Shown piece by piece: positions 1-64,000 of a DNA stretch of 64,000 nucleotides. The translations under genes and the position numbers were made by a program. Numbering within the stretch: the first letter of the stretch is position 1; each line of letters opens with the position of its first letter. Under the pieces are notes generated by a model. That model did no database searches and was not told the DNA's origin. It saw only the letters and a program-made list of their open reading frames with translations. Origin of the DNA: Azoarcus sp. (GTDB taxonomy: Bacteria > Pseudomonadota > Gammaproteobacteria > Burkholderiales > Rhodocyclaceae); contig DYFV01000016.1 in NCBI GenBank assembly GCA_020725025.1, positions 1-64,000 of the forward strand. Reading direction: 5' to 3'.

Positions 1-3000
1 CTAACACTCCCCACCACCGCCGCGCCGGCCCAGGCGCACGCCGAGGACGGCCTCTGGTACAAGGACGCCGTCATCTACGAGCTGCACGTCAAGGCCTTCT
101 TCGACTCCAACGGCGACGGCATCGGGGATTTCCGCGGACTCACCCACAAGCTCGATTACGTGCGCGACCTGGGGGTGAACACCATCTGGCTGCTGCCCTT
201 CTACCCCTCGCCGCTGAAGGACGACGGCTACGACATCGCCGACTACCATGGGGTACTGCCCGAGTACGGCACCCGCGCCGACTTCCGCCAGTTCGTGCGC
301 GAGGCGCACCGGCGGGGCCTGCGGGTGATCACCGAGCTGGTTGTGAACCACACCTCCGACCAGCACCCCTGGTTCCAGGCCGCGCGCCGCGCGCCCAAGG
401 GCTCGCCCAAGCGCGACTACTACGTGTGGAGCGACGACCCCGGCCGCTACGCCGACACCCGCATCATCTTCACCGACACCGAGACCTCCAACTGGGCCTG
501 GGACCCGATCGCCCAGTCCTACTACTGGCACCGCTTCTTCAGCCACCAGCCGGACCTCAACTACGAGAACCCAAAGGTGCTGCGGGCGGTGTTCAAGACC
601 ATGCGCTTCTGGCTCGACATGGGGGTCGACGGCTTCCGCCTGGACGCGGTGCCCTACCTGCGCGAGCGCGAGGGCACCAACAACGAGAACCTGCCCGAGA
701 CCCACGACGTGATCCGGGAGATCCGCCGCCTCATCGACACCCACTACGCGGGCCGGGTGCTGCTGGCCGAGGCCAACCAGTGGCCAGAGGACGTGCGGGA
801 GTACTTCGGCGAGGGCGACGAGTGCCACATGGCCTACCACTTCCCGCTCATGCCGAGGCTGTTCATGGCGGTGGCCCAGGAGGACCGCTTCCCGGTGGTG
901 GACATCATGCGCCAGACGCCGGACATCCCCGACAACTGCCAGTGGACCATCTTCCTGAGGAACCACGACGAGCTGACCCTGGAGATGGTGACCGACCGCG
1001 AGCGCGACTACATGTGGTCGAGCTTCGCCGCCGACCCGCGGATGCGCATCAACGTCGGCATCCGGCGGCGGCTCGCGCCGCTGATGGAGAACAGCCGCGA
1101 GCGCATCGAGCTCATGACCTTCCTGCTGCTCACCATGCCCGGCTCGCCGGTGGTCTATTACGGCGACGAGCTCGGGATGGGCGACAACATCTTCCTGGGC
1201 GACCGCAACGGCGTGCGCACCCCGATGCAATGGACGCCCGACCGCAACGCCGGCTTCTCGCGGGCGGACCCGCAGCAGCTCTTCCTGCCGCCGATCATGG
1301 ACCCGATCTACGGCTTCCAGACGGTGAACGTCGAGGCCCAGACTCGGAATCCGCACTCGCTGCTGAACTTCCACCGTCGCCTCATCTCGGTGAGGAACGG
1401 CTACCGCGCCTTCGGCCGAGGCACCCTGACCTTTCTCAGCCCGGGCAACCGCAAGGTGCTGGCCTACCTGCGGGAGTACGGCTCGGAGAGCATGCTGTGC
1501 GTGGCCAACCTCGCCCGTACGCCCCAGGCCGTCGAGCTCGATCTCGCGCGCTTCGAGGGTCGCGTGCCGGTGGAGATCGTGGGCCGCTCGACCTTCCCGC
1601 CCATCGGCAAGCTTCCGTATCTGCTCACACTGGCCGGGCACGGTTTTTTCGTGTTCGAGCTGTCGGCCGAGGCGCCCGCCCCTTCCTGGCACGAGGAGCG
1701 CCTGCCGCTTACGGAGCTGCCCGTGCTCGTGCTCACCGAAGGCTGGCGGACCTTCTTCCGCCATTCCGAAGGCGTCCCGGCCCTGCGCCGCGCGATTGGC
1801 GCCAGAAGCCGCCAGCAGCTGCAGGAGGAGATCCTGCAGCCCTATCTGCAGGCTCGCCGCTGGTTCGCCGCCAAGGGCCACACCCTGGTCCGGGTGGAGG
1901 TCGCGGAGGAGCAGGAGTGGCACACCGCGGAAGGTAGCTGGCTGCTCACCATCCTGGAAGTGCACTTCGCCGAGGATGCGCCCCAGTACTACTTCCTGCC
2001 GCTGGGCATCGCCTGGGAGGAAAAGGGCGACGACCCCATCGCGCGGGTTGGCGCGGTGAGCCTCGCCCGAGTGCGCGAAAAGGCGCGGGTGGGCGTGCTT
2101 TTCGACGCCCTCTACGACCCCGGCTTCTGCCGGGCGCTCGGGCGCGCAATCGGCGGCAACGCCCAGCTGCCCCTCGGCCGGGGCCAGCTCGCCTGCTCCA
2201 CCTCGCCGGCCTTCGCGCCGCTCGCCGACGCCCTGGACGACGAGGTGCGCCTGCCCGCCCTGGAGCAGACGAACACCGGCGTGTTCTTCGGCACGCGGCT
2301 CTACCTCAAGGGCTACCGGCGCCTGCAGCCGGGCATCAACCCCGAGATCGAGATCGGCCACTTTCTCGCCACCCACGCCACCTCGGCCCGCGTCGCCGAC
2401 GTGGCGGGCTCCGCGGTGTGGATCGGCCCCGACGGCAGCCCCCACGCCCTCGCCCTGCTCCAGGCCTACGCCGAGAACCAGGGCAACGCCTGGGACTACA
2501 CCCTGAATCACCTCAACCGGCGCTTCGCGCCGGGCGCCTGGCCGGGCTCCGCCGAGGAGGCCGACGTGGAGGGGCTGAGCCGTCTCTACCTGATGCAGAT
2601 GGAGACCCTCGGCCAGCGGGTGGGCGAGCTGCACCGCGACTTCGCCGTCCCCAGCGGCGATCCGGCCTTCGAGCCCGAGCCGATCACCGCCGACGAGGTC
2701 AGCGCATGGCGGCGCGGCGTGCTCGAGGAAACCACACGCACGATGACGATGCTCGAGGCGCGCAAGAGCCGGCTCGAGGGCGCCGGTGCGATGCTGGCCG
2801 AGTCGGCGCTCGCCGGGCGCGAGGCGCTGGAGCGGCGCATCGAGGGGCTCGCGCTCGACCACCGCGGCCTCGCCAAGACGCGCCACCACGGCGACCTGCA
2901 TCTGGGGCAGGTGCTGATCGCCGCCAACGACTTCGTGATCATCGATTTCGAGGGCGAGCCGGCGCGCCCCCTCGCCGAGCGGCGCCAGAAGCACTCGCCG

Positions 3001-3357
3001 CTGCGCGACGTGGCCGGCATCCTGCGCTCCTTCGACTACGCGGCCCGTACCGCGCTGGCCAACTCCACCCAGGTCCAGCCGGAGCAGCATGAGGCACTCG
3101 CCGCGGCCCTCCAGCAGTGGCGCACCGACGCGACCGCCGCCTTCCTGCGCGGCTACGAGACGGCCACCGCGGGCGTGGCCTCGGTGCCGGAGGAAGCCTC
3201 GGTGCGAGAGGGTTACCTCGACCTCTTCCTGCTCGAAAAACTCCTCTACGAGCTGCGCTACGAGCTCGACAACCGGCCGGAATGGGCCGTGATCCCGCTC
3301 GCCGGGCTCGCCGAGCTCTCGGTGGCCACCCGCGCCGCGACCGCAACCCGGGAGTAA
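1..3357 (+). CDS. treS: trehalose synthase / maltokinase fusion (5' partial)
   Basis: Bifunctional enzyme: the N-terminal GH13 half isomerises maltose and trehalose, and the C-terminal half phosphorylates maltose to maltose-1-phosphate. The frame is open to base 1, so the true start lies upstream of the window; the ATG at 160 is inside the GH13 domain. Numbering from base 1, the catalytic triad is D215 (GFRLDAV), E257 ([11 protein letters not shown]) and D323 (RNHDEL). A maltokinase domain fills roughly residues 540-1110, with the kinase signature HGDLHLGQ at 963-970 and the metal-binding IDFEGEP at 981-987. It is the first visible gene of a glucan/trehalose operon, 3 bases before glgX. TreS-Mak fusions are well known in bacteria that make alpha-glucan through GlgE, so glgE may lie upstream of the window (inference). 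Confidence 0.93.
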
Positions 3358-3360
3358 GAC

Positions 3361-5543
<2,183 letters not shown>

Positions 5544-5547
<4 letters not shown>

Positions 5548-7394
5548 AGTACCGTCACAGCATGCCTTTCGGCGCCGAAGCCCTCGGCCCCGGCCACAGC
5601 CGCATCCGCCTGTGGGCGCCGAGCGCCCACCGGGTGGAGGTGGCGCTCGCCGGCAACGGCGAGCGCGCCACCCTGGCGCTGGACTCCACCCCCGACGGCT
5701 GGTTCGAGGTCCCCGACGCGCCGGCCGGCGCGGGCGCGGCTTACGTCTTCCGGATCGACGGCGGAGTCGCCCTGCCCGACCCCGCCTCGCGGTTCAATCC
5801 CTTCGGCGTGCACGGGGCGAGCATGATCGTCGATCCCGAGGACTTCGACTGGCCCGACGACGGCTGGCGCGGCCGCCCCTGGGAAGAGGCGGTGATCTAC
5901 GAGCTGCACTTGGGCACCTTCACCGCCGAGGGGACCTTCGCCGCCGCGGTCGAGCGCCTCGACCACCTCGCCGACCTGGGGGTGACCGCCGTCGAGCTGA
6001 TGCCCCTGGCGGCCTTTCCCGGCACCCGCAACTGGGGCTACGACGGGGTGCTGCCCTTCGCCCCGGCCGCCGCCTACGGCAGCCCGGAGGACCTGAAGCG
6101 CCTCGTGGTGGAGGCGCACGCCCGCGAGCTGATGGTGCTGCTCGACGTGGTCTACAACCACTTCGGTCCCGAAGGAAACTACCTGCACCAGTACGCCGCG
6201 CCCTTCTTCAACCCGGAGCGCCACACCCCGTGGGGCGCCGCCATCGACTTCGACGGGCCGCACTCGCGCACGGTGCGGGACTTCTTCATCCACAACGCGC
6301 TCTTCTGGCTGGAGGAGTACCGCTTCGACGGCCTGCGGGTGGACGCGGTGCACGCCATCCGGGACGACTCCGATCCGGACATCGTGAGCGAGATCGCCGC
6401 CGCGGTGCGCGCCGGCCCCGGCGCCGAGCGCGAGGTCCACATCGTGCTGGAGAACGACGACAACGCCGCGCACTACCTCGCCCGCAGGAACGGCACCAGC
6501 CGCAAGGCAGGCGCGCCACGCCTCGCCACTGCCCAGTGGAACGACGACCTGCACCACGCCGCCCACGTGATCCTCACCGGCGAATCGGACGGCTACTACG
6601 CCGACTACGCCGACGCGCCGATCGCGCATCTCGGCCGCTGTCTCGCCGAAGGCTTCGCCTGGCAGGGCGAGCCCTCGCCCTACCGGCACGGGGAGCGGCG
6701 CGGCGAGCCGAGCGACACCCTTCCGCCCACCGCCTTCGTCGCCTTCCTGCAGAACCACGACCAGATCGGCAACCGGGCCCTGGGCGAACGGCTCGCCGCC
6801 CTCGCCGACGAGGAAGCGCTCGCCGCGCTCGTCGCCGTGCAGATGCTGGCGCCGCAGGTTCCGCTGCTCTTCATGGGCGAGGAGTTCGGCGCGCGCACCC
6901 CTTTCCTCTACTTCTGCGAATTCGGCCCGGAGCTCGCCCAGGCGGTCACCGACGGGCGACGCGGCGAGTTCGCCCGCTTCGAGCGCTTCGCCAGCGAGGA
7001 AGGCCGCGCGACGATCCCCGACCCCAACGAGCCGGCCACGTTCGCGGCCAGCAAGCTCGACTGGCGCGAAGCCCAGGCCGAGCGCGGCCGGCACTGGCTC
7101 GCCCGCTACGAAGCGCTGCTCGCCGTCCGGCACGAGCAGCTCGCACCGCGGCTCGCCGGCGCCCGCGCCGGGCGCTGGCAGCGCCACGGAGATGGCGGGC
7201 TTGCGGTGGCATGGCCCCTCGGCGACGGCGCGACGCTGCACCTGCTCGCCAACCTGGGCCGCGAGCCCCTCCAGGGGGTGAGCCTGCCGCCCGGGAACGG
7301 CCTCTTCGCCTGCCACGGCACGGCGAGCGCCAAGCCGCGGCTGCCGCTGCCCGCCTGGGCCGTTTACTGGACGCTGGAGCCGCGCGGTGGATGA
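5544..7394 (+). CDS. treZ: malto-oligosyltrehalose trehalohydrolase (TreZ)
   Basis: Releases trehalose from maltooligosyl-trehalose made by TreY. The 616-residue protein has an N-terminal CBM48-like sandwich (MPFGAEALGPG then IRLWAPSAHRVEVAL) and a GH13_10 barrel with D267 (GLRVDAVHAI), E303 (IVLENDDN) and D406 (LQNHDQIGNRALG). The motif NWGYDGVLPFAP also fits. TreZ resembles GlgB branching enzyme, but the HDQIGNR segment and the length of about 600 residues favour TreZ, as does the TreY domain in the next gene. The start overlaps the glgX stop (ATGA), and the next gene begins inside the treZ end. Confidence 0.92.
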
Positions 7395-10300
7395 GCGTCT
7401 CGCCCGGCTCGCGGCCCGCTGCGGCATCCTGCACGGCTACCACGACATCTGGGGCAAGTGGCACCCGCTCGGCGAGGACACCGCCCGGGCCCTGCTGCAG
7501 GCGATGGGCGTCTCGCCCGAGGACCCGGCGAGCTGTCCCGCGACGACACCGCTGCTCGCTCCCGCCACCGTGGTGCGCGCCGATTCCCACCCGCTGCGCA
7601 TCGCCCTCGGAGCCCTGCCGCCGGACTGTCCGCCGCGGCTCGACTGGACCCTCGCCACCGAGGACGGCGCCGAGTTCACCGGAGCCCTCGCCACCCACGA
7701 GGCGCGCGAGCTCGTGCTCGAGACGCCGCCGCCCTACGGCTACCACGACCTCACGATCACCGGCGACGGACGCGCGCTCGCCCGCACCCGCCTCATCGTG
7801 GCCCCTTTGCGCTGCTACCGCCCGCCGGCCCTGGAGGGCGAGCGGCGCGTGTGGGGCACCACGGTCCAGCTCTATGCCCTGCGCTCGGCCCGCAACTTCG
7901 GCATGGGCGACTTCACCGATCTGCGCTCCGTGGTCGAGACCTGGGGCGAGGCAGGCGCGGCCCTGTTCGGCGTGAACCCGCTGCATGCCCTGTTCCCCCA
8001 CGACCCACGGCGCATCAGCCCTTACAGCCCGTCGAGCCGGCTCTACCGCAACGTGCTCTACCTCGACGTGGAGGCGATGGCCGATTTCGCCGAATGCGCC
8101 GCCGCGCGCGAGCGCTTAGCCAGCGGCGAGTTCCAGCAGCGGCTCGCGGCGCTGCGCGCGACCGAGCTGGTGGACTACCCGGGTGTGGCCGCCGCCAAGT
8201 TCGAGCTGCTGGAGCTGCTCTACGCCTCCTTCCGGCGCCGCCACCTCGCGTCCGGCAGCGCACGCGCCGACGCCTTCCGCCGCTACCAGGCGCGCGAGGG
8301 CTGGCACCTGCGCCGCCACGCGCTGTTCGAGGCGCTGCAGGCGCGCTTCCATGCCCAGGCCCCCTCCGTCTGGGGCTGGCAGGTGTGGCCCGCCGCCTTC
8401 CGCGACCCCGGGAGCGAGGCGGTGCGCGCCTTCGAGGCGGAAGCGCTCGAGCGGGTCGAGTACTACGAGTACCTGCAATGGCAGGTGGACCTGCAGCTCG
8501 CGGCGCTCGCCGCGCGGGCCGCCGAACTCGGCTGCGGCATCGGGCTCTACGAGGACCTGGCGGTGTCCATCGACCGCGCCGGCGCCGAGGCCTGGTCGGC
8601 CCAGGCGGTCTACGCCACCGGCGCGAGCGTGGGCGCCCCGCCCGACGCCTTCAGCCCTCTCGGCCAGGACTGGGGACTGCCCCCGCTCAACCCGGTCGCG
8701 CTGGCGGCCAGCGCCTACGAGCCTTTCATCGCCACCCTGCGCGCCAACATGCGCCACGCCGGCGCGCTGCGCATCGACCACGTCATGGCCCTGATGCGCC
8801 TGTACTGGGTGCCGCTCGGCGCCCCCGCCAGCGAGGGCGCCTACGTGCGCTATCCCCTGGAGGACCTGCTCGCCGTCCTTGCCCTGGAGAGCGTGCGCAA
8901 CGAGTGCCTGGTGATCGGCGAGGATCTCGGCACGGTGCCCGACGAGCTGCGCCACGCGCTGCACGCGGCCGGGGTGCTGTCCTACCGCCTGCTCTACTTC
9001 GAGCGCGACCCCCAGGGCAGCTTCAAGGCGCCGGGCGACTTCGAACGCGAGGCCCTGGTCGCCCCCACCACCCACGACCTGCCCACCCTTGCCGGCTGGT
9101 GGAAGGGCCGCGACATCGCCTGGCGCGCGGAGCTCGGGCTCTACGCAGACGACGCGGCGCGGGAGGGCCAGTTCGTCGAGCGCGCCCAGGACCGCGCCCG
9201 GCTGCTGCTCGCGCTCCAGCACGCCGGCCTGCTGCCGGCCGGGGTGGAGGTCGACCCGCTCGGCGTACCCGAGCTCACCCCGGAGCTGGTGCGCGCCGTC
9301 TTCGCCCTGCTCGCCACCACGCCCGCGCGTGCCCTGGTGGCGCCGCTGGACGACGTGATCGGGATGATCGAGCAGACGAATCTGCCCGGCACCACCGACC
9401 AGCACCCCAACTGGCAGCGCAAGCTCGCGCGCCCGGTGGAGGCGCTGCGCGCGGACGAGCATTTCCGGCTCCTCGCGGCCGAGCTGGTGCGCGTACGCGG
9501 GCGCTGTCACGGCCCGCCCCCGCGCTCCGCGGCCACCCGCATCCCGCGCGCCACCTACCGGCTGCAGATGCACCGCGGCTTCACCTTCGACGACGCCACC
9601 GCCATCGTCCCCTATCTCGCCACCCTTGGCGTGAGCCACGCCTACTGCTCGCCGCTCCTGCGCGCGCGGGCCGGCAGCCAGCACGGCTACGACATCGTCG
9701 ACCACGGCATGCTCAACCCGGAGATCGGCGACGAAGCCGCCTTCGAACGCTTCGTGGGCGCCCTCAAGGGACACGGCATGGGCCTCATGCTCGACCTGGT
9801 GCCCAACCACATGGCGGTGATGGGCGCGGACAACGCGTGGTGGGCCGACGTGCTGGAGCACGGCCGGGCCTCGTCCTACGCCGGCTACTTCGACATCCGC
9901 TGGCGTCCGCCGGGCGAGACGCCGGTCGACAGACTGCTCGTGCCGGTGCTGGGCGACCACTACGGCCGGGTGCTGGAGGCGGGGGAGCTGGTGCTGGCCT
10001 TCGAGCGGCCGGGCGCCGCCTTCGCGGTGCGCTACTACGAGCACCGCTTCCCGATCGACCCGCGCGAGTACCCGCGCATCCTCGGCCCCGCGGTGGCCCG
10101 GCTCGCCCCCGGCGCCCTGCCGGACGCCGAGCGCGACGAGCTTGCGAGCCTCATCGACGCCTTCGCCGCGCTGCCGCCGCGGGAGGCCGACGGCGAGCAG
10201 GCGGCCCGGCGCCGGCGCGACGCCGTGGTGCTGCGCGGCCGGCTCGCCACCCTGGCCGAGCGCCACCCGGCGGTCGTGGCCGCCATCGAGGAGGCGGTGG

Positions 10301-12408
10301 CGACCACGAACGGCACGCCCGGCGAGCGCACGAGCTTCGACGCCCTCGACGCGCTGCTGGAAGCCCAGGCCTACCGCCTCGCCAACTGGCGCACCGCGGC
10401 GGACGAGATCAACTACCGTCGCTTCTTCGAAGTGAACGATCTCGCCGCCCTGCGCATGGAGGAGCCCGAAGTCTTCGAGGCCACCCACCGCTTCGTGCTC
10501 GATCTGGCGGCCAGCGGCAAGGTGGACGCCCTGCGCATCGACCACTCCGACGGGCTTTACGATCCGGGGGGCTACTTCGCGCGCCTGCAGTCGGAGTACG
10601 CCGCCCGGGTGGCCGCCCGCGGCGGCACGCTCCCGGACGACGCGCGCCCGATCTACCTGGTGGCGGAGAAGATCGCCGCCCCCCACGAGAGCCTGCCCGT
10701 GGAGTGGCCGCTGCACGGCACCACCGGCTACCGCTTCGCCAATCTCGCCAACGGGCTCTTCATCGCACCCCAGGCGCGCGGGCGGCTCGACCGTCTGTGG
10801 CGCGCCTTCGCCGGGCCCGAGGCCGAGCCCTTCGAGGAGCTCGCCTACCGGGGCAAGTGGGCGGTGATGGCGGGCCCGCTCGCCTCGGAGCTCGCCGCCC
10901 AGGCGCAGGCGCTGCTGCGGCTCGCGCGCGCCGACCGGCGCACCCGCGACTTCACCCTCAACACCCTCTCCCGGGCGCTCGCCGAGGTGGTGGCCTGCCT
11001 GCCGGTGTACCGTACCTACGTCACCACCCAGCCCACCGCCCAGGACCGCCGCTACATCGACTGGGCGGTGGCCCAGGGGCGCCGGCGCGCCCGCGACGGC
11101 GAGGCGAGCATCTTCGAATTCGTGCACGCCGTGCTCCTGGTCTGCCCGCCCGAGGACGCCCCCGACACGGTCGCCGCCGCATGGCGGGAGTTCGTGCGCC
11201 GCTTCCAGCAGTTCACCGGCGCGGTCACCGCCAAGGGCATCGAGGACACCGCCTTCTACCGCTACAACCGGCTGGTGTCCCTGAACGAAGTGGGCGGGAG
11301 CCCCGACCAGTTCGGCATCGGCGTGTCCGCCTTCCATGGCGCCAATACCGCGCGCGCCGCGAACTGGCCGCACGGCCTGCTGGCGAGCTCCACCCACGAC
11401 ACCAAGCGCGCCGAGGACGTCCGCTGCCGCATCGACGTGCTCTCCGAGATGCCGAAGGCGTGGCGGGCGGCGGTGCGCCGCTGGACGCTCTTCAACCGCA
11501 GCCGGCGGCGCAGGATCGACGACACGGCCGCGCCCTCGGGCAACGACGAGTACCTCTTCTACCAGACCCTGGTCGGCACCTTCCCGGTCGAGCCGCCTGA
11601 CGAGGACGGCTGGGCCGCCTACCGCGAGCGGCTGTCCGGATACATGCTCAAGGCGCTGCGCGAGGCCAAGCGCCACACCAGCTGGATCGACCCCGCCGAG
11701 GACTACGAGGCCGCGGTGAACGAGTTCGTGGAGACGGTGCTCGCGGCGCCAGAGGGCAACCTCTTCATCGACGACGTAGCCGCACTGGCGCGAAACATGG
11801 CGTGGTTCGGCGCCTGGAACAGCGTGAGCCTCGCGCTGCTCAAACTCGCCAGCCCGGGCGTCCCCGATCTCTACCAGGGCACGGAGCTTCTCGACTTCAG
11901 CCTGGTCGATCCGGACAACCGGCGGCCGGTGGACTTCCCGCTGCGCGAGGCGACCCTCGGGGCGCTGCAGCGTGCGGGCGATGCCGCGGAGACCCTCGCC
12001 GGGCTCGCCAACGCGGTGTGCGACGGCCGTCTCAAGCTGTGGGTCACCTGGCGCGCGCTGCAATTGCGGCGGCGCCGGCCGGAAGTCTTCCGGGATGGCG
12101 ACTATCTCGCCGTCGAGGCGCGGGGCGAGCGTGCCGACCACGTGGCGGCCTTTGCCCGCCGCGCCGGCAATCGGGGCGTGATCGCCGCGGCGGGCCGGCT
12201 CTTCGCCTCCCTCGGCCTCGAGCCGGGCACCCCGCCGGTCGGGGCGCAGGCCTGGCGGGACACCCGTATCGACACCGGCTGGCTGCCGGCCGGCACCCTG
12301 CTGCGGGATGCGGTGAGCGGCACCGAGCGCGCCGCCGGCGACGAGCTGGCCCTGGCCGAGCTCTTCGCAACAGCCCCGGTGGCCCTGCTCGAGTACGAGA
12401 CCCCCTGA
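7387..12408 (+). CDS. MalQ-TreY fusion: 4-alpha-glucanotransferase + malto-oligosyltrehalose synthase
   Basis: A 1,673-residue fusion of two GH enzymes that are usually separate. The N-terminal part (about 1-700) is GH77 amylomaltase, with D464 (LRIDHVMAL), E512 (VIGEDLGTVPDEL) and D564 (TTHDLPTLAGWW). The TreY part starts about residue 719 (IPRATYRLQMHRGFTF), with D1052 (LRIDHSDGLYDPGGYF), E1094 (LVAEKI) and D1338 (SSTHDTKR). MalQ would lengthen short maltodextrins, and TreY converts the reducing end to a trehalosyl unit for TreZ, so the fusion couples chain building to trehalose formation (inference). The GTG start at 7387 overlaps the treZ end by 8 bases. Both catalytic triads look intact, and I saw no frame interruption at the junction. 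Confidence 0.9.
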   Translation: MDERLARLAARCGILHGYHDIWGKWHPLGEDTARALLQAMGVSPEDPASCPATTPLLAPATVVRADSHPLRIALGALPPDCPPRLDWTLATEDGAEFTGALATHEARELVLETPPPYGYHDLTITGDGRALARTRLIVAPLRCYRPPALEGERRVWGTTVQLYALRSARNFGMGDFTDLRSVVETWGEAGAALFGVNPLHALFPHDPRRISPYSPSSRLYRNVLYLDVEAMADFAECAAARERLASGEFQQRLAALRATELVDYPGVAAAKFELLELLYASFRRRHLASGSARADAFRRYQAREGWHLRRHALFEALQARFHAQAPSVWGWQVWPAAFRDPGSEAVRAFEAEALERVEYYEYLQWQVDLQLAALAARAAELGCGIGLYEDLAVSIDRAGAEAWSAQAVYATGASVGAPPDAFSPLGQDWGLPPLNPVALAASAYEPFIATLRANMRHAGALRIDHVMALMRLYWVPLGAPASEGAYVRYPLEDLLAVLALESVRNECLVIGEDLGTVPDELRHALHAAGVLSYRLLYFERDPQGSFKAPGDFEREALVAPTTHDLPTLAGWWKGRDIAWRAELGLYADDAAREGQFVERAQDRARLLLALQHAGLLPAGVEVDPLGVPELTPELVRAVFALLATTPARALVAPLDDVIGMIEQTNLPGTTDQHPNWQRKLARPVEALRADEHFRLLAAELVRVRGRCHGPPPRSAATRIPRATYRLQMHRGFTFDDATAIVPYLATLGVSHAYCSPLLRARAGSQHGYDIVDHGMLNPEIGDEAAFERFVGALKGHGMGLMLDLVPNHMAVMGADNAWWADVLEHGRASSYAGYFDIRWRPPGETPVDRLLVPVLGDHYGRVLEAGELVLAFERPGAAFAVRYYEHRFPIDPREYPRILGPAVARLAPGALPDAERDELASLIDAFAALPPREADGEQAARRRRDAVVLRGRLATLAERHPAVVAAIEEAVATTNGTPGERTSFDALDALLEAQAYRLANWRTAADEINYRRFFEVNDLAALRMEEPEVFEATHRFVLDLAASGKVDALRIDHSDGLYDPGGYFARLQSEYAARVAARGGTLPDDARPIYLVAEKIAAPHESLPVEWPLHGTTGYRFANLANGLFIAPQARGRLDRLWRAFAGPEAEPFEELAYRGKWAVMAGPLASELAAQAQALLRLARADRRTRDFTLNTLSRALAEVVACLPVYRTYVTTQPTAQDRRYIDWAVAQGRRRARDGEASIFEFVHAVLLVCPPEDAPDTVAAAWREFVRRFQQFTGAVTAKGIEDTAFYRYNRLVSLNEVGGSPDQFGIGVSAFHGANTARAANWPHGLLASSTHDTKRAEDVRCRIDVLSEMPKAWRAAVRRWTLFNRSRRRRIDDTAAPSGNDEYLFYQTLVGTFPVEPPDEDGWAAYRERLSGYMLKALREAKRHTSWIDPAEDYEAAVNEFVETVLAAPEGNLFIDDVAALARNMAWFGAWNSVSLALLKLASPGVPDLYQGTELLDFSLVDPDNRRPVDFPLREATLGALQRAGDAAETLAGLANAVCDGRLKLWVTWRALQLRRRRPEVFRDGDYLAVEARGERADHVAAFARRAGNRGVIAAAGRLFASLGLEPGTPPVGAQAWRDTRIDTGWLPAGTLLRDAVSGTERAAGDELALAELFATAPVALLEYETP

Positions 12409-12740
12409 GTCGCGCCTTTCCCGTTCTCACGGAGTCCCGCGCGAGCCGAAGACAGCGCAGCGGCCGGGGCTGGCGGCGATCGCGGCACCGCCATACGTGC
12501 TTGCGCCGCCGTTCCCGGATTCCGCCGGGCTCCATCCGGGCTACGAGGACGCGGCGCGAGCGTCTGTCGCCGCTGTCGTGGCACTGCGGCGGAGGCGGCG
12601 AACGACGATCCCCTTGAACCTCTCCCGCCCCTGCCCGCGACCCAGGGGTAACGGTGGCGGACTTGCCCCAGCAGTGGGGGCTGTCACCCAGGAACCAGCC
12701 GGCGCTGCCCTGGAACCTGCGCCCTTAGGCGCCCCGTTCC
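12409..12740. other. intergenic stretch without a recognisable gene
   Basis: No reading frame here has a credible start or a recognisable protein. The sequence is GC-rich, with several short hairpins (for example a CCCCA...TGGGG stem near 12666-12676). I could not match it to a known riboswitch or small RNA. It separates the glucan operon from the EAL gene and is probably a 3' untranslated and promoter-upstream region. Confidence 0.5.
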
Positions 12741-12757
12741 TGGCACGCTTTGCGCTT
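12741..12757 (+). promoter_or_regulatory. possible sigma-54 promoter of the EAL gene
   Basis: TGGCACG at 12741-12747 is a perfect -24 element. The invariant GG (12742-12743) and a GC (12754-12755) are separated by exactly 10 bases as sigma-54 requires, but the -12 box reads GCGC rather than TTGC, so it is imperfect. It lies about 65 bases before the ATG at 12820, a normal leader length. Confidence 0.4.
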
Positions 12758-12819
12758 GGATATCGGTAAGCGCGGTGACGACTTCGAGGCGGCACCGGCG
12801 CGACACGGAGGGATCCGAC

Positions 12820-13428
12820 ATGCGTACCCGATCACCCGACGTCTTCCTCGGCCGCCAGCCGATCTTCGACCGCCAGCGGCGCGTGTTCGCCTACGAGCTG
12901 CTCTTCCGCGGCGACGCCCTGGCCTGCGAGGCGCACGTGCGCGACGACGTCGCCGCGACCCACCAGGTCCTCGACTGCGCCTTCAACGCGTTGGGAATTC
13001 ATACAGTGGTGGGTAAATCGTACGCCTTCGTGAACCTCTGCACCGAGAGCCTGATGAGCCGCCACGTCGAGCGGCTGCCCCGCGAGCGGGTGGTGCTCGA
13101 GCTGCTGGAGACGATCGACGTGGACGATGCCGTGGTCCACCGCTGCCGCGAGCTCAAGGCGAAGGGCTTCCGGCTCGCGCTGGACGACGTGTCGGGCTAC
13201 GGCGAGGCTTGCGAGCGGCTCCTCGACATCGTCGACATCGTGAAGATCGACGTGCTGCAGGTGGCGCCCGGGGCCCTCGCCGAACTGGTCGCCCGCCTGC
13301 GGCTGCGGCGCACCCGGCTGCTCGCGGAGAAGGTGGACTGCGTCGAGCGGGCGCGCCAATGCACCGCGCTCGGCTTCGACCTGTTCCAGGGCTTCTTCTA
13401 CGGTCGGCCTGTGACGCTGCCGGCGTAG
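12820..13428 (+). CDS. short EAL-domain protein (YuxH/CdgJ-like, HDOD domain absent)
   Basis: A 202-residue protein matching the N-terminal EAL half of the YuxH/CdgJ family. It begins with the family hallmark FLGRQPIFDR and continues with AYELLFRG where active phosphodiesterases have the EAL catalytic motif. With ELL instead of EAL it probably does not hydrolyse c-di-GMP, and may bind it or a protein partner instead (inference). The usual C-terminal HDOD domain is missing: the frame stops after a normal EAL ending (GFDLFQGFFYGRP), and only 38 bases separate it from the convergent regulator. I chose the ATG at 12820 because GGAGGGA lies at 12807-12813; an in-frame ATG at 12775 lacks such a site. 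It may be sigma-54 controlled. Confidence 0.82.
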   Translation: MRTRSPDVFLGRQPIFDRQRRVFAYELLFRGDALACEAHVRDDVAATHQVLDCAFNALGIHTVVGKSYAFVNLCTESLMSRHVERLPRERVVLELLETIDVDDAVVHRCRELKAKGFRLALDDVSGYGEACERLLDIVDIVKIDVLQVAPGALAELVARLRLRRTRLLAEKVDCVERARQCTALGFDLFQGFFYGRPVTLPA

Positions 13429-13466
13429 GGCCGCAGGCTACCGAACGGTGAGTCCCGGTCGGTGCG

Positions 13467-15497
<2,031 letters not shown>

Positions 15498-15645
15498 CCC
15501 GGTCTCCTCCTGTTGAAGCACGCGTAGGGCCCGGGTCGAACCGCCCACGCCTCTCGCGTGCTTCGTCTCCTCGTTGCTGCTCGGTCGACGCAAGTCTCAT
15601 GCCGCCGGAACTTCATTACAAGTACCCGGTAGGGGAAGGGTCATC

Positions 15646-15679
15646 GGTCGGACGGCGTCCGGATTCCGGACGGCCGACC
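15646..15679. repeat. interrupted inverted repeat between CoA ligase and acxR
   Basis: An inner perfect palindrome CGTCCGG-att-CCGGACG (15656-15672) is flanked by a second pair, GGTCGG (15646-15651) and CCGACC (15674-15679). It lies just after the ligase stop and about 150 bases before the acxR start. It could form a transcript hairpin, but no U-run follows on the minus strand, so it may be a regulator site or an attenuating hairpin rather than a full terminator. Confidence 0.45.
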
Positions 15680-15697
15680 GACCGATTTCGGGACGCC

Positions 15698-17650
15698 TCA
15701 CGCTTCGGCGGTATTCCGCAAGGCCCGCACCGCCTCGACAGCGGCCGGGTTCTCCAGCGCGGTGAGGTCGCCCGGATCGGCTCCGAGATAGGCCGCGCGC
15801 ATCACCCGGCGCAGGATCTTGCCGTTCTTCGTCTTGGCGACCTGGGGGACGCGATGGATGTGCGCCGGGCGCAGCGGCTTGCCCAGGGCGGCGCCCACGT
15901 GCTCCACGAGCTCGCGCTCGCAGGCCGGCCAGTCGTGGGCCCGCGCCGGGTCCCGCAGGGTCACGAAGCACACCGCGCACTCGCCCTTGAGCGGATCGGG
16001 CACGCCCACGGCCACCGCCTCGGCCACCAGGGGATGGGCCACCAGGGCGGATTCGAAGTCGGCCGGCCCGACGCGCTTGCCCGCCACCTTGATGGTGTCG
16101 TCGCTGCGCCCGTGCACGAACCAGTGGCCGTCCTCGTCCACCCGCGCCCAGTCGCCGTGCACCCACAGCTCCGGCCAGCGCGACCAGTAGGTGTCGCGGT
16201 AGCGGGCGGGATCGCGCCACAGGCCGTCGGTCATGCCCGGCCACGGTGCGCGCAAGATCAGCTCGCCCACTGCGCCGCGCATGGGCCGGCCTTCGGGGTC
16301 GAGGACGTCGGCGGCCATGCCGGGGATGGGACCGGAGAAGCCGCAGGGTTTCTGGGGCAGGCCGGCGAAGCTCGCCAGGATACCGCCGCCGATCTCGGTG
16401 CCGCCGGTGTAGTTCACGATGGGCCGCCGGCCGCGGCCCACGGTCTCGAAGAGCCACCGCCACGGGGTCTCGTTCCAGGCCTCGCCGGTGGAGCCGAATA
16501 CCCGCAGGCGGGCGATCGGCTCGGCGTCGGGCACCGCATCCGGCGCGCTCATGAGGAGGCGCACGAGCGAAGGCGACAAGCCCAGGTGGGTCACTCCGTG
16601 GCGCGCCACCACCTGCCACAGGCGTCGCGCGTCGGGGTAGTCGGGCGTGCCCTCGTAGAGCATCAGGGTGGCGCCCAGCAGCAGCCCGCCGAACACCATC
16701 CACGGCCCCATCAGCCAGCCCATGTCGGTGACCCACATCAGGGTGTCGCCCGCGTGGAGGTCGAAGGCCATCATGAGATCGACGCCCGCCTTCACCGGAA
16801 AGCCGGAGTGGGTGTGGACCACCGCCTTGGGCTTGCCGGTGGTGCCGGAGGTGTAGATCAGCATCAGCGGGTGCCCGGCGGGGAAGGCGCGCGCGCCGCC
16901 GCCCGGCCACTCGGCGGCGCGCAGCGCCCGGTAGCCCATCTCGGGGAGCCCGGCGTCGCTGCCCGCCCGGCGCGCACCCAGGCGCTCGACCACCACCAGA
17001 TGCCGCAGCGAGGGGCATTCGCGCGCCGCCCGGCGGGCCTCGGCGAGCATCGCCACTTCGCGGCCGCGGCGGAAGTAGCCGTCGGCGCACACCAGCAGGC
17101 TCGCCTCGCAGTCGCGCAGCCGCTGGGCCACCGACTCGGCCCCGTAGGCGGAGAAGAGCGGCACCGAGATCGCGCCCAGGCGCGCCGCGGCGAGCATCAG
17201 CACGACGGCCTCGGGGAGCATGGGCAGGTAGAGGGCGATGCGCTCGCCCTCACCGAGCCCCAGCGCGGCGAGCCCGCCGGCCACCCGCGCGACCTCCTCG
17301 GCGAGCGCGCGCCAGGTGAGCGTGCGGGTCTCGCCGCCGTCGCCCTCCCAGCGCAGGGCGATCGCGTCGGGCCGGTCGCGGGCGTGCTTGCCGACGAGGT
17401 TGTCCACCAGGTCGAGCTCGCCGCCGACGAACCAGTGGGGCCACATGATGCCGTCGGCGAGGTCCAGGGTGGTGCGATAGGGAACGGTCCAGCTCAGGCC
17501 GAGGGCGCGCACGACCTCGTCCCAGAACCGGCCGGGATTGGCGACGGACTGCTGCTGCAGGTGCTCGAGCGACGCGTAGCCGTGGCGACGGATGAAGTCC
17601 GCGAGCCGGGTGCGCTCGAAGGGGTAGTCGATGGGGGTATGGAGGCTCAT
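15698..17650 (-). CDS. AMP-forming acetoacetyl-CoA / acyl-CoA synthetase
   Basis: An ANL-superfamily ligase of 650 residues that makes an acyl-AMP and then the CoA thioester. Seen: an acetyl-CoA-synthetase-type N-terminal region (FWDEVVRALGLSW), the P-loop YTSGTTGKPKAVVHTH, the YTGGTEIGGG adenylate motif, the hinge GDWARVDEDGHWFVHGRSDD, and the C-terminal catalytic lysine in KTKNGKILRR. Context (third downstream step after acetone carboxylase) suggests acetoacetate as substrate, feeding acetoacetyl-CoA to thiolysis or PHB. By sequence alone acetate or propionate are also possible. The start at 17650 encodes MSLHTPIDYPF, a normal beginning for this group. A terminator hairpin lies just upstream, so its dose is probably lower than that of acxABC. 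Confidence 0.85.
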   Translation of the reverse strand: MSLHTPIDYPFERTRLADFIRRHGYASLEHLQQQSVANPGRFWDEVVRALGLSWTVPYRTTLDLADGIMWPHWFVGGELDLVDNLVGKHARDRPDAIALRWEGDGGETRTLTWRALAEEVARVAGGLAALGLGEGERIALYLPMLPEAVVLMLAAARLGAISVPLFSAYGAESVAQRLRDCEASLLVCADGYFRRGREVAMLAEARRAARECPSLRHLVVVERLGARRAGSDAGLPEMGYRALRAAEWPGGGARAFPAGHPLMLIYTSGTTGKPKAVVHTHSGFPVKAGVDLMMAFDLHAGDTLMWVTDMGWLMGPWMVFGGLLLGATLMLYEGTPDYPDARRLWQVVARHGVTHLGLSPSLVRLLMSAPDAVPDAEPIARLRVFGSTGEAWNETPWRWLFETVGRGRRPIVNYTGGTEIGGGILASFAGLPQKPCGFSGPIPGMAADVLDPEGRPMRGAVGELILRAPWPGMTDGLWRDPARYRDTYWSRWPELWVHGDWARVDEDGHWFVHGRSDDTIKVAGKRVGPADFESALVAHPLVAEAVAVGVPDPLKGECAVCFVTLRDPARAHDWPACERELVEHVGAALGKPLRPAHIHRVPQVAKTKNGKILRRVMRAAYLGADPGDLTALENPAAVEAVRALRNTAEA

Positions 17651-17671
17651 GATCCGGCGTCTCGCAGGCAC

Positions 17672-17706
17672 GAAAAAGATCCGTCCCCCCGGGCGGGGGA
17701 GGACGG
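17672..17706 (-). terminator. intrinsic terminator between acxC and the CoA ligase
   Basis: Read on the minus strand, CCGTCC (17706-17701) pairs with GGACGG (17686-17681) around an inner C-run/G-run stem with one unpaired T. AT C and then five T (17677-17673) follow directly. It lies about 60-95 bases after the acxC stop and 20 bases before the ligase start, so it should end or attenuate the acxABC transcript. Confidence 0.75.
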
Positions 17707-17766
17707 ACAAGAGAGGAGAGAACGCAATCGCCCGCGGCCGGACGAGCGCCCGGCCGCGCGTGCGGG

Positions 17767-18273
17767 TCAGTCGGCGCGCTCGGGCACCGGCAGGCCCACC
17801 CACTCCTTGTAGAAGGCCTCGATGTCGGGCTCGAAGTCGTGGATCACCGGATACCAGGGGGTGGGCGCCTCGACGTCGTGCATGATTCCGCAGGTGGGGC
17901 AGTAGTACTCGCGGTACACCTGCCACTGCGTATCCGGGGCCATCAGCCTGGGATAGACCTCCGTCATCGCCTCCTCGGTGTCGCGCACGTAGATCGCGGC
18001 GTTGAGCTTCCAGTTCTCGCGGTAGTCGCCGAAGACATGGCCGCAGTCGCACTTGGTCACCCACTGCTTGGACTTGGCGTCCTGCACGATGTACAGGTGC
18101 GGGCCCAGCGGCAGCACGATGCGGTCCTTGAAGCTCACCTTGGCCTGCAGGGCCGCCAGGTACTGCTCGAAGCGGCTGTTGTCCTTGGGCATGGAGAGCA
18201 TGCGGAAGGTGGTTTCCCAGTCCAGCGTGCCTTCGACGAGGTGGGCGACCTGTTCGTTGGTGTAAGAAGACAT
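17767..18273 (-). CDS. acxC: acetone carboxylase gamma subunit
   Basis: The small subunit of the alpha2-beta2-gamma2 acetone carboxylase, which makes acetoacetate from acetone and bicarbonate using ATP (cleaved to AMP and phosphate). The 168-residue length equals that known for the gamma subunit of Xanthobacter. It has two Cys-rich metal-binding elements, CDCGHVFGDYRENWK and YYCPTCGIMHDVEAP, typical of the family. An AGGAG site precedes the ATG at 18273. It follows acxB by 23 bases and is the last gene before the terminator. The lone small gamma subunit, rather than the extra subunits of acetophenone carboxylase, supports acetone as substrate. Confidence 0.93.
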   Translation of the reverse strand: MSSYTNEQVAHLVEGTLDWETTFRMLSMPKDNSRFEQYLAALQAKVSFKDRIVLPLGPHLYIVQDAKSKQWVTKCDCGHVFGDYRENWKLNAAIYVRDTEEAMTEVYPRLMAPDTQWQVYREYYCPTCGIMHDVEAPTPWYPVIHDFEPDIEAFYKEWVGLPVPERAD

Positions 18274-18296
18274 TTTCTAACTCCTTGAATGTTCGA

Positions 18297-20621
18297 TCAC
18301 TCTTCGACCTGGACGACGGTGGTGACGTCGGGCAGGAGGGAGAGGTCCATGCGGTGCTTGGAGCCGTAGGACGGCACGCCCAGCTCTTCCTCGAGCAGCT
18401 GCCAGTCGGCCGGCAGGCTCCAGAAGTCCTTGAACTGCCTGGTGAACTTCTCCGACAGGGCGAAGCTGGTGGCGAACATGTGCTGCACCTGGATGGAGGC
18501 GTGCTTGTTCACGATGCGTTCGCGCTCCTCCTTCATCCATTCGCGGGTCGGCAGGGCACGGGCCAGGCGCTCCTTGCGCATCTCGGCGCGGCGGGCCTGG
18601 GTCCTGGCGGCATCCACGGCGAACACGCCCTTGGCGTCCTGGGTGAAGACGGCGCCGTAGACCTTCTTCGCGTACTCGGGCAGCAGGAACTTCTGGTTGA
18701 GGTCCGCTTCGATGGCCTTCGGATCCCGGTCGATCGGGTCGCCGAAGCCGGGGCCGCCACGCAGGTAGTTGAGGTAGAGGTCGTGGTTGGCGTAGCAGTC
18801 CTCGGTGGTGATGCACTGCTTGTCGCGCTTGACCGTGGCGGTGGCATCGATGTGGCGCTCGTAGTCCGGGTGGGTCGGGTCGAGGTCGCCGCCCAGGGGC
18901 AGGGAGTCGCCGATGGCGATGCGGTTTTCCAGCCCGGTGTTGTGGGCTTCGAAGCGGTAGCCGGTGGCGGACGGATAGCCGCCCATCATCCCCCAGTCGC
19001 TGTTCATGAAGCCGTTGCCCATGAAGAACATGGTCCAGTCCTGGGCGTTCCACACCATGCGCAGGGTCTCGAAGCCGCAGCCGCCGCGGTACTTGCCGTA
19101 GCCGCCGGAGTTGGCCTTGACGTTGCGGCCCAGATACAGGAGCGGCTCGGCCATCTCCCAGATCTCGATGTCGCCCATGTCGCCTTCCGGGTTCCAGATG
19201 GCGGCGGCATGGTTGAGGCCGTCCTTGACCGCGCATGCGCCGGTGCCGCAGGAGGAGGCCTCGAAGCTGTTGACCGCGTGGATCTCGCCGTCCTGGTTGA
19301 TGCCGCCGCCCTGCAGCCAGTTGGAGGTGTTGGCGTTGCCGGCGTTGACCTCCTCCAGGTAGCCGCGGCTGAAGTAGGACTGGGACAGGCCGCGCCACAG
19401 GGCCGCCCAGCCGGACACCAGGAAGTGCCAGGCGTAGGCGTGGCCGGTGCGGCGGTCGTCCGGGTTGCACCAGGTGCCCTTGGGCAGGCGGAACTCGGTG
19501 GCGAAGTAGGCGCCGTCGTTGATGCGCTGGGTGGGCACCAGGGTCTGGCACATCATCACCCAGATGCCGGAGGTGAAGGCCACCTGGTGGGCGTTGAAGG
19601 TATGCCAGCCCCAGCGGCTCGCGCCCTCGAAGTCGAGGCGCCACTTGCCGTCGGGCTTGATGGTCATCTCGCACGGCGAGTGCATGATGGAATCGAGCTT
19701 GGCGAAGGCGTTGGACACCTGCACGTCGTCGTGCTTGTAGGGCACGTCGACGAAGGACACCTTGCGGTACTTGCCCGGCAGGGTCATGGCCTTGATGCGG
19801 CTCTGCAGGCCGCGGCGGCCTTCCTCGATGACCTCGTAGGTGAACTTCTCGTAGGCCTCGATGCCGTCGGCGCGGATCACCTCCTCGACCAGCTCGCGGA
19901 TCATGTGGCAGCCGGCGATGCGGGTCTTCTCGTCGAGGATCCAGTACTTGGGCGTGCGCACCGAGCGCTGCGACTCGTGCAGCCAGTCGCGCAGGGGCTC
20001 GTCGTTGATGCCGGTCTTGCGGCAGGTGATCATGTAGCCGTCGCCGAAGCGCTGGGTCTGGCCGGTGGACATGGAGCCGGGGGTCACCGAGCCGGTGTCG
20101 ATCACGTGGGTGACGCCGCCCACCCAGCCGATCAGCCGGCCTTCCCAGAAGATCGGGACGATGGTGGCGATGTCGCAGGGGTGCACGTTGCCGATCGAGC
20201 AGTCGTTGTTGGTGAACATGTCGCCGGGATTGATGCCGGGGTTGGCCTCCCAGTTGTTCTCGATCATGTACTTGATCGCCGCGCCCATGGTGCCGACGTG
20301 GATGATGATGCCGGTCGAGGTCAGGACGCAGTCGCCGACCGCGTTGTACAGGGTGAAGCAGAGCTCGCCTTCCTGCTCCACGATGGGGCTGGCGGCGATC
20401 TTCTTGGCGGTTTCGCGGGCGTGCACCAGGCCGCCGCGCAGCTTGGAGAAGAGCTTCTCGTAGCCGATCGGGTCGCTGTCGCGGAACTCCAGCTTCTCGA
20501 TGCCGTTGTAGCAGCCGCTCGCCTGGGTGCGCTCGATGATGCCGTCGCGGAACTGCTTGAGGGTCTGGCCGTTCTTGAGCAGGTCGGCGAAGCCGACTTC
20601 CTTGCTTGTCATCATGTTCAT
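18297..20621 (-). CDS. acxB: acetone carboxylase alpha subunit (hydantoinase B type)
   Basis: The 774-residue large subunit, with the HyuB/hydantoinase-B fold over its whole length (known alpha subunits are about 776 residues). It acts in the cytoplasm with AcxA and AcxC; in the family, Mn-dependent carboxylation takes place in this complex while AcxA handles ATP. It begins MNMMTSKEVGFADLL and has the family segments EGELCFTLYNAVGDC and GDMFTNNDCSIGNVHPCDIA. The start at 20621 follows a GAGGAG site 7 bases away and lies 11 bases after the acxA stop. A longer open frame extends upstream into acxA but has no start signal. Codon use matches the neighbours. Confidence 0.93.
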   Translation of the reverse strand: MNMMTSKEVGFADLLKNGQTLKQFRDGIIERTQASGCYNGIEKLEFRDSDPIGYEKLFSKLRGGLVHARETAKKIAASPIVEQEGELCFTLYNAVGDCVLTSTGIIIHVGTMGAAIKYMIENNWEANPGINPGDMFTNNDCSIGNVHPCDIATIVPIFWEGRLIGWVGGVTHVIDTGSVTPGSMSTGQTQRFGDGYMITCRKTGINDEPLRDWLHESQRSVRTPKYWILDEKTRIAGCHMIRELVEEVIRADGIEAYEKFTYEVIEEGRRGLQSRIKAMTLPGKYRKVSFVDVPYKHDDVQVSNAFAKLDSIMHSPCEMTIKPDGKWRLDFEGASRWGWHTFNAHQVAFTSGIWVMMCQTLVPTQRINDGAYFATEFRLPKGTWCNPDDRRTGHAYAWHFLVSGWAALWRGLSQSYFSRGYLEEVNAGNANTSNWLQGGGINQDGEIHAVNSFEASSCGTGACAVKDGLNHAAAIWNPEGDMGDIEIWEMAEPLLYLGRNVKANSGGYGKYRGGCGFETLRMVWNAQDWTMFFMGNGFMNSDWGMMGGYPSATGYRFEAHNTGLENRIAIGDSLPLGGDLDPTHPDYERHIDATATVKRDKQCITTEDCYANHDLYLNYLRGGPGFGDPIDRDPKAIEADLNQKFLLPEYAKKVYGAVFTQDAKGVFAVDAARTQARRAEMRKERLARALPTREWMKEERERIVNKHASIQVQHMFATSFALSEKFTRQFKDFWSLPADWQLLEEELGVPSYGSKHRMDLSLLPDVTTVVQVEE

Positions 20622-20632
20622 GTCGGGTCTCC

Positions 20633-22795
20633 TCACTTCACTTCTTTCAGGTGGAACAGGCGGTGCTTGTCGACCGTCGTCTCGAAGCCGTCGGGCACGA
20701 CGAAGGTCGTGGCGTCGGATTCGATGATCGCGGGGCCCACGATGCGGTTGCCGGCCTTGAGCGCCTCCATCTTCCAGAGGGCGGCGTCCACCCACTTCTT
20801 GTGGCGATAGAAGGGACGGGTGCCGAGATAGGCTTCCTTCGGCGGCGTCGGGCCGGCATCCGGGTCTTCCGGCAGCACCGGCTTCTGGGTCACGACCATG
20901 CCGCGCAGGATGGCGCCGGTGATGGAGAAGCCCAGCTCGGGCGAGCGGGCGGAGCTCGCATAGACGCGACCGTAGGTGGTCTCGAAGGCGTCGACGATCT
21001 GGTCCCAGTCGGCGGCGGTGGCGGCGCTGGCGACCGGCGAGACGATCTCGAGGTCGTTGAGCTGGCCCATGTACTGCATCTTGTAGCCGGGGATCAGGAT
21101 CACGTCCTCGGCCTTGTAGCCGTTGAGCACGAACTCCTCGACGACCTTCACCGCCAGCTCGGACCAGGCTTCCTGCAGGGTCTTGCACGCGGCCGCCTTG
21201 TCGGCGTCCGGCGCGAGCTGGGCGACGCCGAGATCCACCGACTTGTCGTAGCGGTACTCGAAGTCGGCGCAGGCGCAGCCGAAGGCGGAGAAGCCGGCGG
21301 CCCAGGCGGGCACCACAACGTCCTTGAAGCCGACGCCCTCGGTGTAGCCGTAGGTATGCACCGGACCCGCACCGCCGTAGGAGAAGCAGGTGAATTCCGC
21401 CGGGTTGTAGCCCTTGGCGCTGATGTTGGCGCGCAGGTACTCGGAGAGCGTCAGGTCCAGGAGCTCGATGACCCCGGCCGCCGCGTCTTCGACCGAGAGC
21501 CCGAGCGGGTCGGCGATCTGCGCCTTGATGTGGTCGCGGGCGCGCTGCACGTCGAGCTTGATGGCGCCGCCCAGGAAGTTGTCCGGGTTCAGGTAGCCCA
21601 GCACCACGTGGCAGTCGGACACCGACACCGTGTCGAGGCCGCTCTCCGGCCAGCAGGTGCCGACGCGGTAGCCGGCGCTGTCGGGACCGAGCTTGATCGC
21701 CTTGCTGTAGGGGTCCAGACGCACGAAGCTGCCGGCGCCGGCGCCCACCGAGTCCATCGCCACCAGCGGTAGCGACAGCACCAGGCGGGCCATGTCCGGG
21801 TCGGACTTGATGGCGAAGCTGCCCTTGGTGATCAGCGCCACGTCGAAGCTGGTGCCGCCGATGTCCGAGCAGGCGATGTTCTCGTCGCCCAGGGCCTCGC
21901 CCAGGAGCTTGGAGCCGATGACCCCGCCGATCGGGCCGGAGACGATGGTGCGGGCCAGCTCCTTGGCCTTCCAGCTGATGGTGCCGCCGTGGGTGGCCAT
22001 GACCCGCAGGTCGAACCTGGCGCCGTGCTTCTTGAAGCGGTCGCTCACCTTCTTCAGGGTCTGGCGCGAGGGTTCCGCGCCGTAGGCCTCGAGGATGGTG
22101 GTGTTCATGCGGTGGCTTTCCTTGCGCGACGGGTAGTAGTCCACCGAGGCGAAGACCGGGATGTTCACCCCGAGCCTGGCGAGCTCTTCCTGGACGACGT
22201 CGCGGGCGCGCTGCTCGCTCGCCTCGTTCGTGTGCGACTGCAGCAGGCAGATGACGATGGCTTCGGAACCGGCCTCCACCAGCTCGCGGGTGGCCTGGCG
22301 CACTTCGTCCTCGCGCAGGGGGATGACGATCTTGCCCTGCACGTCGGTGCGCTCGGTGACGCCGCGGGTGCGGGAGACCGGAACCAGCGGCTCGTCGTAG
22401 CGGTGGGTATTGAGGTGGATGCGGTCTTCCAGGGCGTAGCCCAGGTAGCTCTGCAGGGCGCGGCCCATGGCGTGGATCTGCTCGAAGCCGCGGTTGCAGA
22501 CGAGGCCGACCTTGAGGCCCTTGCGCATCAGGATGCGGTTGAGCATGGCGGTGCCGGAATACACGCCGGTCGCCAGCTCCGGATAGACGTCGTCGACCGT
22601 GCGGCCCCAGTGCGCCAGCGCGTCCTGGGACGAGTTGTAGATCGCCAGGGATTCGTCTTCCGGGTTGCTCTGGGCCTTGCCGACGACGAAGCGTCCGTCG
22701 GCGCGCACGAAGAAGGTGTCGGTCATCGTGCCGCCGGCATCGATGCCCATCACCTGCACCGTGGCTTTCCCGGCTGTCATGGTTGGTGTCTCCAT
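20633..22795 (-). CDS. acxA: acetone carboxylase beta subunit (hydantoinase A type)
   Basis: A 720-residue ATP-handling subunit of the hydantoinase A / acetone carboxylase beta family (known members about 717 residues). The N-terminal nucleotide-binding motif MGIDAGGTMTDTFF and the second ATPase motif SDIGGTSFDVALI are clear, as is the C-terminal region ending in HLKEVK. It phosphorylates acetone and bicarbonate for carboxylation. The start at 22795 (METPTM) has GAGGA upstream; a second Met at 22780 has its own GGAG and is possible. It is the first gene of acxABC, about 90 bases downstream of a good sigma-54 promoter. Confidence 0.93.
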   Translation of the reverse strand: METPTMTAGKATVQVMGIDAGGTMTDTFFVRADGRFVVGKAQSNPEDESLAIYNSSQDALAHWGRTVDDVYPELATGVYSGTAMLNRILMRKGLKVGLVCNRGFEQIHAMGRALQSYLGYALEDRIHLNTHRYDEPLVPVSRTRGVTERTDVQGKIVIPLREDEVRQATRELVEAGSEAIVICLLQSHTNEASEQRARDVVQEELARLGVNIPVFASVDYYPSRKESHRMNTTILEAYGAEPSRQTLKKVSDRFKKHGARFDLRVMATHGGTISWKAKELARTIVSGPIGGVIGSKLLGEALGDENIACSDIGGTSFDVALITKGSFAIKSDPDMARLVLSLPLVAMDSVGAGAGSFVRLDPYSKAIKLGPDSAGYRVGTCWPESGLDTVSVSDCHVVLGYLNPDNFLGGAIKLDVQRARDHIKAQIADPLGLSVEDAAAGVIELLDLTLSEYLRANISAKGYNPAEFTCFSYGGAGPVHTYGYTEGVGFKDVVVPAWAAGFSAFGCACADFEYRYDKSVDLGVAQLAPDADKAAACKTLQEAWSELAVKVVEEFVLNGYKAEDVILIPGYKMQYMGQLNDLEIVSPVASAATAADWDQIVDAFETTYGRVYASSARSPELGFSITGAILRGMVVTQKPVLPEDPDAGPTPPKEAYLGTRPFYRHKKWVDAALWKMEALKAGNRIVGPAIIESDATTFVVPDGFETTVDKHRLFHLKEVK

Positions 22796-22883
22796 TTGAT
22801 TTTCCTCATGGTGTTGGTCGGCCCCGCCGGGGCGGCGGGGTGCGATTCGAACGATCCACCTCGGATGCTCGCGGGGAGACATT

Positions 22884-22900
22884 CCGCAAGGGGCGGGCCA
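22884..22900 (-). promoter_or_regulatory. sigma-54 promoter of acxABC
   Basis: On the minus strand the sequence reads TGGCCCGCCCCTTGCGG. This gives TGGC-CG at -24 and TTGC at -12, with GG and GC exactly 10 bases apart; only the A of GGCAC is changed. The acxA ATG at 22795 is about 90 bases downstream. An AcxR-type activator is encoded in the same locus, which fits. Confidence 0.78.
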
Positions 22901-23020
22901 GGACGTGCGCAAGCAGCGGATCTCTCCGCAACGTCTTGATCGGCAGAGATTATTTTGTGAAGTGCGCCGCGCCGCGGAGCGGTCGACGGAGTCTGGATAT
23001 CGGACGCCAGGGCAGGGCGG

Positions 23021-23037
23021 CGACCGGAAGCCGGTCG
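23021..23037. promoter_or_regulatory. palindrome, candidate activator site 1
   Basis: CGACCGG (23021-23027), AAG, CCGGTCG (23031-23037): a perfect 7-base inverted repeat with a 3-base centre, about 130 bases upstream of the acxA -24 box. The position suits an upstream activating sequence for AcxR; the assignment is inference. Confidence 0.4.
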
Positions 23038-23063
23038 GACGCGGAAGACGTCAGGAGGGTGCG

Positions 23064-23080
23064 GACGGGATCATCCCGTC
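23064..23080. promoter_or_regulatory. palindrome, candidate activator site 2
   Basis: GACGGGAT (23064-23071), C, ATCCCGTC (23073-23080): a perfect 8-base inverted repeat about 173 bases upstream of the acxA -24 box. It could be a second AcxR site. It also lies downstream of the small gene ending at 23145, but no U-run follows, which argues against a terminator. Confidence 0.4.
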
Positions 23081-23144
23081 GGGCGGCCCGTGTCGGCGGC
23101 CCGGCGGGAATGGCCGCGCGCGGGAACGCGCGGCGCCAAGGGAC

Positions 23145-23345
23145 TCAATGAAGGTTCAGCGGGTCGTGGCGACCCATGATTTCGAGCACTTCGGGCTCGA
23201 TCTCGGTGAAGGTGATCACCTTCACCTGGTTCGCTTCGTCGTCGGCATAGATCTTCTCGCGTTCGATGCCGGCGTTGACCAGGTCGTCCAGCGTGTTGCG
23301 CACCGCATCCCGCGAGCGGTACGTGGCAGTCACGGTCTTTTGCAT
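23145..23345 (-). CDS. small conserved-looking protein, 66 aa
   Basis: Begins MQKTVTATYRSRDAVRNTLD and is acidic, with an alternating strand-helix pattern suggesting a ferredoxin-like or general-stress-type alpha/beta fold. I do not recognise the family with certainty. The frame has a GGAG site 9 bases before its ATG, good codon use and a defined end. It lies between the PAS kinase and acxA on the same strand, about 445 bases upstream of the acxA promoter, so it is not in the acx transcript. It could be cotranscribed with the kinase, although a small hairpin (23376-23392) separates them. Function unknown. Confidence 0.65.
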   Translation of the reverse strand: MQKTVTATYRSRDAVRNTLDDLVNAGIEREKIYADDEANQVKVITFTEIEPEVLEIMGRHDPLNLH

Positions 23346-23375
23346 GATGTGCGCTCCATGTCGTGAAAGGGAGGT

Positions 23376-23392
23376 CTCCGCACCCGGCGGAG
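23376..23392 (-). terminator. weak hairpin after the PAS kinase
   Basis: CTCCGC (23376-23381) pairs with GCGGAG (23387-23392) around a 5-base loop, about 50 bases after the kinase stop. Only a short, interrupted T stretch follows on the minus strand, so it is at best a weak terminator. Confidence 0.25.
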
Positions 23393-23444
23393 TACCTGTT
23401 TCTATGGAGTGCGTGCGCGGGGTGACGGTTCCGGGATGGGCGGC

Positions 23445-25034
23445 TCAGCGCCGCCGGACGATGACGCTGCCGAGCAGCGCCACGGGCAGCAGGACTTCCA
23501 TCTCGGTGCCGACGCCGGGGGTGGAATGCAGCCGCACGTGGCCGTCGTAGAGGTGGGCCAGGCCATGCACCACCGAGAGTCCCATGCCCGTGCCGCGTCC
23601 GGGTTCCTTGGTGGTGTAGAAGGGCTCGAAGATGCGTGCCCGCAGCACCGGATCGATGCCGGAGCCGTCGTCGCGCACCACGAGCGCCAGATAGTCGCCG
23701 CCGAACTCGCGGCGGCAGGAGTCGCAGCGGGCCGCCGCGAGCGTCACCCGCCGTGCCGCCAGGCGGACGGTGCCGGCACCGGAGATGGCGTCGCGCGCGT
23801 TGATGAGGAGATTCATCAGGATCTGATGGATGTGGCCGGGGTCCACCGACAAGGGCGGCAGCCCGGCCTCGATCTCGCTCACCAGCGCGACCTTGTCCGA
23901 AAGGGTCGCCTGCAGCAGGCCCACCACCTCGCGCACGACGTCCGGCAGGCTGGTCGAGCGCGGCCGCCCGGCGCCGCCGCGGCTCACCGAGAGCAGTTGC
24001 TGCACCAGGTCGCGGGCGCGCTCGCCGGCGATGCGGATCTCCTCGATGTAGTTGGTCACCCGCGGCGATCCCCCCTCGTCCCGCAGCACCGCCTCGGCCA
24101 GCTCCGAGTATCCGAGGATGGCGACCAGCACGTTGTTGAAGTCGTGGGCCACGCCGCCGGCGAGGGTGGCGATCACCTCCATGCGCTCGAGCCGCGCCAC
24201 CCGCTCGAAGAGCTCGTGCCGGCGCCGTTCGTCCTCGCGCAACTGGGTGATGTCCTCTTTCAGCGCGACGAAGTGGCGCAGCTCGCCGTCGGCGTCCCGC
24301 ACCGGCGACACGGACATGGTCTCGCGGATGATGCGTCCGTCGCGCGCGCGGTTGGACAGTTCGCCGCGCCAGGTCCTGCCCGTCAGGATGCAGGACCACA
24401 ATGCGTCGTAGACCTCGGGCGGCGTCTCGCCCGACTTGAAGATCCTCGGGTTGGCCCCGATGAGCTCCGCCTCGGTATAGCCGTAGGCCTTGCAGCACGC
24501 CGGGTTGACGTACTCGATGCGGCCTTCGCAGTCCGTGATGACCACCGAGCTGCCCGACTGGGCGATCGCCTCGGCGAGCGTGCGGTTGCGGATCTCCACG
24601 TCGCGCAGGACGGCCTCGGCGCGCCGCAGGGGGGTGAGGTCGGTGCAGGTGACGACGACCGCCGCCGCGCCGCTGCCGGCCTTCCCGCCACCGACCGGCG
24701 TGCACGACATCTCGATCCAGGTCGGCTCGGCCCCGGCCGAAGCGAAGGCCACCACATCGCCGCGCCGCGGCTTGCCGCTCGCCAGGGCGAGCAGGCCGGG
24801 ATGGGACTCGGCGGCCAGGGGACGACCGTCGTCGCCCATCCAGGCGAGCGGCAGATCGGCCAGGCGCATCCCGCGCACCGGCCCGAGCCCGAGCAGGCTG
24901 CGCGCCGCGGCATTGCAGTGCACGATCCGGCCCTCGCCGTCGCACACCATCACGCCCTCCTTCATGAGCTCGAGGAAGGGATCGAGGCCTGCCCGCCGAC
25001 CGCCCTGCAGCAGCGAAGACAATTCGTCCATCAT
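23445..25034 (-). CDS. PAS-PAS sensor histidine kinase
   Basis: A soluble kinase of 529 residues with no membrane segment. PAS domains lie at about 15-130 and 145-270 (FVALKEDITQLREDE linker), followed by the H-box GGVAHDFNNVL with phospho-acceptor H297, and an HATPase domain with N-box NLLINARD, G1 DDGSGID and G2 GTGMGLSVV. A Cys pair (CDSC) lies in the ATPase domain before strand GGDYLALVVRDDG. It ends after the ATPase with no receiver. It is divergent from the FixJ/LuxR regulator gene at 25208, which is the probable partner. Two adjacent Met codons (25034, 25031) are both possible starts. The ligand or signal is unknown. Confidence 0.87.
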   Translation of the reverse strand: MMDELSSLLQGGRRAGLDPFLELMKEGVMVCDGEGRIVHCNAAARSLLGLGPVRGMRLADLPLAWMGDDGRPLAAESHPGLLALASGKPRRGDVVAFASAGAEPTWIEMSCTPVGGGKAGSGAAAVVVTCTDLTPLRRAEAVLRDVEIRNRTLAEAIAQSGSSVVITDCEGRIEYVNPACCKAYGYTEAELIGANPRIFKSGETPPEVYDALWSCILTGRTWRGELSNRARDGRIIRETMSVSPVRDADGELRHFVALKEDITQLREDERRRHELFERVARLERMEVIATLAGGVAHDFNNVLVAILGYSELAEAVLRDEGGSPRVTNYIEEIRIAGERARDLVQQLLSVSRGGAGRPRSTSLPDVVREVVGLLQATLSDKVALVSEIEAGLPPLSVDPGHIHQILMNLLINARDAISGAGTVRLAARRVTLAAARCDSCRREFGGDYLALVVRDDGSGIDPVLRARIFEPFYTTKEPGRGTGMGLSVVHGLAHLYDGHVRLHSTPGVGTEMEVLLPVALLGSVIVRRR

Positions 25035-25207
25035 TCACCTGTTTTCCGGCCCGCATACCCGCAATGCCTTGCCTGGCAGCACCGTGTGCCGGACCGCGGA
25101 AGTGTACCCGTCATGCCCGGGAAAGCCATCGTGGGTTTCCGAAATCACTCCGCATTTTTACGGAAGGGTTACAATCCGCCACACATCCTACGCCTGTACG
25201 AGCAACG

Positions 25208-25828
25208 ATGCTCAGTTCCCCTTCGGCCGGATCGGTCTGCATCGTCGACGATGACGCGCAGGTACGCCGCTTCCTCGTGGAGGTCTTCTCCAGCATCGGT
25301 CTCGCCGCCGAGGAGTACGCGTCCGGCGACGAGTTCGTCCGCCACTGGCGGCCGGTGCCGCCGGCGTGCGTGCTGCTCGACGTGCGCATGCCGCGCCTGA
25401 CCGGGCCGGAAGTCCACGACTGGCTGCGATCCCGGCATCCGGGCGTCCCGGTGATCTTCCTCAGCGGCTTCGCCGACGTGGCGACCGCCGTGCGCGCCAT
25501 GCGCCTGGGCGCTTTCGACTTCTTCGAGAAGCCCTTCAACATCCAGCAGATCATCGAACGCACCCACGAGGCCCTGCGCCACTGCAGCGCCCACGCCGCA
25601 CACGCGGCGGACGCCTCCGCGTGGCAGGACACGCTCACCCCGCGCGAGCGCGAGGTCCTGCATTGCATCGTGGCGGGCAAGCGCAACAAGGCCATCGCGG
25701 CCGAGCTGGGCATCAGCGAGCGCACCGTGGAAACCCACCGCGCGAGCATCATGCACAAGTCCTCGACGCACTCGGTCGCCGAGCTGGTCGCCCTCACCCT
25801 GTCGGCGGGTGCCACCGAGATCGTCTGA
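25208..25828 (+). CDS. FixJ-type response regulator (REC + LuxR HTH)
   Basis: Two-domain regulator of 206 residues: a receiver with acceptor D58 (LLDVRMPR), the switch residues SGFAD and KPF (FFEKPFNIQQII), then a LuxR-type helix-turn-helix beginning LTPREREVLHCIVAGKRNKAIAAELG. This arrangement is that of FixJ/NodW/TtrR regulators. It is transcribed away from the PAS kinase, the likely phosphodonor. The ATG at 25208 sits directly before the receiver fold; the frame is open further upstream to 25064, but that part is outside the fold. The ribosome site before 25208 is weak. Targets are not evident; acetone or energy genes nearby are possibilities only. Confidence 0.88.
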   Translation: MLSSPSAGSVCIVDDDAQVRRFLVEVFSSIGLAAEEYASGDEFVRHWRPVPPACVLLDVRMPRLTGPEVHDWLRSRHPGVPVIFLSGFADVATAVRAMRLGAFDFFEKPFNIQQIIERTHEALRHCSAHAAHAADASAWQDTLTPREREVLHCIVAGKRNKAIAAELGISERTVETHRASIMHKSSTHSVAELVALTLSAGATEIV

Positions 25829-25968
25829 GCGGCATACGGTATCTCCGTATTTCCACGCACTCATCCCAAGTAGTCCCGATACCCGATCCGCATCGTTGCG
25901 GCTAGCGTTGACCCCAGCCGGCGTCCGCTTCGAAGACGTCCAGGCAGCGCAACGAGAGGTATCGGGCC

Positions 25969-26337
25969 ATGCCGAAAACCGTCTTTCTGGTCGATGACTC
26001 GACCACCATCCTCCTCAGCATCTCGGCCATCCTCGCCAAGGCCGGCTACGGGATCGAGAAGGCCTCCAGCGCGGAGGAAGCCCTGCGCCGCTTCTCGTCC
26101 GGGATCAAGGCCGACCTGCTGCTCACCGACCTGAACATGCCGGGCATGAACGGCATCGAGCTGATCCGCGAGGTGCGCAAGCTCGCGCCCTACCGCTTCA
26201 TGCCCATCCTGTTCCTCACCACCGAGTCGCAGCAAAGCCGCCGCCAGGAAGCGAAGGCTGCCGGCGCCTCGGGCTGGATCGTCAAGCCGGCCACGGCGGA
26301 CGAGCTGCTCAACACGATCCGGCTCGTCCTGCACTGA
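25969..26337 (+). CDS. cheY: CheY-like single-domain response regulator
   Basis: A stand-alone receiver of 122 residues: acidic pocket FLVDDS, phospho-acceptor D54 ([12 protein letters not shown]), T of FLTTES and K106 of IVKPATA. No output domain. It opens a plus-strand chemosensory operon with two MCPs, STAS, CheA, CheW and CheR, so it is the probable phosphorylation target of the CheA at 27985. Whether it acts on the flagellar motor or another output cannot be read from the sequence. GAGAGG lies upstream of the ATG. Confidence 0.88.
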
Positions 26338-26362
26338 GCCGGCGATCCCGAAGCAGGCCGAT

Positions 26363-27643
26363 ATGAGAGCCGGAGCCGAGTCTCCCCCCCTCCAGACCTC
26401 CCGCAGGCGAGCCCTGTGCAGCGGCATCGCGGCCGCGGCGGGCGCCGCCGTGCTGCTCGCCATCGCCGGGGGCACATTCCGCGGCACGGGCGGCGTCACC
26501 GCCGGCCTGGCCGACGCGTTCGCCGCGCTGAGCGCCGTGGCCCTCTTCCTCGGCCTGCGCCGGCTGGTCTCGCGCAGCCTTTACGGCGACGTGCACTTCG
26601 GCTTGCGTCCCCTGCTCACGGACAGCCGGCCCCGCTGCACCTCGGACAGGGCCTGCTCCAGGGTGGTGGTCTCCGAGCTGCGCGGCGTGCCGCGCTTCAA
26701 CGTGATCCTCTCGGGCCATCTGCGCGACATCACCGCGCAGACGGAGGAGGCCGCCTGCGAGCTTACGACGCGGCTGCAGACCATCGACGAGGTGGTCACG
26801 GATCTGAACCGCTTTGTAGACGGTGCGGTCGCCGAGTCCGAGGCGATGGCGCGCGAATCGGCCGACCAGCTCGACCGCAACCGCGAGCTGGTGGCACGCC
26901 TGGAGGCCCTGAACCAGGCGGAGTCCCAGGCGAACGAGGCGCTCGGCGCGGTGGCGGTGAAAGAGACGGAGTCGCTGCGCGAGCTCGTCGACCTCATCCA
27001 GGGCATCGCCTCCCAGACCAATCTGCTCGCGCTCAACGCCGCCATCGAAGCCGCACGGGCCGGCGAGAGCGGCCGCGGCTTCGCGGTGGTGGCCGACGAG
27101 GTGCGCAAGCTCTCGCAGCAGACGGAGGCGGCCGTCCTCAAGATCCGCGGCAGCATCGACGCGGTGGTGAACGCCATCGAGGCACAGTTCCGCGAGCGCC
27201 TGGAACAGAGCGCGGCGGGCGAGGAACGCGAGCACCTGCAACGCTGCGCGGCTCAGCTCCAGGCGCTGGGCGAGAGCCACGAGCGCCTGACCGAGCGGGA
27301 GCATCGCATCCTGGCGACCATCGACGAGAGCAGCAGCCGGCTGGGCGAGATGTTCGTGAATGCGCTTGCGGGCGTGCAGTTCCAGGATGTGGTCCGCCAG
27401 CAGATCGAGCATGTGGCGAGCGCGCTCGCGCGGCTCGACGCCCATGCGGTGGCGCTCGCCGACGCGCTCGAGCGCCCGACCACGGAGGGGGCGACGGCAC
27501 GGCTCAGGCCGCTCGCCGATCAGCTCGACGAGATCTTCTCCGGCTACGTCATGGAGCAGCAGCGCAGCACCCATGCGCAGCGGCTCGGCGGCGGGACGGC
27601 CGCCGCCCCGGGGAGCGCGGGAAGCAAGGTGGAACTCTTCTGA
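26363..27643 (+). CDS. membrane-anchored MCP without a periplasmic sensor
   Basis: A 426-residue methyl-accepting chemotaxis protein. Two hydrophobic segments near the N-terminus (about 18-37 and 48-64) are joined by a very short loop, so almost nothing is exposed outside and the signal is probably read in the membrane or cytoplasm. The MCP hairpin tip [18 protein letters not shown] and the segment [14 protein letters not shown] are intact. After the signalling domain comes a [12 protein letters not shown] helix resembling one in CheZ-like proteins, and the chain ends KVELF. It starts 25 bases after cheY and is followed by the STAS gene. Confidence 0.85.
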
Positions 27644-27659
27644 CGAGGGGGAAGCGGGC

Positions 27660-27992
27660 ATGAGCGATGAGCAGCCGGACGGGCAGGCGCGTCTCGTCCT
27701 CGAGGGCGACCTCACCATCTACCAGGCGGCCGCGCACAAGGCGGCCCTGATGGCCGCGCTGGAGGGATGCGAACGGCTCGAGCTCGACGTGTCGGGCGCC
27801 GCCGAGATCGACACCGCCGGCCTGCAGCTCCTGATCCTCGCCAAGCGCGAGGCGGCGGCGCGCGGCAAGCAGGTGACGATCTGCGGGCACGGCCCGGCGG
27901 TGCGCGACGCGATCGATTTCTGCAATCTCGCGGTGAGCTTCGGCGACCCGATGGTGATGCCGGCGACGGCGCAGGGAACCGTCCATGGATGA
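27660..27992 (+). CDS. STAS-domain protein (anti-sigma-antagonist-like)
   Basis: A 110-residue single STAS domain: strand LVLEGDLTIYQAAAHK, then the switch segment AAEIDTAGLQLLILAKREA, in which a Thr occupies the usual phosphorylatable Ser/Thr position after D. Such proteins appear in several chemosensory operons and also as MlaB in lipid transport; here the context is chemosensory. Its stop overlaps the cheA start (ATGGATGA), implying coupled translation and a stoichiometric role with CheA. No Ser/Thr kinase partner is seen nearby. The exact role is not known. Confidence 0.8.
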   Translation: MSDEQPDGQARLVLEGDLTIYQAAAHKAALMAALEGCERLELDVSGAAEIDTAGLQLLILAKREAAARGKQVTICGHGPAVRDAIDFCNLAVSFGDPMVMPATAQGTVHG

Positions 27993-30183
27993 GCTCGCCG
28001 CGACCTTCGTGACGGAATCCCGCGACCTGCTCGCGGAGATGGAGACCGGGCTGCTGCGCCTGGAGCAGGCACCCGACGACCGCGAGGGCCTGGCCGCGGT
28101 CTTCCGCGCCGCCCACACCATCAAGGGCGGGGCCGGGGTCATCGAGTGCCGCTTCATCGAGGGTTTCACCCACCAGGTCGAGAACGTGCTCGACCGCCTG
28201 CGCAACGGCGAGCTCCCGGTGAGCGGTCCCCTCACGAGCCTGCTGCTCGCCTGCAGCGACCACCTCACCACCCTCATCGATACGCTCGCGGCCGGCCGGG
28301 GCGAGCCTGCTCCGGAGCACGCCGCGCGGGGCACGGCGCTGGCGGCCGAGCTCGCCGCCTACCTGGGCACAGACGCCGCCGGGCAGCCCGCGCCGCCCCC
28401 GGTCGAGCAGGCGGTGCCGCTCGCCGCGAGCGGCGGCGGGCTGGTGAGCACCGACGGCTGGCACATCTCGCTGCGCTTCGGCCCGGACGTCCTGCGCCAC
28501 GGCATGGATCCCCTCGCCTTCCTGCGCTACCTCGCCACGCTGGGCGAGATCGTCGCCATCGAGACCTTGGCCGACGCCATGCCGCCGGCCGCCGAGCTGG
28601 ACCCGGAATCCTGCTACCTCGGCTTCGAGATCCGCTTCCGCACCGACGCGGGCAAGGCGGACATCGAGCAGGTGTTCGAATTCGTCCGCGACGAATGCCA
28701 GCTGCGCATCCTGCCGCCGCGCTCGCGCATCGCCGACTACCTCGCGCTCATCGACGAGTTGCCCGAGGACAAGCTGCGCCTGGGCGAGATGCTGGTGCGC
28801 TGCGGCGCGCTCACCCGCGCCGAGCTGGACGCGGGGCTGGCCGAGCAGCAGGCGGCGCACGCCGAGGCGGACGCGCCCGACGGGCCGCGGCCGCGCATCG
28901 GCGAGGTGCTGGTCGAGCACCAGGTGGTCCATCGCGAGGTGGTCGAGGCGGCCGCCACGCGGCAGGCCGCGGTGAGCGAGAAGAAGGCGGTGGAAGCGCG
29001 CCTGGTGCGCGTGCCGGCCGAGAAGCTCGACCAGCTCATCGATCTCGTGGGCGAGCTCGTCATCGCCGGGGCGAGCGCCAACCTGCTCGCCCAGCGCAGC
29101 CGCCAGTCGCACCTCGTCGAGAGCACCTCGGTGCTGGCGCGGCTGGTGGAGGACATCCGCGACGCGGCCCTGCAGTTGCGCATGGTGCAGATCGGCGACA
29201 CCTTCGGCCGCTTCAACCGGGTGGTGCGGGACACTTCGCGCGAGCTCGGCAAGGACATCGAGCTCGTGGTCACCGGCGGCGAAACGGAGCTCGACAAGTC
29301 GGTGGTGGAGAAGCTGGGCGACCCGCTCATGCACCTGGTGCGCAACGCGGTCGACCACGGTATCGAATCGCCCTCCGTGCGTACCCGATGCGGCAAGCCG
29401 GCGAAGGGGCGGGTCGGGCTCAACGCCTACCACGACTCCGGCTCCATCGTGATCGAGGTCAGCGACGACGGCGCCGGGCTGCCGCTCGAACGCATCCGCG
29501 AGAAGGCCGTCGCGCGCGGCCTCCTCGAGGAGCACGCGATGCCCGGCGAGCAGGACCTGGTCAAGCTCATCTTCGAGCCCGGGTTCTCCACCGCCGAGCA
29601 GGTGAGCAACATCTCCGGACGCGGCGTCGGGATGGACGTGGTACGCCGCAACATCCAGGGCCTGCGCGGCGCGATCGACGTGAAGAGCCGCCCCGGCGAA
29701 GGCTCCACCTTCGTGATCCGCCTGCCGCTCACGCTCGCCATCATCGACGGCTTCCTGGTCGGCGTCGGCAACGCCACCTACGTGGTGCCGCTCGACTCCG
29801 TGGTCGAGTGCATCGAGCTCGCCCACGACGTGGGCGCCGCGAGCTACCTCAACCTGCGCGGCGAGGTGCTGCCCTTCGTGCGCCTGCGCGAGCTGTTCGA
29901 GCATCCCGGCACGCCGCCCCTGCGCCAGAACGTCGTGGTGGTGCAGTACGCCGGACACAAGGCCGGCCTGGTGGTCGACGCCCTGCTCGGCGAGTTCCAG
30001 ACGGTGATCAAGCCCCTCGGCGCCCTCTTTCGCAACATCCGCGGCATCGGCGGCTCGACCATCCTCGGCAGCGGCGAGGTGGCTCTGATCCTCGACGTCG
30101 CCGCCCTCGTCCAGTTCGTCGCCGACCGGGAAGGTCGGGGGCCCGATTCGCCCCCGCGTCTCGTCGCCGCGCCGGTCCATTGA
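27985..30183 (+). CDS. cheA: chemotaxis histidine kinase CheA
   Basis: A 732-residue kinase that passes phosphate from chemoreceptors to CheY. Domains: HPt (about 1-105) with H44 in [10 protein letters not shown], a proteobacterial-type intermediate region (about 145-330) with [19 protein letters not shown], dimerisation helices ([17 protein letters not shown]), an HATPase with N-box [13 protein letters not shown]1 SDDGAGL and G2 [13 protein letters not shown], and a C-terminal CheW-like domain (ending [12 protein letters not shown]). No receiver is attached. It is located between STAS and the second MCP, 33 bases before the latter. Confidence 0.94.
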
Positions 30184-30215
30184 AACGCAACATGCCCAAC
30201 CGCAGAGGAATCGCC

Positions 30216-31847
30216 ATGTTCAATCACCTTCGCATCGGCACCCGGCTGGCCATCGGCTTCGGTACCGTCCTGCTGCTCCTGGCCGTCCTGTCCGCGGTGG
30301 CCTATCAGCGCCTCGCGCTGCTCAACGAGGAGATCACCGAGGTGGTCGAGCACCGCTTTCCCCAAACCGTGTGGGCCAACGAGGTGATCGATCAGGTCGG
30401 GCTGGTCGCCCAGGCGACGCGGGACGCGATGCTGACGGCCCGGACCGAAGATGCGCAGCGTCGGCTCGAGGTCATTCCGCAGATGAGCCAGGCGATCTCC
30501 GAGCGCCTGGAGAAGCTCGACAAGGCGACCACCTCCGAGGAGGGCCGCAAGCGGATGGCGGCCGTGACCGAGGCGCGCCGTGCCTACGTCTCGGATCTCG
30601 GCAAGCTGCGCGAGCTGATCGCCGCCGGCCAGCGCGAGCAGGCGGCGGCCCTGCTGCGGGGCAGCATGCACGACAGCCAGGAGCGCTACGTCACCGAGCT
30701 GCGCGCCCTCATCGACTACGAAGCCGAGCAGATGCGGGAGGCGGGCGAGCACGCCGAACTCGACGCGACCCGCGCGATGACCCTGATCCTGGTGCTGGCC
30801 GCCACGGCGGCGGTGATCGGCGCAGGCTTCGCCGTGTGGGTGACCCGCTCGGTCACGCGCCCCCTGGGCGTCGCCCTCACCGCCGCCAACGCGCTCGCCG
30901 AGGGCAACCTGGCGGTGCGCGTGGAGGCGACCTCCAGGGACGAGGTGGGGCAGCTCATGCGCGCCATGCAGTCGATGATCGCGCGGCTGGCCCAGATCAT
31001 CGGCGAGGTACGCGGCGCCGCCGACAACCTGGCGAGCGCCTCCGCCGAGGTCTCGGCCACCGCCCAGTCCCTGTCGCAGTCGGCCGCCGAGCAGGCCGCC
31101 TCCGTGGAGGAAACCTCCTCCAGCATGGAGGAGATGACCGCCTCGATCGGCCAGAACACCGACAACGCGCGGCTCACCGACGGCATGGCGGGCAAGGCCG
31201 CCCACGAGGCCGAGGAAGGCGGACAGGCGGTGTCGCGCACGGTGGAGGCGATGAAGTCGATCGCCGACAAGATCGGGATCATCGACGACATCGCCTACCA
31301 GACCAACCTCCTCGCGCTCAACGCCGCCATCGAGGCGGCCCGCGCCGGCGAGCACGGCAAGGGCTTCGCGGTGGTGGCCGCCGAGGTGCGCAAGCTCGCC
31401 GAGCGCAGCCAGGTCGCTGCCCAGGAGATCGGCGACGTGGCCCGCGACTCGGTGAAGCTCGCCGAGCGTGCCGGCACGCTGCTGGGCGAGATGGTGCCGT
31501 CGATCCGCAAGACGTCCGACCTGGTGCAGGAGATCGCCGCCGCGTCCCAGGAGCAGAGCTCCGGCGTGGGGCAGATCAGCGCGGCCATGAGCCAGCTGAA
31601 CCAGGTCACCCAGCAGAACGCCTCGGCCTCCGAGGAGCTCGCCGCCACTGCCGAGGAGATGGGCACCCAGGCCGAGGCGCTGCAGGGGCTGATGCAGTTC
31701 TTCCGGCTCGAGGAGCAGGCGGGTGCGGTGCGCGCCACGGCGTCGGCCCGGCGCGCGACGCCGCCTGCGGCTCAGCCCGGCGCCGGTCAGTCCTCCGCCG
31801 CGATGCGCCCGGCGCTCGCCGCCGGTCCGGACTTCGAGCGCTTCTGA
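30216..31847 (+). CDS. methyl-accepting chemotaxis protein with 4-helix periplasmic domain
   Basis: A 543-residue transmembrane chemoreceptor: TM1 about 12-32, a helical periplasmic ligand domain about 33-187 of the 4HB type, TM2 about 190-210, HAMP about 211-265 ([20 protein letters not shown]), and a signalling domain with the tip [18 protein letters not shown]. Classical methylation-helix sequence [13 protein letters not shown] is present. The tail is Ala/Pro-rich and ends GPDFERF, without the NWETF-type CheR tether. The start at 30216 is chosen for the AGAGGA site; a Met at 30192 is in frame. It is probably the main receptor of this CheA. Confidence 0.92.
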
Positions 31848-31864
31848 AGCGGGGAGCGAGCACC

Positions 31865-32413
31865 ATGAGCCGCATCGACGCCACCGCCCCGGTTCCCGCA
31901 CGCAGCGCGCCGCCCGCCGCCGGGCTCGGCACCCGGCAATATCTCACCTTCCTCCTCGGCGGCGAGATGTACGCGGTGGGCATCCTCCACGTGAAGGAGA
32001 TCATCGAGTTCGGCAACCTCACCGTGGTACCGATGATGCCGCCCTTCATCCGCGGCGTGATCAACCTCCGCGGCGCGGTGGTGCCGGTCATCGACCTCGC
32101 GGCGCGCTTCGGCGGGAAGCCGGGCGTGCCGGGGCGGCGAACCTGCATCGTCATCGTGGAAGTGACGGAGGGCGACGCCGGCCACGACATCGGGATCATG
32201 GTCGACGCGGTGTCCGAGGTGCTGGAGATCCCCGACTCGGACATCGAGCCGCCACCGGCCTTCGGAGCGAAGATCCGCGCCGACTTCATCCAGGGCATGG
32301 GCAAGGTGGGGCCGAAGTTCGTGATCCTGCTCGCCATCGACCGCGTGCTGTCGGTGGAGGAGATCGCGGCGCTCGCCGACGTCGCGGGCCGAGAGCCCCC
32401 GAATCCCGACTAG
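31865..32413 (+). CDS. cheW: chemotaxis coupling protein CheW
   Basis: A 182-residue adaptor linking receptors to CheA. After an Ala/Pro-rich leader of about 25 residues, the CheW beta-barrel is clear: YLTFLLGGEMYAVGILHVKE, the receptor-contact region NLRGAVVPVIDLAARFG, and the segment GIMVDAVSEVLEI. An appropriate GGGGAG site precedes the ATG. It lies 17 bases after the MCP and 15 bases before cheR, in the same operon. Confidence 0.95.
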   Translation: MSRIDATAPVPARSAPPAAGLGTRQYLTFLLGGEMYAVGILHVKEIIEFGNLTVVPMMPPFIRGVINLRGAVVPVIDLAARFGGKPGVPGRRTCIVIVEVTEGDAGHDIGIMVDAVSEVLEIPDSDIEPPPAFGAKIRADFIQGMGKVGPKFVILLAIDRVLSVEEIAALADVAGREPPNPD

Positions 32414-32428
32414 CCGAGGAGAGCCACC

Positions 32429-33229
32429 ATGGAAGAGGCGATTACCGACCGGGAATTCGCACTCTTCCAGCGCCTCATCCGCGAGCTGGCGGGCGTGGAT
32501 CTCGCCCCGAGCAAGAAGCAGCTGCTGATCGGACGGCTCGCGGCCCGCCTGCAGCATCTCGGCTGCGCGAGCTTCGAGGCGTACTTCCGCCTGCTGGAGT
32601 CCGGCCGCCATCCGGAAGAGCGCGATCGCGTGGTGGATCTCCTGACCACCCACGAAACCTACTTCTTCCGGGAACCGCAGCATTTCGAGTTCCTGCGCGA
32701 CACCATCCTGCCGCAGGCTCCGCCGCGTCCCTTCCGCGTATGGAGCGCCGCCTGTTCGACCGGCGAGGAGGCCTACAGCATCGCGATGGTGCTCGCCGAG
32801 CACCGGGCGCACGCGCCGTGGGAGGTCTTCGCCTCCGACGTGAGCCGCGCCGTGCTGGAGCAGGCCCGCCACGGCTGCTATTCCGGGGAACGCACCCGCG
32901 CCATCCCCCCCGGCTGGCTGCGCCGCCATTGCCTCAAGGGAGTGCGGACCCAGGCCGGCAAGGTCCGGGTGGGAGAGGAGCTGCGCGCCCGGGTGAGCTT
33001 CGCACAGGTCAACCTCATCGCGCCCGTCGGCGTCATCGGCAAGTTCGACGTGATCTTCCTGCGCAACGTCCTGATCTACTTCGACACACCGACCCGCCGC
33101 CGGGTGATCGAGAACCTCGCGATGCTGCTCAGGCCGGACGGCCATCTGATCGTCGGCCACTCCGAATCCCTCACCGGAATCACGGACCGGCTGCGGGCGC
33201 GCCAGCCCACCATCTATCGTTTCGCGTGA
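32429..33229 (+). CDS. cheR: chemoreceptor glutamate methyltransferase CheR
   Basis: A 266-residue SAM-dependent methyltransferase that methylates receptor glutamates for adaptation. It has the N-terminal helical CheR domain with TTHETYFFREPQHFE, the SAM site WSAACSTGEEAYSIA, ASDVSRAVLEQAR, and the motif DVIFLRNVLIYF. AGGAGAG precedes the ATG. It is the last gene of the operon, with only 4 bases to the convergent kinase. No CheB methylesterase follows, so receptor demethylation must rely on an enzyme encoded elsewhere, or adaptation is incomplete. Confidence 0.94.
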   Translation: MEEAITDREFALFQRLIRELAGVDLAPSKKQLLIGRLAARLQHLGCASFEAYFRLLESGRHPEERDRVVDLLTTHETYFFREPQHFEFLRDTILPQAPPRPFRVWSAACSTGEEAYSIAMVLAEHRAHAPWEVFASDVSRAVLEQARHGCYSGERTRAIPPGWLRRHCLKGVRTQAGKVRVGEELRARVSFAQVNLIAPVGVIGKFDVIFLRNVLIYFDTPTRRRVIENLAMLLRPDGHLIVGHSESLTGITDRLRARQPTIYRFA

Positions 33230-33233
33230 AGCC

Positions 33234-34979
33234 TCACCCGTCGATCGCCGCGCGCACCATCTGCGCGAGGTCCTCGATCGCATAGGGCTTGCTGAGCAGG
33301 CGCACGGGCGTCTCCAGCGCCTCCAGCTGCTGGATGGCGTTGCCGGTGTAGCCCGAGGTGTAGAGCACCTTGAGGTCCGGGCGTTTCTTCAGGGCCGCAC
33401 GGGCGATGTCGGGGCCGTTCATGCCGCCGGGCAGGACCACGTCGGTGAAGAGCAGCGCGGCCTCGGGGTGCTCGTCCAGCGCGGCGAGGGCGGACTTGCC
33501 GTCGTGCGCCTCCACCACCCGGTAGCCCAGAGAGCCGAGCACGCGCCGGGCGAGCTGGCGCACGAACGCCTCGTCCTCGACCACCAGCACCGTCTCCCGT
33601 CCCTTCGGCTGCGCCGCGGATCGGCACGGGTCGCCCGCCACGGCCTCCCCAGGCGCATCGATCATGGGCAGGAAGAGCTTCACGGTCGTCCCCATCCCGG
33701 GCACGCTGTAGATCTTCACGTGACCACCCGACTGCTTGACGAAGCCGTACACCATGGCGAGCCCGAGGCCGCTGCCCTTGCCCGTCTCCTTGGTGGTGAA
33801 GAAGGGCTCGAAGGCGCGCGCGGCCACCTCCGGCGGCATGCCGTGCCCGGTGTCGGAGACCGCCAGCAGCACGTAGCGCCCGGGCTTGACGTCGCCCTCC
33901 AGCGCCGCGGCGTGCTCGTCGAACTGGGCGGTCCCGGTCTCGATGGTCAGGGTGCCGCCGCCCGGCATGGCGTCGCGGGCGTTGACCGCGAGGTTGAGGA
34001 GCGCCGTCTCGAGCTGTGCCGGGTCGGCCATCGCCCGCGGCAAGTCCTCGGCCCGCACCACCACGATGCTCACCTGCTCGCCAAGGGTGCTGCGCAGCAT
34101 GCGCTCCATGGCCTCCGTCATCTCGTTGAAGTCGACGGGCACCGGTGCCAGGCGCTGCTTGCGCGAGAAGGCGAGGAGGGTCCGGTTGAGGTCCGCCCCC
34201 CGCCGCGCCGCGGCCAGCGCCCCCTGGATGAGTTCCTCGGAACAGGGGTCGCCGCGATGGCGGATCCCCAGCAGCTGCAGGTTGCCCATCACCACCGTGA
34301 GGAGGTTGTTGAAGTCGTGGGCGAGTCCGCCGGTGAGCTGTCCCACCGCCTCCATCTTCTGCGCCTGGTGCAGGGCCCGCTCGGCCTTGTCGCGGTCGGC
34401 CATCTCGCTCTGCAGCGCGCGGTTGGCGGCCTCGAGCTCGGCGGTGCGCTCGCGCACGCGCGCTTCGAGCTCGTCGCGCGCCTGGTGCAGCGCGCGCTGC
34501 ACCTCGCGCCGCTCGGTGATGTCGCGGATGGCGGCGGAGACGAGCACCCCCTCGTCGGTACGCAGCGGGCTGAGGCTGACCTCGACCGGCACCTCGCTGC
34601 CGTCCTTGCGCCGGGCGGTGAGGTCGAGCCCGGAGCCCATCGGCCGCACCCCTGGGTGCGCCACGTAGCGGTCCCGCCGCGCCTCGTGGCCGGTGCGTGC
34701 GCGGTCCGGGACCAGCACCTCGATCGGCTGGCCCATGAGCTCGTCACGGCTGTAGCCGAACAGCTTTTCGGTCTGGGAGTTGGCCAGGATGATCCGCCCG
34801 TCCGCGCCCACCACCACGATGGCGTCGGGCGCCGTCTCCAGGAGGGCGCGCGAGCGCTCCTCCAGGGCCCGGCTATGCGCAAGCTCTGCGCGCAGCCGGA
34901 GCAACTGATCGGCCAGAGTCCCCACATCGTCTTTCATCCGCATCACCTGTTCGGCAATGACCCCGCGGCTCCGTTCCAC
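33234..34979 (-). CDS. PAS hybrid sensor kinase with C-terminal receiver
   Basis: A 581-residue soluble hybrid kinase: N-terminal coiled coil, one PAS domain (about 45-160), a second coiled coil (about 160-205), H-box TGGLAHDFNNLL with H221, HATPase with NLAVNARDAMPGGGT, SDTGHGM and GSGLGLAMVYGF, and a receiver with D513 (LFTDVVLPGGMNG). The FAM-type HDFNN family often works without a DNA-binding partner. It faces the cheR end, so it is not part of the chemosensory operon. The GTG at 34979 is the longest start; an ATG at 34943 (MRMKDD) is also reasonable. Confidence 0.87.
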   Translation of the reverse strand: MERSRGVIAEQVMRMKDDVGTLADQLLRLRAELAHSRALEERSRALLETAPDAIVVVGADGRIILANSQTEKLFGYSRDELMGQPIEVLVPDRARTGHEARRDRYVAHPGVRPMGSGLDLTARRKDGSEVPVEVSLSPLRTDEGVLVSAAIRDITERREVQRALHQARDELEARVRERTAELEAANRALQSEMADRDKAERALHQAQKMEAVGQLTGGLAHDFNNLLTVVMGNLQLLGIRHRGDPCSEELIQGALAAARRGADLNRTLLAFSRKQRLAPVPVDFNEMTEAMERMLRSTLGEQVSIVVVRAEDLPRAMADPAQLETALLNLAVNARDAMPGGGTLTIETGTAQFDEHAAALEGDVKPGRYVLLAVSDTGHGMPPEVAARAFEPFFTTKETGKGSGLGLAMVYGFVKQSGGHVKIYSVPGMGTTVKLFLPMIDAPGEAVAGDPCRSAAQPKGRETVLVVEDEAFVRQLARRVLGSLGYRVVEAHDGKSALAALDEHPEAALLFTDVVLPGGMNGPDIARAALKKRPDLKVLYTSGYTGNAIQQLEALETPVRLLSKPYAIEDLAQMVRAAIDG

Positions 34980-35030
34980 CGGATGTGCTCCGGCGGACTC
35001 CCTGTCGATGGGCCGCGACGCGCGATTTTT

Positions 35031-35056
35031 GCCGCGCGACGACGGCGTCGCGCGGC
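35031..35056. repeat. perfect 11-base inverted repeat between divergent genes
   Basis: GCCGCGCGACG (35031-35041), ACGG, CGTCGCGCGGC (35046-35056) lies between the hybrid kinase and GST genes. The bases flanking it do not make a terminator on either strand: on the minus strand an A-run, not a T-run, follows. It is therefore more likely an operator or a stable leader hairpin of either divergent gene. Confidence 0.5.
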
Positions 35057-35169
35057 GGGTACCTTAGACCCAGTATAGGTCGGGCTTCGGGATCTGTCGC
35101 CGAAGACGATCACTCGCTTCGCCTGTCGAACCGGCTGCGCGCACCGCGCGCCGTCGAAAGGAGACAACC

Positions 35170-35901
35170 ATGCGCTACGAGCTCTACTACTGGCCGTCCA
35201 TCCAGGGACGGGGCGAATTCGTGCGGCTCGCCCTGGAGGACGCCGGCGCCGACTACGTGGACATCGCTCGCGGACGCGAGGAGGACGGAATGGGCGTCGC
35301 GGCGCTCATGCGCCTGCTCGAGCCGGGCGGCGCCGAATCGCACCCGCCCTTCGCGCCGCCCTTCCTGCGCGCGGAAGGACGCCTCATCGGCCAGACCGCC
35401 AACATCCTGCACTTCCTCGGGCCGCGCCTGGGGCTCGCCCCCCGCGACGAGGCTGACCGCTGCTGGGCGCACCAGGTGCAGCTCACCATTGCCGACCTGG
35501 TGGGCGAGGCGCACGACACCCACCATCCCATCGGGAGCGGCCTCTACTACGACGAGCAGCGCCCCGAAGCGGCGCGGCGTGCCGCGGATTTCACGGGCAA
35601 TCGCCTGCCGAAGTACCTCGGCTGGTTCGAGAACGTCCTGGCCCGCAACCCGGACTCGAGCGAGTGGGCGATAGGCGGCGAGCCCAGCTACGTGGACCTC
35701 TCCCTGTTTCAGGTCGTGGCGGGGCTGCGCTACGCCTTCCCGCGCGCGATGGAGGGGCTGGAGCCGGCCCATCCGCGCCTCGTCGCCCTGCACCAGCGGG
35801 TCGCCCGGCGCCCGCGGCTGGCCGCCTATCTCGCCTCGCCGCGCCGCATCCCGTTCAACGAGTCGGGGATCTTCCGGCACTACCCGGAGCTGGACGCGTA
35901 G
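35170..35901 (+). CDS. glutathione S-transferase family protein
   Basis: A 243-residue cytosolic GST-like protein. The thioredoxin-like N-domain starts MRYELYYWPSIQGRGEFVRL, resembling the sigma/alpha-type YxxxxGRGE pattern, with catalytic Tyr candidates at 6 and 7; GQTANILHFL supplies the usual glutathione gamma-Glu contact region. A helical C-domain follows from about residue 95 (YVDLSLFQVVAGLRYAFP). AGGAG precedes the ATG. It is a single gene between a divergent kinase and the convergent msrB. The substrate is unknown; conjugation or a peroxide/isomerase role is possible. Confidence 0.87.
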   Translation: MRYELYYWPSIQGRGEFVRLALEDAGADYVDIARGREEDGMGVAALMRLLEPGGAESHPPFAPPFLRAEGRLIGQTANILHFLGPRLGLAPRDEADRCWAHQVQLTIADLVGEAHDTHHPIGSGLYYDEQRPEAARRAADFTGNRLPKYLGWFENVLARNPDSSEWAIGGEPSYVDLSLFQVVAGLRYAFPRAMEGLEPAHPRLVALHQRVARRPRLAAYLASPRRIPFNESGIFRHYPELDA

Positions 35902-35922
35902 GGTTCCGCGGTGGCGTACGGA

Positions 35923-36420
35923 TCAGGACGCGGCGGCGTCCTTCGGCACGAAGCGCAAGGCCACGCCGTTGTTGCACCAGCGCTTGCCGGTCGGGGGCGG
36001 GCCGTCGTCGAACACGTGGCCCTGGTGGCCGCCGCAGCGAACGCAGTGGTACTCGGTGCGCGGAAGGATGATCTTGAAGTCGAGCTTGGTTCCGACGCGT
36101 CCGGGGATGGTGGTGTAGAAGCTCGGCCAGCCCGTGCCGCTGTCGTATTTCATGTCCGAGGTGAAGAGCGCCAGCCCGCAACCGGCGCACACGTACTCGC
36201 CGGCACGCTTCTCGTGCAGCAAGGGGCTGCTGCCCGGCGGCTCGGTGCCTCCGCGGCGCAGCACCTGGAACTGCTCCGGGGTGAGGATGCGGCGCCACTC
36301 CTCCTCACTGCGGCGCAGCGGCGCGATGCGCTCTTCTTCCCTGGCACCGACGGCGCGCAAGGGCACGATCGGCCATGCCAAGACGGCTGCGACTCCCCAC
36401 ATGAATCTGCGTCGGTCCAT
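35923..36420 (-). CDS. msrB: exported peptide-methionine (R)-S-oxide reductase MsrB
   Basis: A 165-residue protein that reduces the R epimer of methionine sulfoxide. An N-terminal RRRF motif followed by a hydrophobic stretch (MWGVAAVLAWPIV) looks like a Tat signal, placing it in the periplasm. The MsrB core shows zinc ligands CAGC and CVRC, the motif YDSGTGWPSFY, and the catalytic segment GKRWCNNGVALRF. It starts 20 bases after msrA, forming an exported MsrA-MsrB repair pair for oxidised envelope proteins. The Tat signal is an inference from sequence. Confidence 0.92.
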   Translation of the reverse strand: MDRRRFMWGVAAVLAWPIVPLRAVGAREEERIAPLRRSEEEWRRILTPEQFQVLRRGGTEPPGSSPLLHEKRAGEYVCAGCGLALFTSDMKYDSGTGWPSFYTTIPGRVGTKLDFKIILPRTEYHCVRCGGHQGHVFDDGPPPTGKRWCNNGVALRFVPKDAAAS

Positions 36421-36440
36421 GACGGCGTCCTCCGCCGCAC

Positions 36441-37073
36441 TCAACCTCCTTTGCGCTTGCCCCACAGCGCCTCCAGGCGCTGGTCCCTGCCGCAGCGGTG
36501 GCGATAGAACTTGTAGCGCAGGGGATTGGTGCGGTAGTAGTTCTGGTGGTAACCCTCGGCCGGGTAGAAAACGGTTGCGGGCAGGACGAGGGTCACGATC
36601 CGCTCCTCGAACGGCCCGTCGGCGTCCAGCGCGGTCTTGGAGAACTCGGCCAGCGCGCGCTGGGTGTCGTCGTGGACGAAGATCGCGCTGCGATACTGGC
36701 TGCCCCGGTCGCAGAACTGACCGCCGGCGTCGAGGGGATCGACGTTGTGCCAGAACACTTCGAGCAGGCGCGCATAGCTGACCTTCGACGGATCGTAGAC
36801 GACCTGAACCGCCTCGAAGTGCCCGGTATCGCCGGCCGACACCGCTTCGTAGCTCGGATCCGGCGTCGTACCGCCGATGTAGCCGGAAGTGGTGGCCACC
36901 ACGCCCTCGAGCTGGTCGAACGGCGGTTCCATGCACCAGAAGCAGCCGCCCGCGAAGGTGGCGGTGGCGAGCCGCGGCGCGACCTCGCCGCCCTGCGCGG
37001 CACCGGACAGCCCCGCCGCACCGACGAGCATGAGCATACCGACCACCAGAAATCGCCATCGCGCAACACGCAT
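36441..37073 (-). CDS. msrA: exported peptide-methionine (S)-S-oxide reductase MsrA
   Basis: A 210-residue protein reducing the S epimer of methionine sulfoxide. Starting at 37073 it has a clear signal peptide (RWRFLVVGMLMLVGAAGLSG, then A-rich), followed by the MsrA signature ATFAGGCFWCMEPPFDQL with the catalytic Cys, GYIGGTTPDPSYEAVSAG, and the ending YHQNYYRTNP. The frame is open upstream, but the signal peptide fixes this start. It heads the msrAB pair and is divergent from the DUF3750 gene. Confidence 0.93.
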   Translation of the reverse strand: MRVARWRFLVVGMLMLVGAAGLSGAAQGGEVAPRLATATFAGGCFWCMEPPFDQLEGVVATTSGYIGGTTPDPSYEAVSAGDTGHFEAVQVVYDPSKVSYARLLEVFWHNVDPLDAGGQFCDRGSQYRSAIFVHDDTQRALAEFSKTALDADGPFEERIVTLVLPATVFYPAEGYHQNYYRTNPLRYKFYRHRCGRDQRLEALWGKRKGG

Positions 37074-37274
37074 CTCGCTCACTCCGTACCTCGTAGAAAA
37101 TTCGACCGAACCCGCGACTTTACATTCCCCGACCCGGGCACCCATGCCGCGGCCCCGTAACGTAACCCGAAACGCCGGGAAAGCCTGTTTCAAAACATCA
37201 CGTTACATCGCGACACATGGCGAGCCGCGACGACGGCCGCCTATCATGAAGCTCACGAGACTCCCGGCGATTCG

Positions 37275-38144
37275 ATGGACACCGACCCTTCCCAGGTGCG
37301 GCGCGGCCTTCGGCGGACGGCGGCCGCGATCGCGGTCGTCTTCTGCCTGCCGCTCGGCTGGGCCGCCGCAGCGCGCTACACCGACGGCAGCCAGGCCGTG
37401 GATTGGCGCAGCGCGCGCCGCGACAGCAGCGGGCTCGCCCCCGATCCCGTCCGCACGCGGGAGGCGGTCATCCAGGTGTACGCAGCCCGCACGGTACGCT
37501 GGCGGGGCGTGTTCGGGGTCCACACCTGGGTCGCCGCCAAACGGCGCGACGAGCACGGCTACACGCGCCTCGAGGTGATCGGCTTCGGGGTATCTCGCGG
37601 ACGCGAGGCGGTGCGCGTGCGAAACGGGGTGCCGGACGGCTACTGGTTCGGCAGCCGCCCTACCCTGCTGCGGGAGTTGCGCGGCGGCGCGGAGGTCGAC
37701 CGCCTCGTCGACCGGCTGCACGCGGCGGCCCGCGACTACCCCTACAACGGCGAGTACCGGGTGTGGCCCGGCCCCAACAGCAACACCTTCGTGGCGTACC
37801 TCGCGCGCGCGGTGCCAGAGCTTAGCCTGGACCTGCCCCCTACCGCCATCGGAAAGGACTACCTCCCGGATGGCGCGGTGGCGGCCGTGAGTCCCAGCGG
37901 CTCGGGCGTCCAGCTCTCCCTCGGCGGGCTCCTGGGCGTGACCCTCGCGCTGGAGGAAGGCGTGGAGCTGAACCTGCTCGGACTCACCGCCGGCATCGAC
38001 CTCACGCCGCCCGCCATAAAGCTGCCGGGAATCGGCCGCCTGGGCTTCCCCGAGCACGACACGACGCGCCGGCTGGCGCCGACTTCCGACGTGGACGGGC
38101 TCACCGAGACCGGCCTTCCGTCGGCACCCGCGCCGGCGCGCTAG
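37275..38144 (+). CDS. DUF3750 family protein
   Basis: A 289-residue protein of the DUF3750 type: an N-terminal membrane or signal segment (about 13-33), then the family blocks GVHTWVAAKRRDEHGYTRLE, YPYNGEYRVWPGPNSNTF, and a C-terminal region with repeated short hydrophobic Gly/Leu stretches (LGGLLGVTLALEEG, ELNLLGLTAGIDLTPPAIKLP). It is probably exported or inner-membrane-anchored. No enzymatic function is known to me. It is divergent from msrA and its stop overlaps the end of the convergent hybrid kinase by 4 bases. Confidence 0.8.
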   Translation: MDTDPSQVRRGLRRTAAAIAVVFCLPLGWAAAARYTDGSQAVDWRSARRDSSGLAPDPVRTREAVIQVYAARTVRWRGVFGVHTWVAAKRRDEHGYTRLEVIGFGVSRGREAVRVRNGVPDGYWFGSRPTLLRELRGGAEVDRLVDRLHAAARDYPYNGEYRVWPGPNSNTFVAYLARAVPELSLDLPPTAIGKDYLPDGAVAAVSPSGSGVQLSLGGLLGVTLALEEGVELNLLGLTAGIDLTPPAIKLPGIGRLGFPEHDTTRRLAPTSDVDGLTETGLPSAPAPAR

Positions 38145-40543
38145 CGGCCGGAGGCGCGCCGCTCGGTCAGGCGTGCGATGCAGGCCTGCAGGGCACCGAG
38201 CTCGAGCGGCTTGTGCTGCACCACGATGCCGCGGTCGGCCATGCTGCGCATCAGGTCGGGGTGGGTGTCGCCGGTGATGATCATGGCGGGCAACTGGGTG
38301 CCGAGGGCCGCCCGCGCGGCGGTGATGACCTGGAAGCCGGTCTCGCGCCCGGCCAGCCGATAGTCGCAGACGAGGATGTCGGGCGCGGCCCCCTCGAGCC
38401 GCGCCAGCAACTGGCTGCCGCTGCCGGCCGGAATGACCTGGTGCCCGCATTCGCGCAGGCTGAAGGCTAGCGCCTGGAGGACGTCGGGGTTGTCCTCGAC
38501 GAGCGCGATCCGCAGCGGCCGGACGGTGACGGCAAGCTCCCCGCTGGTACGCTGCGCGCGTCCGCGCGGCAGCTCCACGGCGAACATCGAGCCGCGTCCG
38601 GGCTTCGAGGCCACGCGCAGGCGCAGGCCCAGCACTGCCGCCATGCGCGCCACGATGGCGAGCCCGAGGCCGCTCCCGCGGGTACGCTCGCCGCTGCCGA
38701 GCTGGCGGAATTCCTCGAAGATCTCGCCGGTCTTGTCGGGCGGGATGCCGATGCCGGTGTCCCATACCTCGATCCACAGCTTGCCCTCCCGCCGGCGGCA
38801 GCCGACCAGCACGCCGCCGCGCTCGGTGTAGCGCACGGCGTTGGCCACGAGGTTGCCGATGATGCGCGCGAACAGAACCGGGTCGGTACGCGCGATCTGT
38901 CGCGGCGCCGCGTAGCGCAGGTCCAGCCCCTTGAGGCGCGCCTCGGGACCGTGCGCCGAGATGACGCGTCCGAGGACGTCGTCCACCGCGAAGTCGGAGG
39001 GGTTCGGCGTCACCACGCCGGCGTCGAGCTTGCTGAGGTCGAGCAGGTCGGCGAGGAGTTCGGAGAGGCTGGCGACGCAGTCCTTGATGCTGCGCAGGAG
39101 CAGCGCGTCCTCGCGGGCGAGCTTGTGATCGAGCACGCCCACGTACAGGCTCAGGGCGGAGAGCGGCTGGCGCAGGTCGTGACTCGCGGCGGCCAGGAAG
39201 CGCGACTTGGCGGCATTGGCCCGTTCGGCCTCCGCCTGGGCCGTGCGCCGAGCATCCTCGGCCTCCTTGCGGGCCGTAATGTTCTCGCTGAAGAGGATCG
39301 TTCCGCCGACCTTCCCGTCGTCGCCGGCGAACCAGGGCCGCGCCTCCCACCGCACCCACTCGAGCCTGCCGTCGGCACGCACGAAGGAATCCTCCTCCTG
39401 GCGCACCGACTCGCCGTCCAGGCAGCGCTGGTGCGCCTCCCGCCAGCGGGTGGGCATGGCCGGAAACACGGCCCAGGCGTGGCGGCCGACCAGGTCGACG
39501 GTGGTGATGCCGTAGTCCTCGAGAAAGCGCCGCGTCACGATGACGTAGCGCATGTCGCGATCGAGCATGGCGATGGCGGCCGGGGCATCCTCGATGAACA
39601 GGCGGAACTGCTTTTCCGTCTGGCGCAGGGCGAGTTCGAGGCTCTTGCGCTCGGTGATGTCCTGGGTGGTGCCGAAGCCGCCGAGCAGGGTGCCGGACGA
39701 ATCGAACTCGAGGGTGGCGCGCTCGCGCACCCAGCGCACCCTGCCGCCCACCAGGATGCGGTGCTCGACGTCGTAGGCGGCGCCGTGCAGGGCGGCCTCC
39801 CATCGCTCGTTCACCTCGGCCCGGTCGTCGGGATGCACCGCGTCGAGGAAGTTCTCGTAGGTGCGGGTGACGCCGGCGGGGAAGCCGAAGATGCGGGCGC
39901 ACTCGTCCGACCACAGGAGCTCGTTGCGCTGCACGTTGAGCCGCCAGCTGCCGATGCAAGCCACGGCCTGGGCACGCGCGAGATCGTCATGGGCCTTGCG
40001 CAAGCCCTCCTCGGCGAGCTTGCGCGCGCTCACATCGACCGCGGTGCACATCACCCCACCGGGGGCCCCGCCTTCAGCGGGTAGCGGCGCTATGTTGATT
40101 TCGAGGTAGGCCAGCCCCGGCAGAGCCAGACATCGACCGGCAAGCTCGTGGCGCGTCGCGGCGCCGGTCCGCATCGCTTCGCGGCAGGCGGCCGCGAGCG
40201 CCGCGCGGCCTTCACCTTCCTCCGCGTCCAGCGGTTTGCCGAGGGGAAACGCCGCCGGGTCGAAATCCTTCCTGGCGGAAGAGACCCAGGTGACGCGAAG
40301 CTCATGGTCGAGGGTGAAGGCGAGCTCGGTGGCGGTGGCCAACGCCGAACGCAGGCGCTCGTTCGCGAGGCGCAGCGCCTCGGCCTCCTGCGCGAGCTCG
40401 AATTCGCGGGACCGCGCGTCCTCCACGCGCCAACCCTGTCCCGCGTCGCCGGGATGCTCCGATTGGCCCGGTCCGACCGAGCCGCCTCCGGCCTGGTAGC
40501 GCATCTCACCGGCCGGCGGTGACATTTCGCGACGCCTTCCCAT
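38141..40543 (-). CDS. multi-PAS hybrid sensor kinase (NahK/ErcS'-like core)
   Basis: An 800-residue soluble hybrid kinase: coiled coil (about 30-60), three PAS/PAC domains (about 65-190, 200-305, 320-435), H-box AAASHDLRQPLSALSLYV with H455, HATPase with GNLVANAVRYTERGG, WDTGIGIP and GSGLGLAIVARMA, and a receiver with D727 (LVCDYRLAGRETG). The HDLRQPL core is that of NahK/ErcS'-type kinases. It is a close paralogue of the frameshifted kinase at 42743-44062, sharing even the PAS sequence WREAHxRC. The start at 40543 has an AGGGG site; an upstream in-frame start at 40657 would add a Cys-rich tail. Confidence 0.87.
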   Translation of the reverse strand: MGRRREMSPPAGEMRYQAGGGSVGPGQSEHPGDAGQGWRVEDARSREFELAQEAEALRLANERLRSALATATELAFTLDHELRVTWVSSARKDFDPAAFPLGKPLDAEEGEGRAALAAACREAMRTGAATRHELAGRCLALPGLAYLEINIAPLPAEGGAPGGVMCTAVDVSARKLAEEGLRKAHDDLARAQAVACIGSWRLNVQRNELLWSDECARIFGFPAGVTRTYENFLDAVHPDDRAEVNERWEAALHGAAYDVEHRILVGGRVRWVRERATLEFDSSGTLLGGFGTTQDITERKSLELALRQTEKQFRLFIEDAPAAIAMLDRDMRYVIVTRRFLEDYGITTVDLVGRHAWAVFPAMPTRWREAHQRCLDGESVRQEEDSFVRADGRLEWVRWEARPWFAGDDGKVGGTILFSENITARKEAEDARRTAQAEAERANAAKSRFLAAASHDLRQPLSALSLYVGVLDHKLAREDALLLRSIKDCVASLSELLADLLDLSKLDAGVVTPNPSDFAVDDVLGRVISAHGPEARLKGLDLRYAAPRQIARTDPVLFARIIGNLVANAVRYTERGGVLVGCRRREGKLWIEVWDTGIGIPPDKTGEIFEEFRQLGSGERTRGSGLGLAIVARMAAVLGLRLRVASKPGRGSMFAVELPRGRAQRTSGELAVTVRPLRIALVEDNPDVLQALAFSLRECGHQVIPAGSGSQLLARLEGAAPDILVCDYRLAGRETGFQVITAARAALGTQLPAMIITGDTHPDLMRSMADRGIVVQHKPLELGALQACIARLTERRASGR

Positions 40544-40703
40544 GTCTGCCCCTATGCCCGCGGCGGCGGCCCCCGCCCAGCGCCGGCCCGGGGCCGGCCG
40601 GACGGACGCCGCCTCTTCCTTGGGCAGCATATTGCACATCCCGCAGCCCCGACACAACCATCGTGCAGGCGCGGGGATATTACCATGGGATCAGCACGGG
40701 CCC

Positions 40704-40722
40704 CGCCGCGGAGACCGCGGCG
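40704..40722 (-). terminator. hairpin downstream of phaB
   Basis: CGCCGCGG, AGA, CCGCGGCG: a perfect 8-base stem with a 3-base loop, 8-26 bases after the phaB stop. It has no U-run, so it may stop or pause transcription, or protect the phaB 3' end, less strongly than a classical terminator. Confidence 0.45.
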
Positions 40723-40729
40723 AGGTCTT

Positions 40730-41476
40730 TCAGAACATGTGCTGGCCGCCGTTGATGGCGACGTTCGCGCCCGTCACGAACGCGGCCTCGTCCGAGGCGA
40801 GATAGGCGACCAGGCCGGCGATCTCTTCCGGCTTGCCCAGGCGGCCGACGGGAATCTGCGGCAGGATCTTGGTCTCCAGCACTTCACTGGGGATGGCCAT
40901 CACCATCTTGGTCCCGATGTAGCCCGGCGAGATGGTGTTCACCGTCACACCGGTGCGGGCCACCTCCAGGGCCAGCGCCTTGGTGAAGCCGTGCATGCCG
41001 GCCTTCGCCGCCGAATAGTTGGTCTGCCCGAAGGCGCCCTTCTGGCCGTTCACCGAGGAGATGTTGATGACCCGCCCCCACTGGCGCGCCACCATCCCGT
41101 CCAGGAACTGCTTGGTCATGTTGAAGCAGGAATCCAGGTTGGTGCGCACGACCGCGTCCCAGTCGGCCTTCGACATCTTGCGGAAGGTCATGTCGCGGGT
41201 AATCCCGGCGTTGTTCACCAGGATGTCGACCGGCCCGACGTCGGCCTCCACCATCTGCGCGCACGCCTTGGCGGAATCGAAATCGGTCACGTCGCAGGGC
41301 ACCCCCACGATGTCGTAGCCCTTCTCCTTCATCGCCGCCTGCCACTCGAGGGCCTTGCTGTTGCCCGGCGAATAGGTGGCCACCACTCGGTCTCCCCTGT
41401 CCGCCAGCTTCATGCAGATCGCCTCTCCGAGACCGCCCATCCCGCCCGTCACCAGTGCAACGCGTGCATTGCTCAT
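40730..41476 (-). CDS. phaB: acetoacetyl-CoA reductase PhaB
   Basis: An NADPH-dependent reductase making (R)-3-hydroxybutyryl-CoA for PHB synthesis. The 248-residue protein is a classical SDR: nucleotide-binding VTGGMGGLGEA, NNAGITRD, the catalytic Ser in NISSVNGQKGAFGQ, YSAAK, and the ending GGQHMF. PhaB-type identity is supported by the length and by PHB genes close by (phasin and oligomer hydrolase). phaA and phaC are not in this window. It could accept the acetoacetyl-CoA formed through the acx locus. About 180 bases separate it from the upstream LuxR-type regulator gene; I see no convincing promoter there. Confidence 0.93.
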   Translation of the reverse strand: MSNARVALVTGGMGGLGEAICMKLADRGDRVVATYSPGNSKALEWQAAMKEKGYDIVGVPCDVTDFDSAKACAQMVEADVGPVDILVNNAGITRDMTFRKMSKADWDAVVRTNLDSCFNMTKQFLDGMVARQWGRVINISSVNGQKGAFGQTNYSAAKAGMHGFTKALALEVARTGVTVNTISPGYIGTKMVMAIPSEVLETKILPQIPVGRLGKPEEIAGLVAYLASDEAAFVTGANVAINGGQHMF

Positions 41477-41659
41477 GCGTACTCCTTTCCTCTCGTGTCA
41501 TGTCTTCGGGGACCGTTCGCACGGCGGTGGCTCCCCGTGGGCCCTTGCGCTCGTGACGCCCGCCGCCTTTGGAAGACAGGATCGTACGGGGGGCGGATAG
41601 CGCACCGAAATACTCGCAAGCGCTGATTCGGGCTAATGACTTACGGGTAGTCCGTCGCC

Positions 41660-42370
41660 TCAGACCGACGTCAGTCCCTCGCGAATGGCATATTTGGTCA
41701 GATCGGCGACCGAATGCAGGTCGAGCTTGCGCATGATGTTGCGGCGATGCACCTCCACGGTGGAAGTGGCCAGGAACAGCCGCTCCGCGATCTGGCCGGA
41801 GGTGTTGCCCTCCGCGAGCAGCTGCAGCACCTCGCGCTCCCGGGAGGTGAGCCGGGCCGTGGCGGCGACCGCTCCCGGCGTACGGTCGCGCAGGGCATCG
41901 ACCACCTCGGCGGAGACCTGCGAGCACAGGAAGCTCTGGTTGCGTCCCACGGTACGGATGGCGCGCAGGAGCTCCTCGCCCGCGCTCGCCTTGGCCACGT
42001 AGCCGGCGGCGCCGGCATCGAGCATCTCCATCACGAAGCGGCGATCGACGTGCGCCGACAGGCCGATCACCTTCACCCCCTGGCGCGACGCCACCAGCCG
42101 GCGCGTCGCCTCGATGCCGTTCAGGCGCGGCATGCCGATGTCCATGCAGATCACGTCGGGGCGCAACTGGCCCGCCTGACGCAGCACCTCCCCTCCGTCG
42201 CTCACCTGCGCCACGACCTCGATGCCGGGATCGGCCTCGAGCAGGATGCGCAGCGCCTCCTGGAAGATGCGGTGATCGTCGGCGAGCAGCACGCGCAGCT
42301 TGGGGCTGGCGGCTCCGGCCGGTGCGGTCTTGACGGTGTTGTGCGAAGTCGTGGCGATGGTGGTGATCAT
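41660..42370 (-). CDS. NarL/LuxR-type response regulator
   Basis: A 236-residue regulator: a short Ser/Thr/Ala leader, a receiver with D77 (ICMDIGMPRLNG) and the KASAGEEL switch region, and a LuxR helix-turn-helix (LTSREREVLQLLAEGNTSGQIAERLFLATSTVEVH, about 165-215). Its ATG overlaps the stop of the upstream receiver frame (CCATGA), so it is translationally coupled to the hybrid kinase, its probable partner. The combination of an HDLRQPL kinase and a NarL-type regulator resembles ErcS'/ErdR-type systems of Pseudomonas. Nearby PHB genes are candidate targets (inference). Confidence 0.89.
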   Translation of the reverse strand: MITTIATTSHNTVKTAPAGAASPKLRVLLADDHRIFQEALRILLEADPGIEVVAQVSDGGEVLRQAGQLRPDVICMDIGMPRLNGIEATRRLVASRQGVKVIGLSAHVDRRFVMEMLDAGAAGYVAKASAGEELLRAIRTVGRNQSFLCSQVSAEVVDALRDRTPGAVAATARLTSREREVLQLLAEGNTSGQIAERLFLATSTVEVHRRNIMRKLDLHSVADLTKYAIREGLTSV

Positions 42371-42732
42371 GGTGCGTTACCTTGTCCTGTATCTGAAGCA
42401 ATCGGTCGGACGCTGACGAGCCGGGCGATGGCGTCCTGCAGCGCCGCCGCGTCCAGGGGTTTGTGTGCCACGCAGATGCCGCGCTCGGCCATCGCCCGCA
42501 TGAGCTCGGGATGGGTATCGCCGGTGACGACGATGGCCGGGAGGGCCGCACCGAGGGCGGCGCGCACCTGCGTGATGACGTCGAAGCCGTTCTCGCTGCC
42601 GGCGAGGCGATAGTCGGAAACGACCACGTCGGGAGGAACCGAGCCGAGCATCTCGAGCAGACGCGCACCGGTCTGGGCGGCCACGACCATGTGGCCGCCC
42701 GCGCGCAGCGCGCAGGTGGTGGCGTCGAGCAC
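42367..42732 (-). CDS. receiver domain separated from its kinase by a frameshift
   Basis: This frame encodes the receiver expected at the end of the kinase at 42743-44062: RPLRIALVDDDRHVLDATT, acceptor D in VVSDYRLAGSENG, and KPLDAAALQ. Residue for residue it follows the receiver of the paralogue ending at 38141. The coordinates run from the first usable start (GTG at 42732), but the domain itself extends upstream to about 42780 with no start codon there, so on its own this CDS would lack the first strand of the fold. It ends by overlapping the response regulator start. Confidence 0.65.
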   Translation of the reverse strand: MLDATTCALRAGGHMVVAAQTGARLLEMLGSVPPDVVVSDYRLAGSENGFDVITQVRAALGAALPAIVVTGDTHPELMRAMAERGICVAHKPLDAAALQDAIARLVSVRPIASDTGQGNAP

Positions 42733-42742
42733 GTGGCGGTCG

Positions 42743-44062
42743 TCATCGACCAGCGCGATGCGCAGCGGGCGATAGGCGTGGGGGATCGCGCACCACCGGG
42801 GGCAACGTGCCGCCGAGCGGCACCTCCACGGCGAACATCGAGCCGCGGCCCGGCCGCGAGGCGACGCGGATCTCCAGGCCGAGGATCTCTGCCGTGCGGG
42901 AGACGATGGCCAGGCCCAGACCGCTGCCGCGCTCGCGGTTGCGCTCCTCGTTGCCGAGCTGCTTGAACTCCTCGAAGATCTCGGACTGCTTGTCGATGGG
43001 GATGCCGATGCCGGTATCCCACACCTCGACCCAGGTCTTGCCGCCGCGGCGGCGGCAGGCGACCAGCAGGCCGCCGCGATCGGTATAGCGCACCGCGTTC
43101 GACACGAGGTTGCCGATCATGCGGCGAAAGAGCACCGGGTCGGTCTGTGCGATCTCGCTCCCCACGCGGCAGCCGACGCGAAGACCCTTCTCCTGGGCCT
43201 CCGGGGCATGCGCGGAGAGCACGTTGTTCAGTACGTCCGCGACGGAGAAGTCACGCACTTCGGGGCTCACCACGCCGGCCTCGAGCTTGGAGAGGTCGAG
43301 CAGGTCGTTGAGCATCTCCGAAAGGCCTGCCACGCAGGCCTTCATGTTCATGAGGTAGGGGCCGTCGTAGGCGGAAAGCCGCGTCCCGAGCACATCCACG
43401 TAGAGCGACAGCGCCGCCAGCGGCTGGCGCAGGTCGTGGCTCGCCGCGGCGAGAAAGCGCGACTTGGCCTTGTTGGCGCGCTCTGCCTCGGCCTTGGAGG
43501 CCCTGAGCGCCTCCTCGGCCCGCTTGCGCTCGGTGATGTTCTCGGAGAACAGGATGAGCCCGCCCACTTCGCCGGACCCGACGAACCACGGCCGGACCTC
43601 CCAGCGCAGCCAGGCGATCGTCCCGTCGGCCCGCAGGAAGGGATCCTCCTCGCAGCGCAGGGTCTCGCCCGTCAGGCAGCGCCGGTGCGCTTCGCGCCAG
43701 CGCTCGGGCAGCGACGGAAAGACCTCGTAGTGGCTGCGTCCGATGAGATCCGCGTCGGCGGTGCAGTACTCCTCGCGGAAGCGGCGGCTCACCGCGATGT
43801 AGCGCATCTCCCGGTCGAACATGGCGATGCCGACCGGTGCGCTGTCGATGAACTGGCTCAGGCGCCGCTCGTGCTCGCAGGTGGGCGCCGGGACCGCCAG
43901 GCTGCACTCCGCATTCGGCGCCCGGCAGTTGCTCCCGGCGGCGGGCCCGGTGCGATCCAGATCCGCAAGCCGCGCCCGCAGCTCGGCATTCTCCGCCTCC
44001 AGCGCCTTTACGCGCGCCCGCAGCAGATGCGGCGACGGCGGTGCGTCTCTCTCACTCAGCAT
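42743..44062 (-). CDS. PAS hybrid kinase, truncated by a +1 frameshift
   Basis: A 439-residue kinase part: coiled coil (about 10-40), PAS (about 65-190), H-box AAASHDLRQPLAALSLYV with H209, HATPase with GNLVSNAVRYTDRGG, WDTGIGIP and GSGLGLAIVSRTA. After FAVEVPLGGTLPPVVRD the frame runs into an unrelated tail and stops, whereas removing one C from the five-C run (plus-strand G 42780-42784) restores DPHAYRPLRIALVDDD, the receiver seen in the paralogue. Either the gene is broken, the sequence carries an error, or ribosomes shift at CCC-C. The catalytic core appears intact. Its operon continues with the receiver and LuxR regulator, and it lies 78 bases after the phasin gene. Confidence 0.85.
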   Translation of the reverse strand: MLSERDAPPSPHLLRARVKALEAENAELRARLADLDRTGPAAGSNCRAPNAECSLAVPAPTCEHERRLSQFIDSAPVGIAMFDREMRYIAVSRRFREEYCTADADLIGRSHYEVFPSLPERWREAHRRCLTGETLRCEEDPFLRADGTIAWLRWEVRPWFVGSGEVGGLILFSENITERKRAEEALRASKAEAERANKAKSRFLAAASHDLRQPLAALSLYVDVLGTRLSAYDGPYLMNMKACVAGLSEMLNDLLDLSKLEAGVVSPEVRDFSVADVLNNVLSAHAPEAQEKGLRVGCRVGSEIAQTDPVLFRRMIGNLVSNAVRYTDRGGLLVACRRRGGKTWVEVWDTGIGIPIDKQSEIFEEFKQLGNEERNRERGSGLGLAIVSRTAEILGLEIRVASRPGRGSMFAVEVPLGGTLPPVVRDPPRLSPAAHRAGR

Positions 44063-44140
44063 CCTCGCCCCTTTCCCGCGACCAATCCCGTCCCACCGTC
44101 TCCCCCGGCTCTCCGGGACCTGCCTGCGCCGCAGCTTCCG

Positions 44141-44692
44141 CTATGCGACCTTGCGGGAACGCCGCTCCGGGCGCTTGGGCTGCGGCAGCATCGGTTGCAG
44201 CGCGTGGGTCGCCACGGCGAGATTGGAGTCGGCCAGCTCGCGGCCGGTCTGCAGCATGCGTTCGTAGATCATGCTTCCGTTGTTCATCGCCGACTGCATG
44301 ACCGCCAGTACGCCGTGCGCGGCCTGCGGTCCGGCTGCGGTCCCTACCCGCGCCAGGAAGGCGGGCATGGAGGAGGTCGACTCCATCATGGTGTCGACGT
44401 TGAACTGAGCCATCGCGGCCTGGGTATCCAGGCACAGATGGTTCACGCTGCGCATGTACTCGGAAGTGCGCTCCACGCTCTCCTCATAGGCGGCCATCTG
44501 CGAACGGAGCGCTTCGTCGAGCAGCGCGCGCAGCGTGACCGAGGCCGAGTTGGAGCCGGCGCGCACTGCGTCGAGGTTGATCGCGATCCATCGCTCCCAG
44601 GCACTCAACAGGAGCTCGGCGAACGATTGGAGCGTACGCACACCCGGGGGGACGGCGTCTTGGGAAACATAGGTGGAAGGAAGTGAAGTCAT
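44141..44692 (-). CDS. phasin family protein
   Basis: A 183-residue, mostly helical, Ala/Met/Gln-rich protein with the phasin_2-like pattern (LQSFAELLLSAWERWIAINL, then YEESVERTSEYMRSV) and a basic tail QPKRPERRSRKVA. Phasins coat PHB granules, control their number and size, and sometimes bind DNA through a basic tail. The neighbours, an oligomer hydrolase upstream on the same strand and phaB downstream, support this role. The start MTSLPSTYV at 44692 is the only Met near the family's N-terminus. A 234-base upstream region contains a long-arm inverted repeat (44825-44854). Confidence 0.82.
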   Translation of the reverse strand: MTSLPSTYVSQDAVPPGVRTLQSFAELLLSAWERWIAINLDAVRAGSNSASVTLRALLDEALRSQMAAYEESVERTSEYMRSVNHLCLDTQAAMAQFNVDTMMESTSSMPAFLARVGTAAGPQAAHGVLAVMQSAMNNGSMIYERMLQTGRELADSNLAVATHALQPMLPQPKRPERRSRKVA

Positions 44693-44824
44693 GTGGCGTG
44701 TTCCGTAATCGATGCGGCGCAGACCCCTTCGACAACGTCTGCTGCCAAAAAAAGCCCTCTGTCCAAAATGGTAACGAGCGCACGATTACTGAGGCATACC
44801 GACACACGCGTGTTCTTCGTACCG

Positions 44825-44854
44825 TATTGCTGGTATCTGTGCATCGCAGCAATA
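44825..44854. promoter_or_regulatory. inverted repeat upstream of the phasin gene
   Basis: TATTGCTG (44825-44832) and CAGCAATA (44847-44854) are perfect 8-base arms with a 14-base spacer. The site lies about 135-160 bases upstream of the phasin ATG in an AT-richer stretch. TGC/GCA-rich sites of this kind are bound by PhaR-type phasin repressors in other bacteria, so it is a candidate operator; this is inference. Confidence 0.4.
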
Positions 44855-44926
44855 GTTACTCCCCAAGATGGGGATAGTCCGCCCCCCAAGAGCACGTACC
44901 TGGCGGGCGGATCGGACCGTTTTCCG

Positions 44927-47023
44927 TCAGTCGGGCACGTGCACCACGCCGCGCACCGCGGTTATGACATCGGCACCAGCCGGGGTGAGCGTGATCGGCG
45001 GCAGATTGGCCGCGGTGAGGGGCGGAGCCGCTCCCGGATCGCCGCCGCGGGGGACGGTACGCACCACCTGGGAGGGCGGCAGCGGCGTACCGTCGACCAG
45101 GTGTGACCACATCAGGTCGAGGGCCTGCCCGCCGTACCAGTGCAGCGGAACGAGGCGATTGTCATACCCCGGAACGGGGAGGAAGGCCTCGAAATGCTGT
45201 GCATTGGTCACCTCGATGTAGGCGAGACGGCTGCTGCCGCGCTCCTTGAGGCTGTTGAGCGCGAGGTAGGGCCGCGAGGTGTGGTTCACCGGGATGAGGG
45301 TGTCCGATCGCCCGTGCAGGATGAGCGCCGGCCGGCCGCGGAGGTCTCCCTTCACCCAGGTCTGGGCGATCGAGCCCTGCACCGTGGCGTCGTCGAGCAG
45401 TCCGCGCAGGCAGGCGGCGCCGTCCCAGTAGTAGTCGGCGAGGCCGGTGGAAGCGGACACGCCGAGCGTCTCGCGGATCGGGCCGTTGGCCGCCTCTTCG
45501 GCGATCAGGTTGATGCCGGTCGAGGGCGGAACGCCGTTGTTGGCGGCCCACAGGGTCGGCATGGGGCTCGCTGCCGGGGGCGCCGGCAGGCCGGTGGCCG
45601 GGTCGGTGGTCCCCATCGAATAGCCGCACAGGTCGTCCGTCACGCTCGCCCGGCCGAACGCGTTGGCGTAGGTCACGCTCACCGCGGTCGCTACCGACAG
45701 GCCGAAGTGCGACGCGTGGAAGAGCGCGCTCTCGGGCTCCCAGCCGTACTCCACCAGCTTCGCGGCGGCGTCCTCGGCCTGGGCCTCGACACTCGCCCCG
45801 GTGACGAGCCCCGCGGCCGCGAGCGCTGCGCAACGGTTCGCCGCGAAGCCCGGGACGATCAGCGCGAGGAGCGGGCTTTCCGCGCTGGAGGGTGCGATCG
45901 CCGCGCACGGCTGGAACAGGTTGGCCCAGGTGACGTAGTCGTAGAGCGGCCGTCCGGCGACGGAGACGACGTTGCCCCCGCGGATGACCTGTACCCGCGG
46001 ATCGGGTCGCGGATTCATCTGCGGTTCGGCCACCACCACCGCATCGATGAGGCCGCGGCGGTCCTCCTCGGTCGCCGCGATGCTCGCGCCGCCGCCGTTG
46101 GACACGCTCGCCGCGATCACGATCGTGTTGTCCGGATGGAATGGAAGCGCGCGGTTTGTGCCCGCGGTCGGAGCGTGGAGGCGGTTGAGCACGTGGAAGG
46201 CGAACTCCACCGCGTGAAGCGTGGCCCGCCCCCAGATGCGCTCGGGGTTGTCGCCCGAGTGGGCGTGCTTCATGGCGTAGCGGTTCGGATGGTCCGCCAG
46301 GTAGGCGGCGCGCTGCGCCGGCGTGAGCTCGGCGGCGAAGTACGCGTCCGTGCCCGCCTCGGAGGCGGTGGCGAGCGTGCCGTCGATGAGGGTAACGAGG
46401 TCGGTCTCCAGCTCGTGCCCGCCGGCGCCGGTGCCCTTGTCGGTGTAGGCCACGGCGCAGCCGCGCTTGAGCGCCCACTCCCCGGTGGTACCGATGGCGC
46501 CGTACACGCCGCGCGAGCCGCTGGAGGGCGCGGCGACGATGCACGGATGCTCGGTGTTGAACGCGTCGGGCACCTGCACCAGGACCGTGACGTTGCGCAC
46601 GCCCTTGACGTTTTTCACGAACGCCAGGTATTCGGTGCCGGGGATCAGCCCCTCGCCCAGCGTGTCGTTGCCGGCCAGGTCGATGTTGGGGCCGTACAGC
46701 CGGCCGAAGCCGCCGTTCGCGGTGGTGTCCACCAGGGCCCGGTAGTTGGCGTGGATCGCCCGGCGGCGCAACTCGGCCGGCGTCGGGGCCGCCGGATCGG
46801 CGATGGGCGGCGGTACCGCCGAGGCCAGCCCGGTGAGACCCAGGCCGGCGGTGAGCAGGTCGTCGCCGTTCGCATAGCGGGTGACGATGACCTCGCCGAG
46901 ACCGGGCGGGCGGATGTCCTGCCCACCGAAACCGAACAACGCGCCGCTGGCGAGCGCCACGGCGGCGAACCGCGGACGCAGACGGGATGGGGGCGAGCCG
47001 GCCGCCCCGGAAAGATGGTTCAT
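44927..47023 (-). CDS. D-(-)-3-hydroxybutyrate oligomer hydrolase
   Basis: A 698-residue esterase of the family first described in Ralstonia, splitting 3-hydroxybutyrate oligomers released from PHB to monomers. It has a possible N-terminal signal-like region (FAAVALASGALFGFGG), the family segments IVTRYANGDDLLTAGLGLTG and CIVAAPSSGSRGVYGAIGT, and the nucleophile segment IAASVSNGGGAS with the lipase-like Ser. ILHGRSDTLIP and TNAQHFEAFLPVPGYD probably carry the Asp and His of the triad. Known members are secreted or granule-associated. It sits upstream of the phasin on the same strand and divergent from a LuxR regulator. Confidence 0.9.
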   Translation of the reverse strand: MNHLSGAAGSPPSRLRPRFAAVALASGALFGFGGQDIRPPGLGEVIVTRYANGDDLLTAGLGLTGLASAVPPPIADPAAPTPAELRRRAIHANYRALVDTTANGGFGRLYGPNIDLAGNDTLGEGLIPGTEYLAFVKNVKGVRNVTVLVQVPDAFNTEHPCIVAAPSSGSRGVYGAIGTTGEWALKRGCAVAYTDKGTGAGGHELETDLVTLIDGTLATASEAGTDAYFAAELTPAQRAAYLADHPNRYAMKHAHSGDNPERIWGRATLHAVEFAFHVLNRLHAPTAGTNRALPFHPDNTIVIAASVSNGGGASIAATEEDRRGLIDAVVVAEPQMNPRPDPRVQVIRGGNVVSVAGRPLYDYVTWANLFQPCAAIAPSSAESPLLALIVPGFAANRCAALAAAGLVTGASVEAQAEDAAAKLVEYGWEPESALFHASHFGLSVATAVSVTYANAFGRASVTDDLCGYSMGTTDPATGLPAPPAASPMPTLWAANNGVPPSTGINLIAEEAANGPIRETLGVSASTGLADYYWDGAACLRGLLDDATVQGSIAQTWVKGDLRGRPALILHGRSDTLIPVNHTSRPYLALNSLKERGSSRLAYIEVTNAQHFEAFLPVPGYDNRLVPLHWYGGQALDLMWSHLVDGTPLPPSQVVRTVPRGGDPGAAPPLTAANLPPITLTPAGADVITAVRGVVHVPD

Positions 47024-47248
47024 GTCTCCTCCTGTCGGTGAAGCGCGGGCTCACCCGGACGACATGACGCGCGGCGGCATAGCTCGCCACTGGCGCCGGC
47101 GACCGGCAGACACGCGCGATCGTTGATTCCCGGCGCACCGGGCATCCCCGAAAACCGGGATGGGTATACGCCGGAGCAGCGACTATATTTTCCGGGCAGG
47201 CATCCGGCCATCATGCAGATGCATGAGGCACCACGAGAGGGGCGATCC

Positions 47249-47980
47249 ATGAATCCCCACCAGGAAGCGCTACTCGATCTACTGCGCGCGGCCCGCGGCG
47301 CCCCGGCCGATTTCCGGCGCGAGGCGCTCGCCTGGCTCGAGCGCGGGATCGGCTTCGACGGCGCGGTGTGGGGACGCGGCCGCCGCCTCGCCGGCGGCCA
47401 GATCGCGATCGAGGGGGCCGAGCTGTTCGATCGCCCCCGCAGCCTGCTGGCGGACTTCGGCGAAGTGGCGGGGCTCGACCCGGTGAGCCGCGCGTTCGGA
47501 AACGACCCCCAGGGCATCTGGAACATCCGGGTCGCGAGCCGCTACGATGCCCGCCCGACACGGCCCGTGGGCGCCTACCTGCGCCGCCACCACGTCGGCC
47601 AGTTCCTGCTGTGCGGCACCCGCCTGCCCGAGGACGGCGCGCTCGCCTGGCTCACGCTCTACCGCGAAGACCCTGCGCGGCCTTTTTCGCCCCAGGCGGA
47701 GGAATTCGCCGCCTTCGCCGTACCCTTCGTCCTGCTCGCCGGGGCGAGTCAGCCCCTGCCGCCTCCCGCACAGCTGGCGAGTGACCCCACGAATGCCGAA
47801 GCCCTGTCGCGGCGCGAAGCGGAAGTGGCCGCGGCCTACGCGGCGGGCCGCAGCTACAAGGCGATCGCGCGAGAGCTCGAGCTCTCGCCCGCCACCGTGC
47901 GCAGCCACCTGCTGAGCATCTTCCGCAAGCTCGGGGTGCACAACAAGATCGAGCTGCACCGGCGCCTGGTGGAGCGCTGA
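47249..47980 (+). CDS. LuxR-family transcriptional regulator
   Basis: A 243-residue protein with an N-terminal sensor-like region that I do not recognise with confidence (about 1-165, possibly PAS/GAF-like) and a C-terminal LuxR helix-turn-helix, LSRREAEVAAAYAAGRSYKAIARELELSPATV (about 190-225). No receiver Asp pocket is present, so it is not a two-component regulator. GAGAGGGG precedes the ATG at 47249; an upstream Met at 47214 is in frame. It is divergent from the 3HB-oligomer hydrolase and may control it (inference). Confidence 0.85.
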   Translation: MNPHQEALLDLLRAARGAPADFRREALAWLERGIGFDGAVWGRGRRLAGGQIAIEGAELFDRPRSLLADFGEVAGLDPVSRAFGNDPQGIWNIRVASRYDARPTRPVGAYLRRHHVGQFLLCGTRLPEDGALAWLTLYREDPARPFSPQAEEFAAFAVPFVLLAGASQPLPPPAQLASDPTNAEALSRREAEVAAAYAAGRSYKAIARELELSPATVRSHLLSIFRKLGVHNKIELHRRLVER

Positions 47981-47990
47981 GGGACGGCGC

Positions 47991-49019
47991 CTAAGCGATC
48001 CGCTCGCCCCAGAAGTTCGCCACTTCCAGCATCCGGTTGGCGTAGCCCCACTCGTTGTCGAACCAGACCAGCAGGTTGGCGAGCCGCGGGCCGCTCATGC
48101 GGGTCTGGCTGCCGTCGACGATCACCGAATGCGGGTTGTGGTTGAAGTCCACCGAGGCGTGGGGCTCGGTGGAGTAGGCGATCAGGCCCGGGAAGTCGCG
48201 GGCGGCGGCGGCGAGCCGCCCGTTGATTTCGTCGGCCGTCACCGCTCGCTCGAGCTCCACCACGAGGTCGATCGCGGAAACGTTGTACACCGGCACCCGC
48301 AGCGCCTTGGCCTTCACCCGGCCGGCTAGCTGCGGCAGGAGGCGCTCGACGCCCTGGGCGAGCCCCGTCTCCACCGGGATCATCGACTGCATCGCCGAGC
48401 GCGTGCGGCGCAGGTCCGAATGGTGATAGCCGTCGATGAGCGGCTGGTCGTTCATCACCGAATGCAGCGTGGTGAGGAACACGTGCCCCACGCCGAAGGC
48501 GCGATGCAGCTGCGCGAGCACCGGCACCACCGCGTTGGTGGTGCACGAGGCGTTCGAAACGACCCGCTGCCCGGGCGCCAGCTCGTCCTGGTTGATGCCG
48601 AGCACCACCGTGAGGTCCACGTCCTGGGCGCTGTGCCCCGGCTGGGAAAGCAGGACCCGCGGGCAGCCGGCACGCAGGAAGCGCTCGAAATCCTCCCGGC
48701 GCGAATAGCGCCCGGAGCACTCCAGGAGCATGTCGACGCCGAGCCCGCCCCAGTCCACCTCCTCCGGCGTGAGCGCGTGGCTCACGGGGATTTCGTCGCC
48801 GTCGATCACCAGGCCGTCGCGCCCCGCCTCCACCCGGCCGGGAAAGACTCCGTGGGTCGAATCGAAGCGCGTGAGGTAGGTGACGGTCGCCAGATCGGCC
48901 GGCTCGTTGATGGCGACCACCCGCAGGTTGTCCTTGAGCGGCGACTCGTAGAGGGCGCGCAGCACACAGCGCCCGATTCGGCCGTAGCCGTTGATCGCAA
49001 GACGCAGGGGCGCGCTCAT
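47991..49019 (-). CDS. epd: erythrose-4-phosphate dehydrogenase-like (Epd/GapB)
   Basis: A 342-residue GAPDH-superfamily enzyme with NAD motif INGYGRIGR, catalytic Cys in SNASCTTN, and C-terminal NEWGYANRM. Details match Epd better than glycolytic GAPDH: TTLHSVMNDQPLIDGYHHS, LRRTRSAMQSMIPVETGLA, SVDFNHNPHSVIVDGSQTR. Epd makes 4-phosphoerythronate for pyridoxal-5'-phosphate synthesis; glycolytic use is not excluded. GGAGGG precedes the ATG at 49019. A 27-codon reading frame upstream ends over its start. No pgk or fba lies next to it here. Confidence 0.82.
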   Translation of the reverse strand: MSAPLRLAINGYGRIGRCVLRALYESPLKDNLRVVAINEPADLATVTYLTRFDSTHGVFPGRVEAGRDGLVIDGDEIPVSHALTPEEVDWGGLGVDMLLECSGRYSRREDFERFLRAGCPRVLLSQPGHSAQDVDLTVVLGINQDELAPGQRVVSNASCTTNAVVPVLAQLHRAFGVGHVFLTTLHSVMNDQPLIDGYHHSDLRRTRSAMQSMIPVETGLAQGVERLLPQLAGRVKAKALRVPVYNVSAIDLVVELERAVTADEINGRLAAAARDFPGLIAYSTEPHASVDFNHNPHSVIVDGSQTRMSGPRLANLLVWFDNEWGYANRMLEVANFWGERIA

Positions 49020-49099
49020 GCCGCCCTCCGTGGCGAGCGCCGCACGGGCGATGGGTCCCGGGAGGCGGGAGTTTTCGAAGCTTTCTTGTTCCGGTTCAT
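49016..49099 (-). CDS. possible 27-aa leader peptide of epd
   Basis: A short frame starting MNRNKKASKTPASRD and ending in a basic, Arg-rich tail; its TGA overlaps the epd ATG (CATGA). A GGGGAA site precedes its start. It could couple translation to epd or be a chance frame; the composition is strongly basic and shows no known family. Confidence 0.25.
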   Translation of the reverse strand: MNRNKKASKTPASRDPSPVRRSPRRAA

Positions 49100-49243
49100 G
49101 TCGGTTCCCCGCTTTCGAAGGCGAGCGGCACCCGGCATTGTAGCCGCCCCTTGTCCCGGTCGTCCCGGCCCGGCCGTGTGTCGAGAACCGGCTGCCGAGG
49201 ATTCCATCTAAGTGGATCCCACAACCATAAGAAGGAGCGTTCC

Positions 49244-49927
49244 ATGCACAGCGCGACAAAGAGGTGGGCAGTCCTGGCCGGTTCGGTGTTCCTGTGGGCC
49301 GCAACGACCACGAGCGCAGCCGGCAACGAGATGTCGTTCTTCATCACCAGCGTCGGCCCGGGCAACGGCGCGAACCTGGGGGGACTGGAAGGCGCGGACC
49401 GGCATTGCCAGTCGCTCGCGGAAGCCGCCGGCGCGGGCAAGCGCACCTGGCGCGCCTACCTGAGCACCCAGGGCACCAGGCTCGACGACCCCGACGTGGT
49501 CCACGCCCGCGACCGCATCGGCGCCGGCCCCTGGTACAACGCCAAGGGCGCGATGATCGCAAAGAACGTCGACGATCTGCATTCCCCCAACGCCAAGCTG
49601 ACGAAGGAAACCCTGCTCGACGAGAAGGGCCGGATGGTCAACGGCCGCACCGAGAAGCCCAACCGGCACGACATCCTCACCGGCTCGCGGCCCGACGGAA
49701 CCGCCTTCCCGCCCAGCCCGCCGTTCGGCGACATGACCTGCGGCAACTGGACCAAGGGCGGCGACGAGGGCGCGGCGATGACCGGCCACCACGACCGCGC
49801 GGGCCCGGTCGGCCACCCCTGGGCCTCGTCCTGGAACTCCGCGCACCCGAGCCGCGGCGGCTGCAGCCAGACGGCGCTGCGCAGCACCGGCGGCGACGGC
49901 CTGTTCTATTGCTTCGCCGAGAACTAG
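49244..49927 (+). CDS. secreted lectin-like protein
   Basis: A 227-residue exported protein: signal peptide about 1-26 (WAVLAGSVFLWAATTTSAAG), then a domain starting MSFFITSVGPGNGANLGGLEG with GADRHCQSLAEAAGAGKRTWRAYLST. It is rich in Gly, Asn and Trp, with Cys residues and the ending GDGLFYCFAEN. This arrangement resembles small bacterial secreted proteins annotated as lectin or endostatin-like, so sugar or surface binding is plausible but not shown. GAAGGAG precedes the ATG. It is a single gene followed by a good terminator. Confidence 0.75.
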   Translation: MHSATKRWAVLAGSVFLWAATTTSAAGNEMSFFITSVGPGNGANLGGLEGADRHCQSLAEAAGAGKRTWRAYLSTQGTRLDDPDVVHARDRIGAGPWYNAKGAMIAKNVDDLHSPNAKLTKETLLDEKGRMVNGRTEKPNRHDILTGSRPDGTAFPPSPPFGDMTCGNWTKGGDEGAAMTGHHDRAGPVGHPWASSWNSAHPSRGGCSQTALRSTGGDGLFYCFAEN

Positions 49928-49973
49928 CGCGCTGCCCGAGGCCCGCGCGGGTTCCGGGCGACGGACGGAAGAC

Positions 49974-49997
49974 GGGGGCCGAACCGCGGCCCCTTTT
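49974..49997 (+). terminator. intrinsic terminator after the lectin-like gene
   Basis: GGGGCC (49975-49980) pairs with GGCCCC (49988-49993) around a 7-base loop, followed directly by TTTT (49994-49997). It lies about 50 bases after the stop at 49927. Confidence 0.7.
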
Positions 49998-50135
49998 CCA
50001 TTTCGGGCTCGCCACTTTCCCTGCGGAGCGCCCGCTCGTCGGGCCGTTCCGCCCGCCCGCGCAAGCTGAAATGAAGCTGCAACGAAGCGCCGCCAAGATG
50101 CGCGCCTTCTCCGAGACGCTACCGCCGAGCCTCCC

Positions 50136-50417
50136 ATGAACCTGCCCGACGAAGCCGAAATGCCCACAACGCCGCTGCACTACCACGTACGCGACGCGAG
50201 CGGTCTCTTCCAGCCGATCGCGTTCGGCTTCGTGACCGAACGCATGCGCGACGAAATCCTCGTCGAGCGCGAGCTCATCCTGAGGCTCACACCCGCGTCG
50301 CGTCGTGCCGGCCAGGAAGCCCTCTTCGCCCGGTACGACCCGCGTCGCAGCGCCGACGTCTTTCGTTCGCTGCTGAGCCTTTTCCTCTGCGAGCGCCGCG
50401 ATCCGCGCGCCGCCTGA
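50136..50417 (+). CDS. small hypothetical protein, 93 aa
   Basis: Starts MNLPDEAEMPTTPLHYHV and has a charged helical middle (FGFVTERMRDEILVERELILRL) and an Arg-rich end. No signal peptide, metal motif or recognised family. Codon use is normal, but the ribosome site before 50136 is weak and no neighbour explains it. It lies between the lectin-like gene's terminator and the convergent pstS stop. It may be a real small gene; I assign no function. Confidence 0.5.
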   Translation: MNLPDEAEMPTTPLHYHVRDASGLFQPIAFGFVTERMRDEILVERELILRLTPASRRAGQEALFARYDPRRSADVFRSLLSLFLCERRDPRAA

Positions 50418-50429
50418 GCGTTCCGGCGC

Positions 50430-51491
50430 TCAGCGCGCCAGTCCGGCGAAACCGACGGAGTTGCCCGCCGTATCGGTCACGGACGCCAGCGCACGGAATG
50501 CCTTGGCCTGCACCGCGTCCGGCAGGCGGACGAAGTAGCTCGTCTTCACCAGCTCGTCGCCGTGCAGGAAGGCCCAGCTGAAGAACTCCACCGCCCGCCG
50601 CACGCCAGGGGCATCGCCGCCGCGGCGTGGCACCAGCACGAAGGTGCCCATGGTGATGGGCCAGCTGCGGCTGCCCGGCTGATCGGTGAGGGTGGCGGAG
50701 AAGTCCCCGCTGCGCGGCCAGGGGCTCGCCGCCAGGGCCGCGGCGAAGCTCTCCAGCCCGGCCGCCACATAGACGCCCTCCCGGTTGCGCAAGCTCACCG
50801 GATTGAGGTCGTAGCGCACGACGTAGTTGTAATCGACGTAGCCGATGGACCCGGACGACCGGGCCACTGTCGTCGCCACGCCGTCGTTGCCCTTGGCGGT
50901 CGCGACCCCCTCGCCCCACTTGAAGGCGGTGGCGACGCCGAACCGTGCCCGCCACTCGGGGCTCACCTTGGCCAGGTAATCCGCGAAGTTCCAGGTGGTG
51001 CCGGAGCTGTCGCTGCGCGCCACCACCCGGATCGGAGCGTCGGGCAGCGGCAGGCCACGGTTGAGTCCACGGATGGCCGGATCGTTCCAGCGAAGGATCC
51101 GGCCGCCGAAGATGTCGGCGAGCGTCCTGCCGTCCAGGCGCAGGGCACCCGCCGGGACGCCGGGCAGGTTGACCACCGGCACGGCGCCGCTGACCGCGGT
51201 GGGAATCACCACGACGTCCTGCCCCTGGAGGGCCTCGGCGGTTGGCACGAGATCCGTCGCGCCGAAATCGACCTCGCGGGCGAGCAGCTTCCTGGTGCCG
51301 GCGCCGGAACCGGCGGGATCGTAATCGAGCCGTATGCCGCGATCGGCGGCGAACGCGGTCGCCCACGCCGCATAGACCGGCTTGGCGGCCGACGAGCCGG
51401 CTCCGGTAAACGACGATGACGGCGCCTCGGCTGCCGTGCCCGGGACGGTGAAGGCGAGAGTCAGGACGAAGAACAGGGAATGAAGTCGCAT
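50430..51491 (-). CDS. pstS: phosphate-binding periplasmic protein PstS
   Basis: A 353-residue substrate-binding protein for high-affinity phosphate uptake. It has an N-terminal signal peptide (LHSLFFVLTLAFTVPGTAA), the phosphate-binding start SSSFTGAGSSAAKPVYAAW, the second-lobe motif VARSDSSGTTWNFADYLAK, and DYDPAGSGAGTRKLL. No pstC, pstA, pstB or phoU lies next to it, so it is an orphan here and would need a permease encoded elsewhere. A candidate Pho box with a fitting -10 box lies 63-96 bases upstream, suggesting induction in phosphate starvation. Confidence 0.88.
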   Translation of the reverse strand: MRLHSLFFVLTLAFTVPGTAAEAPSSSFTGAGSSAAKPVYAAWATAFAADRGIRLDYDPAGSGAGTRKLLAREVDFGATDLVPTAEALQGQDVVVIPTAVSGAVPVVNLPGVPAGALRLDGRTLADIFGGRILRWNDPAIRGLNRGLPLPDAPIRVVARSDSSGTTWNFADYLAKVSPEWRARFGVATAFKWGEGVATAKGNDGVATTVARSSGSIGYVDYNYVVRYDLNPVSLRNREGVYVAAGLESFAAALAASPWPRSGDFSATLTDQPGSRSWPITMGTFVLVPRRGGDAPGVRRAVEFFSWAFLHGDELVKTSYFVRLPDAVQAKAFRALASVTDTAGNSVGFAGLAR

Positions 51492-51553
51492 GGGGTCGAG
51501 AGACGGCAGGCGGTAACGACGATGGAATCGTCGCGAAGGGGTGAAGGCCGGGG

Positions 51554-51587
51554 ATTGTTGGATGAGATTGTTTCAGTAAGATGACGA
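51554..51587 (-). promoter_or_regulatory. candidate PhoB-controlled promoter of pstS
   Basis: On the minus strand TCGTCAT (51587-51581), CTTA, CTGAAAC (51576-51570) resembles the Pho-box pair CTGTCAT-N4-CTGTCAY (five of seven in each half). Ten bases downstream AACAAT (51559-51554) could be the -10. Geometry is right; each element is imperfect. Confidence 0.45.
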
Positions 51588-51713
51588 ACCGATTGCGACC
51601 CGAAGAGCGGTCGCGAGCAGGCGACGAGAAGAATCCTGTTCGCTTCTGACCTGGAACACCTATACGGCTCTGCTGCCGAGCCGCTAGCCGAGACCTGCCA
51701 CTGGAGAAAAACG

Positions 51714-52067
51714 ATGATCAAGGTGAGCGTCATGTATCCCGATGCGGACGGCTGCCGCTTCGACTTCGACTACTACTGCAAGTCGCACATGCCGATGGTC
51801 GCGGACAAGCTGGGCAGCGCCTGCCAGGGCGTCGCGGTGGACAAGTACATCCCGACGTCCTCCGGCGAGCGCCCGCCCTTCGTGGCCGCCGCGCACCTGT
51901 TCTTCGAATCCGTCGAAGCCTTCCGGAACGCCTTCGCCCCCCATGCCGAGGCGATCCTGGCCGACGTTCCGAACTACACCGACCTTCAGCCGACGCTGAT
52001 GTTCAGCGAGGTCCTCGTCAACGCCAAGCGGGGCCGGACCGGCGAGTTGCACCTGCACTTGCTATAG
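51714..52067 (+). CDS. EthD-domain / dimeric alpha-beta-barrel protein
   Basis: A 117-residue protein of the EthD type: MIKVSVMYPDADGCRFDFDYY then CKSHMPMVADKLG, with the family's HMP motif. Related proteins assist in ether degradation or act as small alpha-beta-barrel enzymes, but the family is broad and the reaction is unknown here. A GGAG site is at an acceptable distance before the ATG. It is a single gene between divergent pstS and the convergent MCP, 8 bases from the MCP stop. Confidence 0.8.
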   Translation: MIKVSVMYPDADGCRFDFDYYCKSHMPMVADKLGSACQGVAVDKYIPTSSGERPPFVAAAHLFFESVEAFRNAFAPHAEAILADVPNYTDLQPTLMFSEVLVNAKRGRTGELHLHLL

Positions 52068-52075
52068 GGCACCGC

Positions 52076-53734
52076 TCACACCCTGAAGCGCCCGACGAGC
52101 TCGCGCAGGGTCCGGGAAAGCCGATCCAGCTCGCCGGCGACCGCGGCGGTGTCGGCGGCGATCGCCGCGCCCTCCTCGGTCATGCCCGCCACCTGCTCGA
52201 CCCGGCGGGCGACGTCGCGCGCGGCCGCACCCTGGGCGACGAGGGCCTCGCTCATCGCGCCTGCCGCCGCGGCGGCCGAGGCGGCCTGCTCCGCGACGCC
52301 GTCCATGCCCTGCGCGGCGTTGGCGGCGAGCTCCCGGCCGGCCGAGACCCGACCGACCACCTCGGCCATGCCCTCGGCGGCGCTGCGGGCGCTCTCCTGC
52401 ATGGTGGTGACCGTCTCGTGGATCTCGGCGGTGGAGCGGCCGGTGCGCTCGGCGAGCTTGCGCACCTCGTCGGCCACCACCGCGAAGCCCCGCCCGGACT
52501 CGCCTGCGCGGGCGGCCTCGATGGCGGCATTGAGCGCGAGCAGGTTGGTCTGCGCGGCCACCTCCTGGATGACGTCCATCACCGCGGCGACGCGGTCGGA
52601 GTGCCGGCTCAGGGCCTCGATCGCGCCGCGGGCGCGCGACACGCTGTCGGCGATCGTCGCCATCCCCTCGGCGCCGGCGGTCATCTGCCGCGCCCCCTCC
52701 CCTGCCCCGGCGCCCGCGCGCCGGGCCTGGTCGTAGGCCTCGCGCGAGTTGTCGGCGAGCTGGTCGACGCCGACCGACATCTCCTCGACTGCTGCCGCCA
52801 TGCCGGCAGCGGCATCGCTATGCCCCCGGCTGGCCTCCGCAGCCCGGGCCGCCGCGGCGGAAACCGCGTCGGCGGCACGGCCGACCTCGCCGGCGCGCTC
52901 GAGCACTTCGCCCATGGCGCGCTGCATGGCATCGACCAGCTCGTTCACCGCGGCGAGCGCCTCGCCGATCTCGTCCTTCGAGACCACCTCGGCGCGCCGG
53001 GTGAAGTCGCGCTCGCGCACGATGCCGTCTATCAGCGCGTGCATGCCGCGCAGGGGCAGCAGGATCGAGCGCCCGATGCGCGCGGCGAGCAGCGCGAGGA
53101 CGAGCCCCAGTCCGACGAGCACCGCGACCAACCCGGACTGCGCCGCGGTCACCGTGGCGCGCTCCCGCGCCTGGGCGGCGGCGCCCTGCGCCTCGCTCGC
53201 CGCGATGGCGGCGTCGAGGGCGGCCATGAGCGCCTCCTGGGGCTCCGCCTGGGCGGCGACCGGCGCCTTGAACTCGAGCATCAGCATGGCCCGCTCGCCG
53301 TCGTCGGCCGCGGCGGCACGCTCCACCAGCGCCAGGATCGCCTCCTCCCCCTGCCGCCAGCGCCCCCACCTGGCGTCGAGATCCCGTCCCGACGCGGTGC
53401 CGTCCGCCGCTCCGGCGAGCCGGCCGTACACGGCGCGGGCCTCCTCGGCACGGGCGAGCCACGCCCTCTTGTCGGCACCGAGCCGGGCGAAGCGCGCCTG
53501 GGCGTCGTTGGCGAAAGCCCAGCCTTCGATCTCCAGGGTCGAGGCGCGCAGGCGAAGGCTGGCGTGGCGTATCGCCTCCAGCGCCTGGATCGCCGGCACG
53601 TGCCGCTCGACCAGCTCGGCGACCACGGCACGGATCTGTCCGATGCCGACGAGCCCGACCGCGCTGGAGGCGATCAGCCCGCCGACGCCGAGCAGGGCCA
53701 GGAGCATGAGTTTGGTGCGGATGTCGAGGCGCAA
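52076..53734 (-). CDS. methyl-accepting chemotaxis protein (TTG start)
   Basis: A 552-residue chemoreceptor: TM1 about 9-30 ([20 protein letters not shown]), a mostly helical periplasmic domain about 31-180, TM2 about 182-205, HAMP about 206-260 and a signalling domain with the tip [18 protein letters not shown]. The open frame runs upstream to an ATG at 53953, but those residues are Arg/Pro-rich and out of character. The TTG at 53734 follows AGAGGGGAG and directly begins the TM1-preceding basic segment LRLDIRTK, so I take it as the start. No chemosensory genes adjoin it. Confidence 0.87.
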
Positions 53735-53970
53735 GCTGTCTCCCCTCTGTTCTTGTGTTAGATCCGACCGACCGTCGAAACGGCCGGGTGGGAGGGATTT
53801 ACGCGCATCGACTTTCGTTTCGCTTTCGAGCGACCGGCCACGACGCGGCCGCCTGCAGGAGGGCGCGCCACCTCGGTGCCGTATGGAAGCGATCTGCGTT
53901 ACCCGGTGCTTGCAGGCAGGCGGACTGTTCCCGATACTCGGGCTCGTCTTCATGCCGCAGCCGAACCCTC

Positions 53971-54726
53971 ATGATCAAGGCCTTACTCACCGGACACAGC
54001 CGGGGCCTGGGTGCCTCCGTCGCCGAAACCCTGCTCGCCCGCGACATCCCCGTCCTCGCCCTCGCCCGCTCGCCGAATGCCGAGCTCGCCGCGCGCTTTC
54101 CCCGGCTTCTCCGGGAAGTGTCGCTCGACCTTTCGGACACCGCCGCCCTCGCCGCCTGGCTCGCGGCGGGCACCCTGGCCCGCTTCGTCGCGGACGCGGA
54201 CCACTCCCTGCTGATCAACAACGCCGGCCTGCTCCAGCCGGTCGGCCCGGTCGGCACCCAGGACGCCTTGGCCATCGCCCGCGCAGTGGGCGTAAACGTG
54301 GCGGCGCCGCTCATGCTCACCAACGCCTTCGTCGCCGCCACCGCCGGCTGCGCGGACCGGCGCGTGCTGCACGTGTCCAGCGGTGCCGCGCGCAAGGCCT
54401 ACGCCGGCTGGAACGTCTACTGCGCCACCAAGGCCGCGCTCGACCACCACGCCCGCGCCGCCGCCCTCGAAGAGGTGGCCGGCCTGCGCATCGCCAGCGT
54501 CGCGCCGGGCGTGGTGGATACCGACATGCAGGCCGAGGTGCGCGCGAGCCCTCTCGACGCCTTTCCCTCGCGCCGGCGCTTCGAGGCGCTGAAATCGGAA
54601 GGCGCGCTGGCGTCGCCTGCCGACACCGGCCGCCGCCTCGTGGATTACCTGTTGAGCGATAGCTACGGGGACGTGGCGGAGGCCGACCTGCGCGACCTGC
54701 CGGCACCCGGCCGCGCCGCGCACTGA
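53971..54726 (+). CDS. short-chain dehydrogenase/reductase
   Basis: A 251-residue SDR. Rossmann start LLTGHSRGLGASVAETLL, NNAG (INNAGLLQPVG), catalytic Ser in VLHVSSGAARKAYAG, and YCATKAAL with Tyr and Lys. The first glycine motif TGHSRGLG departs from the usual TGxxxGIG but keeps the required glycines. The substrate is unknown; sepiapterin-reductase-like or sugar/lipid reductases are possibilities. It converges on the AhpD-like gene with a 7-base gap and is divergent from the MCP. Confidence 0.87.
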   Translation: MIKALLTGHSRGLGASVAETLLARDIPVLALARSPNAELAARFPRLLREVSLDLSDTAALAAWLAAGTLARFVADADHSLLINNAGLLQPVGPVGTQDALAIARAVGVNVAAPLMLTNAFVAATAGCADRRVLHVSSGAARKAYAGWNVYCATKAALDHHARAAALEEVAGLRIASVAPGVVDTDMQAEVRASPLDAFPSRRRFEALKSEGALASPADTGRRLVDYLLSDSYGDVAEADLRDLPAPGRAAH

Positions 54727-54733
54727 AGCGGGG

Positions 54734-55366
54734 TCACGCGCCGGCCTCCGTTTCGGGGTCTGGCGCCAGGCACTCCGTCGCACTGCGGTCGATCGGCCGA
54801 CCGACCGTCAACGCCCGCCTCAGGCCTTCCTCCATGGTCAGCATCGCGGCGTCGGCCTGCACGCCGAGCCCGTCCAGGATCTTGGTGAAGAAGGCGCGGC
54901 CCGCCGCGGTGGCGACGATGTCGAAGATCTCCGCTTCGTCGAGGCCGTGCCGGCGCAAGCCGTCGACGTCCTCCCTTTCGACGCCCGCCGCGTCGCAGGC
55001 GACCTTGCGCGCGAAGGCCGCCATCGCGCGTTCGGCTGCGGTAAGGCGCTCGCTGTCGCCGCGCTCGGCCAGGTCCCGGACCGCGTCGGCGCCGACGAAT
55101 TCCGCGAGCGCCTTGCCGTGGGCCAGCGCGCAGGCCGAATTGCGCAACGCATGCGCGGCGACGAAGGTGACGAGCTCGAAACGGCGCGCGTCCACCGGCC
55201 GTCGGATCTCGGCGAGCAGCCTGCCCCAGCGCGCCAGCACTTCCGGCCGGACGCTGAAGACTTTGGCGTAGTTGGGCACGTAGCCCCAGTGCGCCTGCTG
55301 GCGCTGGTACATGGCGTACACCTCGCCCGTCGCATCGCGGGGCGCAACGGTTTCGATGAAGGACAT
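54734..55366 (-). CDS. AhpD / carboxymuconolactone-decarboxylase-like protein
   Basis: A 210-residue helical protein with the CMD/AhpD-like core, FVAAHALRNSACALAHGKAL. A single Cys and a His at C-x3-H spacing are present, while the second Cys of the AhpD pair (E-x4-C-x2-C-x3-H) is absent. Full peroxidase chemistry would need another thiol source, so it may be a redox-related or isomerase-like member. AGGAGG precedes the ATG. Third gene of the operon cysK-grx, oxygenase, AhpD-like, 13 bases behind the oxygenase. Role unknown. Confidence 0.8.
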   Translation of the reverse strand: MSFIETVAPRDATGEVYAMYQRQQAHWGYVPNYAKVFSVRPEVLARWGRLLAEIRRPVDARRFELVTFVAAHALRNSACALAHGKALAEFVGADAVRDLAERGDSERLTAAERAMAAFARKVACDAAGVEREDVDGLRRHGLDEAEIFDIVATAAGRAFFTKILDGLGVQADAAMLTMEEGLRRALTVGRPIDRSATECLAPDPETEAGA

Positions 55367-55379
55367 GGCGGTCGCCTCC

Positions 55380-56327
55380 TCACAGGACGTAGTGATCGAT
55401 CTGCACTTCCTCGCCGAGATCGGCGTAGTCGCCGGCGGCCCGCAGCGCACGGAATTCGCCCCACTCGATGGGCCGGTAGCGGGGCGGGTGGCGGGCGTCC
55501 ACCGTCGAGGGCAGCGGCGCGTAGCGCGTGGCGTAGGACGGGTTGTAGAAGAACGGCGCGCTGAACCGCGCCCGCTCGCCATTGGCGAGCACCCGGTGCA
55601 ACGCGGCCCGGTAGCGGTCGTTCGACCACACCTGCACGATGTCGCCGAGGTTGACCACCAGCGCATCGGCCCGCGGCTCCACCAGATGCCAGCGCCCTTC
55701 GCGGAAGACCTGCAGCCCGGGCACCTCGTCCTGCAGCAGCAGGGTCAGCGCACCGGCGTCGGTGTGGTGATTGACGCCGAGGAAACCCTCCCTCGGCGTG
55801 GCTACCCCATCGGGCGCCGCCGGTGCGGGACAGGCCGGATAGTGGTTCAGGCGCACGAAGCTCGACTGCGCGGCGCCGAAGAAGCGCGGCAGGTAGCCGG
55901 CGGGCATGCCGAGGTTGATGCCCACCGCTCCGATGAGCCGCTCCGCCAGCCGCTCGCAGGCGGCGTAGTAAGCGCGCACCGCCGGCTCGAAGTCCGGCAG
56001 CCCGGCCGGCCATTGGGGCTGCAGCGCCCCGCCGTCGGCGGGGCCGTAGTCGAACACCTGCTTCCAGTCCCGCGTGTTCTTGGTCAGCTCCTGGTCGTAG
56101 TAGCCCCAGGGATTCTCGTCGCTGCGCAGGATGGAGCGCTTGACCGCGTCCGGCTGGGCGAAAAAGCTGTGCGCCGCCGCCATCACGCGACGCAGAATCC
56201 CGGCGTCGATGCCGTGATGGGTGACCTGGAAGAAGCCCCATTCCCGGCAGGCCGCATCGAGGGCGGAGAGCGTTGCGGGCTGCCCCAGCCGGGCGATGTC
56301 GATGACCGGCACATGCATTGGATTCAT
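55380..56327 (-). CDS. Fe(II)-dependent oxygenase, isopenicillin-N-synthase-like
   Basis: A 315-residue enzyme of the 2-oxoglutarate/Fe(II) oxygenase superfamily. Beginning IPNS-like (VPVIDIARLG, CREWGFFQVTHHGID), it contains the facial triad H188-x-D190 (NHHTDAGAL) and H244 (LHRVLANGERARFS), with the following RxS pattern that binds the 2-oxoglutarate carboxylate in most members. The substrate is unknown; no peptide synthetase is nearby. AGGAG precedes the ATG, 16 bases after the cysteine synthase-glutaredoxin fusion, so a sulfur-containing or amino-acid-derived substrate is an attractive inference. Confidence 0.88.
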   Translation of the reverse strand: MNPMHVPVIDIARLGQPATLSALDAACREWGFFQVTHHGIDAGILRRVMAAAHSFFAQPDAVKRSILRSDENPWGYYDQELTKNTRDWKQVFDYGPADGGALQPQWPAGLPDFEPAVRAYYAACERLAERLIGAVGINLGMPAGYLPRFFGAAQSSFVRLNHYPACPAPAAPDGVATPREGFLGVNHHTDAGALTLLLQDEVPGLQVFREGRWHLVEPRADALVVNLGDIVQVWSNDRYRAALHRVLANGERARFSAPFFYNPSYATRYAPLPSTVDARHPPRYRPIEWGEFRALRAAGDYADLGEEVQIDHYVL

Positions 56328-56343
56328 GACGATTCTCCTGTCC

Positions 56344-57837
56344 TCAGACCGTCGCCCGCGGTTGCAGCCATTTGGGAAACAGGGTGTAGGGGTCGAGCTC
56401 GACACCCGTGTCGTAGTCGATGCCGCAGGCCTGGAGGCGCCGCTCCAGCGCCCCCTCGCGCATGGCGTCGAAGAGCTCGGTGCAGCCGCCCACGTGGGCG
56501 CCGCCGATGTAGATCTGCGGGATGGTCGGGCTGCCGGTATCCCGTGCGAGGACGGCGCGGATCTTGCCGCCGCGCCCGCCGGCCTGGTACTCGACCGAGT
56601 CGAGGTCGATGCTGCGATAGCGGATACCCAGCCGCTGGAAGAGCTTGCGCACCGACCAGCAGAACTCGCACCACTCCAGCGCGAAGAGCAGCACCGGCTC
56701 GTCGCGCACCAGAGCGGCGACGAAGCGCTCGGCCTCGGCGTCGATCGGGGCAGCCGCAGGAGCACGCGCGGCGGGGACGCCGCAGGCGGCCGGCCGGTCG
56801 AAGCGGTAGCCCGGCGTCGAGCGCGACAGGGCCAGCTCCTCCGCATCCATCTCCTCGCCGATGCCCTCGAAGAGCGGCGTCGACAGATAGCGCTCACCGG
56901 TGTCGGGCAGCATGACCACGATGTTCGCGCCCGGCTGCGCGCGCTTCGCGACGTCGAGGGCGGCGGCCAGGGTGGCGCCCGCCGAGGTGCCGACGAAGAT
57001 CCCCTCGCGGCGCGCCAGCTCCCGCGCGAGCCGCATCGCCTCGGCGCCGCCCACCGGCACGATCTCGTCGACGAGGCCCTCGCCCACCGCCGTCTCGGTC
57101 AGGCGCGACACGAAGTCCGGGCTCCAGCCCTGCATCAGGTGCGGGCGAAAGCTCGGATGGCTCGCCGAAGGCCGACCGTCGGCCTCCCGCGGCTGGGCGA
57201 TGCCGCTGCCGAGCACCTGGGCGTTGTCCGGCTCGGCGGCGACGATGCGGGTGCCCTTGCCCGCCCGCTTGAGGCCCCTCGCCACCCCCAGCAGCGTGCC
57301 GCCGGTGCCGAAGCCGGAGACGAAGCAGTCCAGCGGCTCGTCGCGAAAATCGTCCAGGATCTCCTGGGCCGTGGTGCGCGTGTGCACCTCGGCGTTGGCC
57401 TCGTTCTCGAACTGGCGGCACAGGTACCAGCCGTGGGCCTCGGCCAGCTCGATCGCCTTGGCGAGCATGCCGGTGCCCTTTTCCGAGGCGGGCGTCAGCA
57501 CCACCTTCGCCCCCAGGAAGCGCAGCAATTTGCGCCGCTCCAGGCTGAAGTTCTCCGCCATGACGATGACCAGGGGATAGCCGCGCTCGGCGCACACCAT
57601 GGCGAGCCCGATGCCGGTGTTGCCGCTGGTGGCCTCGATCACCGTCTGGCCCGGCCGGAGCTCGCCGCGGCGCTCGGCGGCCTCGATCACGGCGAGCGCC
57701 ATGCGGTCCTTGACCGAGCCCATGGGGTTGAAGGATTCCAGCTTCACGTAAACGTTCACGCCCGCCGGCGCCAGCTTGCGAAGCTTCACCAGCGGCGTAC
57801 CGCCTATCGTCCCGAGTATGTTGTCGTACCTCGCCAT
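56344..57837 (-). CDS. cysteine synthase-glutaredoxin fusion
   Basis: A 497-residue two-domain protein. Residues 1 to about 340 are a PLP-dependent O-acetylserine sulfhydrylase/cysteine synthase: K43 (MGSVKDR) would bind PLP, with TSGNTGIGLA and GTGGTLLGVARGL. After a linker of about 30 residues, a glutaredoxin-like domain (about 375-470) has CxxC at C390-C393 (EWCEFCWSV), cis-Pro in TIPQIYIGG and GGCTEL. Fusing a thiol-redox domain to the sulfhydrylase suggests that the Grx supplies or releases a bound sulfur or thiol; this is inference. GAGGAG precedes the ATG. First gene of the minus-strand operon, divergent from the SARP gene. Confidence 0.92.
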   Translation of the reverse strand: MARYDNILGTIGGTPLVKLRKLAPAGVNVYVKLESFNPMGSVKDRMALAVIEAAERRGELRPGQTVIEATSGNTGIGLAMVCAERGYPLVIVMAENFSLERRKLLRFLGAKVVLTPASEKGTGMLAKAIELAEAHGWYLCRQFENEANAEVHTRTTAQEILDDFRDEPLDCFVSGFGTGGTLLGVARGLKRAGKGTRIVAAEPDNAQVLGSGIAQPREADGRPSASHPSFRPHLMQGWSPDFVSRLTETAVGEGLVDEIVPVGGAEAMRLARELARREGIFVGTSAGATLAAALDVAKRAQPGANIVVMLPDTGERYLSTPLFEGIGEEMDAEELALSRSTPGYRFDRPAACGVPAARAPAAAPIDAEAERFVAALVRDEPVLLFALEWCEFCWSVRKLFQRLGIRYRSIDLDSVEYQAGGRGGKIRAVLARDTGSPTIPQIYIGGAHVGGCTELFDAMREGALERRLQACGIDYDTGVELDPYTLFPKWLQPRATV

Positions 57838-57958
57838 CGTCGTCTCCTCTCTGTCGGCTGCTGATACGGTTGCCATCATTCGCGCCGTTCGAGGAAGCGA
57901 GCGTTGGAGAGAGCGTGGTTTTTGCGTTCCGGGCGGGAAAATCAGGAGCAATCGAAGC

Positions 57959-57988
57959 TTGTGAATGGCGATGCGCGGCACCTATATT
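57959..57988 (+). promoter_or_regulatory. candidate sigma-70 promoter of the SARP operon
   Basis: TTGTGA at 57959-57964 and TATATT at 57983-57988, spaced by 18 bases, match sigma-70 -35 and -10 boxes (four and five of six). Transcription would start about 20 bases before the ATG at 58017. That ATG has no clear ribosome site, so the regulator may be translated weakly. Confidence 0.5.
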
Positions 57989-58016
57989 TGAGTGTTGACC
58001 GTGCGAACGCCGCCCC

Positions 58017-61001
58017 ATGGCCACACTGGAGCTCAAATTCCTGGGCGAGTTCGGCGTCTTCCGCGACGGCCGTGCCTTGCCGCTGCCGCCGTCGAAGAAG
58101 ACCCGCGCGCTGCTCGCCTACCTGTGCCTGAACGCCAGGAAGTTGCGGCGGGAGCATCTGTGCGAGCTGCTCTGGGAGGTGCCGGACGATCCCCGCGGCT
58201 CGCTGCGCTGGAGCCTGTCCAAGCTGCGCCGCCTGCTCGAGGACGACGGCCGGGAGCGCATCGTCGCCGACCGCACCCACGTGGCCCTCGACGCCGACGG
58301 CCTCGCCATCGACTGCACGGCGCTGCAGGCGCTGGCGGCGGGCGATCTCCGGCAGGCCTCGACCGAGGCGCTGGAGCACGCCGCGGCGAGCTACGCGGGC
58401 AGCTTCCTCGAAGGCCTGGAATTCACCGACTTCCACGATTTCCATGCCTGGTGCGTCGCCGAGCGCGATCGCGCGGCCCGCGCGCAGGCGGCCGTACTCC
58501 AGGAGCTGGTGAGCCGGCTGGCGGACGATCCCGAGCGGGCCCTGCCCCACGCCCGTGCACTGGCCGGCATCGCCCCCTACGACGAGACGGCCCGCGCCAC
58601 GCTGATCCGCCTGCTGGTGGCGGCCCGCCACGTGGAGGAAGCGGAGCAGCAGCTGCAGCTGGGCATGCGCGTGCTCAGAGAGGCGGGGATCGCATCCACC
58701 GGGGCCTTGCTGCAGGCGCGCCGCGGCCCGATTCCGGCGGCCGTACCGAGGGCTGCGTCCCCCGCACCGGCTCCGGCGCCGCCCGCCCGGGTGCCGGTGG
58801 ACGACGGGACGCTGGTCGGGCGCGAGGAAGAGCGGCGCATGCTCGCCGATGCCCTGCCGGGGAGCACCGCCAATCGGGCCGAGGCCATCCTGCTGCGCGG
58901 CGAACCGGGCATGGGCAAATCGCGCCTGCTCGACTGGCTGGCCGAGCGCGCCCGCGCCGCCGGCCTCCCCGTGCTGCGCGCCAGCGCGTTCGAGACCGAA
59001 GCCATCCGGCCCTTCGCCCTCTGGATAGATGCCCTGCGCGCCCGCGGGGCCGAGACCGCGCAGCGCGTCTTCGGAGACATGCGGGCGGACAACCGCGACC
59101 GCCTCTTCGCCGGGCTGAGCGATCTGGTCGCGGCCGACACGCAGCGACATGGCGCGGTGTTGATGTTCGACGACGTGCACTGGTGCGACGAGTCCAGCGC
59201 GGCCGCCCTGCACTACGTCATGCGCATCAATGGCGAGCGGCCGGTGCTGGCCGTGCTGGCCACCCGCGAATCCGAGCTGCGCGACAACCTGCCGCTCCAG
59301 CAGGCCCTGCGCGGCCTGCGCCGCGACGGGCTGCTGCGGGAGCTGAAGCTGGAACCCCTGACCGAATCGGCCATCGCCGAGCTGATCCGCATCCGGGCAC
59401 CCGGCGCCGATACCCCGCGCCTCGCCCGCGAGTGCGGCGGCAACCCCCTGCTGGCGCTGGAGCTCGCCCGTGCCGAGCGCGAGGGCGGCACCGACACCGG
59501 CGGCTCCCTCGAGGAGCTGGTGCGCGAACGGCTGGCCCGCTTCGACCCGGAGGGTGCCGAGGTACTGCGCTGGGCGGCGGTGCTCAGCCCGCGCCTGGAG
59601 CTGTCCGCCCTCGCGCACCTCGCCGGCCTGGACCCGGCAAGCGTCGGGCGCGCGCTGGAGAAGGCCGAGCACCAGGCCATCCTCCGCAGCACGGACGGGG
59701 GCGGCCTACGCTTCGCCCACGATCTCATCGCGCGCGCCGTCTACATGGAGATTTCGCCGGTGCGCCGCCAGCTCATGCATCGCCGCGTCGCCGAATGGAT
59801 GGAGCAGGATCTCGCCTTCGAGCTGTCCCGCGCCGCCGACCTGGCCCATCACGCCACCCACAGCGGCGACCCCGGTCTCGCCGCCCGCGCGCTGGTGTCC
59901 GCCGGCCGGCTGTGCCTGCGCTTCTTCGCCAACGAGGATGCCCTGTCCCTTGCGAAGAAGGGCCTGCAGCTGGCCGAGCAGCTGCCGGCGGCCGAGCGGG
60001 TGCGAGTGGCCATCGACCTGCACGACGTCATGCTCTCGGCCGCGCCCCCGGAAGACTGGCAGGACGCCGCCCAGCGCTTCACGGCGCTCGCGGAACAGGC
60101 GCTGGACCACGGCGCGCCGGCCCACGCGCGCCAGGCCTACCAGATGGCCTCCTGGCTGCGCTGGGCCCACGGGCATTGGGCCGGGGCGCGGGAGCAGTCG
60201 CTGCAGTCCGAGCGCGCGGTGCGCGGCGGCAGCGACCTCGACCAGATCGTCGGCATGGCCGAGACGGCCAAATGCCTGGCCATGCTGGAGCGGGACCTGG
60301 CCCAGGCCGACGCCATGCTCATGGAAGCCCAGTCGCTCGCGAGCCGCCGGCGCTTCGCCCACCGGGCGATTCCCGCCGGACTGGGCATGCTGCGCTTCTA
60401 TGAAAATCGCCTGGAGGAAGCCGAGGAGCTCTTCCTGCAGGCCCGCACCCTGTGCAAGTCGGCGGGCGACCGGATCAACGAATACCAGGCAGGCGAGTAT
60501 CTTGTGATGGTCGACGTCCAGCGCGGCCGCTGGCAGGCCGCGCGCGAGCGCTGCAACGAGCTGGTGCTGCTGGGCGAGAAGCTGCGCGTGGGCAGCGAGG
60601 CGCCCTTCGCGCACGCCCTGCTCGGCCTGTGCGCCTATGCCCTCGACGACGAGCCGGCGGCGCTGGATGCCGCCCTGGAGGACCTGCGCCTGGCCGACGC
60701 GAAGCACCGCCTGGCCTACGTGCAGACCCGCGCGGCCCTGCTCGACTGCGAGCGCGGCCGCCATGATGCCGCCCAGGCACGCGCGGACGAGGCCTTGTCC
60801 TGCGCCCGCGCCCTGGAGCGCGCGACCGAGATGGTGGTGGCCCATGCGGTGCTCTCCCAGTGCGCGCTCGCGGGCGGCGACCAGGCCGGCGGGCAGGCCC
60901 ACCTCGACGCGCTGGCGCAGCTCGAGCGGGAGGGCGCGGCCGCCTGGGCGCTGGAGATCGCCCGTCGGGCCAAGGAATGCGGGAGGACGCAGCATGCCTG
61001 A
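58017..61001 (+). CDS. SARP-type transcriptional regulator with AAA ATPase and helical repeats
   Basis: A 994-residue regulator like the large AfsR/SARP proteins: an OmpR-like DNA-binding domain (about 1-95, LGEFGVFRDGRALPLPPSKK), a BTAD domain (about 95-245), an AAA-type ATPase with Walker A GEPGMGKS from residue 295 and Walker B VLMFDDVHW near 381-388, then a long all-helical TPR-like region to the end. SARPs generally activate specialised-metabolism genes in actinomycetes and are rare in Proteobacteria. Its stop overlaps the DUF4242 start, so it heads its own operon, and it is divergent from the cysteine synthase-glutaredoxin operon; both are natural targets. The signal sensed by the helical region is unknown. 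Confidence 0.9.
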   Translation: MATLELKFLGEFGVFRDGRALPLPPSKKTRALLAYLCLNARKLRREHLCELLWEVPDDPRGSLRWSLSKLRRLLEDDGRERIVADRTHVALDADGLAIDCTALQALAAGDLRQASTEALEHAAASYAGSFLEGLEFTDFHDFHAWCVAERDRAARAQAAVLQELVSRLADDPERALPHARALAGIAPYDETARATLIRLLVAARHVEEAEQQLQLGMRVLREAGIASTGALLQARRGPIPAAVPRAASPAPAPAPPARVPVDDGTLVGREEERRMLADALPGSTANRAEAILLRGEPGMGKSRLLDWLAERARAAGLPVLRASAFETEAIRPFALWIDALRARGAETAQRVFGDMRADNRDRLFAGLSDLVAADTQRHGAVLMFDDVHWCDESSAAALHYVMRINGERPVLAVLATRESELRDNLPLQQALRGLRRDGLLRELKLEPLTESAIAELIRIRAPGADTPRLARECGGNPLLALELARAEREGGTDTGGSLEELVRERLARFDPEGAEVLRWAAVLSPRLELSALAHLAGLDPASVGRALEKAEHQAILRSTDGGGLRFAHDLIARAVYMEISPVRRQLMHRRVAEWMEQDLAFELSRAADLAHHATHSGDPGLAARALVSAGRLCLRFFANEDALSLAKKGLQLAEQLPAAERVRVAIDLHDVMLSAAPPEDWQDAAQRFTALAEQALDHGAPAHARQAYQMASWLRWAHGHWAGAREQSLQSERAVRGGSDLDQIVGMAETAKCLAMLERDLAQADAMLMEAQSLASRRRFAHRAIPAGLGMLRFYENRLEEAEELFLQARTLCKSAGDRINEYQAGEYLVMVDVQRGRWQAARERCNELVLLGEKLRVGSEAPFAHALLGLCAYALDDEPAALDAALEDLRLADAKHRLAYVQTRAALLDCERGRHDAAQARADEALSCARALERATEMVVAHAVLSQCALAGGDQAGGQAHLDALAQLEREGAAAWALEIARRAKECGRTQHA

Positions 61002-61530
61002 GCTCTTCCTGGAACGGGATTTCGATCCGCCCCTGCTCGCCGCCGCCGTGCGCGCAGTCAGCCGGAGCCTGCAGGAACAGGGATGCCTCGATCTCCACCG
61101 GGTCGAGTGGGCGGGCAGCCTGCTGTCGGCCGACGGCCGCAAGATGGTGTGCCGCTTTCGTGCCGCCGATGCGGAATCGGTGCGCATCGTGCTGCGCACC
61201 GTGGGTGTGGCGGACATGAGCCGCCTGTGGCCCGGCACCCGGCACGACCGGCCGGGCCTCACCGAGGCGGAGAGCGCAGCGGCCAATGTGCTGGTGCGGC
61301 GGCGCTTCGAACAACCGGTCACGCTCGAAGAGATCCAGGCCCGCGAGGACGCCGGCGCCTGGTGCCTCGAGGCGCGGAGGGTGAAGTTCATCCGGACCTT
61401 CTTCTCGACCGACTGCCGCCGCATGATCTGCCTCTACCAGGCGCCGGACGCCGAGTCGGTGCGCCAGGCCCAGCGCCAGGCCGGCATGCCGGTCGAAGAC
61501 GTGTGGGCCTTCAACGCCGTCCTGCCCTGA
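60994..61530 (+). CDS. two-repeat DUF4242 (SCO4226-like) protein
   Basis: A 178-residue protein with two DUF4242-type domains: repeat 1 about 1-88 (ELFLERDFDPPL ... DGRKMVCRFRAADAESVR) and repeat 2 about 98-178 (LVRRRFEQPVTLEE ... CRRMICLYQAPDAESVR). The known relative SCO4226 is a small nickel-binding ferredoxin-like protein. The aligned block RRMVCxFxAPDAESVR is kept in both repeats. GGAGGA precedes the ATG at 60994, which overlaps the end of the SARP gene by 8 bases. A second, related gene at 63570 ends the visible operon. A metal- or small-molecule-binding role is inference. Confidence 0.82.
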   Translation: MPELFLERDFDPPLLAAAVRAVSRSLQEQGCLDLHRVEWAGSLLSADGRKMVCRFRAADAESVRIVLRTVGVADMSRLWPGTRHDRPGLTEAESAAANVLVRRRFEQPVTLEEIQAREDAGAWCLEARRVKFIRTFFSTDCRRMICLYQAPDAESVRQAQRQAGMPVEDVWAFNAVLP

Positions 61531-61681
61531 ACCGGCAGCGCCGGCCCTTCGCTCCGCAGATTCCACGCCGAACCCGAAAAAACCACGGGCGCTTTCACGC
61601 TGGCTCCAACGCACGAGGCCGAAAGTGGCACCGTCCGACGCGCAATCGGGCGTTTCCCACCCAACCTCAAGGAGACAGCAC

Positions 61682-62242
61682 ATGGATACCAGGACCGTCA
61701 TGGCCGACAACGGCGTCAACGTCGAAGCCCTCCTCGGCGCCCGCGAAGCGCTTTCCCAGGCCCCTGCGGCCGCCCGCTTCAACTGGCGCGCGAGCTGCGA
61801 GTGGGTCAAGGGCACCCACGCCCGCACCACCATCGACGGCTTCTTCGGACTGGGCGAGGAGCAGCGGCACAAGCAGATGCATCGGGTTGAGACCGACCAC
61901 CCGGAGCTCTTCGCCTCCGAGGACCACGGCGCCACGCCGGTGGAGATCGTGCTCGCCGGCCTCGCCGGTTGCCTCACCGCGGGCATCGCGGCGGTGGCGC
62001 AGAACCGCAACATCCAGCTGCGCTCGGTCAAGGCCACCCTGGAGGCGGGCATGGACCTGCAGGGGATCCTGGGCATCGACAGCGACGTGCGCAACGGCTT
62101 CGACGGCGTGAAGGTGACCTACACGATCGACGCCGACGCCAGCCGCGAGGAGATCGAGGCCCTGGTGGCGCAGTCGCAGAAGCGCTCGGCGGTTTTCGAT
62201 ATCATCACCAACCCGACCGACGTGTCGGTGATGGTGGCATGA
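61682..62242 (+). CDS. OsmC-family protein
   Basis: A 186-residue OsmC/Ohr-type fold protein: RFNWRASCEWVKGTHART, the first reactive Cys in LAGLAGCLTAGIAAVAQNR, and QKRSAVFDIITNPTDVSVM, where a second catalytic Cys of Ohr/OsmC would lie but Ser is present. With one Cys it may bind or transfer thiols rather than reduce peroxides by the classical disulfide route. GGAG precedes the ATG at 61682, 150 bases after the DUF4242 gene. Its stop overlaps the flavin monooxygenase start (ATGA), so the two are translated together. Confidence 0.88.
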   Translation: MDTRTVMADNGVNVEALLGAREALSQAPAAARFNWRASCEWVKGTHARTTIDGFFGLGEEQRHKQMHRVETDHPELFASEDHGATPVEIVLAGLAGCLTAGIAAVAQNRNIQLRSVKATLEAGMDLQGILGIDSDVRNGFDGVKVTYTIDADASREEIEALVAQSQKRSAVFDIITNPTDVSVMVA

Positions 62243-63573
62243 ACGCCGCGCTCACCCGGCTCGCAGCGGGCGCCGGTGGGCGCCCGCTGGCGCGCAGCAA
62301 AGACGTGGTGGTGATCGGCGCCGGCCACAGCGGCCTCGCCATGAGCCACTGCCTCGCCGCGCGCGGCATCGACCACGTCGTGCTGGAACGCGGCGAGGTG
62401 GCCAACGCCTGGCGCCACGAGCGCTGGGATTCGCTGCGCCTGCTCACCCCGAACTGGCTCAGCCGGCTGCCGGGATACCGCTACACCGGCGACGACCCGG
62501 ACGGCTACATGAGCTGCGAGGAGGTCGTCGCCTTCATCGCCGGCTACGCCCGCGTGAGCGCGGCACCCGTGCGCACGGGCACGACCGTGACCGGGGTGCG
62601 GGCCGACGGCGCCGGCTACCGGGTGAGCACCGACCGCGGCGACTGGCGCTGCCGCGCGGTGGTCGTCGCCAGCGGCGCCTTCGGCCGGCCGGTGGTGCCG
62701 CGGCTCGCGGCCGACCTGCCCCCGGACGTCGCCCAGCTCACGCCCTTCGGCTACCGCAATCCCGGGCAGCTCGAGGACGGCGGCGTGCTGGTGGTGGGCG
62801 CCTCGGCCACCGGCCTGCAACTCGCGGACGAGATCCGGCGCGCCGGCCACCCGGTCACGATCGCCGTGGGCGAGCACGTGCGCATGCCCCGGGTCTATCG
62901 CGGCCGCGACATCCAGTGGTGGCTCCATGCCGCGGGCTTCCTCGACGAGCGCTACGACGCCCTGCGCAATGGCCGCGACGACCTCGCCCGCGCCCGCGCC
63001 GTGGCCTCGCCGCAACTGGTGGGCTCGCGCGAGCGGCCCATCATGGACCTCAACGCGCTCGCCGCGGAAGGCGCGCGCATCGTCGGGCGCCTGGCCGGCG
63101 TGCGCGACGGCAAGGCGCTCTTCTCCGGGTCGCTGCGCAACGTCTGCGCGCTGGCCGACCTGAAGATGAACCGGCTGCTCGCCGCGCTGGACGACTGGGC
63201 GGCGGCATCCGGACAGATCGACGCCACGATGCCCGGCGAGCGCTTCGACGCCACGCGCATCGCCGCCTCGCCCCCCACCTGCCTGGACCTGAAACGCGAA
63301 GGCATCCGCACGGTGATCTGGGCGACGGGTTTCAAGCCCGACCACTCCTGGCTCGAGGTGCCGGTGCTCGACCGCAAGGGCGGCATCCGCCACGACGGCG
63401 GCGTCGCCGACGCGCCGGGCCTGTACGTCATGGGCCTGCCCTTCCTGCGCCGGCGCAAGTCGAGCTTCATCCACGGCGCCGAGGACGACGCCCGCGAGCT
63501 CGCCGCCCATCTCGCCGGCCATCTCGACGCCCAGGCCCGCGGCTGCCGCGAGCGGGTCGCCCTCCAGCCATGA
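62239..63573 (+). CDS. flavin-dependent monooxygenase (CzcO/FMO type)
   Basis: A 444-residue flavoprotein with the FAD-binding motif VVVIGAGHSGLAMS (about 23-36), NADPH-binding motif VLVVGASATGLQLAD (about 184-198), and IWATGFKPDHSW near the C-terminus. This is typical of FMO/Baeyer-Villiger-like monooxygenases of the CzcO group. The segment after FAD, VLERGEVANAWRHERWDSL, is also typical. The substrate is unknown; S- or N-oxygenation or ketone oxidation are possible. It overlaps OsmC at its start and the next DUF4242 gene at its end (ATGA), in the SARP operon. Confidence 0.9.
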   Translation: MNAALTRLAAGAGGRPLARSKDVVVIGAGHSGLAMSHCLAARGIDHVVLERGEVANAWRHERWDSLRLLTPNWLSRLPGYRYTGDDPDGYMSCEEVVAFIAGYARVSAAPVRTGTTVTGVRADGAGYRVSTDRGDWRCRAVVVASGAFGRPVVPRLAADLPPDVAQLTPFGYRNPGQLEDGGVLVVGASATGLQLADEIRRAGHPVTIAVGEHVRMPRVYRGRDIQWWLHAAGFLDERYDALRNGRDDLARARAVASPQLVGSRERPIMDLNALAAEGARIVGRLAGVRDGKALFSGSLRNVCALADLKMNRLLAALDDWAAASGQIDATMPGERFDATRIAASPPTCLDLKREGIRTVIWATGFKPDHSWLEVPVLDRKGGIRHDGGVADAPGLYVMGLPFLRRRKSSFIHGAEDDARELAAHLAGHLDAQARGCRERVALQP

Positions 63574-64000
63574 CCGCGGGGCCCGACATTGCCATGACCG
63601 ACGTGGTCTGGGTGTGCGACGGCGAGACCTCGGACTGCGCCGGCCTCGCGCAGGCGATGGTCGACGGCGCCTGCCTGGGCCTGCACCGGGTCCGCTGGCG
63701 CGAGGCCTACCTGGCCGAGGGCGCGCATCGGATGGTGTGCCGTTTTCGGGCACCCGACGCGGAGTCCGTGCGCCTGGCCTTGCACTTGGCCGGGGCCGGC
63801 GAGGGCGTCTGGACCGCCACCCTCGTCGGATCCGGAGGCGCCGAGGCCAACCTGGTACTGGAACGCGAGTTCCCCCAGCCCCTGCGCGGCGACCCGCGCC
63901 GCGCGCTCGCCCTCGCCCGCGCCGAATGCCTGGAGGCCTGCGGCGTCGAGCCCCTGCATGTCATGATCTCCCTCGACCGGCGCCACGCGATATGCCTCTG
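63570..64000 (+). CDS. second two-repeat DUF4242 protein (3' partial)
   Basis: The frame continues past the right edge; 143 codons are visible. Repeat 1 (about 10-85) has RMVCRFRAPDAESVRLALHLAG, cut here to the recognisable core; repeat 2 begins about residue 92 (LVLEREFPQPLRGD) and runs into SLDRRHAICL at the edge. Relative to the paralogue at 60994 the first repeat has lost the conserved SxDxR turn and its N-terminal strand is rewritten (VWVCDGETSDCAG), so the two proteins have diverged. The ATG at 63570 overlaps the monooxygenase stop. Confidence 0.8.
   Translation, partial: MTAGPDIAMTDVVWVCDGETSDCAGLAQAMVDGACLGLHRVRWREAYLAEGAHRMVCRFRAPDAESVRLALHLAGAGEGVWTATLVGSGGAEANLVLEREFPQPLRGDPRRALALARAECLEACGVEPLHVMISLDRRHAICL

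What the first reader, a model, noticed from the sequence alone, without database searches (positions are those of the whole stretch)
54734..64000. SARP-controlled two-operon island with thiol/redox enzymes: candidate undescribed system
A SARP regulator (class rare in Proteobacteria) lies between two divergent operons. One encodes a cysteine synthase-glutaredoxin fusion, an isopenicillin-N-synthase-like Fe(II) oxygenase and an AhpD-like protein with gaps of 13-16 bases. The other encodes the SARP itself, a DUF4242 protein, OsmC, a flavin monooxygenase and a second DUF4242 protein, with stop/start overlaps at three of the four joints. The enzyme set (sulfur incorporation, two kinds of oxygenase, two single-Cys redox proteins, possible metal-binding small proteins) suggests synthesis or detoxification of a thiol- or amino-acid-derived molecule. 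I know of no pathway with this composition.
Basis: partly seen in the sequence, partly recalled or inferred. Interest (0 to 1): 0.78.

Follow-up and report, generated by a model that had tools for sequence, protein, structure and literature searches.

The report
SARP-controlled thiol and sulfur redox regulon
Seven or eight neighbouring bacterial genes for making cysteine and handling reactive thiols appear to be switched on together by one regulator through two matching DNA sites; the same set with the same sites recurs in distantly related bacteria, but what it protects against or processes is not yet known.

Summary
Observation confirmed: all eight genes, gaps and overlaps are as described; the last gene runs 142 bases past the window. 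The claim of a joint system is now well supported. The block CMD-oxygenase-CysK/Grx | SARP-DUF4242-OsmC-FMO recurs, with some gene losses, in other Beta- and Gammaproteobacteria. In the genus, the four components searched (SARP, CysK-Grx, FMO, DUF4242) are together in 3 of 17 genomes, and their orthologues are absent from the other 14. Competibacter has DUF4242-OsmC-FMO-CysK/Grx-oxygenase-CMD on one strand, without a SARP.

New here: a triple direct repeat of 12-bp period lies in the cysK-grx/SARP divergent promoter and again before osmC, each followed at fixed spacing by a degenerate -10. It precedes osmC in 19 of 20 loci with the SARP-linked DUF4242 and in 1 of 59 without. Three whole genomes each have two perfect sites, both here. 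This is how SARP activators are laid out, so one SARP very probably controls both operons. OsmC-FMO is a broader core pair (77 of 80 loci).

The chemistry is inferred: my best reading is an inducible thiol/reactive-sulfur response ending in cysteine synthesis.

The parts
54734..55366 (-). CMD/AhpD-like protein, single catalytic-type Cys79 with His83
   Evidence: PF02627 25.7 bits, TIGR01926 74.7 bits against a cut-off of 81.8; C79 and H83 in 19 of 19 aligned rows, AhpD's first Cys position (motif recalled) is N in 17 and H in 2
55380..56327 (-). Fe(II)/2-oxoglutarate-type oxygenase (DIOX_N + 2OG-FeII_Oxy)
   Evidence: H188xD190, H244 and R254xS256 in 10 of 10 rows; best solved relatives plant-type dioxygenases and EFE, not IPNS
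56344..57837 (-). Cysteine synthase A fused to a glutaredoxin with a C-E-F-C site
   Evidence: TIGR01139 353.4 bits over a cut-off of 350.95, PF00462 51.4 bits; K43, C390 and C393 in 19 of 19 rows
57875..57880 (-). Degenerate -10 (AATGAT) of the cysK-grx operon, at fixed spacing from operator 1
   Evidence: A at +9 and T at +13 after the 37-base site in 14 of 14 loci
57890..57922 (+). Operator 1: triple direct repeat of 12-bp period in the divergent cysK-grx/SARP promoter
   Evidence: 0 mismatches, none found in 100 shuffles of the window
58017..61001 (+). Large SARP (SARP-LAL type): BTAD, AAA ATPase, long C-terminal part
   Evidence: BTAD 32.4 bits, AAA_16 70.3 bits
60994..61530 (+). Tandem SCO4226-like (DUF4242) protein with conserved Cys in both halves; proposed sensor or partner of the SARP
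   Evidence: PF14026 80.5 bits, two stretches; C31, C53 and D59 in 19 of 19 rows, C124 and C146 in 18 of 19; AF2 model pLDDT 94.4
61579..61611 (-). Operator 2: the same triple repeat upstream of osmC, in the same orientation towards the activated gene
61621..61626 (+). Degenerate -10 (GAAAGT) of the osmC-FMO operon, at the same spacing from operator 2
   Evidence: A at +9 and T at +13 in 19 of 19 loci
61682..62242 (+). OsmC-family protein, C97 invariant
   Evidence: PF02566 63.5 bits; C97 in 78 of 78 rows, C39 in 58 of 78
62239..63573 (+). Flavin monooxygenase of the MSMEG_0569-like group, no CxxC
   Evidence: directly after OsmC in 77 of 80 loci, in the other 3 the contig begins within 136 bases
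63570..64000 (+). Second SCO4226-like (DUF4242) protein, runs to contig position 64142
   Evidence: PF14026 33.1 bits for the part in the window; related stretches after FMO in L107 (PF14026) and L128 (tblastn); none in that place in G010 and G013

Best explanation
This is a dedicated regulon for thiol/reactive-sulfur redox chemistry. Shown by comparison: (1) the genes travel and diverge together as a module; (2) two promoters, those of cysK-grx/oxygenase/CMD and of osmC-FMO, carry the same triple direct repeat followed at fixed spacing by a poor -10, the layout that SARP activators use. Inferred with high confidence: the SARP binds both sites and recruits RNA polymerase. Inferred with moderate confidence: the DUF4242 protein, whose gene overlaps that of the SARP and which has conserved Cys, helps the SARP's ATPase part sense the signal. 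Inferred with low confidence, the chemistry: on exposure to an oxidised or electrophilic thiol or another reactive organosulfur compound, the FMO oxygenates it on sulfur, the Fe(II) oxygenase attacks the carbon skeleton, OsmC and the single-Cys CMD reduce peroxide or sulfenyl by-products, the Grx domain frees sulfur from mixed disulfides or S-sulfocysteine, and CysK returns sulfur as cysteine.
For: Neighbourhood: block in G010 and G013 at 61-84% identity and in other Beta/Gammaproteobacteria; OsmC beside FMO in 8 of 8 sampled close relatives of the FMO and 77 of 80 loci. All-or-none: full-length SARP, full-length CysK-Grx, FMO orthologue and PF14026 in the same 3 of 17 congeneric genomes. One strand in Competibacter. 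Co-diversification r 0.69-0.92 for 15 gene pairs. Operators: 15 of 15 divergent regions, 14 distinct; osmC site in 19 of 20 against 1 of 59, Fisher p 4.5e-16; with up to 3 mismatches, a site in all 16 DUF4242 loci of the 80 and in 1 of the other 64; two perfect sites in each of 3 whole genomes and none elsewhere with fewer than 3 mismatches; two cluster sites in 14 of 16 further genomes; -10 A and T in 33 of 33. SARP layout from PMC10936776 and PMC5930380 (passages). Chemistry: nearest solved FMOs were tested on sulfides (PMC4220118, listing and abstract); Grx reduces S-sulfocysteine (PMC3528435 abstract); osmC and ahpD occur in allicin-resistance islands (PMC7119367 passages).
Against: No experiment, no known inducer or substrate. 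The repeat period is 12, not the 11 bp reported for SARPs. The block is not rigid: the oxygenase is missing in L110, L135, L136 and L156, CysK-Grx in L108 and L145, the second DUF4242 in most. Most of the 80 OsmC-FMO loci show no CysK-Grx, CMD or SARP, so the core can act without them. Of 6 full-length CysK-Grx copies in 398 genomes, 4 are not beside OsmC: 2 lie by a DsrE protein and a decarboxylase, 1 near a distant FMO relative, 1 with none of these; that fits sulfur transfer or biosynthesis as well as stress. In PfAR-1 no transposon insertion was found in osmC, so that analogy is weak for OsmC. I saw the motif by eye first and scored it on the same regions (leave-one-locus-out). Four loci without DUF4242 (L139, L176, L140, L152) score 8.4-13.3, just above the shuffle maximum of 8.1.
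Confidence: 0.45

Rival explanations
1. Sulfur scavenging: FMO and the Fe(II) oxygenase open an organosulfur nutrient, and CysK-Grx captures the released sulfide or thiosulfate (through S-sulfocysteine) as cysteine; OsmC and CMD only protect from by-products.
For: A CysK-Grx fusion is a logical thiosulfate-to-cysteine enzyme, given that Grx reduces S-sulfocysteine (abstract). In L119 and L147 OsmC-FMO follows a gene that looks like O-acetylhomoserine sulfhydrylase (named by eye) and a CoA-binding protein (PF13380 in L147). Separate CysK/CysM-like genes exist in the genome, so this copy is an extra one.
Against: No transporter belongs to the recurrent set apart from general ABC genes; the sulfhydrylase link rests on two adjacent cases out of 80 loci (L109 and L122 hold a 33-34% identical relative further away).
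Confidence: 0.25
2. Biosynthesis: CysK makes a beta-substituted alanine (or cysteine) that FMO, the Fe(II) oxygenase and CMD turn into a small sulfur or nitrogen metabolite, in keeping with SARPs as biosynthesis activators.
For: Relatives of this CysK sit beside decarboxylases of the PF00282 kind in L190 and L204 (Pfam) and in L233, L238 and L240 (tblastn), in L238 also with a divergent SARP-like gene; oxygenase and FMO are typical tailoring enzymes.
Against: No decarboxylase, ligase, carrier protein or exporter among the eight genes; OsmC, Grx and the single-Cys CMD are redox proteins; the CysK domain passes the cysteine synthase A cut-off.
Confidence: 0.15
3. Cyanide handling: CysK acts as beta-cyanoalanine synthase and the FMO serves as in the nitrilase (Nit1C) clusters, which hold a paralogue.
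For: The FMO is a relative of the MSMEG_0569 enzyme of Nit1C clusters; one such cluster (recognised by eye) lies in the congener G014. Nit1C is linked to cyanide assimilation (search listing and abstract starts).
Against: 37% identity to that paralogue and 342 bits against a cut-off of 498; no nitrilase in the block or among the recurrent neighbours.
Confidence: 0.05
4. Arsenic-related thiol stress: the FMO is ArsO-like and the module helps tolerate arsenicals.
For: FMO matches the ArsO model at 136 bits (below its cut-off of 425); ars operons lie beside OsmC in L105 and in Novosphingobium pLA3.
Against: Among all loci longer than 3 kb held at that time, ACR3 was found only at those two places (L203 and L204 are the same one); ars operons are common accessory genes.
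Confidence: 0.05
5. No joint system: neighbouring genes by chance.
For: Only 3 of 17 congeneric genomes carry it, in three different chromosomal contexts.
Against: All calls listed for the main explanation; in each of those contexts the seven-gene block is intact while the flanks differ.
Confidence: 0.03

Closest known systems
SARP-LAL and large SARP regulators (PimR, AfsR) of Streptomyces
   Same: BTAD plus ATPase architecture; triple direct repeats as in PimR's main operator; proximal repeat about 8-9 bases from a poor -10; regulator gene divergent from a target (PMC5930380 and PMC10936776, passages).
   Different: Repeat period 12 instead of 11; targets are thiol/sulfur enzymes, not an antibiotic cluster; proteobacterial; overlapping DUF4242 gene.
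Allicin-resistance islands of Pseudomonas PfAR-1
   Same: Accessory redox clusters with osmC and an ahpD-type gene (PMC7119367, passages).
   Different: Those hold dsbA, trx, oye, kefF, kefC and tetR, none of them in this block; 'monooxygenase' and 'cysteine synthase' do not occur in that paper's main text.
Nit1C (MSMEG_0569) nitrilase clusters
   Same: Paralogous flavoprotein.
   Different: No nitrilase here; no OsmC relative in the one cluster looked at in full (L192) nor beside the two other distant FMO relatives fetched (L098, L099).
Type II flavin monooxygenases SMFMO, CFMO, PSFMO
   Same: Closest solved sequences to the FMO.
   Different: Similarity covers about residues 20-224 only; their role in the cell was not taken from any call.
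SCO4226 nickel-binding protein
   Same: PF14026 domain; a D-x-x-S pattern kept in both halves.
   Different: Two domains in one chain; conserved Cys are not among the published Ni ligands (PMC4186839, section read); NF033706 20.8 bits against a cut-off of 125.

Membership tests
SARP-LAL / large SARP | BTAD domain and ATPase (NOD/AAA) part in one protein | tested here: met
   BTAD 32.4 bits over 22.1 (not listed at E<=1e-3), AAA_16 70.3 bits
SARP-LAL / large SARP | C-terminal TPR domain | tested here: inconclusive
   only a weak TPR_19 match at residues 169-216; the C-terminal part matches TIGR03903 loosely
SARP-LAL / large SARP | Direct-repeat operator about 8 bp from the -10 | tested here: met
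   triple repeat; -10 hexamer starts 9 bases after the proximal CG in all 33 sites aligned
SARP-LAL / large SARP | 11- or 22-bp repeat spacing | tested here: not met
   identity 0.53 at lag 12, 0.23 at lag 11
SARP-LAL / large SARP | Protein binds and activates these promoters | not testable with these tools
   needs EMSA or transcription assay
Cysteine synthase A | Curated model score and PLP lysine | tested here: met
   353.4 over 350.95; K43 in 19 of 19 rows
AhpD alkylhydroperoxidase | CxxC plus His active site (recalled) | tested here: not met
   first Cys position N or H in 19 of 19 rows; TIGR01926 below its cut-off
Fe(II)/2OG oxygenase superfamily | HxD...H and RxS | tested here: met
   10 of 10 rows
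Isopenicillin N synthase | Closest relatives are IPNS | tested here: not met
   IPNS at most 55 bits against 129-141 for plant dioxygenases and EFE
MSMEG_0569 / Nit1C | TIGR04046 cut-off and neighbouring nitrilase | tested here: not met
   342 against 498; no nitrilase among recurrent neighbours
SCO4226 nickel-binding proteins | Equivalog score and conserved Ni-1 ligands (Asp43, Ser46, His76) | tested here: inconclusive
   NF033706 cut-off not met; D59xxS62 and D152xxS155 largely kept; not aligned to SCO4226 itself, so the His is open
Allicin-resistance island | dsbA, trx, oye and kefFC with osmC and ahpD | tested here: not met
   none of dsbA, trx, oye, kefFC among the eight genes

The most novel reading that the evidence does not exclude
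OsmC and this FMO clade form an undescribed, widespread two-protein thiol/sulfur oxidation system (seen side by side in 77 of the 80 closest loci, out of 553 relatives of the FMO confirmed), and in Beta/Gammaproteobacteria a SARP with a DUF4242 sensor has been given sole command of it together with a CysK-Grx salvage enzyme, through operators of 12-bp period found almost nowhere else in the genome: a SARP used as a private stress switch rather than an antibiotic activator.
Probability: 0.35. Interest if true: 0.82.

Novelty: new variant of a known kind. Interest (0 to 1): 0.62.

Why it matters
It gives a concrete, testable regulon: two operators of known sequence, one regulator and two operons. 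It assigns a likely regulator and partners to a widespread OsmC-FMO pair for which my searches found no description, extends SARP-type control from antibiotic clusters to thiol/sulfur metabolism in Proteobacteria, and suggests a sensor role for DUF4242 proteins.

Tried and rejected
Calling the system a Nit1C relative: rejected, since the paralogue is 37% identical and no nitrilase is present. Nickel system: not supported beyond the Pfam name. AhpD and IPNS as functional labels: rejected. Arsenic: only two places beside ars operons. KatG downstream as a member: near the block in G000 and G010 only, not found in the 80 loci. Extra operators in Halomonas (G719, G724): they fall inside a frame that looks like uvrC (named by eye) and lack the -10 signature (read), so taken as chance. 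Plasmid search with CMD: no match. Fold search of the DUF4242 model gave only general alpha/beta-barrel and ferredoxin-like matches (TM about 0.3-0.5). PDB sequence search with the DUF4242 profile: none. Rfam: nothing in 50000-64000. ARAGORN's tRNA-Met at 61157-61247 lies inside the DUF4242 frame and is taken as false. An earlier thought of mine that L234 shares the DsrE-decarboxylase neighbours of L233 (note) was wrong: one search shows other genes there.

Paper searches for a description of the system, listings only: MSMEG_0569 (2 papers), DUF4242 (3 papers), four of OsmC, cysteine synthase, SARP, glutaredoxin and monooxygenase (0), four of five SARP/BTAD/Proteobacteria terms (0), cysteine synthase with glutaredoxin domain and fusion (1, on oomycetes). 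The OsmC-FMO pair alone was not searched for.


Full report
WHAT IS THERE. The window is positions 1-64000 of a 76,432-base contig of a 5.44 Mb genome (completeness 99.75, contamination 5.03 as given). The last gene ends at contig position 64142.

WHAT THE PROTEINS ARE. Pfam and NCBIfam give CMD, 2OG-FeII_Oxy/DIOX_N, PALP + glutaredoxin (cysteine synthase A just above its cut-off), AAA_16, SCO4226-like, OsmC and an FMO nearest to TIGR04046 but below its cut-off. BTAD scores above its cut-off in the genome search but was not listed by hmmscan. Catalytic-type residues are kept across relatives: CysK K43 and Grx C390 and C393 in 19 of 19 rows, oxygenase HxD...H and RxS in 10 of 10, OsmC C97 in 78 of 78. 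The CMD keeps C79 and H83 in 19 of 19 but lacks AhpD's first Cys (motif recalled). The FMO has no CxxC, so a monooxygenase is likelier than a disulfide reductase. Each of these row counts includes the window protein twice (as query and as window region), so independent sequences are one fewer.

CONSERVATION OF THE BLOCK. In the congeners G010 and G013 the set CMD-oxygenase-CysK/Grx | SARP-DUF4242-OsmC-FMO is present in the same order at 61-84% identity, while flanking genes differ from each other and from the window. Across 17 congeneric genomes the near full-length SARP, the full-length CysK-Grx, the FMO orthologue and PF14026 occur in the same 3 and in none of the other 14. G014 has only the distant Nit1C-type paralogue of FMO; the window's genome has one further CysK-Grx and one further DUF4242 elsewhere. 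Oxygenase, OsmC and CMD were not searched genus-wide. An oxygenase profile over 274 genomes of the class found no second orthologue (own 676 bits, next 242). FMO profile, 299 proteobacterial genomes: 41 match at E<=1e-80; besides the own one, 6 at E<=3e-149 and 2 near 1e-108; OsmC lies beside FMO in all 8, and in neither of the 2 weaker ones fetched (L098, L099).

NAMED GENOMES. tblastn of the window proteins on those 80: OsmC directly upstream on the same strand in 77; in the other 3 (L109, L129, L172) FMO begins within 136 bases of the contig end. DUF4242 in 16 of 80, SARP in 15 of those 16 (L144 in part), CysK-Grx in 12 of those 15 and in 3 loci without SARP, CMD in 15 of 80, oxygenase in 8 of 80. 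L106 is the same contig as G013's. Many loci are cut by contig ends, so counts are lower bounds; the 80 are the loci most similar to the query, so they over-represent the block. Carriers include Halomonas, a Rhodocyclaceae MAG, a Cellvibrionales MAG and other Gammaproteobacteria MAGs. In Candidatus Competibacter (L103) a single-domain DUF4242, OsmC, FMO, CysK-Grx, oxygenase and CMD follow one another on one strand, next to a divergent regulator with an OmpR-type DNA-binding domain instead of a SARP. Pairwise identities of the components correlate (r 0.69-0.92, 15 gene pairs, at most 3 of 2000 permutations as high); this also reflects shared species history, for which I had no control gene.

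THE OPERATORS. Reading the divergent cysK-grx/SARP region and the osmC upstream region side by side showed one shared element of three direct repeats, in IUPAC CGDKGRANNNRS-CGTKRRANNNNS-CGTGGWWTT. A related expression matched 15 of 15 divergent regions examined (14 distinct) and 18 of 23 osmC upstream regions of loci with DUF4242 or CysK-Grx, against 0 of 56 others (L135 matched twice). Scored with a matrix built without the locus in question, the 200 bases before osmC give 35.8-49.2 in 19 of 20 loci with the SARP-linked DUF4242 (18 of 19 without the duplicate L106) and 18.2 in the last, L145. Of 59 loci without it 58 score at most 13.3, and L143, which has another BTAD-type regulator, 38.8. 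The best of 395 shuffled sequences scores 8.1; L139, L176, L140 and L152 lie slightly above that (Fisher p 4.5e-16 with the duplicate kept). With up to 3 mismatches anywhere in the fetched stretch, 17 of 80 loci have a site: all 16 with DUF4242, and L143. In L145 the site lies before the SARP gene, in L108 and L143 before CMD. In L128 the divergent site exceeds 3 mismatches and an extra site precedes two inserted genes, one an alpha/beta hydrolase. The repeat period is 12 (identity 0.53 at lag 12, 0.20-0.30 at the other lags from 8 to 15). In both promoters the site has the same orientation towards the gene, and A at +9 and T at +13 after it are invariant (14 of 14 and 19 of 19), that is, a -10 of the form xAxxxT at fixed spacing.

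REGULON SIZE. With up to 3 mismatches the pattern has two perfect sites in each of G000, G010 and G013, all at this locus, and two 3-mismatch sites elsewhere in G000, where the reversed control pattern has one. In 100 shuffles of the window it never occurs. In 16 further genomes 14 have two sites at the locus (in G722 on two contigs) and 2 have one; 12 more sites lie elsewhere, 11 with 3 mismatches and 1 with 2, against 3 for the control pattern. I fetched four of these 12. L274 precedes a flavoprotein-like gene followed by a MaoC relative of the one found beside OsmC-FMO in other taxa, and L275 an uncharacterised exported-looking protein; both have the A/T signature. Two Halomonas sites (L271, L272) lie in a uvrC-like frame and lack it (read).

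MECHANISM. Large SARPs bind direct repeats whose 3' member lies 8 bp from the -10, with 11- or 22-bp spacing (PMC10936776, passages). [quoted passage not shown] The site found here has that layout except for the 12-bp period. I therefore infer that this SARP activates cysK-grx/oxygenase/CMD and osmC-FMO, its own gene having a separate, better -10 (TATATT, 57983-57988, seen by eye). That DUF4242 helps sensing is inferred from its overlap with the SARP gene, its conserved Cys, the Competibacter arrangement, and a DUF4242 gene divergent from a regulator-like gene elsewhere in this genome (L191; regulator named by eye).

CHEMISTRY. Three arrangements tie the rare CysK-Grx fusion to OsmC-FMO: this block, Competibacter, and Novosphingobium pLA3, where OsmC-FMO (43-44% identical), flavoprotein, globin, cyclase, kinase, regulator, CysK-Grx (62%) and decarboxylase lie in a row. 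Among 398 proteobacterial genomes 5 have the full-length fusion, in 6 copies: 2 in the SARP block (window, G409), 2 beside DsrE and a decarboxylase (L190, L233), 1 with an MSMEG_0569-like FMO 1.6 kb away (L235) and 1 with none of these (L234). Grx reduces S-sulfocysteine to cysteine (PMC3528435, abstract) and the nearest solved FMOs were tested on sulfides (PMC4220118, listing and abstract). Allicin islands combine osmC and ahpD (PMC7119367, passages). A thiol/reactive-sulfur response is thus my best reading, with sulfur scavenging and biosynthesis as live rivals.

LIMITS. Nothing here was measured in a cell. The motif was first seen by eye on the regions later scored. Gene calls in relatives rest on tblastn and a simple ORF chooser, and several neighbours were named by eye. 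Paper searches cover open-licence texts only.

Noticed in passing
L190 (G000:C81:12000-31999), 7966-11452: A second CysK-Grx fusion (65% identical) in the same genome, after a DsrE protein and a PF00282 decarboxylase, beside genes that look like a corrinoid/methyltransferase group.
   Followed up: partly
L204 (Novosphingobium pentaromativorans pLA3), 7328-20272: OsmC-FMO, flavoprotein, truncated globin, cyclase, kinase, regulator, CysK-Grx and decarboxylase in a row, beside an ars operon.
   Followed up: partly
L274 (G717:C28), 1766-3880: A third operator-like site with the -10 signature before a flavoprotein-like gene and a MaoC gene.
   Followed up: partly
L143, L160, L115, L095, L096: BTAD-type regulators fused to alpha/beta hydrolases near OsmC-FMO: another regulator type for the same pair.
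   Followed up: partly
L105, 2529-6621: An ars operon lies between the DUF4242 remnant and OsmC-FMO.
   Followed up: partly
L155, L160, L162, L167, L170, L174, L175, L177, L181: In nine Mesorhizobium loci a CoA-binding-type protein lies close downstream of FMO; in L119 and L147 its relative sits between a MetY-like gene and OsmC.
   Followed up: no
plasmid collection: 534 plasmid records, 357 of them Klebsiella, hold a relative of the FMO; the Klebsiella rows listed are about 40% identical and annotated as MSMEG_0569-family.
   Followed up: no
contig C23 64183-66900 (minus), just past the window: A katG-like gene follows the block; G010 has another katG within a few kb of its block.
   Followed up: partly
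window 61157-61247: ARAGORN calls a tRNA-Met inside the DUF4242 coding frame; probably false.
   Followed up: no
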